Below are positions 1 through 64,000 of a stretch of DNA of 64,000 nucleotides, in pieces. The stretch covers positions 323,238 through 387,237 of the forward strand of contig NZ_LT593747.1 in the NCBI RefSeq assembly GCF_900089075.1. Reading direction: 5' to 3'. The stretch's first letter is position 1, and the number at the start of each line of letters is the position of its first letter. The stretch is from Vaginella massiliensis. GTDB lineage: Bacteria; Bacteroidota; Bacteroidia; Flavobacteriales; Weeksellaceae. The notes below the pieces were generated by a model. The model made no database searches and was not told the DNA's origin. It saw only the letters and a program-made list of their open reading frames with translations. The translations under genes and the position numbers were made by a program.

Positions 1-1151
1 ATTCAGACGACGTACAAGAAACGATTCTACAGCCCAAAGCGCATACTTTGGAAAAACTGCGAGAGCAAGCACATTTGCGTTTCAGAACCAATTTGTTTGC
101 GGCAATCATGCGCGTGCGTAACAGTTTGATGTTTGCGATTCACAAATTTTACAACGAAAAAGGCTTTGTATACATCAATACGCCCATCATTACAGGTTCT
201 GATGCCGAAGGTGCAGGGGAAATGTTTCGGGTAACCAATTTGGATCTCGACCATATACCGCGGGACGAAGAAGGCAAAATAGATTTTTCTAAAGATTTCT
301 TTGGCAAATCGACAAACCTTACCGTTTCTGGGCAATTGGAGGGCGAGGCTGCGGCGATGGGACTTGGTAAAATTTATACTTTTGGCCCAACTTTCAGAGC
401 AGAAAATTCAAATACTACTCGCCATTTGGCTGAATTCTGGATGATTGAGCCAGAAATGGCTTTTTACGATTTGGATCAAAATATGGATTTGGCAGAAGAA
501 TTCTTGAAATATGTTATCACTTATGCGATGGAGCATTGTAAAGATGACTTGGAATTTTTGACAGAGCGATTCGATAAAGAACAAAAACAAAAACCAGCTG
601 AAGAACGATCAGATTTAGGTTTGATGGAACGCTTGAATTATGTTTTGAAGAATAAATTTGTTCGCCTATCTTACACAGAAGCAATCGAAATTCTAAAAGA
701 ATCGAAGCCGAATAAAAAAGGAAAATTCAAATATCCGATCGAAGGTTGGGGAGCCGATTTACAGTCAGAACACGAGCGTTATTTGGTTGAAAAACACTTC
801 AAAATGCCGGTAATTTTGTTCGATTATCCACAAGAGATCAAAGCATTTTATATGCGTTTGAACGATGATGGAAAAACCGTGCGTGCAATGGATGTTTTGT
901 TCCCAGGTATAGGCGAAATCATTGGCGGTTCGCAACGAGAAGAACGCCTAGAGGTCTTGGATCAACGCATTGCACAATTCGGAATCGACCAAGAAGAAAT
1001 TTGGTGGTATCGAGACACAAGAAGATTTGGTAGCGTACCACACGCTGGGTTTGGACTTGGGTTAGAACGTCTGGTATTGTTTGTTACCGGTATGAGTAAT
1101 ATTCGCGACGTAATACCTTTTCCAAGATACCCGAAAAGTGCTGAATTTTAA
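1..1151 (+). CDS. asnS: Asparagine--tRNA ligase (AsnRS), 5' end cut by window edge
   Basis: Class II aminoacyl-tRNA synthetase that charges tRNA-Asn in the cytoplasm. The frame is open from base 3, so about 382 C-terminal residues of a protein usually near 480 residues are present; the anticodon-binding OB domain lies mostly outside the window. Visible catalytic-core signatures are motif 2 ([16 protein letters not shown], where Arg contacts ATP) and motif 3 ([12 protein letters not shown] near the C-terminus). The [10 protein letters not shown] stretch after motif 2 separates AsnRS from AspRS. The ATG at 48 is internal to the gene and not the start. rpoN follows 27 bases later on the same strand, suggesting co-transcription. 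Identity is firm; only the 5' end is unknown. Confidence 0.95.
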
Positions 1152-1178
1152 TAATTTAATTATCTTAAATTAAAGCTT

Positions 1179-2654
1179 ATGTTGAAGCAGGAATTAAATC
1201 TAAAATTACAACAAAAATTATCTCCGCAACAGATTCAATTGATGAAATTGGTTCAGTTGCCAACCGTTGCATTCGAACAACGGGTAAAAGAGGAATTAGA
1301 AGAAAATCCTGCCTTGGATGAAGCTTCTTCGAGTTTCGAAGAAGAATACGAAAATGGAAGTGAGAGCGAATGGGAAAATGGGAACGAAGAGTTTCAAGAG
1401 AACAATGTAATTGACACCAGCGATATCAACATCGACGAATATTTGAGCGATGACGATATTCCAAATTATAAAACCTATACCAACAACTACAGCGACGACG
1501 ATGAAGAAAAATCGGTGCCGTTTGCACAGGGAGATTCGTTTATCGATATATTAGTCAATCAGTTGTATACCAATCGCCTTACAGAAGAAGAATATCAGTT
1601 GGCAGAATTTCTTATCGGAAATATCGATGAAGATGGCTACATTCGTCGAGATCTAAAATCTTTGGTTGATGATTTGGCATTCTCTCAAAACATTATCACA
1701 GATGAGAAAACCTTAGAAAATTTATTGGTCAATTATATCCAAAAAATGGATCCTGTAGGTGTAGGAGCACGAGATTTACAAGAATGCCTGATGATTCAAT
1801 TAGAAGCCAAATCACCAACAGAATCGGTAGAATTGGCCGAAAAATTAATCAGTGAATCATTCGACGCCTTTACCAAAAAACATTACTCGAAATTGATCGC
1901 TAAATACGATGTAGATGAAGATGAATTGCGCGATGCCATTAGCGAAATCGAACGCTTGAATCCCAAACCTGGGAAATCTTTTTCGAGTAGCAGTAAAATA
2001 GTTGAGCAAATCACACCAGATTTTACTATCACTATCGAAGATACAGAACTCAACTTGTCTTTGAATGGTCGCAATGTTCCTGAATTGCGTATCTCCAACG
2101 CTTACGCTGAAATGTTGGACACCTACAAAAAAACCGAAAACAAATCGGCCGAACAAAAAGAAGCCGTTCTGTTTGTAAAACAAAAATTAGATTCGGCAAA
2201 ATGGTTTATCGATGCTGTACAACAAAGGCGAAATACCTTGATGGTCACCATGGAAGCCATCATGAAATTTCAGCAAGAATATTTCTTAACAGGCGATGAA
2301 ACCAAGATAAAACCAATGATTCTGAAAGATATTTCTGATCTTATCGGTATGGATATTTCTACGGTTTCTCGCGTGGCAAATAGTAAATATGTACAAACGC
2401 CTTATGGAACTTTTTTGATCAAAGATTTGTTTTCTGAAAGTCTAACGAATGACGACGGCGAAGAGGTTTCTACAAGAGAAATCAAACGAATTTTGCAAGA
2501 TGTGATTTTGGATGAAAACAAACGTTCACCGTTGACCGACGAAAAATTAACCGAAATCTTGAAAGAAAAAGGTTATCCGATTGCGCGTCGTACGATTGCA
2601 AAATATCGCGAACAATTGAATATTCCAGTCGCGAGGTTGCGAAAAGAAATCTAA
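1179..2654 (+). CDS. rpoN: RNA polymerase sigma-54 factor
   Basis: Alternative sigma factor that needs AAA+ activators. All regions are visible. The Gln/Leu-rich region I (residues 1-50, LKQELNLKLQQKLSPQQIQLMKL) contacts the activator. An acidic region II follows (about 50-115, runs of Glu/Asp/Asn). The core-binding region spans about 120-290. The DNA-binding part ends with the RpoN box ARRTIAKYRE at residues 469-478, the signature for -24 promoter recognition. Length of 491 is normal for the family. It starts with ATG 27 bases after asnS and ends in front of a hairpin with a T-run (2701-2768). No activator gene is seen nearby. Confidence 0.97.
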   Translation: MLKQELNLKLQQKLSPQQIQLMKLVQLPTVAFEQRVKEELEENPALDEASSSFEEEYENGSESEWENGNEEFQENNVIDTSDINIDEYLSDDDIPNYKTYTNNYSDDDEEKSVPFAQGDSFIDILVNQLYTNRLTEEEYQLAEFLIGNIDEDGYIRRDLKSLVDDLAFSQNIITDEKTLENLLVNYIQKMDPVGVGARDLQECLMIQLEAKSPTESVELAEKLISESFDAFTKKHYSKLIAKYDVDEDELRDAISEIERLNPKPGKSFSSSSKIVEQITPDFTITIEDTELNLSLNGRNVPELRISNAYAEMLDTYKKTENKSAEQKEAVLFVKQKLDSAKWFIDAVQQRRNTLMVTMEAIMKFQQEYFLTGDETKIKPMILKDISDLIGMDISTVSRVANSKYVQTPYGTFLIKDLFSESLTNDDGEEVSTREIKRILQDVILDENKRSPLTDEKLTEILKEKGYPIARRTIAKYREQLNIPVARLRKEI

Positions 2655-2700
2655 CGATAAATTAGACTGAATTTTAAGAATATAATCATTCGATTGAAGG

Positions 2701-2768
2701 TATAGTGTCTGACAAAATAGCAGAAAATCATTTCCGTTTAGTTTTTATCAGATGCTATATTTTTTTTG
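2701..2768 (+). terminator. Probable rho-independent terminator of asnS-rpoN, long loop
   Basis: The arm TATAGTGTCTGA (2701-2712) pairs with TCAGATGCTATA (2748-2759) over 12 bp with two G-T wobbles, and eight T residues follow. The loop of about 35 bases is longer than usual, so a regulatory RNA structure is possible. The rest of the 250-base gap up to the next start codon holds no gene that I can see. Confidence 0.55.
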
Positions 2769-2904
2769 ACTAATCCTTCCCGATTTTGGATGGATTTTGC
2801 AAAGTGGTGAGCGTTAATCTGTAGAAAGTTCACGAAAAATTAATCGATTTGTTGTTATTTTTTTGGTAGATTTAGACCAATTTTTCAATAGCGTCGAGAC
2901 GAAT

Positions 2905-4236
2905 ATGATACAACAAATAGAGAAAGACAATCCGAAATTTATTAGAGCTTGGGTTTCCTACGATTGGGCAAATAGCGTGCATTCTTTGGTGATAGCTTCG
3001 GCAATTTTCCCGGTTTATTACAGTGCGATGACCACCAATAATTTGGGAGAGCAGATCAAATTTTTGGGACTTTATCCAGAGGCTACGTTCAATTTTTCTT
3101 TAGCAATCGCTTTCTTTTTTGTCATTATTTTATCTCCAATATTATCTTCTATTGCCGATGTAATCGGTAACAAAATCAGATTTTTACGGTTTTTCTGTTA
3201 CCTTGGAGCTTTTTCTTGCATGGCGATGTTTTTCTTCAAAGATGCCAGTTTGGTGTGGTTGGGCTTGTTGCTCAATATTACCGCAAGTATTGGTTTTTGG
3301 GGTAGTTTGGTGTATTACAATGCCTATCTGCCAGAAATTGTTTCAGAGGCAAAAATGGATAAAGTTTCTGCCTGGGGCTATATGTATGGCTATATTGGCT
3401 CGGTAATCTTGTTGACCATTTGTTTGCTGATGATTATGTTTTTACCAGAAAAATCAGCAGATGGCGAGCTGACCGCTGTTGGGCAACAACAAGAATTGTT
3501 TTATACTCGTTTATCTTTTCTATTAACAGGAATTTGGTGGATAACGTTTGCCCAATATGCACTGCGAATATTACCCAATTCTCGAACCAATCAGCAAATT
3601 TCAGAAAATATCATTTCGATAAGTTTTAAAGAATTGGGAAGAACGTTTAAGAAATTGAACCAATTCAAAAATGTGCGCATCTTTCTAGGCGGATTTTTCT
3701 TTTATAGTCTGGCGATGCAAACCATTTTTCTGGTAGCAGCTTTGTTTGGTAGTTCGGAAATTGGTTTGGAAAGTGCTGAACTGATTTTGACAATCTTACT
3801 TATTCAGCTCGAAGCCATTTTAGGGGCTTGGTTGTTTTCATTTTTGTCGGGTATTATGGGAAATAAGAAAACCATTTTGGTGGGATTGCTCATTTGGATT
3901 ATTACTTGTTTTATTGCTTATTTTATGACTAAAGATGATCCCAGTGTAAAAACAAAATTTTACCTGATGGCGGCTTTGGTTGGATTGGTAATGGGCGGTT
4001 TGCAAGCGTTGTCTCGCTCTACTTATGCCAAATTGTTGCCAGATACAAAAGATACCACAACCTATTTTAGTTTCTACGATGTGTTCGAAAAAGCAGCCTT
4101 GTTCTTTGGTTTGGTGATCTATGGCGTTTTGATCGAATTTTCTGGTAGTATGAAACTTTCTGCACTTGCTATGGGCTTGTCTTTTGCCATCAGTTTTGTG
4201 ATTTTGTTGTTCTTCAGCATGGATAAATCAGAATAA
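2905..4236 (+). CDS. MFS transporter, UMF1 (Atg22-like) family
   Basis: Inner-membrane protein with about 11-12 hydrophobic segments. The N-terminal signature RAWVSYDWANSVHSLVIAS and the late segment GGLQALSRSTYAKLLPD are typical of the UMF1/vacuole-effluxer Atg22-like branch of the major facilitator superfamily. The substrate is not predictable. The frame can be extended to a TTG at 2863, but the ATG at 2905 (MIQQIEKDNPKF) matches where the family normally begins and is preferred. The gene ends directly against the convergent sulfurtransferase gene: the two stop codons abut at 4236/4237. Confidence 0.85.
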   Translation: MIQQIEKDNPKFIRAWVSYDWANSVHSLVIASAIFPVYYSAMTTNNLGEQIKFLGLYPEATFNFSLAIAFFFVIILSPILSSIADVIGNKIRFLRFFCYLGAFSCMAMFFFKDASLVWLGLLLNITASIGFWGSLVYYNAYLPEIVSEAKMDKVSAWGYMYGYIGSVILLTICLLMIMFLPEKSADGELTAVGQQQELFYTRLSFLLTGIWWITFAQYALRILPNSRTNQQISENIISISFKELGRTFKKLNQFKNVRIFLGGFFFYSLAMQTIFLVAALFGSSEIGLESAELILTILLIQLEAILGAWLFSFLSGIMGNKKTILVGLLIWIITCFIAYFMTKDDPSVKTKFYLMAALVGLVMGGLQALSRSTYAKLLPDTKDTTTYFSFYDVFEKAALFFGLVIYGVLIEFSGSMKLSALAMGLSFAISFVILLFFSMDKSE

Positions 4237-5070
4237 TCAAGACTTTGCAATGGGCAAGGATTCATCTTTTCCCCATTCGGACCAAGAGCCATCGTACACC
4301 CTGATATTTCGATATCCAACAACGTAAGCTGCCAAAGCCAAAATACAGGCTGTAACGCCAGAACCACAGGTGAAAATAAGTTCGTTTTCTTGGGATGAAA
4401 TACGTTCGAAAGTTTTGATCAATTCAGCCGCTGTTTGGTATTGATTCTGATTCAACACGTCTTCAAAAAACAATGAATACGAATTCGGTATATGACCACT
4501 TCTCAGACCTTTTCTCGGTTCTAGACTTGTACCGTTGAATCTTCCAGGTGATCTAGCATCAATCGTGACCGAGTTTGCATTGTCTATTTGCTCCAATACA
4601 TCTTTTGATTTTGCCAGCCATTGTTTCGCAAATTTTATTTCGATCTGACTGTTATTTTTCGGTTGTTGATGTTTTGTATCTACTTTATAATGGGCATTTT
4701 TCCAACTCATCAAACCACCATTTAAAACATAAACTTTATCAAACCCAAACAATTTCAGCGTCCACCAAGCCCGCGGCGACGAATAGACACCCCAACGATC
4801 GTAGACTACAATTGTCTTGTCGTAATCCAAACCTAAGGCTCTCGCATAGTTCTGAAAGGTTTTGGCATCAATAATGGTATGAGGCAAGTCGCTATGATGA
4901 TCTGATAAACGCTGCTCGATGTCGAAAAAAAACGAGCCAGGAATCACCTCTAAGGGTTCATTTTTTAGCGTTGCATTTACCTTATCAATGGTTGCATCGA
5001 GTAGGATCAGATCGTTATGTTGAGTTAAATTGTAGAGTTGTTCGGCAGAAATTAGTACAGATTGGGTCAT
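4237..5070 (-). CDS. sseA: 3-mercaptopyruvate sulfurtransferase (tandem rhodanese)
   Basis: Two rhodanese domains (residues about 5-125 and 150-270) in a 277-residue cytoplasmic protein. The C-terminal domain carries the active-site loop CGSGVTAC with Cys235. The CGSGVTA form is associated with mercaptopyruvate sulfurtransferases, while thiosulfate sulfurtransferases usually have a CRxGxR-type loop. It moves sulfur from 3-mercaptopyruvate to a thiophilic acceptor. The ATG lies directly after the T-run of a strong hairpin (5071-5105), so the leader is unusual (see findings). pafA lies upstream on the same strand. Confidence 0.88.
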   Translation of the reverse strand: MTQSVLISAEQLYNLTQHNDLILLDATIDKVNATLKNEPLEVIPGSFFFDIEQRLSDHHSDLPHTIIDAKTFQNYARALGLDYDKTIVVYDRWGVYSSPRAWWTLKLFGFDKVYVLNGGLMSWKNAHYKVDTKHQQPKNNSQIEIKFAKQWLAKSKDVLEQIDNANSVTIDARSPGRFNGTSLEPRKGLRSGHIPNSYSLFFEDVLNQNQYQTAAELIKTFERISSQENELIFTCGSGVTACILALAAYVVGYRNIRVYDGSWSEWGKDESLPIAKS

Positions 5071-5105
5071 AAAAAAATACCTTTAAAATGACTTTAAAGG
5101 TATTT
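5071..5105 (-). terminator. Intrinsic terminator after pafA, abutting the sseA start codon
   Basis: A perfect 13-bp inverted repeat (AAATACCTTTAAA with TTTAAAGGTATTT, 5-base loop). On the minus strand it is followed by seven T residues that run straight into the sseA ATG at 5070. It lies 27 bases after the pafA stop codon. A terminator for pafA is the simplest reading, but its position also makes it the 5' leader of sseA. Confidence 0.75.
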
Positions 5106-5132
5106 AATATTTTTGAAAAATTAATGCACGAG

Positions 5133-6773
5133 TTATTTTGCAAAGGCATCGCTTCTTGCGTCACCAATATTTCCGTTCGGAGCTTCGATTTTCAATAAAG
5201 AAGAAATGGTAGGCGCGATGTCGGTCATATAGACTTCATCGTACGATTTTCCGTGTTTTATGCCCCATCCCATCAAAACAAATGGAATGTGTGCATCATA
5301 AGAAGCCCATGTACCATGCGTAGTTCCCGTAGAATTTTGTTTTCCGCTATACCATTGAGGATCTACGATGTATTGGATTGCACCACTGCGTTTTTTATGA
5401 TAACCGTTAACAATTCGTTCTCTCAATTTTTGTGGCACTGACGCATATCCAATTCTTTCAGTATCCACGGCAAAAGAAACACCATCAACTTTTTCCATAA
5501 ATTTGATAATAGCATCTTTTAATTCGATTTCGTTAATTTTGTTTGCCTCTACGATAGGATAATTGAGATGAATTTGATAGTTGTATAACGAGCGAACCAA
5601 TTCATCTGCACCAAATAATTGAGCCAAGTGTGCATTGAGGTTTTTCTTCACCTCGCCGATCTCGAAATAGCCCGCATTCCCTTTTTTGTCTTGGAAATAG
5701 CGTGGATTATGCGATGCTCCATGATCGGCAGTTAAGAAAACAAGGTATTCACCTTTACCAATTTGTTGGTCTAAATAATTGAAAAACTCTTCCAATTCAC
5801 GATCCAATCGCAAATAAGTATCTTCAATCTCGATGCTATTGATCCCAAATTGATGCCCAATATAATCGGTAGATGAAAAACTCATCGCAAGAAAATCTGT
5901 AATTCCCTTTTCGTTTTTACCCAATTTCTCATGCTCGATGACTTGTTTTGCCAAATCTATGGTAATGGTATTTCCGTAAGGTGTGGTGCGAATCAGTCCG
6001 TAACCATTGTCTTTTTGTAACGCTTTTAGGTTGCGTGGGAAAGTAGGTTTTTTCTCGCCTTTGAAAGTTCCTTCATAAATATTGTCATCAGCATCGCTAT
6101 TCACATAGGTTTTTATCGGATAGAGCGTATTCCATTCTTTCAGATAATGATCAGTAAATTTTGATTGGTTCAATTTCACCAACCAATTGGGTAGTTTGTC
6201 CATATAAAACGTACTGCTGATCCAATTTCCTGTTTCGCCATCGAACCAAAAAGCCGCATCTGCAAAATGTCCTGCAGGTAAGATTCCGCCTCGGTCTTTG
6301 ATGGCAACACCAAATACTTTTGATCGAAAATTGGTTGCCAATTTCAATTGATCGGTTACGGTAGAAGTCAAGAGGTTTTTGGGAGACATTTTCCCAGCTT
6401 TCCCCGTCGATCCAACTCCGTTCACGCTGTCGTCTTGTGTACAATACATTTCTTCACCAGACAATTGCATGATAAAATCGTTACCCGCAATACCATGAAT
6501 CGCTGGTACGCTACCCGTATAAATTGTAGCATGACCAATTGCAGTAAAGGTCGGAATATAATTGATGAGGGTATTTTCATAAGAAAAACCTTCGTTCAAC
6601 AGTCGATTGAAACCACCTTTACCATATCGGTCTTGGTAACGGTATAGATAATCCCAACGCATTTGGTCAACCACAATACCGACTACAAGTTTCGGACGCT
6701 CTACTTGCTGCGAAAAGGCATTTACCGTCATTAAACTCAGGGCGAATCCTAAGAAAAATTTTTTCAAATTCAT
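5133..6773 (-). CDS. pafA: PafA-type alkaline phosphatase, secreted
   Basis: Phosphate-irrepressible alkaline phosphatase of the alkaline-phosphatase superfamily, hydrolysing phosphomonoesters in the periplasm. A signal peptide is seen (MNLKKFFLGFALSLMTVNAFSQ). The first metal-site motif VVDQMRWDYL is followed by the nucleophile loop NYIPTFTAIGHATIYTGSVPAIHG, in which Thr77 should be the catalytic threonine. Further metal ligands lie in STDYIGHQFG, TADHGASHNPRY and THGTWASYDAHIPFVLMGWG. The length of 546 matches Elizabethkingia/Flavobacterium PafA. It is divergent from the aldehyde dehydrogenase at 6856, and each side has a TAnnTTTG box. Confidence 0.92.
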   Translation of the reverse strand: MNLKKFFLGFALSLMTVNAFSQQVERPKLVVGIVVDQMRWDYLYRYQDRYGKGGFNRLLNEGFSYENTLINYIPTFTAIGHATIYTGSVPAIHGIAGNDFIMQLSGEEMYCTQDDSVNGVGSTGKAGKMSPKNLLTSTVTDQLKLATNFRSKVFGVAIKDRGGILPAGHFADAAFWFDGETGNWISSTFYMDKLPNWLVKLNQSKFTDHYLKEWNTLYPIKTYVNSDADDNIYEGTFKGEKKPTFPRNLKALQKDNGYGLIRTTPYGNTITIDLAKQVIEHEKLGKNEKGITDFLAMSFSSTDYIGHQFGINSIEIEDTYLRLDRELEEFFNYLDQQIGKGEYLVFLTADHGASHNPRYFQDKKGNAGYFEIGEVKKNLNAHLAQLFGADELVRSLYNYQIHLNYPIVEANKINEIELKDAIIKFMEKVDGVSFAVDTERIGYASVPQKLRERIVNGYHKKRSGAIQYIVDPQWYSGKQNSTGTTHGTWASYDAHIPFVLMGWGIKHGKSYDEVYMTDIAPTISSLLKIEAPNGNIGDARSDAFAK

Positions 6774-6788
6774 TTTAATCTTTTTTTA

Positions 6789-6796
6789 CAAATTTA
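6789..6796 (-). promoter_or_regulatory. Candidate -7 box for pafA (TAAATTTG)
   Basis: TAAATTTG on the minus strand matches the Bacteroidota TAnnTTTG -7 element exactly and lies 15 bases upstream of the pafA ATG. No TTG is seen at 17-23 bases upstream, so the call is weak. Confidence 0.35.
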
Positions 6797-6821
6797 GGGT
6801 ATAAAGCACGAATTAAAAGAT

Positions 6822-6829
6822 TAAATTTG
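6822..6829 (+). promoter_or_regulatory. Candidate -7 box for the aldehyde dehydrogenase gene (TAAATTTG)
   Basis: TAAATTTG, 26 bases before the ATG at 6856, matches TAnnTTTG. The pafA/aldehyde dehydrogenase gap thus holds one such box in each direction. No convincing -33 TTG is seen. Confidence 0.35.
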
Positions 6830-6855
6830 GTTTAAATCTCGAAAAACAAACCAGC

Positions 6856-8256
6856 ATGTCATATCAAGAATCAATCGATTACTTGTACCAAATCCAAAAA
6901 GCGTCAAGACCGCAAATCGCGCAACTTACCATAAAAGCAAGAAAGCAGTTTTTGAAGAAGCTGAAAGAAGAAATCTTGGCTCATCAGCCACTGATTGAAG
7001 AGGCTTTGTTTTCAGATTTGCGAAAACATCCTACCGAGGCTGTGCTTACCGAAATTTTTCCGCTGATCACCGAAATCAAAGATTATCTGAAAAATTTAGA
7101 ATCTTGGGCAGAAGAAAAATCAGTACCCAACAGCATCCATTTTATTGGAGCAGATGCCAAATTGATGTATGAACCAAAGGGCATGGTGCTCATTCTTTCG
7201 CCCTGGAATTATCCTTTTCAAATTCCTATTATGCATTTGATTGCCGCTGTAGCTGCCGGAAATGTAGTGCTGATAAAACCATCTGAATTCACGCCAAATA
7301 TCAACAAGGTACTGAGAACAATTATCGAAAAAGTTTTTGAGCCCAAACACGTGGCGGTTGTAGAAGGAGCGGTAGATGAAGCCACTTATTTGTTGGCCAA
7401 AAAATTCGACCACATTCACTTTACAGGATCTCCAAAGGTTGGTAAAATTGTAATGGCAGCTGCCGCACAACATTTGGCGAGTTGTACATTGGAGTTAGGC
7501 GGAAAATCTCCGTTTGTAATCGATGATAAAATCAACCTGAATTTCGCCATCAAAAAACTGATGCTCGGAAAATTCATCAACTTGGGACAAACGTGTATTG
7601 CTCCAGATTACGTGCTCATTTCCAAACAAAGAAAAGATGAGTTGATACAAAAGCTAATTGCAAAAATAAAATCGACTTTCAGCGAGGATATTTCGACCGA
7701 TGAAAATCTTGCGCGAATCATTAATTTGCAAAATCATCAACGTTTGGTGCAAATGCTCGACGATGCAAAATCAAAGGGGGCTACTGTTGATTTCGGTGGA
7801 AATTATTCCGCTGAAGATTTGTACTTTTCGCCAACTATCGTTTCGAATCTTAACCCTGATTCTCGTTTGTTGCAAGAAGAAATTTTTGGACCAATCATTC
7901 CGATTGTTTGTTTCGATTCCAAAGAAGAAATGGCAGCGTTCATCAACAAGAAAGAAAAACCCTTGGTGATGTATGTGATGAGCAATCAAAAAGCTTGGCG
8001 AAATTTTTTTGAGCAAAACACCTCTTCTGGGGCATTGTTATTCAACGATACGATGTCTTACATAATGCATCCCAATCTGCCTTTTGGCGGAGTGAATAAT
8101 TCTGGAATGGGACAAGCCACGGGTAAATTTGGTTTTTACGATTTTTCGCATCAAAAGCCCGTTTTGCGTTCGAGCAGGATATTTTCGCTCACTCGTTTCA
8201 TGCGCATGCCTTATCAAACATTTGTGAAGAAATTACTAAGTTTGTTGATGAAGTAA
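6856..8256 (+). CDS. NAD(P)-dependent aldehyde dehydrogenase, class 3-like
   Basis: Oxidises an aldehyde to the acid. The protein has 466 residues and the full ALDH core: LSPWNYPFQ (cofactor pocket), the Glu motif LELGGKSPF and the catalytic Cys in NLGQTCIAPDYV. LQEEIFGPIIPI and PFGGVNNSGMG follow near the C-terminus. The short N-terminus and the hydrophobic basic tail ending FVKKLLSLLMK fit family 3 (fatty or aromatic aldehyde) enzymes, which often sit at membranes. A small Cys-rich protein gene starts 9 bases downstream, probably in the same operon. The physiological aldehyde cannot be read from the sequence. Confidence 0.9.
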   Translation: MSYQESIDYLYQIQKASRPQIAQLTIKARKQFLKKLKEEILAHQPLIEEALFSDLRKHPTEAVLTEIFPLITEIKDYLKNLESWAEEKSVPNSIHFIGADAKLMYEPKGMVLILSPWNYPFQIPIMHLIAAVAAGNVVLIKPSEFTPNINKVLRTIIEKVFEPKHVAVVEGAVDEATYLLAKKFDHIHFTGSPKVGKIVMAAAAQHLASCTLELGGKSPFVIDDKINLNFAIKKLMLGKFINLGQTCIAPDYVLISKQRKDELIQKLIAKIKSTFSEDISTDENLARIINLQNHQRLVQMLDDAKSKGATVDFGGNYSAEDLYFSPTIVSNLNPDSRLLQEEIFGPIIPIVCFDSKEEMAAFINKKEKPLVMYVMSNQKAWRNFFEQNTSSGALLFNDTMSYIMHPNLPFGGVNNSGMGQATGKFGFYDFSHQKPVLRSSRIFSLTRFMRMPYQTFVKKLLSLLMK

Positions 8257-8264
8257 AAAATCTA

Positions 8265-8630
8265 ATGAGTATAAAGAATTGTCAGCGTTGCCACCAAGAT
8301 TTTGAATGTCTTGCAGACGATATCCAGAAATGCAATTGTAATTCCCTCGAATTGAAACCCGAAACACAAGCTTTTTTGGGGAAGACTTATTATGATTGTC
8401 TATGTGAGAAATGCCTCAAAACATTGGACGGTTATGCCGATTTAGCCAAGCAATATCCGTTTCCGCAAGACCGAAGCATGTACATACCCGAAGTGCATTA
8501 TTATATCGAAAATCAGTATTGGGTTTTTACAGAATTCTTCCATTATCAAAAAGGTCGATGTTGCGGTAACAACTGCAGGCATTGTGCGTACGGATTTAAA
8601 CAAAAAATAAAAAAAGGCGGTTTTTATTAA
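8265..8630 (+). CDS. Cys-rich protein: CWC-type N-terminus plus DUF5522
   Basis: A 121-residue protein with two cysteine-rich parts. The N-terminal part (residues 1-60) has paired Cys residues (NCQRCHQDFEC, KCNCNS, CLCEKCLKTL) as in the cysteine-rich CWC family. The C-terminal part (about 65-115, YYIENQYWVFTEFFHYQKGRCCGNNCRHCAYGF) matches the DUF5522 pattern with its CC-x3-C-x2-C cluster. Both look able to bind a metal, Zn or Fe-S. The two families are often separate short genes in Bacteroidota; here they are one frame. It follows the aldehyde dehydrogenase by 9 bases. Function is unknown. Confidence 0.8.
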   Translation: MSIKNCQRCHQDFECLADDIQKCNCNSLELKPETQAFLGKTYYDCLCEKCLKTLDGYADLAKQYPFPQDRSMYIPEVHYYIENQYWVFTEFFHYQKGRCCGNNCRHCAYGFKQKIKKGGFY

Positions 8631-8652
8631 TTAAAAAAACCTTCTGTACAAA

Positions 8653-8682
8653 AAATCCGAAGCTCGATCGAGTCTCGGATTT
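8653..8682. terminator. Bidirectional terminator
   Basis: AAATCCGA (8653-8660) pairs with TCGGATTT (8675-8682), with a further CTCGA/TCGAG inner stem. A-rich sequence lies before it and T-rich sequence after it. It sits between the convergent genes ending at 8630 and 8698. Confidence 0.7.
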
Positions 8683-8697
8683 CTAATTTTTAATACA

Positions 8698-9177
8698 TTA
8701 TTTCAACACAAATTTGAGTCCGAATGAAAATCTACCTGCTTCAAAATTGGTATTATTCGATAAATTCCACCAAGGTTTCCAATCGAAATGCATCCCAAGT
8801 GGCGTAGAAGGTATTCTGTATTCCAACCCAACAGCAGGTCGAATTCCGAAATAGGTTTTATCGTGATTGCCATGGTCTACAAATGCTACTTGAGGCCCTA
8901 CACCAGCATACCAACCCAAGCCATTGGCACCACTGATCGGGCTGTTGTACGAGTAATCTACCCCAACAACGGTGATGTGATTTCCAAATAAAACCTGTGC
9001 ATTACCCGCATGTGGACCGTTGAAATTATGTTTGATTTGTGGTCCTACTAATGTTTCGCCATCTCCAAAATCAATTCCCAAACCCAACGCAGTTTTGTAG
9101 GGAGTCTGTGCGTGTGCGGTTTGTAATCCTAAAAAAATACTTCCCGCTAAGGATAATTTTAAAAATAAGTTTTTCAT
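8698..9177 (-). CDS. Small outer-membrane beta-barrel-type protein, secreted
   Basis: A 159-residue protein with a clear signal peptide (MKNLFLKLSLAGSIFLGLQTAHAQ). The mature part shows alternating hydrophobic/polar stretches rich in Gly, Tyr and Trp (GLGWYAGVGPQVAFVDHG, YFGIRPAVGLEYRI, FSFGLKFVLK), as in small 6-8 strand outer-membrane barrels. The final strand ends close to the C-terminus, which is usual for barrels. No specific family was recognised. It is a single gene, convergent with the Cys-rich protein gene and divergent from icmF. Confidence 0.6.
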   Translation of the reverse strand: MKNLFLKLSLAGSIFLGLQTAHAQTPYKTALGLGIDFGDGETLVGPQIKHNFNGPHAGNAQVLFGNHITVVGVDYSYNSPISGANGLGWYAGVGPQVAFVDHGNHDKTYFGIRPAVGLEYRIPSTPLGMHFDWKPWWNLSNNTNFEAGRFSFGLKFVLK

Positions 9178-9337
9178 AATTTTTATATTTTTAAGGTCAA
9201 GTGTGCAAAAAGTCTACCGTTATTGGGTTTTTTACGAAATCAGCAAAATAAGTGTTTATTTTTCTAAAATAATAAGCTCGAAATAGGGAGATGAATAGCG
9301 TTTTACAGTATATTAGCCCTAATGAAAAAAATACAAA

Positions 9338-12300
9338 ATGTCAGAAGTAGTTAACGATCAAAATAATACCAAGCAGATGCCTTTTCAACCGAAAATATAC
9401 CAACCCAAAAATAAAGTCAGGGTTGTGACTGCCGCGGCTTTGTTTGATGGTCACGATGCCGCTATTAATATCATGCGCCGCATCATTCAATCTACCGGAT
9501 GCGAAGTGATCCATTTGGGTCATGACAAATCAGTAGAAGACGTGGTGAACACAGCGATACAAGAAGATGCAAACGCAATTGCGATGACTTCTTATCAGGG
9601 TGGTCACAATGAATATTTTAAATATATGTACGATTTGCTTCAGGAAAAAGGAGCAGGACACATCAAAATTGTTGGTGGTGGAGGCGGAGTAATTCTTCCG
9701 ACCGAAATCAAAGAATTGATGGATTACGGAATTACCCGTATTTATTCGCCCGATGATGGCCGTGAAATGGGTTTACAAGGGATGATCAACGATATGGTCG
9801 AGAAATCCGATTTTCCAACAGGTAATTTAGAGTTGCCCGAAGGTAAAGATGTGTACCAATCGTTACGAGACAAAGATGTTACAACCATTTCGCGTTTAAT
9901 TTCTTTGGCAGAAAATAGAGAAGAAGACTTTCTGAAAGTTTTTGATTATGATAAAGTAACCGATAAATCGGCGCCAGTTCTCGGAATTACTGGAACTGGT
10001 GGAGCAGGAAAATCGTCGATGGTCGATGAAATTGTTCGCCGTTTTTTGATTGATTTTCCAGAAAAAACCATCGCTTTGGTTTCGGTAGATCCATCTAAAA
10101 AGAAAACAGGCGGTGCTTTATTGGGCGATCGTATTCGTATGAACTCGATCAATAATCCGCGTGTCTATATGCGTTCGTTGGCAACACGCCAATCCAATTT
10201 GGCTTTGTCTCGCTATGTAGAAGAAGCTTTGCAGGTTTTGAAAGCGGCTAATTTTGATTTGATCATTTTAGAAACTTCCGGAATCGGACAATCTGACACC
10301 GAAATTCTCGATCATTCAGATGCATCACTTTATATCATGACACCAGAATTTGGTGCGGCTACTCAATTAGAAAAAATTGATATGTTGGATTTTGCTAACA
10401 TTGTGGCCATCAATAAATTTGATAAAAGAGGCGCTTTAGATGCTATTCGCGATGTGAAAAAGCAATACCAACGCAACCATAATCTCTGGGATGTAAATCC
10501 GGATGAAATGCCTGTTTTTGGTACGATTGCTTCTCAATTCAACGATCCAGGAACCAATCAACTCTACAAAGCCATCATCGATAAAGTGGTAGAAAAAACG
10601 GGTGCAGATTTGACTTCATCGTTTGAAATTACAAAAGAAATGTCAGAAAAAATATTTGTTATTCCTCCGGCAAGAACACGCTATTTATCAGAGATTGCTG
10701 AGAATAATCGCGCTTACGATGCCAAAGCATCTGCACAAAAAGAAGTGGCACAAAAATTATACGGAATTTTCAAAACCATCGAAACTCTTTCGGGAAAAAT
10801 GCCGCAACTGACGCAACACGGAATTGAAATTATCGGAACCGAAAACGAAGAATTGTCAAAAGTTCTTTTGGCGGAATTCGATAAATTAAAACGAAATTTA
10901 GATCCTTTCAATTGGGAAGTGATCATTACTTGGGACGAAAAGGTAAATAAATACAAAAATCCAATTTATAGTTTCAAGGTTCGTGACAAAGAAATCAAAA
11001 TAAAAACCCATTCAGAATCCTTATCACACTTACAAATTCCAAAAGTAGCTTTACCAAAATATGAAGCTTGGGGCGATTTGTTGCGTTGGGTTTTGCAAGA
11101 AAATGTACCAGGAGAATTTCCGTTCACTTCGGGCTTATATCCATTCAAACGCGAAGGAGAAGATCCTACCCGAATGTTTGCTGGTGAAGGAGGACCAGAG
11201 CGTACAAACCGTCGTTTCCACTATGTTTCGAAAGGAATGCCTGCCAAAAGATTGTCAACGGCGTTTGATTCGGTAACACTTTATGGAAATGATCCAGGGC
11301 ACCGACCAGATATTTACGGAAAAATCGGAAATGCTGGTGTGTCCATTTGTTGTTTGGATGATGCTAAAAAATTATATTCTGGTTTTGATTTGTCGCATCC
11401 GATGACGTCGGTTTCAATGACCATCAACGGACCAGCACCGATGTTGTTAGGCTTTTTTATGAATGCAGCCATCGATCAGAATTGCGAAAAATACATCAAA
11501 GAAAATGAATTAGAAGCTGAAGTAGAAGCCAAAATAAAAGCGATTTACGAAGATAAAGGCTTTGAAAGACCAAGATACAATGGCGACTTACCAGAAGGCA
11601 ATGATGGTTTAGGACTGATGTTGTTGGGCGTAACCGGTGATCAAGTTTTGCCAAAAGAAGTGTACGAAGAAATCAAAAAACATACTTTGGCGCAAGTGCG
11701 CGGAACCGTTCAGGCAGATATCCTAAAAGAAGATCAGGCGCAAAATACCTGTATTTTCTCTACCGAATTTGCTTTGCGTTTGATGGGCGATGTGCAAGAA
11801 TATTTTATCGATCATAATGTTCGAAACTTTTATTCCGTATCTATTTCGGGTTACCACATTGCCGAAGCTGGGGCAAATCCGGTGACGCAATTGGCCTTTA
11901 CATTGGCAAACGGCTTTACGTATGTAGAATATTATTTGTCGAGAGGAATGGATATCAATGCATTTGGACCAAACTTATCGTTCTTCTTTTCTAACGGAAT
12001 CGATCCGGAATATTCGGTGATCGGACGAGTAGCAAGAAGAATTTGGGCGAAAGCATTGAAACAAAAATACGGCGCAAACGAAAGAGCACAAATGTTGAAA
12101 TATCATATCCAAACATCTGGTCGATCGTTACATGCACAAGAAATTGATTTTAATGATATTCGAACAACTTTGCAAGCGCTTTATGCGATTTACGACAACT
12201 GTAACTCATTACATACCAACGCATACGATGAAGCGATTACGACGCCAACAGAAGAATCGGTACGTAGAGCGATGGCCATTCAGTTGATTATCAATAAAGA

Positions 12301-12799
12301 ATTAGGATTAGCGAAAAACGAAAATCCAATACAAGGTTCGTTTATTATCGAAGAATTGACCGATTTGGTAGAAGAAGCCGTTTTAGCCGAATTTGATCGA
12401 ATTACGGAGCGTGGAGGCGTTTTAGGTGCAATGGAAACCATGTATCAACGTTCGAAAATTCAAGAAGAATCGTTGTATTACGAAACCTTAAAACACAACG
12501 GAGATTATCCTATTATTGGTGTGAATACGTTCTTGAGTTCGACTGGTTCGAAGACTGTTATTCCGGCAGAAGTGATTCGGGCAACCGAGGAAGAAAAGCA
12601 ATTCCAGATTCAGACCAAAGAAAACCTAAACAAACGCCAAGCAGAAGCGGTAGAAAAAGCATTAGAAGCAGTGCAAACAGCAGCAATCAACAACAAAAAT
12701 ATTTTCGAAGTTTTGATGGAAGCCACAAAAGTTTGTTCGCTCGGGCAGATTACATCCGCATTATTCGAGGTGGGAGGACAGTATCGACGAAATATGTAA
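9338..12799 (+). CDS. icmF: Fused B12-dependent isobutyryl-CoA mutase with GTPase (IcmF type)
   Basis: A 1153-residue single-chain acyl-CoA mutase. Order of domains: B12-binding domain (about 25-160, [13 protein letters not shown] with the cobalt-ligand His, then VGGGGGVI), MeaB-like G-protein (about 205-430, Walker [18 protein letters not shown] for guanine) and the TIM-barrel mutase domain (about 550-1130). The order B12-GTPase-mutase defines IcmF; methylmalonyl-CoA mutase has the reverse layout and no GTPase. Substrate loop [21 protein letters not shown] is the IcmF form, not the RPWTIRQYAG form of methylmalonyl-CoA mutase. It interconverts isobutyryl- and n-butyryl-CoA, and related enzymes act on isovaleryl/pivalyl-CoA. 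The G-domain loads cofactor and protects the mutase. It is followed by a strong terminator. Confidence 0.92.
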
Positions 12800-12826
12800 A
12801 ACGAACATTTCTAAAAATAAACGTTG

Positions 12827-12857
12827 AAAACCGAAGCTATTGTTTCGGTTTTTTTTT
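12827..12857 (+). terminator. Terminator of icmF
   Basis: AAAACCGAA / TTCGGTTTT stem with an 8-base loop and a run of T residues, 28 bases after the icmF stop. The remaining 150 bases before miaA are A+T-rich and show no gene. Confidence 0.85.
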
Positions 12858-13009
12858 GATTTTTACCTAATATATTCTGTTCCAGTTTTTTGTTGAATGA
12901 TTTTTATACCTAATAAAAAAAACAAGAAGTAAACAAACATTATAATTCCTAGGCTAGTAATTTTTAAATTCAAGTTTAGAGCTTAACTTGCAACGTATTT
13001 GAAATCTCA

Positions 13010-13930
13010 ATGGAATCATCACAAACAAAATACCTCATTAGTATCGTTGGTCCTACGGCAATAGGCAAAACAAACCTTTGCATAGCTTTGGCAAAGCGAT
13101 TTGATGCTGAAATTTTTTCTAACGATTCTCGCCAATTTTATCATGAAATGAAAATAGGAACGGCTGTTCCGACAAAAGAAGAGTTGAAAGCTGTAAAGCA
13201 TCATTTTATACAACACACTTCCATTCATGACACCTATACGGTTGGAGATTTTGAACGCGACGCACTTCAAAAATTAGAACAATATTTTAGGAAGAAAACC
13301 ATCGCTTTTTTGGTTGGAGGATCAGGATTATTCGAACGTGCCTTGACCGAAGGTTTAGATCATTTCCCAACTATTGATGCTGCGATTCGCACAACCCTGA
13401 ACAAAGAATTCGAAGATTTAGGAATCGAGCCTTTGCAGCAAGAACTAGCCGAAAAAGATCCAGAATACTACGAGCAAGTCGATTTGCACAATGGAAAACG
13501 CGTCATTCGAGCTTTAGAAATCATACGCGGAACTGGCGAGAAATTCTCATCCTTCAGAACACAAACCAAAGCGAATCGATCTTTCGAAATCATCAAAATA
13601 GGATTAGAATTGCCCCGAGAAGAGTTGTATCAACGCATCAATCTTCGAGTAGATCAAATGATGGATGAAGGACTTTTGGAAGAGGCTAAATCATTGTACC
13701 CTTTGCGCCATCTGAATGCTTTACAAACGGTAGGTTACCGTGAGTTGTTCGACTATTTTGATGGGAAAATCGATTTGGAATTGGCGATAGAAGAAATCAA
13801 AAAGAATACTCGACGATTTGCAAAAAGACAGATGACTTGGTTCAAAAAGGATGAAGCTGTACAGTGGTTTTCGCCAAAAGACTTTGATTCGATTTTAGCT
13901 TATATCCAAAAACAAATTCATATCCGATAG
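13010..13930 (+). CDS. miaA: tRNA dimethylallyltransferase
   Basis: Adds the dimethylallyl group to A37 of tRNAs reading codons that start with U. The P-loop GPTAIGKTNLC lies at residues about 13-23. The substrate motif is SNDSRQFYHEMKIGTA, where the more usual form is SADSRQVY. LVGGSGLFERAL, the RVIRALEII tRNA-contact stretch and the C-terminal QTVGYRELFDYFDG plus FAKRQMTWFKKD are all present. The length of 306 is standard. It starts with ATG after a 210-base intergenic gap. Confidence 0.95.
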   Translation: MESSQTKYLISIVGPTAIGKTNLCIALAKRFDAEIFSNDSRQFYHEMKIGTAVPTKEELKAVKHHFIQHTSIHDTYTVGDFERDALQKLEQYFRKKTIAFLVGGSGLFERALTEGLDHFPTIDAAIRTTLNKEFEDLGIEPLQQELAEKDPEYYEQVDLHNGKRVIRALEIIRGTGEKFSSFRTQTKANRSFEIIKIGLELPREELYQRINLRVDQMMDEGLLEEAKSLYPLRHLNALQTVGYRELFDYFDGKIDLELAIEEIKKNTRRFAKRQMTWFKKDEAVQWFSPKDFDSILAYIQKQIHIR

Positions 13931-13932
13931 AA

Positions 13933-13953
13933 AAATTTGTCAATTACAAATTT
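13933..13953. other. Perfect 8-bp inverted repeat between miaA and the M28 peptidase gene
   Basis: AAATTTGT, five bases, ACAAATTT. It lies 3 bases after the miaA stop and 31 bases before the next ATG. The T-run is poor, so it could be a weak terminator or a protein-binding site. Confidence 0.35.
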
Positions 13954-13983
13954 CTACATATTTTTAAAAAAAAAAATTAAAAC

Positions 13984-15531
13984 ATGAGTTTAAAAAATCA
14001 TTTTCAAACCACAATTTTGGTTTGTGCTACGGCTTTCGTTACTGCACAAACACCTGATGCACAGCAAAAATTTATCGAAAACATACAACAAGAAGTCTAT
14101 ACTTCTACCCATCTAGAGCAGATGGCTTTTGAATTATTAGACGGTATTGGACCGCGATTGGTCGGAAGTCCACAAATGGAAAAAGCCAACGATTGGGCAA
14201 TGGCAAAGTTCAAAGAATGGGGAGTTCGAGGCGAACGACACAACTATGGGCAATGGCGGGCGTGGGAGCGAGGTACCTCATCGGTTACCATGACCTATCC
14301 TCGAGTATTGTCGCTCAACGCAACCCAGTTAGCTTGGAGTCCGGCAACCAAAAAACCAGTAGAAGCAGAGGTTATCATTTTACCAAAAAATGCAAACGAT
14401 TTTGAAGCTTGGACCAATCAGGTAAAAGGCAAAATTGTTTTATTATCACCCTATCTTCCATCTGGTAGACCAGACTATCAGTTGAAAGAATTTGCAACGC
14501 CAGAGACCTATGAGCGTTTGACGAATGAAGCGAAAGAGGCAAAAAAAAGGCACGATGATTATTTGAAAGCAATTGGATACAACCAAGCTCAATTGGCAGA
14601 ATTTTTAGAATCGAAAGGTGCTGTTGGAATAGCGATTTCTAATTGGTCGGGTATAATGGGAGCCAACAGAATTTTTGATGCCAAAACAAAGAAAATCCCA
14701 ATGATTGATATCGAATTCGAAAATTACAGCATGCTGTATCGATTGGCTTCGAACAACAAAAAAACAAAAATAAAACTAGACGTTCAGTCGAAAGATTTGG
14801 GCGTAGCCAAAACCTTCAATACGCTTGGATATATTGAGGGTAAAGAAAAACCCCAAGAATATGTGATTCTATCGGCACATTTTGATTCTTGGGACGGAGC
14901 ACAAGGAGCAACCGACAACGGAACTGGCGTAATCACCATGATGGAAGTAGCTCGATTGATCAAAAAATATTATCCCAACAACAAACGAACCATCATTGTT
15001 GGCCTGTGGGGATCAGAAGAGCAAGGCTTGAACGGTTCTCGAGCTTTCGTGAAAGATCATCCAGAAATTGTGAAAAACACTCAAATAGTTTTCAATCAAG
15101 ATAATGGAACAGGTAGAGTAGTCAATATCAGTGGACAAGGATTTGTAAATGCCTACGAATATTGGTCTCGATGGTTGAATGCTGTACCCAAAGAAGTGAG
15201 CAAACACATCGAAACAAATTTCCCTGGCATGCCGAGTGGAGGAGGTTCTGATCACTCATCTTTTGTCTCTGCGGGCGTTCCAGCCTTTATGTTGAGCTCG
15301 CTCAATTGGGGATATTTTGGCTATACTTGGCATACCAACAAAGATACTTACGATAAAATCGTTTTTGATGAGGTTCGCAACAATGTGGTATTGATTGCAA
15401 GCCTTGCTTATTTGGCGTCTGAAGAAGAAGGTTTAATCGATCGAGAAAAACGTGTCTTGCCAGTTGTCGACGGAAAAGTTGCGACTTGGCCAGAAGTGAA
15501 AGAACCCAATCGAAAAGGTCGTTTGGATTAA
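13984..15531 (+). CDS. Secreted M28-family zinc aminopeptidase (carboxypeptidase Q-like)
   Basis: A 515-residue exported metallopeptidase with signal peptide MSLKNHFQTTILVCATAFVTAQ. M28 metal-site motifs appear in order: SAHFDSWDGAQGATDNGTG (His and bridging Asp), GLWGSEEQGLNGSRAF (catalytic Glu pair), FNQDNGTG (Asp), SGGGSDHSSFVSAGVPAF, and YTWHTNKDTYDKI (last His). The insert between the signal peptide and the catalytic domain (about 110-270) resembles a PA-domain-like lid. It probably trims peptides in the periplasm or outside the cell. It follows miaA with a 53-base gap. Confidence 0.88.
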   Translation: MSLKNHFQTTILVCATAFVTAQTPDAQQKFIENIQQEVYTSTHLEQMAFELLDGIGPRLVGSPQMEKANDWAMAKFKEWGVRGERHNYGQWRAWERGTSSVTMTYPRVLSLNATQLAWSPATKKPVEAEVIILPKNANDFEAWTNQVKGKIVLLSPYLPSGRPDYQLKEFATPETYERLTNEAKEAKKRHDDYLKAIGYNQAQLAEFLESKGAVGIAISNWSGIMGANRIFDAKTKKIPMIDIEFENYSMLYRLASNNKKTKIKLDVQSKDLGVAKTFNTLGYIEGKEKPQEYVILSAHFDSWDGAQGATDNGTGVITMMEVARLIKKYYPNNKRTIIVGLWGSEEQGLNGSRAFVKDHPEIVKNTQIVFNQDNGTGRVVNISGQGFVNAYEYWSRWLNAVPKEVSKHIETNFPGMPSGGGSDHSSFVSAGVPAFMLSSLNWGYFGYTWHTNKDTYDKIVFDEVRNNVVLIASLAYLASEEEGLIDREKRVLPVVDGKVATWPEVKEPNRKGRLD

Positions 15532-15633
15532 TTCTTAGAACTTTAACAAATATTTAAAGCCTTGAAACCAGGTTTGGAATACATTTCTCTATACGATTAT
15601 TGAGTATTTATTAATCTTAAAAATCATTCGGTG

Positions 15634-16398
15634 ATGGTCGAAAAATTCAGAAAATTACATCAACAAGATAACCCACTTTTTATTGCCAATGTATGGGATG
15701 CTATAAGTGCCAAAGGCGCAGAGGAGGCAGGTTTTAGAGCTATCGGAACTTCGAGTCATGCAATTGCCAATGTTTTGGGCTACGAAGATGGCGAAAATAT
15801 GTCTTTCTACGAAATGTTGTATATGATCGAGCGTATTGCCGCTTCTACAGACTTGTTGCTAAGTGCCGATATCGAAACTGGATTTACCAATGATCTTACG
15901 ACACTCGCCGAAAACGTAGAAAAGCTGGTCGACGTAGGAGTAGTCGGAATAAACTTGGAAGACGGTAATATCGAATCTGCTGAACGCAAGTTGGATGATA
16001 TGCAAGTTTTAGCGAATAAAATCAGCGCCATCAAAACTCACCTGAAATCCAAAGGGAAAGATATCTTCATCAACGCCCGCACCGATACCTATGTTACCGA
16101 ACATCCCCAAGCACTCGAAGAAACATTGGTGAGAGTGAAGGTGTATGAAGAAGCAGGTGCCGACGGAATTTTTGTTCCGCTAATCAACACAGAAGAAGAT
16201 ATCAAAAAAGTAGTGGCAGCCAGCGCTTTGCCTTTGAATACCTTTGTTACCATTAAATCGTTGGATTATGCAGCACAAAAAGAATTAGACGTGAAACGAA
16301 TCAGTAGTGGTAACGCAGTTCATGCAAAGGTTTCCGACTTTACTAAATATTTTTACAAACATTTGAATGATTCCAAATCATTTTATTTCTTGTTTTAA
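15634..16398 (+). CDS. Isocitrate lyase / PEP mutase superfamily protein
   Basis: A TIM-barrel enzyme of about 254 residues. Signatures: FIANVWDAISAKGAEEAGFRAIGTSS, SADIETGFTNDLTTLAENVEKLVDVGVVGINLED (metal-binding acid patch) and IFINARTDTYV. This subfamily (PEPM-like carboxyvinyl/oxaloacetate-decarboxylase group) breaks or rearranges C-C or P-C bonds in oxoacids; which one cannot be told. A GTG three bases upstream is in frame, but the ATG at 15634 is the likely start. It ends before a hairpin shared with the convergent gene. Confidence 0.85.
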   Translation: MVEKFRKLHQQDNPLFIANVWDAISAKGAEEAGFRAIGTSSHAIANVLGYEDGENMSFYEMLYMIERIAASTDLLLSADIETGFTNDLTTLAENVEKLVDVGVVGINLEDGNIESAERKLDDMQVLANKISAIKTHLKSKGKDIFINARTDTYVTEHPQALEETLVRVKVYEEAGADGIFVPLINTEEDIKKVVAASALPLNTFVTIKSLDYAAQKELDVKRISSGNAVHAKVSDFTKYFYKHLNDSKSFYFLF

Positions 16399-16402
16399 AT
16401 AT

Positions 16403-16433
16403 AAAAAAGCGACCGAAAGGTCGTTTTTTTTTT
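16403..16433. terminator. Bidirectional terminator
   Basis: AAAAAAGCGACC-GAAA-GGTCGTTTTTTT: a GC-rich stem with a GAAA tetraloop, with A-run and T-run on the two sides, between genes that converge at 16398 and 16432. Confidence 0.9.
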
Positions 16434-17460
16434 ATAATAAAATTTTTCCCACATTTCCTTTCGGACCAACCAAAAGAATATATTTTTTGTCGGGCGATAC
16501 TTTGCAAGTATTGTAAGCATCTTTGGTCAGGTATTTCCAATTGATACCATTGTCCGAAGTGTATTGTACACCTCCTGGTCCGCACACCGCAAATGTATCT
16601 TTGTTCACGATACTCACACTCGACAAATAGCCTTTGGGTATCGAATACATATTAGTGAATACTACTTTGTTATTTTCAATTTTGAATTTATAAAAGTTAT
16701 TATCGTCTGCATTAGGCTTGGTATAATCTCCACCCACAAGAATTCCGAAATTCAATGTTGGGTTGTAATCCATGCCATAAATACCAGAAGTAGGACTGTT
16801 GGTTTTGTCTAACTGATACCCTTGGACTTCCTTTTTGGTATAGCGATAGAGTAGGGATGCTGCACCGCCAGAAACCAATAAAATCTGATGCTCATCGGCA
16901 TACAAATTGCTTCCACTTGCTGCAAAAAAAGCTTCTTTTGGATTGGCCAATCGTAGGTATTGATTGTTCAATTTCTTCAAGATTGTCCATTCTTTGGTAT
17001 TCGATGCATTGGCGTGGACAATAAAAGGCATTTTGCCATCGAGTGGATCTCCCACAACAAAGACATCTTTTGATTTTGGATGATAATACATGGCATCTAA
17101 AAATATACCTTTGGTCGAATTCTCGTAAACGGTTGTCCATGTTTTTCCACCATTTTTCGACTCTACAATATAAGCAGGCGAATCGATTGCCATGGCCAAA
17201 TAATGTTGGGCTTGCAGTACTTCTATGTCTCTAAAATCGTGCTTAGTTTCGAGATGATGAACGCTCAACCATTCGATTGTTTTTCCTGCGTCATTCGATT
17301 TTCCAATGGTGTTGTTGGTGCCAGAAAATACAAAGGTATTGGCAGATTCGAAACTGATTCCTCTGAAACTTTCGGTGTTTTGGATAGGAAACTTTTCGTA
17401 AATTTGGGCTTGAAGCGCAGAAGTGATTATACAAAAAAAACTTATTTTTAGGATGTTCAT
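16432..17460 (-). CDS. Secreted beta-propeller protein (Ycf48/BNR-like repeats)
   Basis: A protein of about 342 residues with a signal peptide (MNILKISFFCIITSALQAQ). The start is set at the ATG at 17460 because the upstream in-frame extension would precede the signal peptide. Repeated sequence of the form S-x-D-x-G-x-T-W (SNDAGKTIEWLSV, SKNGGKTWTTV, TSDNGINWKYL) is the Asp-box/BNR pattern of beta-propellers, as in Ycf48-like assembly factors and sortilin-type domains. Bacteroidota homologues are often labelled oxidoreductase without proof. It is probably a periplasmic binding or scaffold protein. Confidence 0.65.
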   Translation of the reverse strand: MNILKISFFCIITSALQAQIYEKFPIQNTESFRGISFESANTFVFSGTNNTIGKSNDAGKTIEWLSVHHLETKHDFRDIEVLQAQHYLAMAIDSPAYIVESKNGGKTWTTVYENSTKGIFLDAMYYHPKSKDVFVVGDPLDGKMPFIVHANASNTKEWTILKKLNNQYLRLANPKEAFFAASGSNLYADEHQILLVSGGAASLLYRYTKKEVQGYQLDKTNSPTSGIYGMDYNPTLNFGILVGGDYTKPNADDNNFYKFKIENNKVVFTNMYSIPKGYLSSVSIVNKDTFAVCGPGGVQYTSDNGINWKYLTKDAYNTCKVSPDKKYILLVGPKGNVGKILL

Positions 17461-17519
17461 CGTGCTATTTTTTAGATGCAAGTTAGGCGTTAAATCTTTA
17501 TTTAAAACTGAAAAAACAA

Positions 17520-18590
17520 TTAGGATGGAACTGTTTTGGATGCCAAATGTTGCTTATACTTTTTCTTGATCCATCGGTTAATCGGTTTTTCGAAATATTC
17601 GAAAGTAATAAAACTCAAAAACAACGAAACCAAAAAATAGATTCCAATCTTCACAAAATCGTTGACATTTACCAGCCAAAGGTTACCGTATTTGATGACA
17701 ATCATGTGAATCATATAGAATCCGAAACTTATTTCGCCCAAATAGATCAGCCAGCGATGGTTGAGTATCCTCGAAATGAAGCCTTTTTCGATCGAAAACG
17801 TAACGATGATGAGCGACATGGGCAACCAATAATAAATGCCGTATCGGAAAACGCGATTCACATCTTGGTGAAAAATAAAGAACAGCAAAAGTACAAGAAA
17901 AGCGCAAGCCTCGATCAGGCTTCCGACCGTAAAATTAACATTTTTCAGAGCGTAAGAAAACCTTCGGTATTCGTTGTACAAAATAATTCCCAACAAAAAA
18001 TCAAGACTTCTCACCAGCGGATTGATGTAATAAATTCCTTTTTCAAAATCAATATCAACATAAGGTGCCGAAAAGATAATGACCGGAATTGCAGCCAGCG
18101 GAATGTAACGGGTAAATTTGTAGCGATAGAGCATCATCACCAAAAAAGGAAAGAGGATGTAAAAGAAAAACTCGGTAGAAATACTCCAAGAAGGATTGTT
18201 GATAGAAAAGTAAATTTCTTGAATCGGAACGTAGGCTTGTAGCAAGAAAAGGTTGAGTAATGCAGCCAAGGGATTCCATAAATCTTGAAAAATAACATAC
18301 GGAATCATGAGGGCAAAGGTGAGCAAATGCAAAGGGTAAATTCTTGCAACTCGATTGATATAAAAATTTTTTAGACTGAATTCGTGCGGTTTGTTGATTT
18401 TATTCTGATAATTCAACGCCAAAACAAAACCACTCAAAATAAAGAAAAATCCTACTCCCAAATACCCTTCGAAGAAGACTACATTTTTCAGCCAATTGTA
18501 CCAGTGCAAATCGGTTTTTACAAAAGTCAAATGACTGAGAAACACAGCAAATGCAAAGAAAAAGCGTAGCGAGGTTAAAGAATTAATCAT
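17520..18590 (-). CDS. Acyltransferase family 3 membrane protein (OafA/YrhL-like)
   Basis: A 356-residue integral membrane protein with about ten hydrophobic segments. The N-terminal INSLTSLRFFFAFAVFLSHL gives the conserved R-F-x8-H pattern of acyltransferase-3 enzymes, with GYLGVGFFFILSGFVLAL next. SWSISTEFFFYILFPF is the second conserved block. These enzymes O-acylate sugars of exported glycans. The partner glycan is unknown because no glycan cluster surrounds it. It overlaps the yigZ-type gene by 8 bases and is the last gene of the minus-strand block beginning upstream. Confidence 0.85.
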   Translation of the reverse strand: MINSLTSLRFFFAFAVFLSHLTFVKTDLHWYNWLKNVVFFEGYLGVGFFFILSGFVLALNYQNKINKPHEFSLKNFYINRVARIYPLHLLTFALMIPYVIFQDLWNPLAALLNLFLLQAYVPIQEIYFSINNPSWSISTEFFFYILFPFLVMMLYRYKFTRYIPLAAIPVIIFSAPYVDIDFEKGIYYINPLVRSLDFLLGIILYNEYRRFSYALKNVNFTVGSLIEACAFLVLLLFFIFHQDVNRVFRYGIYYWLPMSLIIVTFSIEKGFISRILNHRWLIYLGEISFGFYMIHMIVIKYGNLWLVNVNDFVKIGIYFLVSLFLSFITFEYFEKPINRWIKKKYKQHLASKTVPS

Positions 18591-19194
18591 CGAGTTCGGT
18601 AAACTTTAATTGATACATCTCATCAAATTGGTTTTTGAATTCTTCCATCAAACTTGCTCGTACTTCCACTGTAAATCGACACTTTTCGGTAAATTCTCGG
18701 TTGATAATTTCACCTTTTACACGTTCGATGTTTCGCTCTACAATGCCTTGTTGATCGTAATTGAATTCTAATATAGCACTTTTTGTGAGATATCGGGTAA
18801 TAATTTGTGCGTTTTCTATTGCCAACTGCGCAGCATATTTATAAGCTTTTACCAATCCTGGAACGCCCAATTTGGTTCCTCCAAAATAGCGAACAGAAAC
18901 CACCAAAATATTGGTAAGCTCGGCCGATAATAATTGATTGTAGATGGGCAATCCGGCAGATCCGCTGGGTTCGCCATCATCATTGGCACGATAATTTTTC
19001 CGGTCTATGCCCAAGATATACGCATAACAATGATGGGTAGCATCGGGCCAACGTTCGTACAAATAGTCCAATTTTTGTTTAACTTCTTCTTCATTTCGAA
19101 CGTAGAAGGCATAATTGATGAATTTACTTCCCAATTCTTTAAAAACGACTTCTTCTACGTCTTTTTCTATCGTTAGATACGCATCATCTCTCAT
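18583..19194 (-). CDS. YigZ/IMPACT family protein
   Basis: A 203-residue cytoplasmic protein of the UPF0029/IMPACT family. The N-terminal domain has THHCYAYILG, DDGEPSGSAGLPI and VSVRYFGGTKLGVPGLVKAYK, the family signature. The C-terminal DUF1949-like ferredoxin fold runs from about 140. Homologues have been linked to ribosome or translation regulation, without a settled activity. It overlaps ribD by 11 bases upstream and the acyltransferase gene by 8 bases downstream, so the three are translated from one message. Confidence 0.9.
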   Translation of the reverse strand: MRDDAYLTIEKDVEEVVFKELGSKFINYAFYVRNEEEVKQKLDYLYERWPDATHHCYAYILGIDRKNYRANDDGEPSGSAGLPIYNQLLSAELTNILVVSVRYFGGTKLGVPGLVKAYKYAAQLAIENAQIITRYLTKSAILEFNYDQQGIVERNIERVKGEIINREFTEKCRFTVEVRASLMEEFKNQFDEMYQLKFTELDD

Positions 19195-20224
19195 TTCGAA
19201 TTACCGTTAAATGATCATTCAGAATCGTTTTTTCTTGTATTATTTTACCCTTGATTTCTGGTGATTTTATCCCATCTTGCCAACGAATTGCTGATCTGAA
19301 AATTCTCGCCTCATCCCAAAGGTTTTGTTTTATAAAAGAATTTAGCGTTTTTACGCCTCCTTCTACAATGACCGATGTTATATTTTCTTGGTATAGTGTT
19401 TCGAGTATGGATGGGATGATTTCTTGCTCGAAATCTAATTTCACAAACGAAATATTGCCAAGCTCAGCCGATTTTATTTCATTAAAAATAATGGTTCTAA
19501 AATTCGTATCATAAAGGTGATGAGTTGTTGGAATTTCTAAGCTTCTATCGATCACCAAACGGATTGGGTATTGAGCATTGACCAATCGTGCATTGAGTTG
19601 CGGATTGTCTATAATGGCTGTTTTCGTGCCAATCAAAATGGCTTCTTCCTGCGTTCTCCACCAATGCACCAACTGTTTGCTGTAGATATTGGTAATCCAT
19701 TTTTGTTCGTGTTGCACAGGCGCAAAATAGCCGTTGAAAGTTTCGGCCCACTTCAAGATGATATACGGTCGTTTTTTTTGGTGAAAGGTAAAAAAACGTT
19801 TGTTGAGTGTAAGACATTCTTCTTGCAATACCCCAACAATGACTTCTACGCCTTGTTCGCGCATACGCCGAATTCCTTCGCCATTCACTTGTGCAAAAGG
19901 GTCTACGCAACCCACGACAATTCGCGGAATTTTTTTTGTGATAATCAGGTCGCAACAGGGTGGGGTTTTGCCAAAATGTGCACAAGGTTCTAGGGTTACA
20001 TACAAAGTAGAATCAGACAAAAGAGATTTGTCTTTTACATTTTCTATGGCATTGACTTCTGCATGCGGGCCGCCGTATTGCGACGTATAGCCTTCACCTA
20101 TAATCTTGTTTTGGTGTACGATAATAGAACCAACAAACGGATTGGGGTAGGTGTTTCCCAATCCGTTTGAAGCAAGTTGTAAACAACGAGCCATAAAAAA
20201 CTCGTGCGTAGGCTTATCAAACAT
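19184..20224 (-). CDS. ribD: Bifunctional riboflavin-pathway deaminase/reductase
   Basis: Catalyses steps two and three of riboflavin synthesis: deamination of the diaminopyrimidine, then reduction of the ribosyl group with NADPH. N-terminal deaminase (about 1-145) has the zinc site GGPHAEVNAIE and PCAHFGKTPPCCDLI. The C-terminal reductase (about 148-346) has ILKWAETFNGYFA, GTKTAIIDNPQLNARL and VIVEGGVKTLNSFI. The length of 346 is typical. No other rib gene lies nearby. The DUF349 gene precedes it by 2 bases. Confidence 0.93.
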   Translation of the reverse strand: MFDKPTHEFFMARCLQLASNGLGNTYPNPFVGSIIVHQNKIIGEGYTSQYGGPHAEVNAIENVKDKSLLSDSTLYVTLEPCAHFGKTPPCCDLIITKKIPRIVVGCVDPFAQVNGEGIRRMREQGVEVIVGVLQEECLTLNKRFFTFHQKKRPYIILKWAETFNGYFAPVQHEQKWITNIYSKQLVHWWRTQEEAILIGTKTAIIDNPQLNARLVNAQYPIRLVIDRSLEIPTTHHLYDTNFRTIIFNEIKSAELGNISFVKLDFEQEIIPSILETLYQENITSVIVEGGVKTLNSFIKQNLWDEARIFRSAIRWQDGIKSPEIKGKIIQEKTILNDHLTVIRNER

Positions 20225-20226
20225 TT

Positions 20227-22092
20227 TTATTCTTCGGTTGACTGTTCTTCTTGTTGAGCTTCGTTTGAGTTGTATTGGTATAATTTTTTGAGCTTTTGTT
20301 CCAAATCTGCCAACTTGCTTTTTTTCTCGCCGAGTTGTTGATAAACATTTTTCAGCAACGGATTGTTTTCATCTGTATCATTGAAAAACGAAATGTTGTT
20401 TTCCAACTGATTTACTTCTTTTTCCAACTCTTCGATGAGTTTGCGTGTACGGATGATTTCGTTGTCGATAAGATCAGCATTATTTTCTGATTTAGCTTTT
20501 TCGAAAATAGAATTCAAACGGTAATCTTGTAATGCCTCATCAGCGATGCCAAATTCTTGAACTTTGCGCTCCAACTCTTTTTGGAAAGCAGTGGCTATGT
20601 TCATTTTCTTTGCAGGCACTTTTCCAATGGCATTGAATTTTTTTTCTAACGCGATCAAAGCTTCAATATCCTTGGTAGTGTCGTTGACAGATGCCAAGGT
20701 TTTGAGTTGTGCTATGATTTGATTTTTAGCGGCTAAATTTTGCTCAAATTTTGCGGTTTCTTCTTCGTTCCTTTTTTTGTAACGGTCAAAAAAGTTATTA
20801 CAAAGCAATTTGAACTCTTTCCAGACTCGATCTGATTGTTTGCGTGGAACATGACCAATGTTTTTCCATTCGTTTTGGATGCGTTTGATGACCTTTACCG
20901 AATTGTTCCAGTCGGTACTCTCGCTGTGTTGACGAGCAATCTCGATCAATTCTAATTTTTTCTTCAGATTGATGTCTTGCTCATTTTTCATGTTTTTGTA
21001 AAACGAGTTTTTTTTGTGGTTGAATTCTTTGGTCGTTTGTTTGAATTTATCCCAAACTTCGTTGTTTACATTTTTCGGAACTCGACCAATTTTCAAGAAT
21101 TCTTCTCGTAATCCATTGATTCGTTTTATTGCAATTTGCCATTCGTTGTGGCTTTGTTCGTCTTTCTTCGCGATTTCGGCAATTTCGTCTATTATTGCGA
21201 GCTTGCGGGCATAATTATCTTCCTGCGTTTTCTTGATCATTTCATTCAGCTCGGCTTTGCGATCATGAATTTTATTGGTCAATTCCTTGAAACGATTCCA
21301 CGTAGGTTCTCGATGCTCTTCTTGTACAGGTACAGCTTCTTCTTTCCACAACCGGTGTAAATATTGCAGTTCGTTGAGTGCCTTTTGTACGTTTTCTTCG
21401 CCAACCAATTCTTCTGCTCGCTTGATGATCGAATGACGAACTTCTAAATTGTGATTCATATCCATCTCGCGAAGTTCTTTGTTAAGGTCCAAATATTTGT
21501 AGAAATTATCGAGGTGAAAATAATAAGTTTTGAAAATATTATTGGCTTCCGAAGCTGGGATACGTCCGGCATTGTGCCAACGTGTTTTGAGGTCTCTAAA
21601 TTTCTTGAACAACAAACTGTTTTGCTCATTAGGATCCTGATACAAAGCTTTGAGCTCTTCTACTATTGCTTTACGTATTTCGAGATTGTGTCGCTCTTGT
21701 TTTTCGTTTTCTTCGTAATACGCTGCTAATTGTTTTTTGTAATCATTGTAGATGAGGTAAAAGTCTCTTTTGAGTGGACTATCGAATCGGAAATCCAATT
21801 CATTTCCTCCATCGGCTAAGAATTGTTCTCTTTTTTCTGCTGCTTCCAAAGCGAGTTTGCTTGTTGCCGCTTCTCGTATTTGCAAAAAATGTTCTCTCAA
21901 CTCTTGCACTGGATATGTTTTCAACAAGTGTTTTGCCTCATCCAAAATAAGGTCGAGACTTAACTTATCGTAATCCTTTGCAGGAATTATGGGTTGTAAA
22001 TTTTCTTCTGTGGTCGATTCTACCTTGTACGATTCGTTGTTTTCGATGCTTTTTCCATCTGCATCATGCAGGTTATCCATTGCTGTTGCCAT
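20227..22092 (-). CDS. DUF349 repeat protein
   Basis: A 621-residue, highly charged, mostly helical protein. At least four or five DUF349 repeats of about 70 residues are seen between residues 130 and 540, each with a W-x8-P/R core such as LKTRWHNAGRIPASEANNIFKTYYF, IQNEWKNIGHVPRKQSDRVWKEFK and EKKFNAIGKVPAKKMN. A coiled coil (about 560-610) follows. The function of the family is unknown. It is a widespread single-copy gene in Bacteroidota and is usually near cell-wall or amino-acid genes, as here beside aroE. Confidence 0.85.
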   Translation of the reverse strand: MATAMDNLHDADGKSIENNESYKVESTTEENLQPIIPAKDYDKLSLDLILDEAKHLLKTYPVQELREHFLQIREAATSKLALEAAEKREQFLADGGNELDFRFDSPLKRDFYLIYNDYKKQLAAYYEENEKQERHNLEIRKAIVEELKALYQDPNEQNSLLFKKFRDLKTRWHNAGRIPASEANNIFKTYYFHLDNFYKYLDLNKELREMDMNHNLEVRHSIIKRAEELVGEENVQKALNELQYLHRLWKEEAVPVQEEHREPTWNRFKELTNKIHDRKAELNEMIKKTQEDNYARKLAIIDEIAEIAKKDEQSHNEWQIAIKRINGLREEFLKIGRVPKNVNNEVWDKFKQTTKEFNHKKNSFYKNMKNEQDINLKKKLELIEIARQHSESTDWNNSVKVIKRIQNEWKNIGHVPRKQSDRVWKEFKLLCNNFFDRYKKRNEEETAKFEQNLAAKNQIIAQLKTLASVNDTTKDIEALIALEKKFNAIGKVPAKKMNIATAFQKELERKVQEFGIADEALQDYRLNSIFEKAKSENNADLIDNEIIRTRKLIEELEKEVNQLENNISFFNDTDENNPLLKNVYQQLGEKKSKLADLEQKLKKLYQYNSNEAQQEEQSTEE

Positions 22093-22158
22093 AACAAAAA
22101 GAGTTTAGTTGCTAACAAAACTAAAAAAAGTTTGGCAGAAAATCAACCTTTAACGTGA

Positions 22159-22884
22159 TTATGAATTCCAAATATCCCAAGCTTTTTCAGCTTGTAGGTG
22201 CAACATTTCTAATCCGTTTTTGGTTTGAGCGCCTTTCGAAGTCCCATTTTTCAGAAATTGAGTTTCAATCGGATTGTAAATCAAATCGTAAAGCAAATGG
22301 TTAGAATTGAGTAGCCGATAAGGAATGTTGGGAGCGTCTGTGATTTGAGGAAAAGTTCCCAAAGGCGTGCAATTGACAATGAGGGTATGCGACTCGATAA
22401 TGGCTGCGTCGATGTCGCCGAAATTCAGGTTTTCGTCTTCTTGTCGAGTTACCAAACGATAATCGATTCCCAACGTATTGAGTACATATTTTACCGCTTT
22501 TGCAGCTCCGCCGTTTCCAAGAATCAAGGCTTTTTGATGATGAGGTTTCAGCAGCGGCGTCAACGATTCTTTGAATCCGTATGCGTCGGTATTGTAGCCT
22601 ATTTTTTTTGAATTTTTTATATGGATAGTGTTCACAGCTCCAATGACTTGCGCTTCATCACTTAACTCATCTAAATAAGTCAAAATTTCGGTTTTATATG
22701 GAATGGTAACATTCAGTCCGAGCAGTGATTTGTTGTTGAATAAGGTGGTTACTTCTTCAATTTTTTGCAGATCAAAAAGGCGATAATCATAGATTTCGAG
22801 ATTTAAAATTTTAAACTTTTCCTGAAAATATTTTTCCGAAAAAGAATATGCAATATTTCGACCTATCAATCCCAATTGAATCAT
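22159..22884 (-). CDS. aroE: Shikimate dehydrogenase
   Basis: NADPH-dependent reduction of 3-dehydroshikimate. The substrate-binding site appears as IAYSFSEKYFQEKF and GLNVTIPYKTEIL (catalytic Lys). The dinucleotide motif is LILGNGGAAKAVKYVL and the C-terminal NGLEMLHLQAEKAW is present. The length of 241 is on the short side but normal for Bacteroidota. It overlaps the DedA gene by 4 bases (ATGA), so the two are coupled. Confidence 0.93.
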   Translation of the reverse strand: MIQLGLIGRNIAYSFSEKYFQEKFKILNLEIYDYRLFDLQKIEEVTTLFNNKSLLGLNVTIPYKTEILTYLDELSDEAQVIGAVNTIHIKNSKKIGYNTDAYGFKESLTPLLKPHHQKALILGNGGAAKAVKYVLNTLGIDYRLVTRQEDENLNFGDIDAAIIESHTLIVNCTPLGTFPQITDAPNIPYRLLNSNHLLYDLIYNPIETQFLKNGTSKGAQTKNGLEMLHLQAEKAWDIWNS

Positions 22885-23561
22885 TTCGAATCTGTTTTCT
22901 TTTGAAGTCTAGCTTTGATTAGACGGATAATCAAAGGCGAGTTTGCAGCAATGATGATTCCGAAAATGAACAGTTCTAAATTCTCTTTTACGAAGGTAAA
23001 CTGACCTAAAAAATAGCCTAATATCGAAATGGCACCCACCCAGAGAACAGCGCCTATGAAACTGTAGGTGATGAAGGTGCGGTAATCGAGTCGCGTTGTT
23101 CCGCAAATGAATGGGATAATGGTGCGTACAACCGGCATGAAACGTGCAATGATAATGGCTTTTTTACCATTTTCATTAAAAAAATCGGTGGCTTTGCTTA
23201 AATGTTGAGGTTTGATGTAGAATCGGTTTGGGTTCTCCAACAACCAATTTCCAAATTTTCGGCCAATGTAATAATTGACATTATCGCCCAATATTGCGGC
23301 AATCATGAGCAATGGAATGATGTATTCGATGTGCAAATGGTTTTGTTCGTCACTCGCAGCAATCATCCCAATTGCAAAAATCAACGCATCACCTGGCAGG
23401 AACGGCATGATGAAAGACATGATGATGAGTCCTGTTTCTGCAAAGATGATGAGGAACAAGATCACATAAATCCAATAGCCATAGTTGTTGATAAAATCCA
23501 TAATGACTTTATCTGGACGATGAATAAAATTGGTGAAAAATTCAATTATACTTGACATCAA
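22881..23561 (-). CDS. DedA-family membrane protein (VTT/SNARE-associated domain)
   Basis: A 226-residue inner-membrane protein of the DedA family. It contains the characteristic GxFLPGDALIFAIG-type stretch (FIMPFLPGDALIFAIGMIA), GDNVNYYIGRKFG, and RFMPVVRTIIPFICGTTRLDYRTFITYSFIGAVLWV. DedA proteins act as lipid scramblases or transporters, including undecaprenyl-phosphate recycling. Lying between aroE and murA, a cell-wall role is plausible but is an inference. Confidence 0.88.
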   Translation of the reverse strand: MMSSIIEFFTNFIHRPDKVIMDFINNYGYWIYVILFLIIFAETGLIIMSFIMPFLPGDALIFAIGMIAASDEQNHLHIEYIIPLLMIAAILGDNVNYYIGRKFGNWLLENPNRFYIKPQHLSKATDFFNENGKKAIIIARFMPVVRTIIPFICGTTRLDYRTFITYSFIGAVLWVGAISILGYFLGQFTFVKENLELFIFGIIIAANSPLIIRLIKARLQKKTDSK

Positions 23562-23579
23562 GTTTGTTGTGTTGGAAGA

Positions 23580-24887
23580 TTAAATTCTAGTTATATCTGC
23601 CCCAATAGCTTTCAGACGTTCATCAATATTTTCGTATCCGCGGTCGATTTGATCGATGTTGTGAATGATGGTTGTTCCTTTGGCAGAGAGTGCTGCAATT
23701 AGCAAAGACATTCCAGCACGAATGTCGGGTGAGGTGAGCTCGGATGCTTTTAGAGGAGTTTCTTGATTGAGCCCGATAACCGTTGCCCTATGCGGATCGC
23801 ACAAAATGATTTGAGCGCCCATATCGATTAGTTTATCGACGAAAAATAAGCGAGATTCGAACATTTTTTGATGAATGAGAACGCTGCCTTTAGCCTGTGT
23901 TGCGACGACCAAAATTATCGAAAGCAAATCGGGCGTGAAACCTGGCCATGGTGCGTCGGAAATGGTAAGAATAGACCCATCAATAAAACGTTCTATTTCA
24001 TAATTATCTTGTTTTGGAATATAAATATCATCGCCTCTTCGCTCCAATTTTATTCCCAATTTTCTGAAAATATCTGGTATTATTCCCAAATTTTCCCAAG
24101 AGACATCTTTGATGGTGAGCTCCGATTTCGTCATAGCTGCCAATCCAATCCAAGAGCCTATTTCGATCATATCGGGTAAAACAACATGTTCTGTTCCACT
24201 CAAAGATTCAACTCCTTCTATGGTCAACATGTTAGAGGCAATACCCGAGATTTTCGCGCCCATTCGGTTGAGCATTTTACACAGCTGTTGCAGATAAGGT
24301 TCGCAGGCTGCGTTGTATATAGTTGTTGTTCCTTTTGCCAACACAGCTGCCATTACAATATTTGCAGTACCGGTTACAGAGGCTTCTTCCAACAGCATAT
24401 AAGTGCCAGTGAGGCCGTCTTTTGCTTCTGCACCGTAGAAATCTTCTTCTGGATTGAATCTGTATTTCGCACCAAGGTTGAAAAATCCTTGAAAGTGCGT
24501 ATCCAACCGTCTGCGACCTATTTTATCGCCGCCTGGTTTCGGCATATAAGCTTCACCAAAACGAGCCAACAGCGGTCCCATGAGCATGATAGACCCTCGG
24601 AGCGATGATCCATCTTTGCGAAAAGCTTCACTTTTTAGATAATCTAAATTGAGGTTGTTCGCTTGAAAAGTATAATCGCCTTTGCCATTTTTCTGAACTT
24701 TTACTCCCAAATTCATCAAAATTTCTATCAGTCGATTGACGTCTCGAATATCGGGAATGTTGGATATTCTTACTTTTTCATCGGTAAGTAAAACAGCACA
24801 TAATACTTGTAAAACTTCATTTTTTGCTCCTTGAGGTCTAATTTCACCACTCAATGGTTTTCCTCCTTTTATCTTAAATATCGACAT
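23580..24887 (-). CDS. murA: UDP-N-acetylglucosamine 1-carboxyvinyltransferase, Asp at the fosfomycin site
   Basis: First committed step of peptidoglycan synthesis: transfers enolpyruvate from PEP to UDP-GlcNAc. It shows the two-fold EPSP-synthase-like fold, GAKNEV with Lys22, SSLRGSIMLMGPLLARFGEA, and the loop PGGDKIGRRRLD. In E. coli MurA the loop residue equivalent to Asp121 is Cys115, the target of fosfomycin; Asp here predicts an active, fosfomycin-insensitive enzyme. The length of 435 is slightly above usual. The DUF4290 gene lies 15 bases upstream, a pairing common in Bacteroidota. Confidence 0.93.
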   Translation of the reverse strand: MSIFKIKGGKPLSGEIRPQGAKNEVLQVLCAVLLTDEKVRISNIPDIRDVNRLIEILMNLGVKVQKNGKGDYTFQANNLNLDYLKSEAFRKDGSSLRGSIMLMGPLLARFGEAYMPKPGGDKIGRRRLDTHFQGFFNLGAKYRFNPEEDFYGAEAKDGLTGTYMLLEEASVTGTANIVMAAVLAKGTTTIYNAACEPYLQQLCKMLNRMGAKISGIASNMLTIEGVESLSGTEHVVLPDMIEIGSWIGLAAMTKSELTIKDVSWENLGIIPDIFRKLGIKLERRGDDIYIPKQDNYEIERFIDGSILTISDAPWPGFTPDLLSIILVVATQAKGSVLIHQKMFESRLFFVDKLIDMGAQIILCDPHRATVIGLNQETPLKASELTSPDIRAGMSLLIAALSAKGTTIIHNIDQIDRGYENIDERLKAIGADITRI

Positions 24888-24902
24888 TTTGTAAAGCAGA
24901 AA

Positions 24903-25541
24903 TTATTTTTTGTAATTGTGATTGTTACGGTTTTTGTTTTGATTTTTCTTGTTTTGATTTTGATATTGATGTGGAGATCGAGTTGCATTTATTCGATCTG
25001 CTGCGACCAAACTTTCTTCGGTATTTCTTAGATCAATTTTTCCTTCAGATAACTCGTATAAGTGATTGAAAATCACATCGTCTTCAACCGTGTCTTTATT
25101 CCAGGTCAGATAGCTTTTTTTCATCTGATTGGCAATTGCAAACACCAATCCTTCGCGTTTTTCATCATCTTCCCAAGTGAGGGCTACATCGATCATTTTG
25201 CGAATATTGTTTCCGTAATAGCGGTACTTTGCAATACTCACTGGGTAAGGAACTCGATTTGGTCTGCTGTTGATGGTGTTTTTAGCATTAGGAATCGGAT
25301 AGGGCGATTTTACATCCAACGCAAAACCAGACATGATGAACATCTGATCCCACAGTTTGTGTTGAAAATCGGGAACATCTCGCAAATGCGGATTCATTTC
25401 TCCCATCACTTCGATGATGATTTGGGCAAAACCATTGCGTTCTTCTTCGTCTTCTATTGTCATGCAATGATTGACCATTTCTTGTATATGTCTTCCGTAC
25501 TCGGGGATTATAAGTTGCTCTCTGGCTGTATTGTATTCCAT
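24903..25541 (-). CDS. DUF4290 family protein
   Basis: A 212-residue cytoplasmic protein. The start MEYNTAREQLIIPEYGRHIQEMVNH and the IANQMKKSYLTWNKDTV block are typical of DUF4290, a Bacteroidota family of unknown function usually encoded beside murA. The C-terminal 25 residues are basic and Asn/Gln/Lys-rich (low complexity), suggesting binding to nucleic acid or membrane. It is the first gene of the murA operon by position, with a good promoter upstream. Confidence 0.85.
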   Translation of the reverse strand: MEYNTAREQLIIPEYGRHIQEMVNHCMTIEDEEERNGFAQIIIEVMGEMNPHLRDVPDFQHKLWDQMFIMSGFALDVKSPYPIPNAKNTINSRPNRVPYPVSIAKYRYYGNNIRKMIDVALTWEDDEKREGLVFAIANQMKKSYLTWNKDTVEDDVIFNHLYELSEGKIDLRNTEESLVAADRINATRSPHQYQNQNKKNQNKNRNNHNYKK

Positions 25542-25573
25542 AGAAAGATTTTCGATTGTCGAATTTAAGTTAA

Positions 25574-25605
25574 CAAAATTACAATTTATATTTCGGAAAG
25601 CTCAA
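25574..25605 (-). promoter_or_regulatory. Promoter of the DUF4290-murA block
   Basis: Minus strand: TTG (25603-25605), 21 bases, TAATTTTG (25574-25581). This fits the flavobacterial TTG-N17-23-TAnnTTTG consensus. The DUF4290 ATG lies about 33 bases downstream of the -7 box. Confidence 0.55.
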
Positions 25606-25636
25606 TTGTTGTAAGATTTAATAAAATTTTAAAGAT

Positions 25637-27304
25637 TTATTCGCCGATTAATACACCAGAAACCGACCAAAAACTAAAACTATTGCCTTCGACACCGCCT
25701 TGTGGTATTTTAATTTGTAAGGTATGTTTTCCTGCTTTGAGGTTTCCAATTGGGATGTAATACGGATTGGTCACTGTACCCGGGCACCAATTCGATCGGC
25801 TATAATCAGAAGAAGACAATCCGTTTTCGAAATTGCCCGATGCCGGATTTGCATTGCGGTAGCTGCCACACTCTGTTCGCCAAGGAATCAGGTTGAAGAT
25901 TTCTTTATCATCGAGTTTGATGTGGTTTGGTTTTGGTAGAAATTCATCTCCATTTTCCCAACCGCCGTGTCCACTTGTTAGGTATCGCAATTGGGCATTT
26001 TTCAATTCTTCTTTGAGTTCGAATTCGACCACCAATCCTTTCGAATCTGCAAACATGCTTCCATATTCTTGTCCGCCCATTTCCATCACGTTCAAAGTAT
26101 TGAATAAAGGGATGACTTTGGACGATGGAAACAATTTTTTCAGTCCATGATGTATCGTAATTTCTGCATCGATCATATGGCCGCCTTGGTCATAATTGCC
26201 GATAAAAACGCCGATATAAACCGTCTGATTCGATAAAAGCGTTCGCAATTCCGAAATATCTTGGCGATAATCTGCCTGACGAAGCCACGTTCTATCTTTG
26301 AGTTCGATATGATTGAATTTTTGTATGCCGAATGGCGTGAAAAAACGCATCAGCTCTACAATTGGTTCGTATTGATCTTTTCGCACAACTCCCTGATACT
26401 TTTTCCCATCTCCTGTGGAATAGAACGGAAGGGTGTTCACCCCCTTTTGCATTCCTTCTAAGAAATTGGGCGAATGCTGGGTAGGTATCAAAAAAATAGA
26501 CCCCGTGCGATCGTAGGCATCACCGTTGGAATGTTGATTGGCTTCTAAGAAAATTTGCTGATTTTCGGTAATTTCTGGAAAGCTAATTTTTTTTACCGCA
26601 ACAGTTCCGTTTGCAAACCGAAGAATTTTGGTGTCGGATGTCGAAGAAGGATCGAAATGAATTTTTTGATGGTCGAAAATAGGTATACTTGTGAATTTGC
26701 TTTTCCAAATAAGATTCGAATAATCGAGTGGGTCGAGGTAATACTCCTCCAGATTTTCAGCTAAAACTGGCACTGAGTTCGAGTTTTTTTCTTCTTCAAT
26801 TTTGGCTACCCGAATCGAATAATTGTTGTTTCGCTCGTATTCGAGTACAAAACCGAGTGGCAATCCAATTCCGTTGGGTGCAGCTTCTATTTTCATATTG
26901 TCTACATACCACAGGTCTATTTTATTCGAATTGATGTTGATTTCGGCGTGTTTTGCCTTTATCCCAAGAATTCGTTTTGTTTTAGAGGTCTTTTTGAAAT
27001 TAGACGCTCGAAAAGCAATGTTTTTTTTGGTCGAAATGATCGAATCTTGCGAAAGGTAGGTCATGTAATGCAAAATAGAATCATGTTTTTGGTAGATAAT
27101 CAACTCCTGAGGGTATTGTTTTTTACCCTCAAGAGTCGCCTTAGTGGTCATGATGCTTTTTTGTTCATTGGCCCAAACGGCAATCGGATTTTCTTCTTCT
27201 ATCGTGATTCCGTTCGAATACTTTTCGTAGAAGATTTTGTACGAATTTTGTCCGTAACCCCAAAATCCACATAGCAAGAGCAATGCAACAAATCTATTTT
27301 GCAT
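25637..27304 (-). CDS. Secreted PNGase F-like protein with GLPGLI-like N-terminus
   Basis: A 555-residue exported protein (signal peptide MQNRFVALLLLCGFWGYGQ). Residues about 20-200 resemble the GLPGLI family (NSYKIFYEKYSNG, YPQELIIYQKHDSILHYMTYL, GIKAKHAEININSNKIDLWYVDNM). The C-terminal 330 residues resemble both eight-stranded domains of peptide-N-glycosidase F. Near-identical blocks to Flavobacterium/Elizabethkingia PNGase F are RYLTSGHGGWENGDEF, IPWRTECGSYRNANPASGNF, GLSSSDYSRSNWCPGTV and LKAGKHTLQIKIPQGG. The GDEF Glu is expected at the active centre. It probably cleaves N-glycans from glycoproteins or has a related carbohydrate role at the cell surface. The fusion is notable. Confidence 0.85.
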   Translation of the reverse strand: MQNRFVALLLLCGFWGYGQNSYKIFYEKYSNGITIEEENPIAVWANEQKSIMTTKATLEGKKQYPQELIIYQKHDSILHYMTYLSQDSIISTKKNIAFRASNFKKTSKTKRILGIKAKHAEININSNKIDLWYVDNMKIEAAPNGIGLPLGFVLEYERNNNYSIRVAKIEEEKNSNSVPVLAENLEEYYLDPLDYSNLIWKSKFTSIPIFDHQKIHFDPSSTSDTKILRFANGTVAVKKISFPEITENQQIFLEANQHSNGDAYDRTGSIFLIPTQHSPNFLEGMQKGVNTLPFYSTGDGKKYQGVVRKDQYEPIVELMRFFTPFGIQKFNHIELKDRTWLRQADYRQDISELRTLLSNQTVYIGVFIGNYDQGGHMIDAEITIHHGLKKLFPSSKVIPLFNTLNVMEMGGQEYGSMFADSKGLVVEFELKEELKNAQLRYLTSGHGGWENGDEFLPKPNHIKLDDKEIFNLIPWRTECGSYRNANPASGNFENGLSSSDYSRSNWCPGTVTNPYYIPIGNLKAGKHTLQIKIPQGGVEGNSFSFWSVSGVLIGE

Positions 27305-27315
27305 GTTGTTTTTAT

Positions 27316-28479
27316 TTAAAAAGCGTTGATTCCGGTGATGTCGTTTCCAGTAATCAACAAATGCACATCGTGAGTACCTTCGTAGGTAATTACCGATTCC
27401 AAATTAGCAGCATGTCTCATCATCGGGTATTCGCCAACGATTCCCATCGCACCTAAAATTTGTCTCGATTCTCTTGCGATATCCAAAGCCATTTTCACAT
27501 TGTTGCGTTTTGCCATCGAGATTTGAGCTGGCGTTGCGCGGTCTTCGTTCTTCAACGTTCCTAATCGCCAAGCCAAAAGTTGAGCTTTAGTAATTTCGGT
27601 AATGAATTCTGCTAATTTCTTTTGTTGTAATTGATAAGACGCAAGGGGTTTGTTGAATTGTTGACGCTCCAAAGCATATTTCAGGGCGACTTCGTAACAA
27701 TCGATTGCAGCGCCTATCGCACCCCAAGAAATGCCGTAACGAGCAGAGTTGAGGCAAGACAATGGTCCTTTCAGACTGTCAACGTCTGGAAAAATATTTT
27801 CTTCCGGAATTTCGACATCTTCAAAAACCAGTTCACCAGTTCTAGAGGCTCTTAGCGACCATTTGTTCATGGTTTCTGGTGTGGTGAAACCTGGCATACC
27901 ACGTTCTACAATAACTCCTGCAATTTTGTTGTCTTCTGTTCTTGCCCAAACAACGGCAAGATCGCAAACGGGCGCGTTCGTTATCCACATTTTCGCTCCG
28001 TTCAGTACATATTTATCACCTACTTTTTTCAGACGAGTTTCCATTCCTGCTGGATTCGATCCGTGGTTAGGCTCGGTGAGTCCAAAGCAACCGATAAATT
28101 CTCCCGAGGCTAATTTTGGTAAGAATTTGCGTTTTTGCTCTTCAGATCCGTAAGTGAAAATTGGAAACATCACCAATGACGATTGTACCGATGCCGCCGA
28201 ACGCACTGCAGAATCGCCCGCTTCTAATTCTTGCATAATCAATCCGTAGGAGATTTGGTCCAATCCAGCTCCGCCATATTCTTCTGGTATGTAGGGTCCC
28301 AAAGCACCAATTGCTCCCAATTTTTTCATCAAATCAGGAATTTCGGTGTGATCTTGAGCATGTTTGTCGATTACGGGTTTGATCTGCTCTCTCACAAAAT
28401 CTTTTACGCTATTGCGAATCAATTTGTGCTCATCAGTCAATAAGTCATCAATTAAGTAGTAGTCTGTCGTATGATTCAT
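27316..28479 (-). CDS. gcdH: Acyl-CoA dehydrogenase, glutaryl-CoA dehydrogenase type
   Basis: FAD enzyme that oxidises and decarboxylates glutaryl-CoA to crotonyl-CoA. It shows FGLTEPNHGSNPAGMET and GAKMWITNAPVCDLAVVWA (flavin contacts), RYGISWGAIGAAIDCYEVALKYALERQQF, and YEGTHDVHLLITGNDITG, which contains the catalytic Glu and is characteristic of GcdH. The length of 387 is typical. It is divergent from the lysine-catabolic aldehyde dehydrogenase at 28620; since glutaryl-CoA lies downstream of 2-aminoadipate, the location supports the assignment. Confidence 0.85.
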   Translation of the reverse strand: MNHTTDYYLIDDLLTDEHKLIRNSVKDFVREQIKPVIDKHAQDHTEIPDLMKKLGAIGALGPYIPEEYGGAGLDQISYGLIMQELEAGDSAVRSAASVQSSLVMFPIFTYGSEEQKRKFLPKLASGEFIGCFGLTEPNHGSNPAGMETRLKKVGDKYVLNGAKMWITNAPVCDLAVVWARTEDNKIAGVIVERGMPGFTTPETMNKWSLRASRTGELVFEDVEIPEENIFPDVDSLKGPLSCLNSARYGISWGAIGAAIDCYEVALKYALERQQFNKPLASYQLQQKKLAEFITEITKAQLLAWRLGTLKNEDRATPAQISMAKRNNVKMALDIARESRQILGAMGIVGEYPMMRHAANLESVITYEGTHDVHLLITGNDITGINAF

Positions 28480-28619
28480 ATTTGTAATTTTGAGTGCTTA
28501 AAACTAAAAAGATTTATCCACTTGATAAAGGGTTTAAAGGAAATATTTACAAGTTTATCATTAAATTAAAAAGAAAATTAGTTAATTTGGTGAACTCAAA
28601 ACAACAAATAAATAGTGAA

Positions 28620-30155
28620 ATGACATTACAAAATGAATTGAAACAATTAGGATTAGCAGAAACAAATCTAGGTGGTTCTACTGGTCTTGATTGGTTTGCT
28701 AATGGCGAATTTATCACCTCTTATTCGCCGGTAGACGGAAAAGAAATCGGAAAAGTAAAATCGAACACCAAAGAAGATTACGAAAAAATCATACAAAAAG
28801 CCCAAGAAGCATTCAAGTCTTGGCGATTGGTTCCCGCACCGAAAAGAGGCGAAATCGTTCGTCAGTTGGGCGAGAAATTGCGCGAAATGAAACCTGTACT
28901 TGGTAAATTAGTCTCATACGAGATGGGAAAATCGTACCAAGAAGGTTTGGGCGAAGTGCAAGAAATGATCGATATCTGTGATTTTGCAGTTGGTTTGTCT
29001 CGTCAATTATATGGTTCTACCATCCATTCAGAAAGACCAGGGCATCGCATGTACGATCAATATCATCCTTACGGAATTTTAGGCGTGATCACAGCCTTCA
29101 ACTTCCCAGTTGCTGTTTGGTCATGGAACACTTGTTTAGCATTGGTTTGTGGAGATGTTGTGGTTTGGAAGCCAAGCGAAAAAACACCTTTATGTGCAGT
29201 AGCATGTCAGAAAATATTAGCAGATATCCTACAAGAAAACAATTTACCCGAGGGTATTTCTTCTATCGTCACAGGCGATAAAGCAGTAGGAGAGTGGTTG
29301 TCTAAAGATGAACGTGTACCGTTGATTTCGGCTACAGGATCTACTCGTATGGGGAAAGAAGTGGCGGTGACGGTTGCGCAGCGTTTGGGCAAATCGCTTT
29401 TAGAATTGGGTGGAAATAACGCCATCATTGTTACGCCGAATGCCGATATTAAAATGACGGTGATCGGAGCTGTTTTTGGTGCAGTTGGTACAGCAGGACA
29501 ACGATGCACCTCTACTCGTCGTCTGATCATTCACGAATCGTTGTACGAACAAGTGAAAAACGCTTTGGTAGACGCCTACAAACAACTGAAAATTGGAGAT
29601 CCGCTCGATACCTCGAATCATGTTGGACCATTGATCGATAAAGATGCGGTGAAGATGTATCTGAATGCATTGGATCAAATCAAAAAAGAAGGCGGTAACA
29701 TCATCATCGAAGGTAAAGTTTTGGAAGGCGAAGGTTACGAAAGCGGTTGTTATGTGCAGCCTGTAATTGCAGAGGTAGAAAATCATTTTGAAATTGTACA
29801 GCACGAAACTTTCGCACCGATTTTATATTTAATTAAATATTCAGGTGATGTACAACAAGCTATTGATATACAGAACGATGTAAAACAAGGTTTATCTTCT
29901 GCAATCATGACTGCTAATCTACGCGAGGCAGAATTATTCTTGAGTGCTTCGGGATCAGATTGTGGTATTGCGAATGTGAACATCGGAACTTCGGGAGCTG
30001 AAATTGGTGGAGCTTTCGGCGGCGAAAAAGATACAGGTGGCGGCAGAGAATCAGGATCTGATGCATGGAAATTTTACATGAGAAGACAGACCAATACGAT
30101 CAATTACACCACCGACCTACCATTGGCACAAGGCATTAAATTCGATTTAGGATAA
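28620..30155 (+). CDS. amaB: L-2-aminoadipate-6-semialdehyde (piperideine-6-carboxylate) dehydrogenase
   Basis: A 511-residue ALDH7 family enzyme. It is identified by the antiquitin-type sequence MIDICDFAVGLSRQLYG, ERPGHRMYDQYHPYG and ITAFNFPVAVWSWN, with Glu in LLELGGNNAII and catalytic Cys in TAGQRCTSTRRLI. The frame is open upstream to 28494, but the first 42 codons are A+T-rich and lack family similarity, so the ATG at 28620 (MTLQNELKQLGL) is chosen. It converts the product of the next gene to 2-aminoadipate. The gap to lat is 19 bases, one operon. The symbol is by analogy with Pseudomonas. Confidence 0.88.
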   Translation: MTLQNELKQLGLAETNLGGSTGLDWFANGEFITSYSPVDGKEIGKVKSNTKEDYEKIIQKAQEAFKSWRLVPAPKRGEIVRQLGEKLREMKPVLGKLVSYEMGKSYQEGLGEVQEMIDICDFAVGLSRQLYGSTIHSERPGHRMYDQYHPYGILGVITAFNFPVAVWSWNTCLALVCGDVVVWKPSEKTPLCAVACQKILADILQENNLPEGISSIVTGDKAVGEWLSKDERVPLISATGSTRMGKEVAVTVAQRLGKSLLELGGNNAIIVTPNADIKMTVIGAVFGAVGTAGQRCTSTRRLIIHESLYEQVKNALVDAYKQLKIGDPLDTSNHVGPLIDKDAVKMYLNALDQIKKEGGNIIIEGKVLEGEGYESGCYVQPVIAEVENHFEIVQHETFAPILYLIKYSGDVQQAIDIQNDVKQGLSSAIMTANLREAELFLSASGSDCGIANVNIGTSGAEIGGAFGGEKDTGGGRESGSDAWKFYMRRQTNTINYTTDLPLAQGIKFDLG

Positions 30156-30174
30156 TTAAAACAACGACTACAAT

Positions 30175-31476
30175 ATGAATACAATAGACTTTTCAAAAAC
30201 AGTACACGATAGATTAGGACAACACATCTTGGCAGATGGCTATAATTTGGTAATGGATATCGAGAACTCTCATGGTTCTTATTTAGTAGACAAAAACGGC
30301 AAGCAATACCTCGATTTTTTCAGTATGTTTGCCTCTTCACCCATTGGATACAATCATCCGCATTTGGTAAAACATCAAGATTTTCTTGGTAAAATGGCGG
30401 TGAACAAATTGGCAGTTTCGGATATTTATACCGAAGAATTCGCCGATTTCGTCGACACTTTTGCGCGCGTGGCAATGCCAAAAGAATTGCAATACAGCTT
30501 CTTTATTTCTGGTGGAACATTGGCGGTAGAAAATGCTTTGAAAGCGGCATTTGATTGGAAAACTCGTTTGAATTTTTCTAAAAATATCGAAGTCGAAGCT
30601 GACCAAGTTATCCATTTCAAACAGGCATTTCATGGTCGTTCTGGTTATACATTGTCTTTGACCAATACCGAGGATCCTCGTAAATATCAATATTTTCCGA
30701 AGTTCGATTGGCCTCGCGTTCAGAATCCGAAATTGTATTTTCCGCAAACCGACGAAAATCTGAACACGACTATCGAAAACGAAAAATTGGCAATCAGCCA
30801 AATTCGTGAAGCATTGACACAACACAGCAATCGAGTGGCTTGCATCATTTTAGAAACGATTCAGGGCGAAGGTGGCGATAACTATTTCCGTAAAGAATTT
30901 TTGCAACAATTGCGAGAAATTTGCGACGAGAACGAAATTCTACTCATATTCGACGAAGTCCAAACAGGCGTTGGAATGACGGGAAAAATGTGGGCTTTCC
31001 AACATTATGATGTGATTCCGGATATTATTTCATTTGGTAAAAAATCTCAGGTGTGTGGAATTTTGGCAAACAAAGAAAAACTCGACCGTATACCGAACAA
31101 CGTATTCAAAGAATCGAGCCGAATCAACTCAACTTTCGGAGGGAATTTTATCGATATGTTGCGTTTCAAATTAATTCTAGAAGTTATCGAGCAAGAGAAT
31201 TTGGTTGAAAATGCACGCGTGCAAGGAGAGTATTTTTTATCACAATTAGAAGAACTCAAACAGCACAATCCTTCGATCTCGAATATCAGAGGAAAAGGAC
31301 TTTTCATTGCTTTCGATTTAGAAGACAAAGAGCAGCGCAATCAATTCATCAGAGAATGTTTCGAGCGACAGTTGATGGTTTTGCCTTGCGGTGAGAAGAC
31401 AATCCGTTTCCGTCCGCATCTCACGGTAAAACGAGAAGAAATCGACAAAGCGATCGACATTATAAAATCAATTTAA
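30175..31476 (+). CDS. lat: L-lysine 6-transaminase
   Basis: A 433-residue class III PLP aminotransferase. Signatures are LDFFSMFASSPIGYNHP (Lat family), FISGGTLAVENALKAAFDWK, FHGRSGYTLSLTNT, IFDEVQTGVGMTGKMWAFQH and ISFGKKSQVCGI, where a Lys binds PLP. It moves the epsilon-amino group of lysine to 2-oxoglutarate, giving aminoadipate semialdehyde for the enzyme encoded just upstream. Together with gcdH this marks a lysine-degradation route by 2-aminoadipate. A strong terminator follows 12 bases after the stop. Confidence 0.92.
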   Translation: MNTIDFSKTVHDRLGQHILADGYNLVMDIENSHGSYLVDKNGKQYLDFFSMFASSPIGYNHPHLVKHQDFLGKMAVNKLAVSDIYTEEFADFVDTFARVAMPKELQYSFFISGGTLAVENALKAAFDWKTRLNFSKNIEVEADQVIHFKQAFHGRSGYTLSLTNTEDPRKYQYFPKFDWPRVQNPKLYFPQTDENLNTTIENEKLAISQIREALTQHSNRVACIILETIQGEGGDNYFRKEFLQQLREICDENEILLIFDEVQTGVGMTGKMWAFQHYDVIPDIISFGKKSQVCGILANKEKLDRIPNNVFKESSRINSTFGGNFIDMLRFKLILEVIEQENLVENARVQGEYFLSQLEELKQHNPSISNIRGKGLFIAFDLEDKEQRNQFIRECFERQLMVLPCGEKTIRFRPHLTVKREEIDKAIDIIKSI

Positions 31477-31487
31477 ATTCAGTTTAC

Positions 31488-31518
31488 AACCCGAAATCTT
31501 GATTTCGGGTTTATTTTT
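31488..31518 (+). terminator. Terminator of the amaB-lat operon
   Basis: AACCCGAAATC / GATTTCGGGTT, an 11-bp perfect stem with a 2-base centre, followed by TATTTTT. Confidence 0.88.
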
Positions 31519-31521
31519 AAT

Positions 31522-31962
31522 ATGAAAAAATTCCTACCTTTTTTATGCCTATTATTTTCGATTTTTGGGCAAGCACAAACGCAGCAAGACAGCCTTGCGG
31601 TAATCGAAGCCATCGCCAAACTCGAAGAAGCTTTAATCCAAAAAGACACCCAAAAATTAGAGCAAATTTTGCATCCCAAGCTTAGCTTGGGACATTCGAA
31701 CGCTTGGATAGAGGATAAGATGAGTTTGCTAGAGAACCTCCCGACAAATGCTGTTTTTTATAAAAAATTTTGCAGTTTAGGATCTTTGCAAATGCAATGG
31801 ATAACGTCCAAAGTAGTTTGGGTAAGAAGGGAAATAATTGCAAAAGGAACGTATAAAATATTTGATTTCGAAATGAAACTTAATCTGTTGGAAATTTGGA
31901 TCAAAAATGAAAACAATTGGCAGTTAGTCGCCAGACAAAGTGTGGAAATAAAACCTGAATAA
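31522..31962 (+). CDS. DUF4440 / NTF2-like exported protein
   Basis: A 146-residue protein with signal peptide MKKFLPFLCLLFSIFGQAQ. The mature part has the NTF2-like cone pattern with AVIEAIAKLEEALIQKDTQKLEQILHPKLSLGHSNAWIEDK, ending in LEIWIKNENNWQLVARQSVEIKP, as in the DUF4440 nuclear-transport-factor-2-like family. Enzymatic or binding role unknown. The ATG follows directly after the lat terminator. Confidence 0.75.
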   Translation: MKKFLPFLCLLFSIFGQAQTQQDSLAVIEAIAKLEEALIQKDTQKLEQILHPKLSLGHSNAWIEDKMSLLENLPTNAVFYKKFCSLGSLQMQWITSKVVWVRREIIAKGTYKIFDFEMKLNLLEIWIKNENNWQLVARQSVEIKPE

Positions 31963-31964
31963 AC

Positions 31965-31981
31965 TAAATTTGGTAAATTTG
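31965..31981 (+). promoter_or_regulatory. Two overlapping-spaced TAAATTTG boxes before the GNAT-nitrilase gene
   Basis: TAAATTTG occurs at 31965-31972 and again at 31974-31981, each an exact TAnnTTTG match, 40-50 bases before the ATG at 32022. No clear -33 TTG is seen. Confidence 0.4.
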
Positions 31982-32021
31982 TTGCAGCTAGAAAGAATCT
32001 GACAATTATAAAATACGATTT

Positions 32022-33545
32022 ATGGATATTGAAGTGAGGCGGTTGACGATAGAAGATTACGAAGATCTTTTGCAATCTGAACAAGAAGCCTATAAAAATA
32101 TTGAAGAAGACGATTGGAAAAAGCAAGACATTTTAGAATTACTCAAAATATTTCCAGAAGGGCAATACTGTGTAGAAGTAGACGGGAAAGTCGTGGCATC
32201 GGCATTGGCGATCATCGTAAACTCTAAGAAAACCAATTTTACCTCGTCTTACGAACAAATCACCTCGAACGGAAAGTTTACAAAACACGATCCGGAAGGC
32301 GATGTCTTGTATGGAATCGAAATTTTTGTTCATCCACAATATCGACAACTTCGATTGGGGCGACGCCTGTACGATAAACGCAAAGAGCTTTGCGAGGAAA
32401 TGAACCTGAAATCCATCGTAGCTGGTGGGCGAATTGCGAACTATCATCAATATGCCCATGAAATTTCGCCCAGAGAATATGTAGAAAAAGTAAAACGCAA
32501 AGAAATATTAGATTCTACGCTTACATTTCAGTTGGCTAATGATTTTCACGTGAAAAAGATTTTGAAAAATTATTTGAAAGACGATTCAGAATCTTTGGAA
32601 TACGCCACGCTTTTGGAGTGGAATAACATCTATTACGAACCCGAATTAAAATCAAGTTCGCCCACCAAACGCATCATTCGCTTGGGCTTGGTACAGTGGC
32701 AAATGCGCCCATTCAGAGATTTGCAAGATTTTTACGATCAAGTCGAATTTTTTGTGCAAACGATCAGTGCTTATGGATCAGATTTCGTATTGTTTCCAGA
32801 GTTTTTTAATTCGCCCTTGATGAGTCCGTACAACCACCTGAAAGAGGTCGATGCCATGATGCGTTTGGCCGAGATGACGGATGAAATTGTGAAGAAAATT
32901 CAAGAATTTGCCATTTCGTATAATGTCAATATCATTGCGGGTTCTATGCCAGTTTATGATAATGAATTGTTATATAACGCATCGTATTTGTGCCACCGCA
33001 ACGGACAATTAGATTCGTACCGAAAGGTTCACATTACCCCAAACGAATTCAAATATTACGGGATGATGGGAGGCGATGAAATAAAGGTTTTTGAGACCGA
33101 TTGTGGCAAGATAGGGCTGTTGATTTGTTATGATGTAGAATTCCCAGAATTGAGTAGAATTTTGGCAGATCAAGGAATGGAAATTCTTTTTGTTCCATTT
33201 ATGACCGATACTCAGAATGGTTATACCCGCGTGCGAAGCTGTGCACAAGCCAGAGCGATAGAAAACGAATGTTATGTAGCTATTGCAGGCTCTGTAGGCA
33301 ATTTGCCAAGGGTAAACAATATGGATATTCAGTTTTCACAATCGGCTGTTTTTACTCCTTCGGATTTTGCTTTTCCGACCAATGGTGTGAAATCGGAGGC
33401 GACCCCAAATACCGAAATGGTTTTGATTACCGACGTCGATCTTTATCATCTGAAAGAATTGCACGAATATGGTACTGTAAAAACTCTGAAAGACAGACGG
33501 CATGATTTGTATAAGGTGCATTTGAATAAGAAACAGTCAAAATAA
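32022..33545 (+). CDS. Fused GNAT acetyltransferase and carbon-nitrogen hydrolase
   Basis: A 507-residue two-domain protein. Residues about 1-190 are a GNAT domain, with the acetyl-CoA-binding stretch EIFVHPQYRQLRLGRRLYDKRKELC. Residues about 215-500 are a nitrilase-superfamily amidohydrolase with the Glu-Lys-Cys triad in LFPEFFN, SYRKVHITPNEF and GLLICYDVEFPE. Such fusions are known in Bacteroidota and Proteobacteria, but the substrate is unknown; an amide that is hydrolysed with the amine acetylated is one guess. It has its own promoter region and ends at a terminator shared with the convergent symporter gene. Confidence 0.9.
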   Translation: MDIEVRRLTIEDYEDLLQSEQEAYKNIEEDDWKKQDILELLKIFPEGQYCVEVDGKVVASALAIIVNSKKTNFTSSYEQITSNGKFTKHDPEGDVLYGIEIFVHPQYRQLRLGRRLYDKRKELCEEMNLKSIVAGGRIANYHQYAHEISPREYVEKVKRKEILDSTLTFQLANDFHVKKILKNYLKDDSESLEYATLLEWNNIYYEPELKSSSPTKRIIRLGLVQWQMRPFRDLQDFYDQVEFFVQTISAYGSDFVLFPEFFNSPLMSPYNHLKEVDAMMRLAEMTDEIVKKIQEFAISYNVNIIAGSMPVYDNELLYNASYLCHRNGQLDSYRKVHITPNEFKYYGMMGGDEIKVFETDCGKIGLLICYDVEFPELSRILADQGMEILFVPFMTDTQNGYTRVRSCAQARAIENECYVAIAGSVGNLPRVNNMDIQFSQSAVFTPSDFAFPTNGVKSEATPNTEMVLITDVDLYHLKELHEYGTVKTLKDRRHDLYKVHLNKKQSK

Positions 33546-33555
33546 TTTAACTAGG

Positions 33556-33580
33556 AAAGTCACTGAAAAGTGACTTTTTT
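33556..33580. terminator. Bidirectional terminator
   Basis: AAAGTCACT / AGTGACTTT perfect stem with a 4-base loop and T-run, between convergent genes (33545 and 33579). Confidence 0.88.
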
Positions 33581-35045
33581 AGTTTTCATCTTTTAACTTT
33601 TCTTCCCAAAAATCAGCATTTTTTATCCCTAATTTTTTCGGGTCGAATATTGGCGATCGGACACCCGTTTTTAACTGGTTGCGATAGTCTTTCCAGATTT
33701 TCATCGCAAGACCACTCATCAGCAAAATTGCAATCACATTCACCCAAGCCATGAGTCCCACACCAATATCACCGACAGCCCAAGCGGTATCTGCCGTTTT
33801 GATTGTGCCGTAATAGACCGCTGTTAAAAAACCTATTCGCAAAATCCAAATCGCAATTCGTTTGTTTTTTTTCTTTAAAATGTAAGTGATGTTCGTTTCT
33901 GCGTAATAATAATACGCCATAATCGTAGTGAAGGCAAAAAAGAAAAGCGAAATGGCAACAAAACCGTTTCCGATTCTGGGAAAATGATTGGACACCGCGG
34001 CTTGTGTAAATCCTGTATAATCCACTCCTTTTAGATTTTCTACGATGAGATTTCCGTCTTCACCGTTGACGTTGTAGTGCCCAGTAAACAAAATCATAAA
34101 TGCTGTTGCTGTACAAATGAATAGTGTATCGATGTAAACCGAAAAGGCTTGTACCAGTCCTTGTTCCACGGGATGATTGACTTCTGCAGCCGCAGCAGCA
34201 TGAGGCGCAGTTCCTTGCCCAGCTTCGTTGGAGTAGATTCCGCGTTTGATTCCCCAAGCGATCGCCATTCCGAAAATTCCACTAAAGAGCGATTCTTGAT
34301 TGAAAGCAGAACGAACGATTAGGCTTAAAACAGTCGGTAATTTCTCGAAATTCAGGAATATAATGACCATGACCATTAGAATATAAGCGCACGCCATAAA
34401 CGGTACGATGAATTCTGATGCCTTTCCTAATCGTTTTACACCTCCGAAAATAATCAACGCCAACAAACCAATCACGAGTAATCCCGGATAATTTATAGGA
34501 ATTCCTGCGAATTCTGTCGCCGGTATTTGGAATGCGTTGTTGAGCGAAGAAGAAATGCTATTCGATTGAACTCCAGGTAATAAAAATCCGCAACTCAAAA
34601 TCGTGATTACAGCAAATACGATTGCATACCATTTTATTCCCAAACCTTTTTCGATGTAATAAGCCGGTCCACCGCGATATTCTCCGTCAATTTTTTGCTT
34701 ATAAACCTGTCCCAACATCGCTTCTATGAAGGCAGATGCACTCCCCAAAAAGGCGATGATCCACATCCAAAACACCGCTCCAGGTCCGCCCATTGCAATT
34801 GCCGTAGCTACACCAATGATGTTTCCGGTACCAACACGCCCAGAAATCGCCAACGAAAATGCTTGAAAAGGCGTGATGCCACTTTCTGATTCGTTACCCG
34901 AAAATAGCAGTCGAAGCATTCGTTTGAAATACGTAATTTGTAAAAATCCTGTTCGGAAGCTAAAGTACAATCCAGCAGAGACACAAAGGAAAATGAGGGC
35001 TTGTGACCAAACCAGATTGCTAATCGAATTGATAATTTCGTCCAT
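33579..35045 (-). CDS. Sodium:alanine/glycine symporter (AGCS family)
   Basis: A 488-residue inner-membrane carrier with about ten to eleven hydrophobic helices. AGCS signatures are PFQAFSLAISGRVGTGNIIGVATAIAMGGPGAVFWMW, EAMLGQVYKQK, GGPAYYIEKGLG and the conserved GIKRGIYSNEAGQGTAPHAAAAAE. It imports alanine or glycine with Na+. It is a single-gene unit; the convergent terminator lies downstream and a separate terminator lies upstream. Confidence 0.92.
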   Translation of the reverse strand: MDEIINSISNLVWSQALIFLCVSAGLYFSFRTGFLQITYFKRMLRLLFSGNESESGITPFQAFSLAISGRVGTGNIIGVATAIAMGGPGAVFWMWIIAFLGSASAFIEAMLGQVYKQKIDGEYRGGPAYYIEKGLGIKWYAIVFAVITILSCGFLLPGVQSNSISSSLNNAFQIPATEFAGIPINYPGLLVIGLLALIIFGGVKRLGKASEFIVPFMACAYILMVMVIIFLNFEKLPTVLSLIVRSAFNQESLFSGIFGMAIAWGIKRGIYSNEAGQGTAPHAAAAAEVNHPVEQGLVQAFSVYIDTLFICTATAFMILFTGHYNVNGEDGNLIVENLKGVDYTGFTQAAVSNHFPRIGNGFVAISLFFFAFTTIMAYYYYAETNITYILKKKNKRIAIWILRIGFLTAVYYGTIKTADTAWAVGDIGVGLMAWVNVIAILLMSGLAMKIWKDYRNQLKTGVRSPIFDPKKLGIKNADFWEEKLKDEN

Positions 35046-35114
35046 CTATGTGTTATTTGAATTGCTAAAATGCTAAAAAAAATCAAAACTTTTGTTCTAA
35101 TCAGCGTAATTCCA

Positions 35115-35145
35115 TAAAAAAAAGTTGAAGGATGCCTTCAACTTT
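35115..35145 (-). terminator. Terminator of the PcrA/UvrD helicase gene
   Basis: AAAGTTGAAGG / CCTTCAACTTT, a perfect 11-bp stem with a 3-base loop; on the minus strand it ends in a run of T residues (complement of 35115-35123). It lies just after the helicase stop codon. Confidence 0.9.
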
Positions 35146-35167
35146 CGGTTTTAATCGTTCTGAACAA

Positions 35168-37492
35168 TTATTTCAAAATCTTCAACTTTGCAAAATTCAG
35201 CAAGAGTTTTTTCTCACCAGCATTGTCAAATAAAATGATTGCTTTTGCGTCTTGCGGCTCGCCTTGTATTTCTTTCACAATTCCTTTCCCAAAACGGTCG
35301 TGTACTACGACATTTCCGATTTGTAAGTTGAGATGATTCGCAGCATTTTGTGGCTTAGATTTTACTTTGTCGATTGGTTTTAGATTGGTTTTTTGTATTG
35401 GTTTCGGACGAGAAGCGTTTGGATTTTCGCGTGCAATCGTAGGTTTACGAGGAGCAGGAGTATCACCAAACAAGTCGGCCGATAGACCGCTCGCATTCGA
35501 AATTGGCAATCCAACATTCAAATTTAGCCAATCTAAATGATGATCGTCTATCTCTTCTAAAAACCGAGACGGTTCACTGTCGACAATTTTACCCCATCGA
35601 AAACGCGAAACAGAGTAGGTGAGGTAGGCTTTTTTTTCGGCTCGCGTGAGGGCTACGTAGAACAATCTTCGCTCTTCTTCTAGGTCTTGTCTAGAGTTGA
35701 GATTCATCATCGAGGGAAACAAGTTTTCTTCCAATCCGGCAATGAAAACGTGCGGAAATTCTAATCCTTTTGCCAAATGCACCGTCATTAAACTCACTTT
35801 ATTCGGGTCGTCGTCTTCGTTGTCTGCATCGGTAGCCAAGGCGATATTCTCCAAAAATCCGCTAAGTGAAGGGTCGCCATCTTCCAACTGATTTTGTTCG
35901 TCTACAAAACCTTGTATCGAGTTCAAGAGTTCTTGTACGTTTTCTAACCTCGAGATGCCTTCTGGCGTATCGTCTTCTTTTAGCGTACTCAACATTTTGG
36001 TCGTCTTTGCCATATCCATGGTTACCTCGTAGACATCATGGTTTTTCAGCATGACTTGATAGCGTTGAATCAGCAATACAAAATCGTTCAGTTTGTTTGC
36101 CGTTGAAGTATTGATGCTGATGGTAGGCGCATAAAAATGTATATTTTCTAACACCTGAAAAACCGAAATTTGATGTTGATCGGCAGCGATGAGCAACTTA
36201 GAAATAGTCGTTTGTCCAATTCCTCTCGCCGGATAATTAATGACACGCAACAAGGCTTCTTCATCGTTCTGATTGATCAACAAACGCATATAGGCGACCA
36301 AATCTTTTATCTCTTTGCGCTGGTAGAACGAGATTCCGCCAAAAACGCGATAAGGAATTCCTTTTTTGCGCAAAGCCTCTTCGAGGGCACGAGATTGAGC
36401 ATTGGTACGATACAAAATCGCAAAATCGCTGTATTTCAACTGCTGCGTCATCGAGTTTTCGAAAATACGCGAGGCGATATAGCGCGCTTCGTCTGCATCG
36501 GATAAGGCACGATAAACCGGAATTTTTTCGCCCTCTTCGTTGGCAGTCCAAACGTTTTTTTTGAGCTGATCTTGATTATGAGCAATGATCTGATTGGCTG
36601 CATTGACAATGATTTGGGTAGAACGGTAATTTTGTTCCAACGGAAAAACTTTGGCATCGGGATAATCTTTCTGAAACGATAATATATTTCGAATGTTCGC
36701 TCCGCGAAAAGCATAAATTGACTGAGCATCATCTCCCACAACACAAATATTTTCGTATCGTGACGCCAATGCTTTTACAATGAGGTATTGCGAGTGGTTG
36801 GTATCTTGGTACTCGTCTACCATGATGTATTTGAAGCGTTCTTGGTATTTTGCCAATACGTCTGGGAAGCGCGTTAAAATTTCATTTGTTCGCAACAGCA
36901 AATCATCAAAATCCATTGCGCCCGATTTGTAACAACGATCGACATAGGCTTTGTAAATATCGCCCATGCGTGGTTTCATCGCTTCGGTATCTGCCTCGAT
37001 GAGTTGCTGGTTGTTGAAATAGGCACGCACTGTAATCAAATTATTTTTGTATTGCGATATTCTGCTCAGCACTTGTTTGGGTTTGTAAATGTCTTTGTCT
37101 AGCTGTAAGTCGTTGATTACTTTGGTCATAACGCTTACGGCATCTTGTTGATCGTAAATGGTAAAATTTGACGGATAGCCGAGTAGTGGAGCTTCGGTGC
37201 GTAAAATACGAGCAAAAACAGAGTGGAAGGTACCCATCCAAAGATTTTTGGCTTCACTCGCGCCGACCACCGCTGCAATACGTTCTTTCATCTCACGCGC
37301 TGCTTTGTTGGTAAAGGTAAGCGATAGGATATTGAATGCATCAACTCCTTTGTTCATCAGGTGAGCAATGCGGTAGGTAAGTACTCTTGTTTTGCCAGAA
37401 CCAGCCCCTGCAATAATCATGACAGGACCTTCTGTGGTTTCTACAGCTTGTCTTTGAGGTTCGTTGAGTAAATCTAGATATTGTTGTTCCAT
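35168..37492 (-). CDS. pcrA: ATP-dependent DNA helicase PcrA/UvrD
   Basis: A 774-residue SF1A helicase that unwinds 3'-tailed DNA in repair and removes RecA or stalled complexes. All motifs are present: Walker A IIAGAGSGKTR, FTNKAAREM, VDEYQDTN, GDDAQSIYAFRGA, LEQNYRSTQ, SLMTVHLAKGLEFPHVF and FYVALTRAEKKAYL. The C-terminal Tudor-like tail (GNVVVHDRFGKGIVKEI) is the RNA-polymerase-binding end of PcrA/UvrD. A TAnnTTTG box (37498-37505, TATCTTTG on the minus strand) lies only 6 bases before the ATG, so the message may be leaderless. Confidence 0.93.
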   Translation of the reverse strand: MEQQYLDLLNEPQRQAVETTEGPVMIIAGAGSGKTRVLTYRIAHLMNKGVDAFNILSLTFTNKAAREMKERIAAVVGASEAKNLWMGTFHSVFARILRTEAPLLGYPSNFTIYDQQDAVSVMTKVINDLQLDKDIYKPKQVLSRISQYKNNLITVRAYFNNQQLIEADTEAMKPRMGDIYKAYVDRCYKSGAMDFDDLLLRTNEILTRFPDVLAKYQERFKYIMVDEYQDTNHSQYLIVKALASRYENICVVGDDAQSIYAFRGANIRNILSFQKDYPDAKVFPLEQNYRSTQIIVNAANQIIAHNQDQLKKNVWTANEEGEKIPVYRALSDADEARYIASRIFENSMTQQLKYSDFAILYRTNAQSRALEEALRKKGIPYRVFGGISFYQRKEIKDLVAYMRLLINQNDEEALLRVINYPARGIGQTTISKLLIAADQHQISVFQVLENIHFYAPTISINTSTANKLNDFVLLIQRYQVMLKNHDVYEVTMDMAKTTKMLSTLKEDDTPEGISRLENVQELLNSIQGFVDEQNQLEDGDPSLSGFLENIALATDADNEDDDPNKVSLMTVHLAKGLEFPHVFIAGLEENLFPSMMNLNSRQDLEEERRLFYVALTRAEKKAYLTYSVSRFRWGKIVDSEPSRFLEEIDDHHLDWLNLNVGLPISNASGLSADLFGDTPAPRKPTIARENPNASRPKPIQKTNLKPIDKVKSKPQNAANHLNLQIGNVVVHDRFGKGIVKEIQGEPQDAKAIILFDNAGEKKLLLNFAKLKILK

Positions 37493-37845
37493 TAGGGCAA
37501 AGATAATTCTTTGTCTTCAGATATAAAATGTTAGAATTTACTTGTTCGAATAATCGGTGCGATGAGCGTTAGAAAAAATGGCGTATTTTCTAGAAAAGCA
37601 CTTGAAAGAAAGTTAACGACTTTATCTGCAAAAATATAAAAATATTCTCCGCATAATTTGCGGTGATTAAGGTGTTTTTTCTCTGCAAGAGTATTAAATA
37701 ATCCTTTCTGCAACTTTGTCAATGGTACTGCGGAAAAGCTTTTGTGTAGCGATTACTTCCCGATGCAGAATGTAAAATTTCGTTTATTAATAGTAGTTTT
37801 AGAGTATTGAGGTGTACGAAAGTAGTACATAATTTATAATTATAA
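37493..37845. other. Intergenic stretch between pcrA and the IS982 element
   Basis: About 350 A+T-rich bases. I see no full-length gene or RNA gene. A small hairpin CCGCA-TAATT-TGCGG lies near 37651-37665. On the minus strand short open pieces in different frames (around 37700-37770, then 37531-37722) could be the eroded remains of a coding sequence, but no family is recognised. Confidence 0.4.
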
Positions 37846-38830
37846 ACCTGTTGTGCATTTAGGAATTAAAAAAGAAAAAGATTGTCCATTTGATTAAAAA
37901 AAACCGTATATTTAATTGATTACCAAGTCATTAAATATATCAACAATCTTATTCAAAACTACAAAATTATTTTAAAAGAATTGACACACACCTGTAAATA
38001 TATTACTGCAAGTAAGCAAATAGGCTTCCAAAAATGTCTGATTAGGAACTTGTGGCACTCAACCTCACTGCAGAATATATGTCTATTAACTCTGAACTAC
38101 AGTTATTTAGATACATTTCAGGGACTGATTTGGAGGAAAGAATTGAAAGGAGTGTCTACAATAGAAGGAAAAGAAAACTTTTTCCCTACATTGAAAAAAT
38201 CAGAGAAACCTTGAGCAGCAAGTTTTCGGATTTCACCGATGTCTTTATTGTGGATTCCACGCCAATTGAAATCTGTAAAATAAGTCGGGCAAATCGTTCT
38301 GCAATCTGTTCCACGGATGAGATCAAACCTGCATATGGATATTGTGCCGCACAAAAATCTAGGTATTTTGGCTATAAACTTCATGCGGTTTGTGACAAAA
38401 ATGGAATCTTCCACTCGTTTGATTTTTCCCCTGCAAATGTTCACGACGTGAACTATCTGCACGACATTAAGGAGAATTTTGAAAACTGCTTATTAATCGG
38501 CGACAGAGGGTACATCAGCAAAGAACTCCAACTGGATTTATTCAACTATTCCAAGATAAATCTTTCGGTTCCAATGCGTAAAAACCAGCATAATTTTGTG
38601 GAATTTTCCAAGACAAAACCAAAAATCAGGAAGAGGATTGAAACCAATATTTCGCAACTGTGCGGACAGTTCTTAATAAATATTAACCTCGCAAAAACCT
38701 TTCAAGGTTTGGCAACAAGAATAGTATCAAAAATAACTTCTTTTACCATGATTCAATATCTAAATTTTTTCGTTCTTCAAGAGAAGTTTGAATAAGTTAA
38801 AAATTAATTTGTGCTAAATGCACAACAGGT
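37846..38830 (+). mobile_element. IS982-family insertion sequence (ISRa1-like), inactive
   Basis: A 985-bp element bounded by a perfect 17-bp inverted repeat (ACCTGTTGTGCATTTAG at 37846-37862 and its complement at 38814-38830). Between the ends lies one transposase gene whose protein resembles those of IS982 elements of Riemerella and Chryseobacterium. A possible TAAA target duplication is ambiguous because the ends merge with A/T bases. The element is probably immobile because the transposase frame is broken. Confidence 0.88.
37939..38795 (+). pseudogene. IS982 transposase, start codon lost and frameshifted
   Basis: DDE transposase. The expected reading NNLIQNYKIILKELTHTCKYITAS begins after an ATC (37939) where an ATG would stand, runs to about 38045 in one frame, then continues as ELVALNLTAEYMSINSEL in another frame to 38795. 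The break fits a small loss (for example 7 bases) within a sequence reading SDLELVAL in relatives. The main part keeps the catalytic acids in IVDSTPIEI and LIGDRGYISKEL and the final helix with QLCGQFLININLAKTFQGLATR. The GTG at 38052 gives a 247-codon open frame that lacks the N-terminal DNA-binding part. Confidence 0.85.
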
Positions 38831-38843
38831 AAATTTAAACTGA

Positions 38844-41192
38844 TTAAAAAGGATAACCAATCGCAATATTCAAAACTAAATTTTGTCGACGCCAATCTTT
38901 ATTCCCAAAATCGATTTTATCGAACATCCAACGATCATTTTTCTCGTAGTAAGGTACCCGCAACGGCATTGCCAAATCTAGTCGAAGAAGCAGAATAGAA
39001 AAATCCAAACGCAGTCCAACGCCCGCTCCTACCGCCATTTCGCTCAGCCAATCTTTGGAAAATTTCGCTCCTGGGCGCGTTGCATCTTCATTGACCAGCC
39101 AAACATTTCCTGCATCTGCAAAAACACCTACATTCAAGAATCTATAAATATTGGCGCGATATTCCAGATTGGTTTCCAACTTAATATCTCCGGCTTGATC
39201 GAAAAATAATTGGCCGGTTTGCGTTCGCGGATCATAACTACCAGGACCTAAAGTTCTAGCCCGAAATGCGCGAATACTATTGCTACCTCCGGAAAAAAAT
39301 TGTCGGGAAAACGGAACCGTAAGCGAATTTCCGTACGGATACGCAATTCCAGCAATTACCCGCGCGGCAACACTTTGTTTACTGGAAAGCTGATGGTAAA
39401 ATCTAAAATCGTTTTCCATTTTGGCATATTGACTGAAAGGCACACCGAAAATCTGCTTTTCCTTGCCTTCTTTAGCATTAGCTCCGGTGATTAATCCTGT
39501 GAGATTCCCGGCCAAATCAACATAACCTCGATAGTACATCGTGTTGGTTTTAGGCAGCATCGTATTAGTGTAGGTGTACGAATAAGTTGGCCCGTAAATT
39601 AATTGCTTCTGGATTGCCTGCTGCAAATACGGTTTGTCCTGAATATAATTTTGGTAAACTTCGGTCACATTTTCAGGTGCTACCAAGGTAACATCTAGCA
39701 ATTTCAATTCATGTTCCTTTCGGATATTTTCTTTCCATAGATATCCAAACGACGCATTGAAATTGTGCAAAGTGTACCATTTGCTACGGCTTACATATTC
39801 ATAACCGATTCCGGCATTGGTACGCGGAACAAAAGCGCTTGAGGATTGAAAATTAAATGGTGTCAACAACCTTGGAACAGACAATTGAACATTCGCGCCC
39901 GCTCGATAGATATTGCCTTCCCCTCGTTCGTAAACGGAAGATCTCCCACCCATCTGCATATCAAAAGAACCGAAAACAGATGCCTTCAATTGCTCCGCAC
40001 CTCGGAAAATATTTCGGTGAGTCCAATTGAGATTGATCTCTGAACCTGCATAATTTGCCGAATTGGTTTTACCTAAGGCTTCCGCTCTTAAAGATTGAAA
40101 TTCCTTAGGAGTAAGCAAGTAATAGGCATCAAATTTATTCGTTAAGCTATCGGAAATTACAAATTCATTTTTTACAAATTTGAAAACTCCAAGACTGATC
40201 AATCGGTTCAAAGTCAAATTATGGTCCGCACGATTGTAGATGTCGCCTTTTTTAAAATACAGCGCCCTTTCAAACATGACCGGACGAAATTTTTTCTTAG
40301 GATCAACATAATAAAAATCCTTGTAAGCTTCAATGGAATCTATATTTACAGGGATTTTATATACATTTTCTTTCACATCGCGCAAGTTGTAATCGGCATA
40401 CACAATTACATTATTGATGCTGAATTGTTTTTTGGCCAGTTCTGGCGTTTCCTCTTTCAATTTTACAGCAAGTTCGACCTCCGGTTTGCTGGTAACTGTA
40501 CTGTCGGCCTGAACAATGATATTATCCGGATGAAAGTAATAAAAACCATTTTCCTTCATCCGATTATCAATTCTTTCACGCTCAGCTTTGATGACATCGA
40601 GGTCGAAAGGTTTCCCCTTTTTCAGTAATGTTTGATCTTTTACCAATTGAATTTCACGGTTAATTTTGGTGCTGTCTTCCGGAAATTTCACATCGCTGAT
40701 GAGATATCTTGCTCCGGTTTTCACATCATAAACCACTTTTGCAGTTTTCCCATTGATAATGGTATCGTACTGAGCTTTCGCATTGAAATACCCTTTATTT
40801 TCAGAGTAGTTTTCAATTATATCTTTGTTAAATTCCCGGTCTACATCGCCCAAAAGAACAGGTTTCTGCCCCACTTTATTTTTCAGCCAATTGGTAATTC
40901 CTTTGTCTTTTTTGGGCTCCGGGGTAATATTGTAAATCCAAACACGCGGTCGCAAACCCAAAATTGAAGAATTGGGTTTTGGGGTGAGATTATCCTCCAA
41001 GCCGTCTTTCAATGAAGATTTTTCTTTTTTGGAAATCGTGTCATTAATGATATTAATTTTCGCTCCAGTGTAGAGTTTTTCGTTGGGTTGTAATCTTTCG
41101 GTTCCGCATGAAAAAAGAACTGCAGCGACAGAAATACCTGTTGCTATTTTAATATTTTTAAACTGAATTGTATTTCCCATAAATTTCATCAT
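38844..41192 (-). CDS. tamA: BamA/TamA-family outer membrane protein (TamA-like lipoprotein)
   Basis: A protein of about 782 residues. The N-terminus has a lipoprotein-like signal (ISVAAVLFSCGTERL) followed by POTRA-like repeats (about 60-370, e.g. YLISDVKFPEDSTK, PFDLDVIKAERERIDNRM) and a 16-strand surface-antigen barrel with PFSRQFFSGGSNSIRAFRARTLGPGSYDP. The barrel motif is typical of Bacteroidota TamA-like proteins. It works with TamB to insert or transport outer-membrane components. Three ATGs (41192, 41189, 41180) are possible starts; the first stands 3 bases after the tamB stop. The gene lies between two IS982 pieces, 13 bases from the first. Confidence 0.85.
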   Translation of the reverse strand: MMKFMGNTIQFKNIKIATGISVAAVLFSCGTERLQPNEKLYTGAKINIINDTISKKEKSSLKDGLEDNLTPKPNSSILGLRPRVWIYNITPEPKKDKGITNWLKNKVGQKPVLLGDVDREFNKDIIENYSENKGYFNAKAQYDTIINGKTAKVVYDVKTGARYLISDVKFPEDSTKINREIQLVKDQTLLKKGKPFDLDVIKAERERIDNRMKENGFYYFHPDNIIVQADSTVTSKPEVELAVKLKEETPELAKKQFSINNVIVYADYNLRDVKENVYKIPVNIDSIEAYKDFYYVDPKKKFRPVMFERALYFKKGDIYNRADHNLTLNRLISLGVFKFVKNEFVISDSLTNKFDAYYLLTPKEFQSLRAEALGKTNSANYAGSEINLNWTHRNIFRGAEQLKASVFGSFDMQMGGRSSVYERGEGNIYRAGANVQLSVPRLLTPFNFQSSSAFVPRTNAGIGYEYVSRSKWYTLHNFNASFGYLWKENIRKEHELKLLDVTLVAPENVTEVYQNYIQDKPYLQQAIQKQLIYGPTYSYTYTNTMLPKTNTMYYRGYVDLAGNLTGLITGANAKEGKEKQIFGVPFSQYAKMENDFRFYHQLSSKQSVAARVIAGIAYPYGNSLTVPFSRQFFSGGSNSIRAFRARTLGPGSYDPRTQTGQLFFDQAGDIKLETNLEYRANIYRFLNVGVFADAGNVWLVNEDATRPGAKFSKDWLSEMAVGAGVGLRLDFSILLLRLDLAMPLRVPYYEKNDRWMFDKIDFGNKDWRRQNLVLNIAIGYPF

Positions 41193-41195
41193 CAA

Positions 41196-44100
41196 TTATT
41201 TGAATTCAACTGCGCTATTTTTCTGCATTGCTTTTTTGGTTCTTCGGATCTCACGGTTTTGTTTCGCTCGTTGGAAAATATCTTTGAATTCAGTATAATC
41301 CAAAGTGATGACAAACCCAACTCCAGTTTCGATAATTTGTCCTTGCAAAGCTACTTGATACTGATTTTTCCGATATGCACGAAGGGTATATCTGCCATCT
41401 TTCGATAAAGCGTAATCTGCAGTAATATTACCCGCAATATTAGTCATTTCCTCATTTTGGCGTGCTTCTCCTTCGATTCCGAAATTGCTTCCAACGGTGA
41501 TCTTCAGGCGGTCATTTAATAGTTTCTTACTTAAATTTACATTTAAATCGGTTCTTGTATTTTTGTTTCCCGATGAATATTCTTCATAACTGTCAAAATC
41601 GAAGGTCAGATCTACACCAGCTATTAAATCCTGTGCAATATTATTGAGCTGCTGGGACAAGATTTGGCTCACACTCTGTCTCGCCATCGTTCCGGCAGAA
41701 ATTCCGCTTTGACTTTGGAAAGGATTATCGCCTATGAAACGATTCAAAATCAACAGTGCAAAAACCTGTTTGTTGAGTTCCGATTCATCGCGACGGAGCT
41801 GGTTCAGCTTAGTTTCAACATTGTCGATGACCTCTTGATTAACCGCATTGTTATTTTCATCGGTTTGAATATCAAAAGTAATCACCGGTTTCAGCAATTC
41901 TCCTTTTAAAACCAATAACGTATTGAAAGGAATCCTCTGTTTATAGTAGTTCAGCTGATCTTCGGAAAGTTGCTGCTGCACCAAATCAATCGGCGCTGCA
42001 TTGGTTTTATAAATCGCGGTAAAATCCAGGTTTGCGGTGGTTGGTTCGCCGGTCCAGGTGATGGTACTACCCTTTTGGATATCGAATTTTCTTTTAATCA
42101 TGTTAAAAGACATTTCATACGCCCCACTTTCTACCTGATAAACGCCTACCAGCGTAGTTTTTCCCGATGGATCCACACCTCCCGTCAGTTCTGCTTCCCC
42201 TTGAAGTTTCACGAAATCTCCACTGGCTTTATCGATCAATAATGAAATTTTAGCTTCTTTGGTTAAAGAAATATTCACATTAACATCCATTCCTTTGATG
42301 CCGGTTTTCGCATCGATGCTGTCGGCTTTTATGGTTTTATTGAGGACAATTTGGTCCTGATCGATAAATTCCACAATACCTTCTCGATCTTTTATAGTAG
42401 GTGATGTTTGAGGAATCACAAAGGTAAAATCGGTTTTGTCGGTGACTGCTAATTTACCATCAACCTGTGGCAAATCCAAATTTCCGGTAATACCAAGATC
42501 GGCATCAATTGCCAAAATTCCAAACATCATCTTATCGTTATCCGGTTGAGAATCTACCGCCATGAAATCTCTTGCCCTAAGTTTTAAATCAAAAGCAAAG
42601 TCCTTGTAATTTTGGGTTAAAATGTCGCCATCAAAAGTCAATGCATTTCCTTGTGAATCCTTCACTTTAAAATCATCAAACACAATTCCTCTCGGTGCGA
42701 ATCTTATCTCATCATCAAGATGTCTGAAATTGCTTCCGGTTTTCACAATTTCTAAACCAACATCATTGAATTTCAACTTCCCTAATATTTTCGGACTTTC
42801 GGTTTTCCCCGTGATGTCGAAATTTCCGGAAAGGTAACCTTCAGTATTTTCAATGGCATTTAGGGTAAACCCTTGAACCGATTTCATTTGCAGACGATTA
42901 ATTTCCGCTTCTAAATCAAGAAGTTGCGATTCTATATCATAATCTCCGGTAATTTTCACATCATTTTCAAAACCAGAAAGTGCAACATCGGCATACAAAA
43001 GTTTTGCAGTTTTAGTATTCACCTTTGCTGCGATATTTCCGATTGGATTTCCATACATCACCAAATCTGTAACATTTAGATCCGAAGTGAAATTGAGGTT
43101 TTTATAATCCTTTAACCTCACGTTTCCATCGATGGTTCCTTTCGCCAAAAGAGAATCTTTTTTCAGCATTTCGGTGATGGTTTCTATTTTAAAATTTTTC
43201 AAATCAACATTCAGCGGGCTATTCGCGTTTTCATTTTCAGAATTTATGGCAAGACTGCTTTCCCCGTTGCTGAGCAAAAAATTGCGAGCGAAAATTCCAT
43301 TATTTCCGAAACGCAGCACATTATCTGGCGCGACATTCCAGTTAGTGTAATTTAACTTTAAACCATCCGGATCCAAAGAAATTTGTGTTGCATTTTTAAG
43401 CGATTGGGCACTTCCGGCAATCAAAAATTGTTCAACATTTTTCTTGTCTTTTGTTGAAACTCGATATGTGATGAGATTGTTTGCAACGTTTCCGGTTGCA
43501 GCAAATTGATTTAGAGCCAATTTTTCACTTGAAATCTTCTGCGCCTTAAGCTGATATTGCAATGCGTCATTATCATTAGAAACTTTAAACGAAGCATTTT
43601 CAATTAAATTTTCTCCATATTTTAAATTCGGAATTTGCGCATCAACATTGATGTTTTGGGAATCTGCATTGTAATTTACGTTCATGGTAATGGTCTCAAA
43701 ACTTTTGAGTTCCGGAACGAATTTTCTAATTAAATCATCATCTTTCAAAGTCGCCGTAAAATCGAAATATTGATGCGGATCGATTCGCTGCTTTTTCTTG
43801 CCCACATCATAGTAATTGCTCACTGTATTTTGCAGCGCACCGAAAATTTGCGATAGTTTGTATTTTCCGGTCATGGTAAAATCCGCAACTTGAGAATTGA
43901 AATATAAAGCGTTTGAATTCGCAGTAGTTTCAGCTTTCAGACGCATTTCCTGAATCGGTAAAACTTCTTTGGTGTCTGAAATTGCAAACTGATCCAAATT
44001 CAAATAACCATTCAAGAAATCAGGATTCAAATTGGTGAATTCGCCATCAATGTTTCCTGCCAAAATTAGCGGATCTTGGTAGAAACCTAATTTGTAAAGA

Positions 44101-46193
44101 TCAAGTTTGGTGATCGTTCCGCCCAATTTTACGCTAGAATTTTTATCAGACAATTTTCCGGAGGCCAATAAATTGAGATTTGCATTGGGATCATGTGAGA
44201 GAAGATGAATATTATATTTACCAGAATTCAATTTGCCGGAAAGACCAACGTTTTGATAGCGGTAATTTTGATAATCAAATGCTGCCAAATTTCCTTTAAA
44301 ATCCAAGTTTCCATTCTTAAAATTAAAGCTTCTTCCTTTTGCACTCAACCTTCCTCGAACAATCCCCAGGTCTTTATTTTGGATGATTTTTCCGATTTGC
44401 AAATTCGCCAAATTGGCATTAACAGCATACGTTTCTGCATTTTTTCTGCGCATATCGACCAGTGCGTTCAGCACAACATTTCCCAAAGTTGAAACCATTT
44501 TCAGTTTCGTATCGACCACTTTTGTTGTTCCGCGGGCGACTCCCGAAATAGCAAAATATGAAGGCAAAGAAATATTGGAAGGAACGGTATTTTTCGGCAA
44601 AATCTTCAATATAGTTTTTGCGGAGGAACCTAAATTTCGAATTTTCAAGTCATAAAATAACTTATTGGGATCGGTTGCATTTCTTACCACTCCAGAAAGC
44701 GCCAACTTCAAGTCACCCAATCCGGATGCTTGTAAATTGGCAATCTGCATCTCATTCATCGTTCCTTTTATCCTTGCGTCCAGATTGATAGTACCATTAG
44801 GATAAGTATTGAAAGGTGGTGTGTTTCGTAAATCCGGAGCGAAATTCAACAAATCTGCCAAACCAATTTTTGAATTGTAGATATTTGCTGAAATACTTAC
44901 TGCACCAAGATTTGCGGATAATTGTTCGATGGAATTGTAATTTAAAACGATTTCGTCACGCAAGACCGTTCTGGAAGTTTCTAAATAAAGGTTTTTTAGG
45001 TATGCTTGCTTTTCGCCATACACAAAATCGGTATTGAATTTTCGTATTTCAAGGTTGTTCTTCTCCTTAATTTCAGCTTTTTTTACTGTTCCTGCGAACG
45101 TTCCATTCTGCATTTTAAAATCTCTCAAATCGAAATTCAGTTGAGAAAAATCGAGATGGTTGAAATCCATTCCCCAAGATTTTTTGGGCATCGCGGTATT
45201 GTTGTATGAAACCTTTACATCATCTAAAATAGCTTTACCTAGAAGCAGATCCAGCGATTTTTCGGCAGGTGATGGAAGATCAGAGTCTTTCGCTTCTTTT
45301 TGAGGTGCCGAGAACATTTTCGCATCAATATTTGCACCTTTCAAAAGAAATTGATCGACCTCATAACTCTGGTTTTCAATATCGAGTTTATTGATTTTTG
45401 TATTCAGTTCATTAAAGAGAATTTTGGCATAAGTTTTTGAATTATCGTCGCCATAATCTACATTAAAATTGGTGAATTTTATTCCATTTAATGCTAATTT
45501 CATTGGTTTTTTTGCTCGAAGCGAATCCGCCTTTTCATCAACCGTTTCTGCAACTTCTTCCAATAAATCTTGCTTCAATTTTAACTTCAATCCATCCAAA
45601 ACAATATTTCCCACGGCATACGAATTGCGATCAAGATCGAAGGTTTTCACCCGGGTATCGAAATACTTGAATTTAAGATTAATATCATTCCTGGCTTGGT
45701 TATCTATAAATGAAACATTGATATTCTGCAACTTAATTTTGTCTAAAGAAATGACGAATGGCTTACTTTCACTTTCCTGCGAATCTTTTCGGGCAAAAGC
45801 ATCGATAAAATAATCGAAATTAAAAGAACCATTTTTGTTTCTTACAACATTAGCTTTCACTCCATCTAAATCAATTGAAGTAAGATCGACGGTGTTTTTT
45901 AAAAGCTTGGGAATGTTTAATCCGACATCAAACTTTTTGGCATACAGCAACGTATCCACGGTTTGGCCTTGCAGATACAGATTTTCCATCACCAAACTAT
46001 TCGGAAACGTAACATAGAACCGATCGAGAGAAACTTTGGTTTTTACCTTTTTCTCTAAATATATTACCAACCGGTCCTTTAAAAAATTTTGAATTACCGG
46101 TAATTGTAAGCTCAAAACACCTGCGCATAAAATTGCTACAAATATTCCGACACCGATGAGAATTTTTTTGAAGTATTTTTTTGTGTTTCCCAA
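41196..46193 (-). CDS. tamB: Translocation and assembly module protein TamB (DUF490)
   Basis: A 1665-residue AsmA/VPS13-like bridge protein. One N-terminal membrane helix (KKILIGVGIFVAILCAGVLSL) is followed by a long beta-rich rod (about 50-1200) with repeats of the IxLDxVxxxN type. A C-terminal DUF490 domain (about 1200-1640) has VNVNISLTKEAKISLLIDKASGDFVKLQGEAELTGGVDPSGKTTLVG and ALLILNRFIGDNPF. It spans the periplasm to move lipid or assemble proteins with TamA. The first codon is TTG; no in-frame ATG is found upstream before the IS remnant, so the 5' end is uncertain. Confidence 0.87.
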   Translation of the reverse strand: MGNTKKYFKKILIGVGIFVAILCAGVLSLQLPVIQNFLKDRLVIYLEKKVKTKVSLDRFYVTFPNSLVMENLYLQGQTVDTLLYAKKFDVGLNIPKLLKNTVDLTSIDLDGVKANVVRNKNGSFNFDYFIDAFARKDSQESESKPFVISLDKIKLQNINVSFIDNQARNDINLKFKYFDTRVKTFDLDRNSYAVGNIVLDGLKLKLKQDLLEEVAETVDEKADSLRAKKPMKLALNGIKFTNFNVDYGDDNSKTYAKILFNELNTKINKLDIENQSYEVDQFLLKGANIDAKMFSAPQKEAKDSDLPSPAEKSLDLLLGKAILDDVKVSYNNTAMPKKSWGMDFNHLDFSQLNFDLRDFKMQNGTFAGTVKKAEIKEKNNLEIRKFNTDFVYGEKQAYLKNLYLETSRTVLRDEIVLNYNSIEQLSANLGAVSISANIYNSKIGLADLLNFAPDLRNTPPFNTYPNGTINLDARIKGTMNEMQIANLQASGLGDLKLALSGVVRNATDPNKLFYDLKIRNLGSSAKTILKILPKNTVPSNISLPSYFAISGVARGTTKVVDTKLKMVSTLGNVVLNALVDMRRKNAETYAVNANLANLQIGKIIQNKDLGIVRGRLSAKGRSFNFKNGNLDFKGNLAAFDYQNYRYQNVGLSGKLNSGKYNIHLLSHDPNANLNLLASGKLSDKNSSVKLGGTITKLDLYKLGFYQDPLILAGNIDGEFTNLNPDFLNGYLNLDQFAISDTKEVLPIQEMRLKAETTANSNALYFNSQVADFTMTGKYKLSQIFGALQNTVSNYYDVGKKKQRIDPHQYFDFTATLKDDDLIRKFVPELKSFETITMNVNYNADSQNINVDAQIPNLKYGENLIENASFKVSNDNDALQYQLKAQKISSEKLALNQFAATGNVANNLITYRVSTKDKKNVEQFLIAGSAQSLKNATQISLDPDGLKLNYTNWNVAPDNVLRFGNNGIFARNFLLSNGESSLAINSENENANSPLNVDLKNFKIETITEMLKKDSLLAKGTIDGNVRLKDYKNLNFTSDLNVTDLVMYGNPIGNIAAKVNTKTAKLLYADVALSGFENDVKITGDYDIESQLLDLEAEINRLQMKSVQGFTLNAIENTEGYLSGNFDITGKTESPKILGKLKFNDVGLEIVKTGSNFRHLDDEIRFAPRGIVFDDFKVKDSQGNALTFDGDILTQNYKDFAFDLKLRARDFMAVDSQPDNDKMMFGILAIDADLGITGNLDLPQVDGKLAVTDKTDFTFVIPQTSPTIKDREGIVEFIDQDQIVLNKTIKADSIDAKTGIKGMDVNVNISLTKEAKISLLIDKASGDFVKLQGEAELTGGVDPSGKTTLVGVYQVESGAYEMSFNMIKRKFDIQKGSTITWTGEPTTANLDFTAIYKTNAAPIDLVQQQLSEDQLNYYKQRIPFNTLLVLKGELLKPVITFDIQTDENNNAVNQEVIDNVETKLNQLRRDESELNKQVFALLILNRFIGDNPFQSQSGISAGTMARQSVSQILSQQLNNIAQDLIAGVDLTFDFDSYEEYSSGNKNTRTDLNVNLSKKLLNDRLKITVGSNFGIEGEARQNEEMTNIAGNITADYALSKDGRYTLRAYRKNQYQVALQGQIIETGVGFVITLDYTEFKDIFQRAKQNREIRRTKKAMQKNSAVEFK

Positions 46194-46206
46194 ACCTTTG
46201 TTTTTA

Positions 46207-46240
46207 CAAAAATATTTAATCTTAAATGAAATATGTTCAA
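46207..46240 (-). promoter_or_regulatory. Promoter of tamB-tamA
   Basis: Minus strand: TTG (46238-46240), 23 bases, TATTTTTG (46207-46214). This fits the flavobacterial consensus. It lies only about 14 bases before the TTG start of tamB, which would leave a very short leader. Confidence 0.5.
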
Positions 46241-46262
46241 AATTTGCTAAAATAATTACACC

Positions 46263-46428
46263 ACCTGTTGTGCATTTAGCACAAATTAATTTTTAACTTA
46301 TTCAAACTTCTCTTGAAGACGAAAAAATTTAGATATTGAATCATGGTAAAAGAAGTTATTTTTGATACTATTCTTGTTGCCAAACCTTGAAAGGTTTTTG
46401 CGAGGTTAATATTTATTAAGAACTGTCC
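46263..46428 (-). mobile_element. IS982 remnant: 3' end only
   Basis: 166 bases matching the last part of the full IS982 element at 38664-38830, in opposite orientation. The 17-bp terminal repeat lies at 46263-46279. The only difference seen is one missing A near 46319. Similarity stops sharply at AACTGTCC (46428), inside the transposase coding end, where the DUF2779 gene fragment begins. Near identity to the other copy suggests a recent event. Confidence 0.88.
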
Positions 46429-47049
46429 CGCCAATTTCTTCCAGAGAAGCAATCCGCATTTCTATTTCTTTTCGCGGATCGGTATCTTTATGGATGCGAA
46501 ACATTTGGTTGAGGCCATCCACCAAGGCCGGTTTTGTTTTGTCGGCAAGCATCAGAAAAGCAGAAAATTTAAAATCGGGAAATGCTTTCTGCGCTACATA
46601 TTTCTGAAAAGCCAAATCAAACAAGTAAGCTTTCCAGCCTCCGGCCATTCCTCCCTTTTTCCCCACAAAGGTGTAATCGTCCTTCGGATCATAAGATTTC
46701 GCTTTAACCTCGATCAGTTTTACGTTTGAACCTTTTTTATCTACAATATCGGTTCTTACGAACAGGTTTTCTGAGGCAAATGCTGCTTCGAAAAGGCAGA
46801 TATTCCCCTGCTCAAAAGCTTTTTTGGTAGCATTGACGGCTTTGTCATATTCATAATTTTCAGCATCTACAAATCTGCCGGACGGATAAGAAAGCCGCGC
46901 CAGTGCTTCCACCTGAAAGCCGCCTTTTGCAGTGCTTCCAGAAACGGATCCTCTACTTTCTTATTGGCATACCCGCTGTTATCCGTAAAATACAGTTTGT
47001 TGGGGCATTCCAGGCCGAGTTTGAAACGGGATTTGGTGAGGGATATCAT
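46406..47049 (-). pseudogene. DUF2779 protein, frameshifted and truncated by IS982 remnant
   Basis: N-terminal part of a DUF2779 (PD-(D/E)XK-like) protein, normally about 500 residues. The frame starts MISLTKSRFKLGLECPNKLYF at 47049 and breaks near 46930: ctgcaaaaggcggc on the minus strand would read LAKGGFQVEALARL if one G were restored. After the shift the frame runs on through IEVKAKSY (a nuclease-like core) to TDPRKEIEMRIASLEEIGG. It then leaves the family and takes its last residues and stop from the IS982 remnant. Two independent defects make it non-functional. It overlaps the ygjP stop by about one base on the upstream side if the ATG at 47067 is used. Confidence 0.85.
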
Positions 47050-47066
47050 TAGCAATGTAAAATTCA

Positions 47067-47795
47067 TTAATCAATGATTTCATTTCCTGCCACAGGAAGC
47101 GCATTAAGTTCACGCTGATATTCCCGCCAGTTGGGCATATACCGATCAAGTAACGCCCGGAATTCATCATTATGATTCCGAACTAAAAGATGTAATAATT
47201 CATGCAAAATGATATATTCCAGGTAAGGCCGGGGTTTTTTTGCAAGTTCGAGATTCAGGATGATCTTTTTCTTTTTTTCATTGCAAGAGCCCCATTTGGT
47301 CTGCATTTTTCTTATCTCCCAGCTTTCACACTGCAATCCCGTAATTTCCTCCCATTTCTTCAACAGTGCCGGCACGGTTGCCTTCAGATAGTTTCTGTAA
47401 AACTCGGTAAATACTCGCTGTTTAGTTTCTTTATCCGCTCCCGAACGGACATACAATTCCAAGTATTTTTTATTCTTTATTTTGATTTCTGCCTTTCCGG
47501 AATGATCGATTACTTTCAACAAATAACGTTTTCCATCAAAGAAATGGCTTTCGCCAGTGATATACTCTCTTGGCAATTCACGCTGCTGTTCCTGAAAAAG
47601 CTTCTGTCTTTTTTTTATCCAGTGAATTTTCCCAACCACAAATAGCCGTACGGCTTCGTCCGGAAGATCCGAAGGTGCAGAAACACGCACCCTTCCGTTC
47701 GGCGGATATACCGTCAAGTGCATATTCTTGATGTCTTTTTTTACAACATCCACCGTAATATTGGAAACTGTGAGCCGGTACTCGCTAATACTCAT
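47067..47795 (-). CDS. YgjP/SprT-like zinc metallopeptidase family protein
   Basis: A protein of about 242 residues. The zinc motif HELLH in YLEYIILHELLHLLVRNHNDEF with a downstream His, and the preceding MQTKWGSCNEKKKKIILNLEL, mark the YgjP (DUF45) family of M48-related hydrolases. The start is the ATG at 47795 (MSISEYRLTV); a longer in-frame start at 47828 lies within the HsdR remnant. The start overlaps the remnant's stop codon, the usual arrangement of ygjP after hsdR in type I restriction loci. It appears intact, though its operon partners are broken. Confidence 0.88.
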   Translation of the reverse strand: MSISEYRLTVSNITVDVVKKDIKNMHLTVYPPNGRVRVSAPSDLPDEAVRLFVVGKIHWIKKRQKLFQEQQRELPREYITGESHFFDGKRYLLKVIDHSGKAEIKIKNKKYLELYVRSGADKETKQRVFTEFYRNYLKATVPALLKKWEEITGLQCESWEIRKMQTKWGSCNEKKKKIILNLELAKKPRPYLEYIILHELLHLLVRNHNDEFRALLDRYMPNWREYQRELNALPVAGNEIID

Positions 47796-48030
47796 CCTGG
47801 TTTTTAATGATTTCAAAAATTTCATCAATGGAATAACCTTCCGGAAGATGATGTCTTATCGCAATTTTAATCTTCTTTTCCTTTATCGCATTACCCCGAA
47901 AACCGTCCATCTTACTGTACCGCACGGCTTCATCCATCAACACCGCCAGTTCCTCATCTTTTCCTAAGTTGTCGTACAGGGCCTGTTTGGCTTTAGTATT
48001 AATGGTTTCAGGATAATTACTATTAGTTTG
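47785..48030 (-). pseudogene. C-terminal remnant of a second type I restriction HsdR subunit
   Basis: About 78 codons reading NYPETINTKAKQALYDNLGK, then DEELAVLMDEAVRYSKMDGFRGN, KEKKIKIAIRHHL, and stopping in IIKNQDEY. This is the normal C-terminal end of many HsdR proteins (YPETINTKAKQALYDNL and the W/F-RGN motif). It does not match the C-terminus of the intact hsdR next door, so it comes from a different system. The 5' part is gone; family similarity starts near 48018-48030 and the frame is merely open further upstream. Confidence 0.82.
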
Positions 48031-48076
48031 CCAGTAAAAGATATAAAGGATTATTCTTGTAGAGAAATAGATATTT

Positions 48077-48102
48077 AAAAAGGAGCAAAATTTGCTCCTT
48101 TT
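48077..48102 (-). terminator. Terminator of hsdR
   Basis: AAAAGGAGCAAA / TTTGCTCCTTTT, a 12-bp inverted repeat, with T-run on the minus strand. It lies 6 bases after the hsdR stop and separates the intact defence block from the older remnant. Confidence 0.88.
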
Positions 48103-48107
48103 GTATA

Positions 48108-51100
48108 TTAATCCTCTGCTGCTATATGAATAGCTGTTTGTTGTTCTGGATATGGTTTAATTAAATATTTCTCAAAATCATCACATAATTGCGATAGTAT
48201 ATCTTTTGTTTCTCTTTTAAAGAATTCTCCCAAATCCTTGTTTTTAATCGTGAACTTACGATATAGCTTTGAGAAATCTTTTAATATTTCTTCGTGTGAA
48301 AATGAAGAACTTGTTGATGTCATTTTAGCTATTAAGCGTTTACCATCTGCATCTGACTTAATGTATTCAAAGAATAAAGTTATCTTTTCTTCAAAATCTT
48401 TGATTAATGCATCTATTTCTTCTTCTTCTTCTTGATTGCGTTTTTCTATAACCTTTAGGATGTTGTATTTAAACTTATTCGGTTTATCACTATCAGTCGG
48501 TGTAGGATTCTTGGTTTTAGATTCTTTCTGTTTGTATTCTTTTGGAGCGACAATCCCAATTCTGTTGTCAAAATAGATTTCTACATCATCAATAATTTCT
48601 TTTGTACCATTAATTTGGTTATAAATTACATTGTATCTATGCCAAAATTCTAAGAAAATATCTTCTGAATATTTTTTGTCCAACTCTATCACAAACTCTA
48701 TCAAGTTTAGGATTTTGAAGTATTTCAGTATTTTAGATTTTATTGCTTTAGCCTCTTTTTCATTATTGCGAATAAATGTATCTAAATCATTTTCTAATTC
48801 TACAATAGTCTGTACTTCTAATTTCCCTTCTTTATAAGATTTAAAATTGGCAAAATGCTTTTTGAATAAATCTTCTGCTTTTAATTCTTTAAATATTTCT
48901 ACTAATCTTTCTTCATCTCCTAATGGATCAAAATCTGAAACCACTACATTAGAAAAATGCTCAAAAGCTTCTTTTATATTTTTTACATTAATGTTTTTAT
49001 AAGAGAAATCTACAATCTTACAATCGTTTTTATATTTCGCTGTACGATTAACTCTTGAAATCGTTTGAATAGCGTTAATTCCTCTAATTTCTTTATCTAA
49101 AAATAAAGTATGTAATTTAGGTTCATCAAATCCTGTTTGCAATTTATCTACAACGATGATAATCCCATTTTTAGCTATTTTAAAATTTTGTAAAACACGT
49201 TCTTCACTTAAACCACTATTTAAACCACTACAACTTTGATACTCTTGGCTATCTGAATAAACGATATATACAGGAGCATCTGCAAAGCGTTCGTATTTTG
49301 GTTGTTTGGTTATTTCAGCATAATATTTTGATATAAAGTTTTTATACTTAATAGCCGCTGGAATAGATGATGCAGAAAGCATTGCTTTGGCTTTTCCTCT
49401 TATTTGATGATAAACCGTAGTTACTAATCTTTCTACTATAAATTTTGAAATGGCTTCTATACGTTCAGTATTTAGATAAATTTTCTTTTTACGAATTGCA
49501 TATTTCTTTCCATATTCATCAATACCTGTATCGGTGTCGTCAGGTATTAGGTCAAAACCATATCCCATATCTCTTTCAAATCCTTCTAAAAAATTATCCG
49601 GAAACTCAAAATACATTTTGGCTGAAACAGGAACAATCCCTCTAATTGGATTCAAAATATACCCATCATCAATAGCCTCTTTCATTGTATAACTATCAAA
49701 AGGAATCCATAATTTTTCAGCTTCTGCATAACGATTGTATTCACCAAATCTGGCTAATGTATGGTCGCTTGGTGTTGCTGTAAAACCAATGATTAAATTC
49801 TTTTTGGTACGCTGTTGTGTATAGGCATCATTATTATCGAAACTTGCTTGTAATTCGTCAAAAACGCTTAACATTTCTTCGTGTTGTGTACCACTATTGC
49901 TACGGTGTATCTCATCAATCAAAAATGCTATTCTTAGATTGGCTAAATTTTTAACAACCGTTTCATCTAATATGGTATTGACAGAACCAAACTTTTGTAA
50001 GTTGACTACTACAATTCTTTTGTCTGAACTTAAAGCATCAATAAAACTTTTGCGGTCTGTAGCTTCTATAAACATTGCTTTTTGAATGTTCATATTGTGC
50101 ATTTTAGAATCTAATTGATCTCTTAACTGCAAACGGTCTACCACCAGCATTACTTTGTCGTACACATATTCGCCTTCTTTGCGTAAGTCTTTTAATTGTA
50201 ATGCTGTCCAACCAATAATATTTGATTTACCAAAACCTGCTGCATACTGTAATAGTAACGAATACACATTTTTGTTGTTTTGGTATTTTAAACGCTTATT
50301 AACTAATTCTTGTACACGTTCTTCTCCAATTCCTTTTTCTCGTAATTCGGTTTCTAATTTTTTGATAAAATAGTCTGGTTCTTGCTCGTGTTTTAAAAAT
50401 TCTTCTACTTTGGCTAAAACCTTATCTGTACCGAATTTTTGTTTAGGACGTGGCGAAATTAAACGACCGTCATTATGTTTGTATTCTTTGGTTTTGCTTC
50501 CATCTTTTTTGATTAACTCACGCTCGATAAAGTTGTAATACAGAATTTCTTTTTCTATCATTTTTTTATCGTACAAGGCTCTAAATACTTCTTCGAAACG
50601 TGCTAACTTATCCGCATTAGGATTAACTAATGGATAGGGTTTAAAGTCTTTCAGCATTTTCTTTTCGTAATCCGAAAAGTCATAATCACCTTTGGTATCG
50701 GTTGCTTTAATATCATCAAAAAACGTAGCTATGTTTCTGATGACAAAGGTATCTGATAAATCGGTAGCCGTGATATGAATTGCTTTTTCGAAAATATGTA
50801 AGAAGTCTTTACGAATGGTTTGCGAAATGTCGTTTTTATCGGCTATTACCAAATATTTTTGTGTAGCAGATAGGTAATCTTTCATTACTTTATGACGACC
50901 ATTTTTACCTGCTGTTTGGTTGTTCCAATTGCTTTTCAGTTCGCTATAACCTAAATATATACCGTTTAAGAAAAAAGAGAGATCGGGACGAAATGAAAAT
51001 CTCGTTTTACCTTCGTGTTTAAATACATAGGGTAACTCTTGTACAATGGTAAATATATTTTCATCGAATGATTTGTCTTCTTGCAATACACTTCCACTTG

Positions 51101-51425
51101 GATAAAACAGATATATCTTTACACCTTCAAAAGTAACTGACTTATTGGAATTGATAAATACCGCCATATTCATAGATGATTTTATTTTGTCATCTAAGAA
51201 TGAAGTAAAAGCATCCATTAATTCTTTTTCGGAATCAAATTTTTTAAGCAATTTTTTATAATTGCTTTTGTTGAGTGAGGTTTCTGAAATAAAGTATTTT
51301 AAATCTTCTGTGATAAAAAATTTAGGAGAAACGGTATTGGCTTTTGCTTCTTTGTAACCTAATCCTTCTTTAATGTCCGTAAAGAAATGAATGATGTATT
51401 TATCTTGTAAGTCGAGTTCTTTCAT
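48108..51425 (-). CDS. hsdR: Type I restriction enzyme, HsdR (endonuclease/translocase) subunit
   Basis: A 1105-residue subunit. The N-terminal nuclease domain (about 90-200) carries PD in RPDLSFFLNG and E-x-K in GYSELKSNW. Two RecA-like motor domains follow: motif I YAAGFGKSN, VDRLQLRDQLDSKM, motif II FLIDEIHRS, motif III GFTATPSD, and motif VI QTISRVNRTAKYKN. The C-terminal part (about 900-1100) is charged and helical. It cuts DNA distant from unmethylated sites after ATP-driven translocation, with the HsdM and HsdS encoded upstream. The Abi gene lies 15 bases upstream, so abi and hsdR are likely one message. Confidence 0.93.
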   Translation of the reverse strand: MKELDLQDKYIIHFFTDIKEGLGYKEAKANTVSPKFFITEDLKYFISETSLNKSNYKKLLKKFDSEKELMDAFTSFLDDKIKSSMNMAVFINSNKSVTFEGVKIYLFYPSGSVLQEDKSFDENIFTIVQELPYVFKHEGKTRFSFRPDLSFFLNGIYLGYSELKSNWNNQTAGKNGRHKVMKDYLSATQKYLVIADKNDISQTIRKDFLHIFEKAIHITATDLSDTFVIRNIATFFDDIKATDTKGDYDFSDYEKKMLKDFKPYPLVNPNADKLARFEEVFRALYDKKMIEKEILYYNFIERELIKKDGSKTKEYKHNDGRLISPRPKQKFGTDKVLAKVEEFLKHEQEPDYFIKKLETELREKGIGEERVQELVNKRLKYQNNKNVYSLLLQYAAGFGKSNIIGWTALQLKDLRKEGEYVYDKVMLVVDRLQLRDQLDSKMHNMNIQKAMFIEATDRKSFIDALSSDKRIVVVNLQKFGSVNTILDETVVKNLANLRIAFLIDEIHRSNSGTQHEEMLSVFDELQASFDNNDAYTQQRTKKNLIIGFTATPSDHTLARFGEYNRYAEAEKLWIPFDSYTMKEAIDDGYILNPIRGIVPVSAKMYFEFPDNFLEGFERDMGYGFDLIPDDTDTGIDEYGKKYAIRKKKIYLNTERIEAISKFIVERLVTTVYHQIRGKAKAMLSASSIPAAIKYKNFISKYYAEITKQPKYERFADAPVYIVYSDSQEYQSCSGLNSGLSEERVLQNFKIAKNGIIIVVDKLQTGFDEPKLHTLFLDKEIRGINAIQTISRVNRTAKYKNDCKIVDFSYKNINVKNIKEAFEHFSNVVVSDFDPLGDEERLVEIFKELKAEDLFKKHFANFKSYKEGKLEVQTIVELENDLDTFIRNNEKEAKAIKSKILKYFKILNLIEFVIELDKKYSEDIFLEFWHRYNVIYNQINGTKEIIDDVEIYFDNRIGIVAPKEYKQKESKTKNPTPTDSDKPNKFKYNILKVIEKRNQEEEEEIDALIKDFEEKITLFFEYIKSDADGKRLIAKMTSTSSSFSHEEILKDFSKLYRKFTIKNKDLGEFFKRETKDILSQLCDDFEKYLIKPYPEQQTAIHIAAED

Positions 51426-51440
51426 AATTATAGTTCAAGG

Positions 51441-52340
51441 TTATTGGATAAATATTGGTTGGTTTTGCCAATGTGGTGGAAATCCCATTTTGTAAAATGG
51501 TACGTTAGGGAATTGTTGTATTAAATCTACTAATTCTTTTTTTAATGAATGCCCTGGAGATATTTTATCATTTAAATAAATCATTCCTGCTAATAACGGA
51601 AATATTTTCTTTAGATGATTTTGATTGGGTGTAAAATCTAATAATACTGTTTCCATATTTTTAGGCCAAGAATATTGCGTAATTAAAACTTTATTCCATA
51701 ATCTACTATGATGTGCAACAATATTTCTAACTAATGTGATACTACGTAACCAACTTGAAAAATCTGCCGAACTTGATAATCCAAATTCATTGGCTATTGT
51801 AGATTTTGCAGGTGACTGATGTTGTAGGTTATCATAAATTTTAGAAAGTGTACCTAAGGTAACTACTTCTAATGCTTTCCACGCTTCGGGGTAATCGTTT
51901 TTATGATTTTTGTAGTGCGATTTCATAAATTCTTCACTACTACTTTTCATTTCACGATTGAGTTTGGATAAAAATTCTGCGTGTTGAACTTTGTTTGTAA
52001 AAATCGATTGATCAATATACCAACATTCACCATAAAGTAAAGCTAAATGATAGATAAGTTTAGTACGCAAAGCAATCTCGATACGTTCTATTGCATTAAA
52101 AACTAATAACCTGAAATGCCTATCGAAATTGTACAAATCAATTACATCTTCGAAATAAGAATGAGGAGCGAAATGATGATTGACTTTATCGTCTTGCATT
52201 TCCCACCAATATCCCTTTAGGCGATAATACGATATATTCGCTAAAAAATGAGGTGCATTGTTAATGTCACGAAATAACATATCGCGACTTTGCAACAATT
52301 GTATTTGACCTGATATAGTTCTCGGATTTTTACCTGCCAT
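51441..52340 (-). CDS. Abi_2 family (AbiD/AbiF) HEPN-type abortive infection protein
   Basis: A protein of about 299 residues. Abi_2 features are RTISGQIQLLQSRDMLF, HFLANISYYRLKGYWW, the DFDRHFR-like stretch LYNFDRHFRLLVFNAIERIEIALRTKLIYH, and a HEPN RNase-type motif R-x4-H at Arg205-His210 (LVRNIVAHHSRLWNK). The ATG at 52340 is chosen; the longer frame up to 52427 would be read from the leader and includes hairpin sequence. Relatives act as RNA-cleaving toxins in phage defence. A consensus promoter and structured leader directly precede it (52341-52454). It sits between hsdS and hsdR, so it may act when restriction fails. Confidence 0.85.
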   Translation of the reverse strand: MAGKNPRTISGQIQLLQSRDMLFRDINNAPHFLANISYYRLKGYWWEMQDDKVNHHFAPHSYFEDVIDLYNFDRHFRLLVFNAIERIEIALRTKLIYHLALLYGECWYIDQSIFTNKVQHAEFLSKLNREMKSSSEEFMKSHYKNHKNDYPEAWKALEVVTLGTLSKIYDNLQHQSPAKSTIANEFGLSSSADFSSWLRSITLVRNIVAHHSRLWNKVLITQYSWPKNMETVLLDFTPNQNHLKKIFPLLAGMIYLNDKISPGHSLKKELVDLIQQFPNVPFYKMGFPPHWQNQPIFIQ

Positions 52341-52420
52341 TGTGAAGATGGTATTTACGAACAGGTATAAAATAAGAAGACCCGCAAGCTGTTCTGATGG
52401 GAAGCAGTACGGGTACCGTT
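52341..52420 (-). ncRNA. Candidate structured leader or small RNA upstream of the Abi_2 gene
   Basis: Starting just after a good promoter, the RNA would have a 5-bp stem ACCCG/CGGGU (52410-52414 with 52380-52384) enclosing about 25 bases with CUG/CAG complementarity, then a U/A-rich single strand to the ATG. A second possible stem GGGTA/TACCC uses bases of the -7 region, so it is DNA-level only. AbiF-type HEPN genes are reported to be paired with an upstream antitoxin-like RNA; that this leader is one is an inference from position and fold. Confidence 0.4.
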
Positions 52421-52424
52421 GATG

Positions 52425-52454
52425 CAAAGATACCCATAATTTTTGAATTGCAAA
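52425..52454 (-). promoter_or_regulatory. Promoter of abi-hsdR
   Basis: Minus strand: TTTTG (TTG at 52451-52453), 18 bases, TATCTTTG (52425-52432), an exact fit to TTG-N17-23-TAnnTTTG. It is internal to the defence operon and would start a message with a leader of about 80 bases before the Abi_2 start codon. Confidence 0.65.
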
Positions 52455-52483
52455 ATATTTTCAAATTATTATTTAATCAGTGG

Positions 52484-52557
52484 CTTATTTAAAATTTGGA
52501 ACACTAATTTAAATAAAAAAATTCTTATTTAAAATTTTGGCTATTTTTTTAAATAAG
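52484..52557. repeat. Two tandem 40-bp units of inverted TTATTTAAA/TTTAAATAA sites
   Basis: TTATTTAAA at 52485 and 52525 and its complement TTTAAATAA at 52508 and 52548. Each pair is offset by 23 bases, and the second pair repeats the first 40 bases later; CTTATTTAAAATTTGG is shared between units. They lie between the hsdS stop and the abi promoter. They look like operator sites for a dimeric regulator, or hairpins at the 3' end of the hsdS message. Confidence 0.5.
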
Positions 52558-52589
52558 GACTTGGACTTTTTAAAAATTAGCAGGATTTT

Positions 52590-53918
52590 TTACTCTACCA
52601 CTTTTATTTTACCGGTTACTACGTCGTTGATTAATGTTTTACGTAACTGTTTTAAGGTGTCTATTTGTTTTCCAATATTAATTACGATAGCATCTATAGT
52701 AGCTGTTTTATGGTCTAAATATTTGGCTATTTCCTCTTGTTCTGATTTGGGAGGAACAACCATCTCAATGAAAGATAAAATACCTTGACTAACATTTGGT
52801 TGTGTACCACCTACACTTAAACTTATTATATATTGCTTAATATTTAGTAATTGATAAAAATGAAATTTATTGAAATTATCATTTTTTAAATTTAAACAAC
52901 AACAAGCTTGATTTGTTGTAGAGTCAATGTCCAATAACCCCATTTTCCCAATAGTTGCACCATACATCGCAATTACTAAAGTACCTTTCTTCTGAATTTT
53001 TAAATTTGGATAATCGTCAAATACCGTGTTGTTTAATTTTTTTTGAGTTGAATTTATTATACCGTCATTTAAATCTCCTGTATTTAACCAATTAATTGTA
53101 CCATCTTCATAATAAGAAAGGTTACCTGAGGTTGGAGTTGCACCAGAAGACATAGATTTACATACATCCTTTAAACGTTTCACCTCCCAATGTTGTGGGA
53201 TTTGCCCAATCCAAGAGATGCCGCTGTCTTTCATTTCGACTTCGCTCAATGACCGTAAACCTTTTGTAATGGTTTGGTTGATGAGTGTACGTTTTAATTT
53301 CTTATACGTTTCTATCTTTTGTTCTAAAAGCGATATTTTTTTATCTATTGCTTGTGTTTTCGCATCTAAATAATTGGCAATGGCTTGTTGTTCGTGGAAA
53401 GAGGGAATTAAGAAAACAAATCTTTCAAAAACATTTTGATATAAATGTAAAATAGTAGAACCGTTTTTATGATAGTCTATAAAATCTCTAAAAACATTAG
53501 AACTTAATACCCAATAAAAATAATCAACATTATAACTTTTCATTAATGGACGGGTTACAAAAACACCACTATTTAAAGTTGATTTTTTAGGTAAATCTTT
53601 AATTAATGCTATTTTCCCAATTGTGCCATCTTTGGTAATAAGTAGATCATCAATCTTTAATTGAATTTTTTTATCTTGATTATAACGATCTTCTTCTACA
53701 CAATAACAGTTTTCCCAATCAATAGAACCATCTTTAAAATCAGTTCCTGTAACACAATACCAATCAGAATTTAAAATAAATTCATCACTTCTTAAGCCTT
53801 GCCAACCAATACGAGCTTTAACGTATGTGTTATTTTTTATACGTCCTAATTTCCACGATGATGGATATTCCTTAATCCAATGAAACTCAGATTGAGTTAA
53901 ATTTTCATATTTCCTCAT
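52590..53918 (-). CDS. hsdS: Type I restriction enzyme, HsdS (specificity) subunit
   Basis: A 442-residue two-TRD protein. The first TRD (about 20-170) is followed by a conserved coiled coil (LDAKTQAIDKKISLLEQKIETYKKLKRTLINQTI). The second TRD (about 235-385) starts GISWIGQIPQHWEVKRLKDVC and is followed by the matching coiled coil LDHKTATIDAIVINIGKQIDTLKQLRKTLINDVVTGK. The two halves set the two parts of the recognition sequence. The start codon ATG overlaps the stop codon of the 28-codon frame before it. Repeats and a separate promoter follow it. Confidence 0.93.
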   Translation of the reverse strand: MRKYENLTQSEFHWIKEYPSSWKLGRIKNNTYVKARIGWQGLRSDEFILNSDWYCVTGTDFKDGSIDWENCYCVEEDRYNQDKKIQLKIDDLLITKDGTIGKIALIKDLPKKSTLNSGVFVTRPLMKSYNVDYFYWVLSSNVFRDFIDYHKNGSTILHLYQNVFERFVFLIPSFHEQQAIANYLDAKTQAIDKKISLLEQKIETYKKLKRTLINQTITKGLRSLSEVEMKDSGISWIGQIPQHWEVKRLKDVCKSMSSGATPTSGNLSYYEDGTINWLNTGDLNDGIINSTQKKLNNTVFDDYPNLKIQKKGTLVIAMYGATIGKMGLLDIDSTTNQACCCLNLKNDNFNKFHFYQLLNIKQYIISLSVGGTQPNVSQGILSFIEMVVPPKSEQEEIAKYLDHKTATIDAIVINIGKQIDTLKQLRKTLINDVVTGKIKVVE

Positions 53919-54001
53919 AACCCCAACTCATTTTGACAAGTTAATATTAATTGTTTTTTAATGGTCTTGTCGAACTCGCCTTTTAAAATTTTACAAATCA
54001 T
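53915..54001 (-). CDS. 28-codon ORF overlapping hsdM and hsdS by ATGA at both ends
   Basis: Reads MICKILKGEFDKTIKKQL, then ILTCQNELGL, and stops. Its ATG overlaps the hsdM stop (ATGA at 53998-54001) and its TGA overlaps the hsdS ATG (ATGA at 53915-53918). It exactly fills the 79-base gap between the two genes. It may be a real micro-protein, or it may only carry ribosomes from hsdM to hsdS. No homology is recognised. Confidence 0.45.
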   Translation of the reverse strand: MICKILKGEFDKTIKKQLILTCQNELGL

Positions 54002-56100
54002 AAGGCAAGGCTCGTTTCAAGGTTAGCTAATTCGTTTTCTAAACTTTCTAATTCAGCTTGTAAATCTGCAATAGGCGTTAATTGTTCAGGTACATAGAAA
54101 ATCTTGTTGAAATTGATTTCAACCCCAATCACATTGTCGCTGTATTCAAACGGACGCGTCACATACTTTGCCATAAAATCGGCAATTTGTTTTTGATTGT
54201 CTGCTTCTACGGGATGATACGGGATAATCTCGTAATCCTTCACCGTATCTTTTGTTAATTCAACGGTTATCTGGATAAACGCATCTTTGGTTTTTGTTGG
54301 TTTTTTATAGGCTGCTTTTACAAGAATTTTACCGTTACCTAATTCTTTGGCTTCGACAGGCTCAGCCACCGAAGTTGCTACAATCGTTTCTTTGTCTGCA
54401 TCGTAGCTGTAAATCGCTTTTGGTGTATGGATTTTAAGATTCGATTCTTTATAGTCGATGCTATTGATTAATTCTTTAACCTCTTGATTGAAATATTCTT
54501 CTAAGCTGCTGTAAGAAGTTTTGTCAAATGTTGTGATTTCAAAATTGGTTAGTTCTTTTACTTCACCATCAAAGGTTACAAATTCTACTTTTGTAGGATT
54601 TAGTTTTATTGATTTTTCCTCTACGGTTTCACCTGCTCTGTTGATTTTAGTAGGCATTTGAATTGCCTTACCGTTTTCATCTACATTGGTTAAAATAATA
54701 GACTGTTTGTTGTAATAGAAATGCCATTTATCAAAGACTTTTGCCATTTCTTTACCATCTACAATAACATCTTCGAAATTGACAAAAGCATCTACAATTG
54801 CTTTTCGATTATCGGCATTCATCTGACGGCGTTTTTTACCTTTGGATTTCTTTAATAATTCCCATTGGTTGCTACCATCAATTAATATCACTTTATCTTT
54901 TCGATTGGCAGGTTTGTTTTTATTAAATACCCATAGATAGGTATAAATACCCGTATTGAAGAACTCGTCTTGAGGCATTTGGATTAAAGCTTCTACCCAA
55001 TCATTATCAAAGAAATGTTTACGGATATTCGATTCACCAGAACCAGCATCACCCGAAAATAAAGTAGAACCATTGTGAACGATCACCCCAAACCCATTGT
55101 CATTTTCTAATTTCGATAAGATGTGTTGGGTAAATAAGAATTGCCCATCTGAGATAGAAGGTAAGGCGTGAAAACGACCTGTTTCGTCTGATTTTACTTC
55201 TTTTTCAAATCCTTTCCAATCCACACCATACGGCGGATTAGCTACTGCGATATTGAACGATTTATTGAAGAATTTACCTGTTTCTGTAATGGTATTCCCG
55301 TATTCGATGTAGGTATCTTTACGGAATCTACTCTCGATTTTAGCCAATGCGTACAAGGTATCGTTCCATTCTTGCCCATAAGTAGCCGTAGGACGATTGG
55401 AGATTTCTTGGATCTTGTCTTCAACTCCAAAAAGTAAGTTTCCTCCACCACAAGTGGCATCATAAATCGTTAAAAACTCATTGTTATCTTCAATCTTCGT
55501 TGCAATTAGTTCAGAGATTAAAGAGATAATATCATCAGGTGTATATTGTTCCCCAGCTGTTTCAGCCGAAATATCTGCCCATTTGCGTTTGATGTGTTCT
55601 TCTAAAGTGGTAATATCGGAGTTATTGAAAGGTAATAAATCAATCTCGCTCCACGCTTTTACGGTATTGAAAAGAATGCGTTTTTTCTTTAGTAAACCAC
55701 TTACACCTGTAATATCTAAGAATTTTTCTTCTTCGTTCCCTTTATCAACTCCTAAAAGGTATTTGGTTTCAGCATCAAAAGCTTTTAAATAACCATCAAA
55801 ATCTGTGTCGAACGCTTTATCGTTTTTACAAATGTCTTTTAACGTAATCCCTTTACGAATGACATAATCATTATAGCCAAGACCTTCTAATTGGAAAATC
55901 TCTACAAAGTCTTCTATATCTTCTATGCCTTCTTCTTCTCGTATTCTGTTGGCTTCACGAATTAATCTACTCTCTACCATGACTAAGGCAAAGAAGGGCA
56001 TCATAAATTTAGGGAAATCGGATTGTTTGATTCCTGCACCGATTAGTAAATCGGCTGTTTTCCAAATGTCTGACTCGTATTTAAGTATGTTAATGCTCAT
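53998..56100 (-). CDS. hsdM: Type I restriction enzyme, HsdM (adenine methyltransferase) subunit
   Basis: A 700-residue N6-adenine DNA methyltransferase. The helical N-terminal domain (about 1-165) is followed by the catalytic fold: motif I YDATCGGGNLLFG and motif IV NPPYGVDW (N-P-P-Y, the gamma-class adenine signature), with TGIYTYLWVFNKNKP beyond. The C-terminal 200 residues are longer than in short HsdM proteins and contain a helical tail ending ELESLENELANLETSLAL, likely for binding HsdS. It methylates the host site with HsdS. A TACATTTG box lies 27 bases upstream of its ATG. Confidence 0.93.
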   Translation of the reverse strand: MSINILKYESDIWKTADLLIGAGIKQSDFPKFMMPFFALVMVESRLIREANRIREEEGIEDIEDFVEIFQLEGLGYNDYVIRKGITLKDICKNDKAFDTDFDGYLKAFDAETKYLLGVDKGNEEEKFLDITGVSGLLKKKRILFNTVKAWSEIDLLPFNNSDITTLEEHIKRKWADISAETAGEQYTPDDIISLISELIATKIEDNNEFLTIYDATCGGGNLLFGVEDKIQEISNRPTATYGQEWNDTLYALAKIESRFRKDTYIEYGNTITETGKFFNKSFNIAVANPPYGVDWKGFEKEVKSDETGRFHALPSISDGQFLFTQHILSKLENDNGFGVIVHNGSTLFSGDAGSGESNIRKHFFDNDWVEALIQMPQDEFFNTGIYTYLWVFNKNKPANRKDKVILIDGSNQWELLKKSKGKKRRQMNADNRKAIVDAFVNFEDVIVDGKEMAKVFDKWHFYYNKQSIILTNVDENGKAIQMPTKINRAGETVEEKSIKLNPTKVEFVTFDGEVKELTNFEITTFDKTSYSSLEEYFNQEVKELINSIDYKESNLKIHTPKAIYSYDADKETIVATSVAEPVEAKELGNGKILVKAAYKKPTKTKDAFIQITVELTKDTVKDYEIIPYHPVEADNQKQIADFMAKYVTRPFEYSDNVIGVEINFNKIFYVPEQLTPIADLQAELESLENELANLETSLAL

Positions 56101-56127
56101 TGTTTGTCATCTTATTTTTAAAGCTCC

Positions 56128-56135
56128 CAAATGTA
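56128..56135 (-). promoter_or_regulatory. Candidate -7 box for hsdM (TACATTTG)
   Basis: Exact TAnnTTTG match on the minus strand in the 100-base gap between the helicase gene and hsdM, giving a leader of about 20 bases. No TTG is seen at the expected distance. The gap itself suggests hsdM can be transcribed separately from the helicase cassette. Confidence 0.4.
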
Positions 56136-56200
56136 CTGAAATAACAGCGACTTGCTAATCGGAGCCTCCACCTTTATAATTCCCTCCATCAGACTCATGA

Positions 56201-59200
56201 TTATATATCAAGTAAATGAATGAAATCATCAAATTGATCATTTAGTAATTCAGTTATAAAATTTTCACTCCAAAATGGATGTACAACCAAGTATTTTTTT
56301 CCATTATTTTGTTCGAAATAATACACATTATTTTTTCGTTGAAGCTTTGAATCATGTTTACTCAAGATTAACTGGGTCAAATAATTACCAAAATAATCTT
56401 GCCAATAAACTTGAGAATAATCTAAATTAACATTACTATCTTCAGACATCATCGCTAAATCTAAAGCATACCTCCAATTTAATAAACTATGATGATTTTG
56501 ATTATAATAATCCCTTAAACAATCATAGCATGATGAAAAACAATCATGGCTATGTATTTCTTTTGTTAATGAATTATATATTTCTCCATCAGGCAATAAA
56601 TTTGAAATGAAAACCTTTTGACTAATTTCTTTATCGGAATTACCATTTAAATGGTTAGTATAACCAGCTCCATTATCTGCTGTTTCAACTATAAAAATTT
56701 CGTGTTGACGAGTAGATGGAGAAATCCTATACCCTAAATTAAATTCTGAAATTTCAACATCTAGTTCACTACATATTGATTTACGAATTAAATATCCCCA
56801 GGAAAGAAAAATTGCTTTCTGATATACACTCGTAGGGTCCAAAGTATATTTATTATCTATTTTATGCAATTGTAATGTTAGAACCCCGGTTTTTTGAGTA
56901 GCAATTAAAGCATAGTTATTTTCATCTAAAACTTTAACATTTTTATCGTTAAGTAAATCTTTCACAACCCATCTATTGGTATTTCTAATTTTTCCTAATT
57001 TAAATAATTCACCATCGTTATCATTTATTTGGTGAACGATACCTTCGTCAGGTATCACATTAGATGAAACTAAGACATTCTTTAAAACAACTTTATTCGT
57101 TAAGTTTGAGTTTGGATCTAAAGATATTTCTCCTGCTCTCGAATTAAATTCAAAACGACCATCAAAGTCCTTAGCAGGATAGTCGTAATCTACGCAAAAG
57201 CCTTTCGGTGAAATAACATTTAATTCCTCCAATTCATATTCACATTGTGAACATTTTTTATTCTCCGTCCGTCTTGTATATACTGTTTTACAATTTACAC
57301 ATCGATAAACCCCACTTCTTAAAGAATGCGATAAGCCTTCTTCAACAACTCGACCTTGATTATAACAATAGGAAACTATTCCAACACTCTTTAAAATCTT
57401 CTTATCCTTTATAATTTCACCGCCTGGCGCAAATTCTGAAATAGCTAAAGATAGACCTCTAGAAACAGTATTTTCAGCAGGTAGAACCTTAGGAACTTTT
57501 TCATATAAAGATCTAACTTGAGTAGGAAATCCAAACATAGGTAGTATTCCAGCATTCGCAAGTTTTTCACTCAAATCAATCTGAGGAAAATCAATTGAAT
57601 TTCCACAAATTTCATCTATTTTCTGTGGTAATTTCAAAACCTCATCATTATAGATTTTATCAGCTGACATTTCAACATTTGACCCGATCTTAAAGGTCTC
57701 AATAATTTGATAGACATCATTTCTTTCATTTTCAATAAAAGAAATCACTTTTTTCTTATTCAGCGGCCATTCGTAATCTTTTCCAAAGTTTCCATGAACA
57801 TTTGAGGAATTAAAATTTTCGTTTTTAAAAGCTCTATTTAATATTTCTTTATATACAAAGCGTAAGAATATTTGCTCACGATTCATCTCTAAATAAGGAT
57901 CAGCTGGTGTAGCAGAAACCATCCGATATGACTCGTTATAATGAGCTTGATCGTGTGAATTTCCTTTGGCTACAGTTAATGCAATTGAAACAGGACTCCC
58001 TCTACGGCCTGCTCGACCAACACGTTGTTGATAATTAAACCTCTGTGGCGGTACATTTCCCATCATCACTGCAGTTAGAGAACCAATATCGACCCCAGCC
58101 TCCATCGTAGTCGTAACACTCAATAAATCTATTTCTTCTACCAATTGATTTTCTTGTTCTAACAATCTTCCTTGAAATAAACGCTGACGTTTACGTCCTT
58201 CACTTGAATCCGTTTGACCTGATAATTCTTCGCAGTGAAGACGTAAGTTATCATTGTTCTGTAATTTAGCTAAATGCAGATAGTAATTATTAGCTAATAT
58301 TCTATCAATTCTTTCTTTTTCAGCTATTTCTAAACTTGCATTGCAACAATTGGTACAGATATTCTGGAAATTAATTAATTGTAAATTACTACATGTTTTG
58401 CAAACATACGTGGGTTGTGGGTTCTCTTTTAAAACAAAATTTAAACCACTACCAGTCAAAACAAATTTATCATCCCTATTCAAACGACTTGCTTGTAATA
58501 TAGCTAAGAATTCATTTTTAAAGGGATGACGATAACCTTTAAATCCTAAGCAGGCACGTGCATATTTCCATACTTTTTGTGGTATGGAAGTAAAATTAGT
58601 ATTAGATTGAGAAGACTCTATTCGATAAGACTCACCTAATAATTTGATACAATTTGTAATAAATGAAATTGGATAAGAATAATCACCTTGTATAGAAGGT
58701 TTCAAATACCCAATATTTAAAGACTCGAATGACCTCCTACTACCTGCTAATAAACTTAAAATAATTTCATCATTCAACGATTTACGTAATTTTTGATAAA
58801 ATGCAACATCCTCAAATTCTTTAAAATAATTGGCTTCAAAATCTACTTGAAGATGCCATGGGAGTCCATTGGAATCCCTTAATAGGGAATCTCTGGGACC
58901 ACCTGGATTAATCCCCTGTTTTAACAAAGAAAATGCAATTTTTCCAACGATATTTACTATTGAGATCCCAGTTTTTGAATATTCGTTGATTTTTTTCTGT
59001 AAATTAATAAATTCGTTATCATCGGATTCAAATGAGTGATATTCTAAAATTTCAGAATACAACTCCTTTATAGTTGTATTAACGTGTCTTCTTAAATAAT
59101 TACCTTCTTCTTTAGTTACCTTCTTTTCCAATGATTTCATTAAAAGTTCATAATCTTTAGATTCATCAGAAAGATTTTTTAATAAAAAATAACGCACCAA

Positions 59201-61333
59201 ATCTTTATAATGATCCATCTCAATCCCTGCTGCAAGTTTAGCTGCAGCTTGCCTACTATCTGAGAATAATACTAATTTGGCAGATTTGGGATCTTTCTTT
59301 TGTAAGGAACGCATTAAACCATCTGCCATCAATTGATTGATCTTTTGAACACCTGTATAATGACGATGTATTGGTGTTAATGAATTTTCTTCCAAACGAT
59401 CTTCTCTTAAACTTGTACCACAACATACACAAACATTTGGATATTTTGCTTGATAATCATTATTTACATTAAAAACTAATGCATTTCCTCCTATTCTCCC
59501 TAGTGACCATTCATTTGACTGGTAATCAATTGTAATAAATTTCCATTTGGATAATTCTTTGTTAATCTTCTCGTCTACATCATCAGGGTTAATTTTACTA
59601 TTAATGTTGTTGTAAATTACACGACTGATAAATCGATCTTTATCTAAAGTTGGGGTTTGAATAAGCGTGTAAATATTAGAATTACTCAGAGATTCTTTAT
59701 CTATCCAAGATTCTAAATAGATTTCACCACATTGTCTACAATTTAATAATTCCAATACAACTGAACCACAACCACACTTGGTCTGTGGTCTTTTATACAA
59801 TTTACCTACATTACGTCCTTCAAACTGAAAATGTTCTTCTACTTGATTACAACTAGGATTTACACAAGCCCATAATCCATCCACATTTCGAAAGAATAAA
59901 TGTGTACGTATGGGTTGTAAAGAATTCCCATTATCATCTTTTAATACAGTTAATGCTACTAAAATTTGTTTTAGTGCTTCGATTGCAACACCTATTTCGT
60001 CATTTGGAAAAAGTAATTGAGCTAACTTATTAGCTTCCTCAGGTTTATTTAAATGAGATTTTAGATGATTTAAAAGTTGATGTTTTTTAAATAATAAATC
60101 TAAGTCTTCACTTTCTAATTCCTCCAGCTTCAAAAAATCATTTGCTGAAAGAATGTCTTTTATAGGTGGTGTTTCTATTTTTTGATCTTTTACAATAGTA
60201 AAACGTTCACTAATATGCTCTTCATTAACTCCAAAAAAACCTGAAAGGAATTTTTTTACACGAGGCGTATCCTGCATCGAAGCGCTTGAACACAAAAATT
60301 GCAATTGTTTTGAATCTGGCTCTAATCCAAGTCGATGCAATAATAATCGTATCAAATAGGCTACTTCTGTTCCACTCGTACCACGATATGAATGTAATTC
60401 ATCAATTACTAAATGAAAAACATGATTTTCAGACTCTTCTAACCATTTTTTAGTTTCTTCAAAAATCCTCTCTTCTTCCTTACGATTCAGCATAATATTT
60501 AACATACTGTAATTCGTAATTAATATATCTGGTGGATTATCTTGTATTGACCAACGATCACACAATTCAATTTCTGGATAATCTCGATTTGGTATGTCTA
60601 GTAGATAATCAGAAGTATTTTTCTTATCGTGCTCTACTGATTCTTTTACAGATTTCCATTCTTTATCTAATTGTTCTAAAGCTTTTCTATTTTGTGTAGA
60701 TCGTTTTTTTCGATCACCTGCTACAGGAGTCAAACCTGTATAACGTGCAAAAGTTATATAATCTCCATTTAATGATTGATCAAACCAATCAATCACCTCA
60801 GAAGTGGACAATGTCCGTCTTAAACGTCTCATTTGATCTTCAGCTAAGGCATTTAAAGGATAAAGTATCAACCCTCTTACAGCGGGATGCGATGCCTTTT
60901 CTTTTGAAGAATTAATCTTTTCATTTAGAATATCATAGAATAACGGAAAAAGGAAACATTCTGTTTTTCCTGAACCAGTTCCAGTAGTAACAATTAAATT
61001 TTTACGATCAATGGAAGCTGTTTTGAAGGATTGATATTGATGTACATACAATTCACTTTTCTGATTACCAAAATTTGGAAACAATCCTTTTCTTACAAAC
61101 GAAGCAAAACGTTGATCAATTTTTAATTCATCACAAATATTTTCTATAGTATCGTAGCTTTCATACTTCGGTGTAAATTCAATAATCGGATACTTAGTAA
61201 TAGTTTCATCAGAATTAAGTAAATCATTACGTTCATCTTCCAACTTCTTGTTACTAAAAAATAAACTTGTATCTATATATTTTTGGTAGGTAGTTTTTAA
61301 ATCATCCCAAATTGAAAATAAATTTTCTTTCAT
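56201..61333 (-). CDS. Large SF2 helicase with Zn-ribbons and C-terminal DUF1998-like domain
   Basis: A 1710-residue protein. The motor has Walker [14 protein letters not shown] (residues 118-124 core), DEAH-type motif [20 protein letters not shown], motif III CSSASM, motif [21 protein letters not shown] and motif [15 protein letters not shown]. At least four Cys pairs suggest zinc ribbons ([57 protein letters not shown]). The end ([11 protein letters not shown], then [23 protein letters not shown]) is the DUF1998/MZB signature of MrfA-, DrmA- and DruE-like helicases. Expected to translocate on DNA in defence. It is coupled to the 285-residue gene by ATGA. Confidence 0.85.
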
Positions 61334-62187
61334 AGTATTGTATAAGATAGTTTTAATGGTTTTAAAATTTGATTTACCTGCTTTTTATTCAAACAAAATT
61401 GATTAAATGCGGGAATTTCACCTTTGTTTAAAACATGTGTGATAAATAAGGTTTTGTATATAAAATTAGGAAGTGTTATACTCTTTTCAACTGATAAAAT
61501 TTGAGTAATAGAATCCAATGTGAAAATGGTTTTATTAGTTAAAACTAACCGAATAAATAGTATTTTTTCAGTTTCATAAGGTTTTATTTTATAATACCTA
61601 TTTGCAAAAACTAATAGATACTCAAAATATGCATCATTATGTATGAAACGTTTATATAATGCAGTATCCTCCCCATACACCTTTTCATTTCTCCATTCAT
61701 TTTTAACTGAATCAAATTTTTGCAATTTCACATAAGAACTAAAATTCTGTAAATCAATTGGCTTCCATTCTTTTATTATTTTTTTTAATGGTTGAAATTG
61801 ATGCGTGTAGTTATCTAAATTAAATACTACATTATATGGATTATCCATCCAATTTATATCCTTAAAAACAGTTAAACCTAAGTATTGACTATAGACTTTT
61901 TCAGGATTTTCCTTTAAAAATGATGCGGGTAAATTTACACCTAAACTATAATCACCTTTTGAATCTGAATATATTTTTGAGGCTGTTAATCCGTAACTGT
62001 TTTCATCAACTTTATCAATTAATCCCATTCGTAATAATTCATAAAAAGGGTATAATTGAGAAGGTTGATTTTCGTCTCTCAATAAATTTTTAATCTTTTC
62101 AAACTTGAGCGATGTTTTTCCTAAAGCATAATTATAGACAAATACATCATATAAAAAACTAATCATAACTCTAGAAATATTGTTCAC
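61330..62187 (-). CDS. Unrecognised 285-residue protein in helicase cassette
   Basis: No family is recognised. The N-terminal 90 residues look like a winged helix (helix [12 protein letters not shown], then [29 protein letters not shown]), suggesting DNA binding or protein docking; the rest is mixed alpha/beta. The ATG at 62187 overlaps the upstream gene by 17 bases; a second ATG at 62166 (MISFLYDVF) follows the upstream stop by 4 bases and could be the real start. It is joined to the helicase gene by an ATGA overlap, so the two are translated together. Confidence 0.6.
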
Positions 62188-63904
62188 TATAATCTTGTAC
62201 AGCTCTATTGAATGTAATGTTTTTTAAATCAATAACTTCATTTGTAGGAAACTGAATAAGGTTAATTGATGAAAGATTTGGTAAACATTTCCAGTTTCTA
62301 AATGTCGATGGATTTAAATCAAATCCAAAGTCATCAATTTCTTCATCCGTAGGAATTAAAATGATGGTAAGATTAGAAGGCATAATATGTACTCCATCTA
62401 CTGTCATTCTAATTCTATTGGTAATATCTAATATTGGTTTACCATAGCATTCGAAGCTGGCAATATTAAAATCCTGCAACACATAAAAATAATGATATTT
62501 CTCATCTGTGGAAGCTTGTTTAATAACAGATAATAATCCGTTATCTTTCCATAACTTAAACTTCAACCAATCAGCTTCAGCATGTTGAATTGCAATTTTT
62601 GCATCTCCTACATGAGCCAATAAATTAAGTACAAATTCGACGCTTTTCGCAAGCAAGAATCTATTATCCTTTAATAGAATTAATCCATCTTCATATTTAT
62701 CTTGATTTGGAAAACGAAAATTAAATTCATCTTTCAATTCATCATAAAAGTCATCCAAATCTGTAAATACTGGAGAACCATTAAGATAAGATACAAATTC
62801 AACTGGATTTATATCTTCATCAATAGTAGAACCGTTTGAGAAAATTTGTGGCTGAAGATTCGCCATTATTTTAATGGTAGTAACAATTTCGTCTTTTTTA
62901 GATTCTATTATCTGAATTTGGTCTTTTACATCTTGTAATTTTTGTTGTTCATCTTTAACTAATTCTTCATAAGATACTAAATCATTTTTCTTCTCTTTTA
63001 GCAAACTTTCAACAGCAGCTAAACTATCTTCTAAACCCTTCTTAAAATAAGCTTCAAAATCCTCCTTATGCTTATTAATCGAATTTTTCACTACTTCAGC
63101 CCAATCTTTATTTTCCCCCAATTTATATAGTTGTTCAAAAGATAAAGTTAATTGGTTTAAATATTTCTCAGCACGTTTTAAACGGACAGCATCCAATCCA
63201 ATTTGTTTATTATTAATTGATGAAATCTGCGCCCCTACTTTTAAGATTAAATTCAAATCTGCACGATCAATCGCAATCCTATCTTTTAAAAACTCAACCA
63301 ATTGTGCTGGGGTACTACAATCAATCGATTTAATTTTAGTATGTGGTTCTTCAATTAAATACAGATAGTCTAAATCTTCGTCCTCAATTAATTCTTCTAT
63401 ATGATATTCAAAAGCATTAGTTTCTTTCCCTATAACCGGCAATACTTTTTTATTTTCAACCTTAAATGGCCCAAAAATATCTGTACTGTCACACAAATAA
63501 ATTCGTGAAAAATAATCAGGAATTAAATTTCTTGAAAATAAGAATTTAGAAATATTTTCTAAATCTAAATAATCTTCTGCAATATAATCAGTAGGAATAT
63601 CAATAACTGGAACTCCTATTTTATTTACTTTTTTTAAACCAACATATATATTTCTATTTTCAGAAATTTCAAAATTTATCTTAGAAGGAATAATTTCAAT
63701 CAAATCTTTTACTTGAACATTATCTCCATATTCATATATCTTATTTGAATAAATAACTCCTGAAGTATGAAAAATCTCTTGCATTCTATCTGGATCATCA
63801 ATGTATTTATTATCCACTTCAACTCCAATTACTTTACAGTTTCCACCGTTTCCATCGTACGAACGGTCTAATGTTATAGCTATAATTTTATTAATATTGT
63901 CCAT
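62171..63904 (-). CDS. Coiled-coil protein with degenerate McrB-like AAA+ domain
   Basis: A 577-residue protein with no close family recognised. Residues 270-345 form a charged coiled coil. Residues 365-540 follow the layout of McrB-type AAA+ ATPases: a strand and loop at 408-421 (KDNRFLLAKS where GxxxxGKS would stand), the W in AEADWLKF, a Walker-B-like strand YFYVLQDFNIASFECYGKPIL (472-491, with Asp but Phe in place of catalytic Glu), and MPSNLTIILIPTDE (508-521) like sensor 1. The key residues are lost, so it is probably a non-hydrolysing scaffold. The N-terminal 200 residues are mixed beta/alpha. This is pattern reading and needs profile confirmation. Confidence 0.55.
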   Translation of the reverse strand: MDNINKIIAITLDRSYDGNGGNCKVIGVEVDNKYIDDPDRMQEIFHTSGVIYSNKIYEYGDNVQVKDLIEIIPSKINFEISENRNIYVGLKKVNKIGVPVIDIPTDYIAEDYLDLENISKFLFSRNLIPDYFSRIYLCDSTDIFGPFKVENKKVLPVIGKETNAFEYHIEELIEDEDLDYLYLIEEPHTKIKSIDCSTPAQLVEFLKDRIAIDRADLNLILKVGAQISSINNKQIGLDAVRLKRAEKYLNQLTLSFEQLYKLGENKDWAEVVKNSINKHKEDFEAYFKKGLEDSLAAVESLLKEKKNDLVSYEELVKDEQQKLQDVKDQIQIIESKKDEIVTTIKIMANLQPQIFSNGSTIDEDINPVEFVSYLNGSPVFTDLDDFYDELKDEFNFRFPNQDKYEDGLILLKDNRFLLAKSVEFVLNLLAHVGDAKIAIQHAEADWLKFKLWKDNGLLSVIKQASTDEKYHYFYVLQDFNIASFECYGKPILDITNRIRMTVDGVHIMPSNLTIILIPTDEEIDDFGFDLNPSTFRNWKCLPNLSSINLIQFPTNEVIDLKNITFNRAVQDYSEQYF

Positions 63905-64000
63905 CTTTGTATTGGCTTAGTGCGTTAATTAAAATGTATTTCGAGGTTGATTTGCGTATTTTCCTATTATTGTTCGTTAGTGTTTTCATCCATTGATTAA
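63891..64000 (-). CDS. 3' end of an upstream gene, cut by window edge
   Basis: A frame open from the window edge reads NQWMKTLTNNNRKIRKSTSK then YILINALSQYKDGQY and stops at 63891, overlapping the start of the 577-residue gene by 14 bases. An internal ATG (63989) would give a 32-codon ORF on its own, but since the frame stays open to the edge it is more likely the end of a longer gene. Short overlaps of this kind are the rule in this cassette. Confidence 0.4.
   Translation of the reverse strand, partial: NQWMKTLTNNNRKIRKSTSKYILINALSQYKDGQY

Follow-up and report, generated by a model that had tools for sequence, protein, structure and literature searches.

An operon of four minus-strand genes runs across the end of the 64,000-nucleotide stretch of Vaginella massiliensis DNA analysed here (the window), and we read it, with a probability of about 0.75, as a divergent Druantia locus with a role in defence, ordered druF, druG-like, druL-like and druE. 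The firm part of this reading is that the four genes form a conserved operon and that their products include a DruE-type helicase and a homolog of DruF. Judged from sequence comparison, the operon is best placed between Druantia type II (F, G, E) and PADLOC type IV (F, L, E); it lacks DruM and would extend a known kind of system. It is most likely an anti-phage system carried on a mobile element, a role that is predicted here.

A compact operon conserved in Bacteroidota

Three minus-strand reading frames lie exactly where the initial annotation had placed them, and extending the contig past position 64,000, as it had proposed, revealed a fourth gene, orf509 (Table 1). Open reading frames and homologous loci together define the operon as orf509, orf577, orf285 and the helicase gene. 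The initial annotation had described overlapping or abutting junctions of 14, 17 and 4 bases. The 14-base overlap of orf509, which crosses the window edge, with orf577 and the 4-base overlap of orf285 with the helicase gene, which is kept in all four homologous loci, both hold. The 17-base overlap of orf285 with orf577 is probably a start-codon artefact of the GTG at 62187, because homologs favour the ATG at 62166 (MISFLYDVF aligned with MIDFLYYTF). Read from this ATG, orf285 is separated from orf577 by a 4-base gap, and two relatives have 3-base gaps at this junction.

Table 1. Features of the operon and its surroundings (window coordinates)
Feature	Position	Strand	Evidence or remarks
orf509, divergent DruF	63891 to about 65420, past window edge (L003:1129-2658)	minus	509 aa
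orf577, DruG-like (tentative)	62171-63904	minus	577 aa; N-terminal domain, coiled coil, degenerate AAA+-like part
orf285, DruL-like (tentative)	61330-62187, conserved ATG 62166	minus	285 aa mechanical, 278 aa from ATG
DruE helicase	56201-61333	minus	1710 aa; PADLOC, Pfam, motifs, tree
Type I restriction system, neighbour only	48108-56100	minus	Pfam/PADLOC
hsdM	53998-56100	minus	Pfam/PADLOC
hsdS	52590-53918	minus	Pfam/PADLOC
Abi_2/AbiD gene	51441-52427	minus	Pfam/PADLOC
hsdR	48108-51425	minus	Pfam/PADLOC
20-bp direct repeat TGTAGCGATTACTTCCCGAT, element end	37745-37764	plus	whole-genome repeat search

The four genes recur in unchanged order, with tight junctions, in three other sampled Bacteroidota genomes (G619, G627 and G150), which excludes a chance association. 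Identities for the helicase, coiled-coil, DruL-like and DruF proteins are 65, 45, 33 and 39% to the G627 copy and 51, 25, 19 and 29% to the G150 copy; they drop in parallel over all four genes, the pattern expected of genes that descend as one unit. No relative turned up when viral contigs were scanned with orf577 and orf509, or plasmids with orf577.

The helicase is a Druantia DruE

By its sequence, the helicase is clearly a DruE. Its match to the PADLOC DruE4 model scores 1267 bits and spans residues 4-1694, almost the whole protein; DruE2 (1229 bits), DruE1 (691) and DruE3 (468) follow, among the best 25 of 34 matches listed. The DISARM and Dpd families are far behind, with DpdJ at 88 and DrmA at 55 bits against the 1267 of DruE4. 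The protein has the defining make-up of DruE, that of a YprA-family SF2 helicase with an MrfA-like Zn-binding C-terminus: Pfam domains DEAD, Helicase_C and MZB, an intact motif I (TGTGSGKTE), a DELH box, motif VI (QQRVGRAGR), seven CxxC motifs and the MrfA Zn-binding end. Its C-terminal tail (HPFW) looks non-catalytic and, in a motif alignment with 13 other DruE proteins, aligns with the tails of type II and IV DruE. In the DruE tree the helicases of the four copies form a 100/100 clade within the type II/IV assemblage, on a long stem of 1.51 changes per column.

The proposal of a defence cassette built around a DUF1998/MrfA-type helicase is supported. The accompanying remark that the cassette does not resemble Druantia is overturned, since the helicase is DruE and the fourth gene, beyond the window, encodes DruF. 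Azaca had also been suggested for comparison; no ZacA, ZacB or ZacC family stood among the PADLOC matches listed for the four proteins (for the helicase, the best 25 of 34), from a library that may hold no Zac models, and a literature search on Azaca found no paper.

Three divergent partner proteins

Among the four genes of the window copy, PADLOC models recognise druE alone with significance. We identify orf509 as a divergent DruF, weakly matched when taken singly and significantly through its ortholog and profile comparison. The window copy alone reaches E=0.068 with DruF2, below HMM significance; the G150 ortholog matches DruF4 at E=1.2e-8, and a four-member orf509 profile scores 101.7 against DruF4 in hhalign, where the best of 60 shuffles scores 21.8. 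The likeness to type IV DruF is confined to about the first 180 residues, and the protein is shorter (509 against about 680 positions). Compared with solved structures, the orf509 profile matched nothing.

The second protein, orf577, has a coiled coil at about residues 266-349 followed by a degenerate AAA+-like C-terminal part. It has no significant family match in Pfam or PADLOC. Sequence evidence suggests, without going further, that it is most like DruG and would be a relative of McrB/AAA+ proteins that is inactive and carries a coiled coil. Against seven DruG proteins it scores 33.9 in hhalign, with shuffles reaching 23.6 and coiled-coil controls up to 30.5. A colinear match to DruG after the coil, at residues 417-487, appears in three of four homologs, and the post-coil part by itself is equalled by one of 60 shuffles. 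The term pseudo-AAA+ in the initial annotation is plausible but weakly supported. A search for a Walker A motif found none; residues 457-518 align weakly with the Walker B-sensor 1 region of McrB, and six of 80 shuffles did as well. The AlphaFold2 model (pLDDT 48) was unusable for fold search, and profile matches to solved structures were mostly coiled coils.

It is very unlikely that the operon is a Druantia type I system minus DruA, with orf509, orf577, orf285 and the helicase standing for DruB, DruC, DruD and DruE in order and size. Four genes with druE last fit that arrangement, as does a weak match of orf577 to DruC1 (E=0.015). We discarded this match because the DruC1 profile matches coiled coils everywhere, in 159 of 395 Bacteroidota and in 9 of 14 control genomes. 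Moreover, profile models of DruA (DUF4338), DruB and DruD matched nothing in the copies scanned, and the helicase is far nearer DruE4 and DruE2 than DruE1.

The third protein, orf285, gave a confident AlphaFold2 model (pLDDT 86.4, pTM 0.83), in which residues 1-61 form a winged helix (VIA-align Z up to 8.0), as had been proposed from its sequence, and the remainder is mostly beta. Beyond residues 1-63, Foldseek and VIA-align found no clear structural match, which is not proof of a new fold. Weak matches to solved structures that would have made it CBL-like were taken as chance. There is no DruL HMM match; in hhalign, orf285 scores 21.7 against DruL, with shuffles reaching 18.5, and its gap-free score of 18.5 equals the best shuffle. 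A scan of genome contigs with DruE gave two loci, one of them informative. The gene order on a Gastranaerophilales contig (L012) is DruF, coiled coil, DruL and DruE, and orf285, itself of DruL-like length, fills the slot held there by a clear DruL (E=1.6e-24). Position, length and profile comparison thus suggest that DruL is its closest counterpart.

This contig bears on two other readings. One is of a plain Druantia type IV system, which is defined by DruE, DruF and DruL (PMC8565338), that has gained an unrelated coiled-coil gene by insertion, so that orf577 would not be DruG. The lack of a significant family match for orf577 is consistent with this, as is the Gastranaerophilales coiled-coil protein, which does not resemble DruG (profile score 13.4). 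We consider it unlikely, as each of the four copies has orf577 at this place in the operon, its best score is to DruG with a colinear match after the coil, and inactivated CnuB homologs are encoded in type I and II operons (Bell et al., PMC12458937). The other reading, which seems to us improbable, is of an undescribed defence class in its own right, with just the DruE helicase in common with Druantia. The long stem of the DruE clade and the absence of a family match for orf577 and orf285 point that way; the identification of orf509 as DruF by profile comparison, and the Gastranaerophilales operon, where F, L and E are all recognised and identically ordered, point the other. The initial annotation had left the choice between an undescribed cassette and a remote version of a known one; DruE and DruF bring the second close and disfavour the first.

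Relation to known systems

The divergent Druantia operon resembles type IV in its best helicase model (DruE4), its DruF homolog and a DruL-sized protein encoded directly upstream of druE. It differs from type IV in the additional coiled-coil gene between F and L, and in that DruL models miss orf285. With type II (DruM, DruF, DruG, DruE) it shares DruF, a DruE with a non-catalytic-looking HPFW region and, tentatively, a DruG-like protein; unlike type II, it has a separate DruL-like gene. Neither the DruM cytosine methyltransferase nor any other methyltransferase gene was found in the operon at the four loci. The hsdM gene beside the window operon belongs to the type I restriction system and is not DruM.

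Druantia types I and II are also known as Type IV CoCoNuT, the name given by Bell et al. 2025 (PMC12458937), whose analysis describes inactivated Vsr domains in type I/II DruE and inactivated CnuB homologs encoded in the operons. The combination of a YprA-family helicase with a putative inactivated McrB/CnuB-like coiled-coil protein is similar here, where the AAA+ ancestry of orf577 is putative. Type III (DruH, DruE) also has a DruE-family helicase, but the helicase described here has no recognisable PLD nuclease at its C-terminus and scores far lower with DruE3 (468 bits), and no DruH match was found among the partner proteins with PADLOC.

F and L are fused in an Alisedimentitalea locus, whereas F, the coiled coil and L are separate in Gastranaerophilales and in the window, which suggests that a single gene set, variously rearranged, underlies types II and IV. 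It is tempting to go further and to see the operon as a Druantia type of its own (F-G-L-E, with neither methylase nor nuclease), and types II and IV as derived from one ancestral set by trimming or fusion. In this view the operon would defend without cutting DNA itself, its helicase being controlled by a pseudo-AAA+ scaffold; we regard this extension as rather unlikely. Annotation models probably underestimate how diverse Druantia is in Bacteroidota, because they recognise just druE with significance in the window copy.

A possible mechanism

In the literature searched, type III is the one Druantia type with a published mechanism; none was found for types I, II or IV. In type III, DruE acts as a 3'-tail helicase (PMC13192584), and the system prevents phage DNA from circularising and replicating (PMC13316683). 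By analogy, we tentatively propose that the F, G-like and L-like proteins would form a DNA-binding scaffold and sensor. This scaffold may recognise some feature of phage DNA that is entering the cell or being replicated, and may load or license DruE. The feature would be other than methylation, because no methylase is conserved. The helicase would then translocate on and unwind DNA with a 3' single-stranded tail, stalling phage replication or genome circularisation. Any DNA degradation would be the work of host nucleases, because none of the four proteins has a recognisable nuclease domain. The type III DruE from which the analogy is drawn has an active nuclease domain, which is not recognised in this helicase. 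A compact operon without a methylase or a recognisable nuclease would allow testing of whether DruE alone can block phage DNA, and of the roles of F, G and L.

Genomic neighbourhood

On the minus strand, hsdM follows the operon after about 100 bp, and the initial annotation was right to place it directly upstream of a type I restriction system in the window. This closeness would suit a module that assists or regulates the adjacent restriction-modification system, a reading to which we give almost no weight. The other loci largely refute it: no type I system was seen beside any of the copies in the three other genomes (G619, G627, G150), which answer the initial annotation's call to look for the genes together near other restriction systems. 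The restriction system is therefore a neighbour and not a conserved part of the cassette.

The operon is probably carried in a 36.9-kb mobile element bounded by a 20-bp direct repeat. This repeat has exactly two copies genome-wide, 36.9 kb apart; the second lies where mnmE has its 3' end (genome C9:397874), and a tyrosine integrase (L003:9847-11004, Pfam) adjoins it. Other copies of the operon also have a defence context, with AbiH by the G627 copy and a YhcG nuclease and a UvrD helicase by the G619 copy, in keeping with a defence role.

A conserved four-gene operon at the right end of the window

The three minus-strand genes of the initial annotation are all present where it had placed them, and the contig (C9, on which the window spans C9:323238-387237 of a 2.43-Mb genome) runs on beyond 64000; a fourth gene, orf509, lies across the window edge and overlaps orf577 by 14 bases (Table). 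The abutting ends reported earlier probably stand only in part. Homologs place the start of orf285 at an internal ATG, and the 17-base overlap of orf285 with orf577 is therefore probably a start-codon artefact. With this start the gene spacings are -14, +4 and -4 in the window copy, closely resembling those of its relatives in the Bacteroidota genomes G619 (-14, +3, -4) and G627 (-17, +3, -4). Upstream of the cassette lie two short overlapping frames without a family match, possibly a decayed gene.

Table. Coordinates of the cassette genes and surrounding features. Positions are those of the window unless a locus (L003, source-genome DNA past the window edge) or contig (C9) is named.
Feature	Position	Strand	Remark
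DruE helicase (by sequence), 1710 aa	56201-61333	minus	
orf285, 285-aa frame	61330-62187	minus	homolog-supported start, ATG at 62166
orf577, 577 aa	62171-63904	minus	
orf509, 509 aa, fourth gene	L003:1129-2658; window about 63891-65420	minus	extends past 64000
Two short overlapping frames	L003:2974-3896		upstream of cassette
Direct repeat, first copy	37745-37764; C9:360982		
Direct repeat, second copy	C9:397874-397893		3' end of mnmE (L003)
Omp85/TamA-like and TamB genes	38844-46193		inside the probable element; unusual cargo
Abi_2/AbiD gene	51441-52427		

Searches of overlapping samples of the same phylum (395 genomes), family (296) and order (396) recovered full-length orf577 relatives in three further genomes (G150, G619 and G627); a partial, weak match in G369 (E=6.4e-4) was left out of this count. 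All three carry the four genes in identical order, helicase last, so that the operon is conserved. The helicases of G619, G627 and G150 are 64%, 65% and 51% identical to the window copy, and their partners are less so (in the same order, 46%, 45% and 25% for orf577, 34%, 33% and 19% for orf285, and 38%, 39% and 29% for orf509); the partners thus diverge much faster than the helicase. The type I restriction system next to the cassette in the window is a neighbour and no conserved part of it, since none lies beside any of the three other copies. Nearby genes there include a helicase of UvrD type together with a YhcG nuclease (G619), AbiH (G627), and an integrase with a small gene lacking a Pfam match (G150).

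Relationship to Druantia

The 1710-residue helicase is, by its profile scores, DruE. Its best PADLOC model is DruE4 (1267 bits, residues 4-1694), followed by DruE2 (1229 and 1182), DruE1 (691) and DruE3 (468), and below the Druantia models scores fall sharply (DpdJ 88, DrmA 55 bits). Pfam recognises DEAD and Helicase_C, with the MrfA zinc-binding domain just under the cut-off. The protein retains intact motif I (TGTGSGKTE), DELH, motif VI (QQRVGRAGR) and DUF1998 cysteines, and its C-terminal tail includes an HP(F/L)W block common to nearly all aligned type II/IV DruE. According to Bell et al. (PMC12458937), DruE of types I and II has an inactivated Vsr nuclease as its C-terminal domain. No nuclease is recognisable in the four cassette proteins, an absence of match rather than proof of absence.

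Profile comparison likewise identifies orf509 as DruF, with the likeness confined to the first third of the protein. The window protein alone reaches only E=0.068 against PADLOC; its G150 ortholog matches DruF4 (1.2e-8) together with five further DruF models, and BLASTP to Nostoc DruF gives 2e-6 to 1e-5. A profile of the four orf509 members aligned by hhalign with five DruF4 proteins scored 101.7 over residues 2-178, against at most 21.8 for 60 column-shuffled templates and 20.4 for a reversed one.

The protein encoded by orf577, with a coiled coil at about 266-349 and no Walker A found, is likely a DruG-like pseudo-AAA+ protein. Of the Druantia partners compared with its profile, DruG scores best (25.6 with three, 33.9 with seven DruG sequences; shuffles at most 23.6), but this full-length score is not decisive because unrelated coiled-coil proteins reach 30.5 against the same orf577 profile. 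More telling is a colinear match beyond the coil: residues within 417-487 align to one DruG stretch (within 456-529) in three of four single homologs and in no control. The post-coil part alone scores 21.1, equalled by 1 of 60 shuffles. Against an McrB reference (the protein beside mcrC in locus L046, taken to be true McrB), DruG aligned from Walker A to sensor 1 (25.2; 0 of 80 shuffles as good) and orf577 from Walker B to sensor 1 (22.1; 6 of 80). The AlphaFold2 model of orf577 failed (pLDDT 48). A weak DruC1 match was rejected as a coiled-coil artefact.

The remaining protein, orf285, is probably DruL-like. It has the operon slot and length of DruL, which also gives the top score against its profile (21.7, colinear); the gap-free score of 18.5 equals the best shuffle. 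The best of five AlphaFold2 models (pLDDT 86.4, pTM 0.83; the others 45-61) forms a winged helix at residues 1-61, which VIA-align matches to that of Rpa2 (Z 8.0, 1.9 A over 56 residues); the match supports no more than the fold class, Z of about 8 being common for unmatched models.

Gene-set comparisons and the DruE tree make a divergent member of the II/IV group of Druantia the best description of the system, which comprises F, G-like, L-like and E. The window order recurs in a Gastranaerophilales contig (L012:5314-17513), where DruF and a coiled-coil protein, each of 626 aa, precede a clear DruL (E=1.6e-24) and DruE, with a NERD-UvrD gene after DruE. Cyanobacterial and Deinococcus plasmids carry F-L-E, the type IV set. 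Rhizobial and other plasmids carry the type II set F-G-E, several with a cytosine methylase; G is PADLOC-confirmed in Agrobacterium pusense only and elsewhere placed by position. The two types are linked by an F+L fusion in Alisedimentitalea (L010:5943-8984), a 1013-aa DruF with a DruL match in its C-terminal quarter (E=1.7e-11). In the DruE tree the window, G150, G619 and G627 proteins form one 100/100 clade on a long stem inside the type II/IV assemblage, weakly joined to the Gastranaerophilales DruE (80/73, flagged as long branches meeting). On a Meiothermus plasmid (L045:7968-15793) the genes after DruE encode a 381-aa protein and DruA, which fits none of the listed types; by eye the 381-aa protein looks like a Cas4-type PD-(D/E)XK nuclease.

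Possible function

The cassette is real and conserved, most likely serves as an anti-phage system and is a variant of known Druantia, the main uncertainties being the identities of orf577 and orf285 and the function. In Druantia type III, the DruE helicase is dimeric and loads onto 3' single-stranded tails (PMC13192584), and the system prevents phage DNA from circularising and replicating (PMC13316683). In the window system, phage DNA may be sensed by the F, G-like and L-like proteins; these would load DruE, and DruE would then block phage DNA metabolism. As no methylase is conserved, telling self from non-self would depend on DNA structure or on a trigger from the phage.

A probable mobile element and its cargo

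The genome contains exactly two copies of a 20-bp direct repeat, TGTAGCGATTACTTCCCGAT; they lie 36.9 kb apart, and the second adjoins a tyrosine integrase. The repeats are the probable ends of an integrated element, and the DNA between them contains the cassette and the type I system as well as a second tamB. In the congener with mnmE and the flanking helicase gene on one contig, the two lie far apart and give no empty site. The element TamB is 24% identical to the resident TamB (C9:579426), relatives of which occur in both congeners, and this fits foreign cargo. In the type I restriction operon, hsdS and hsdR are separated by the Abi_2/AbiD gene.
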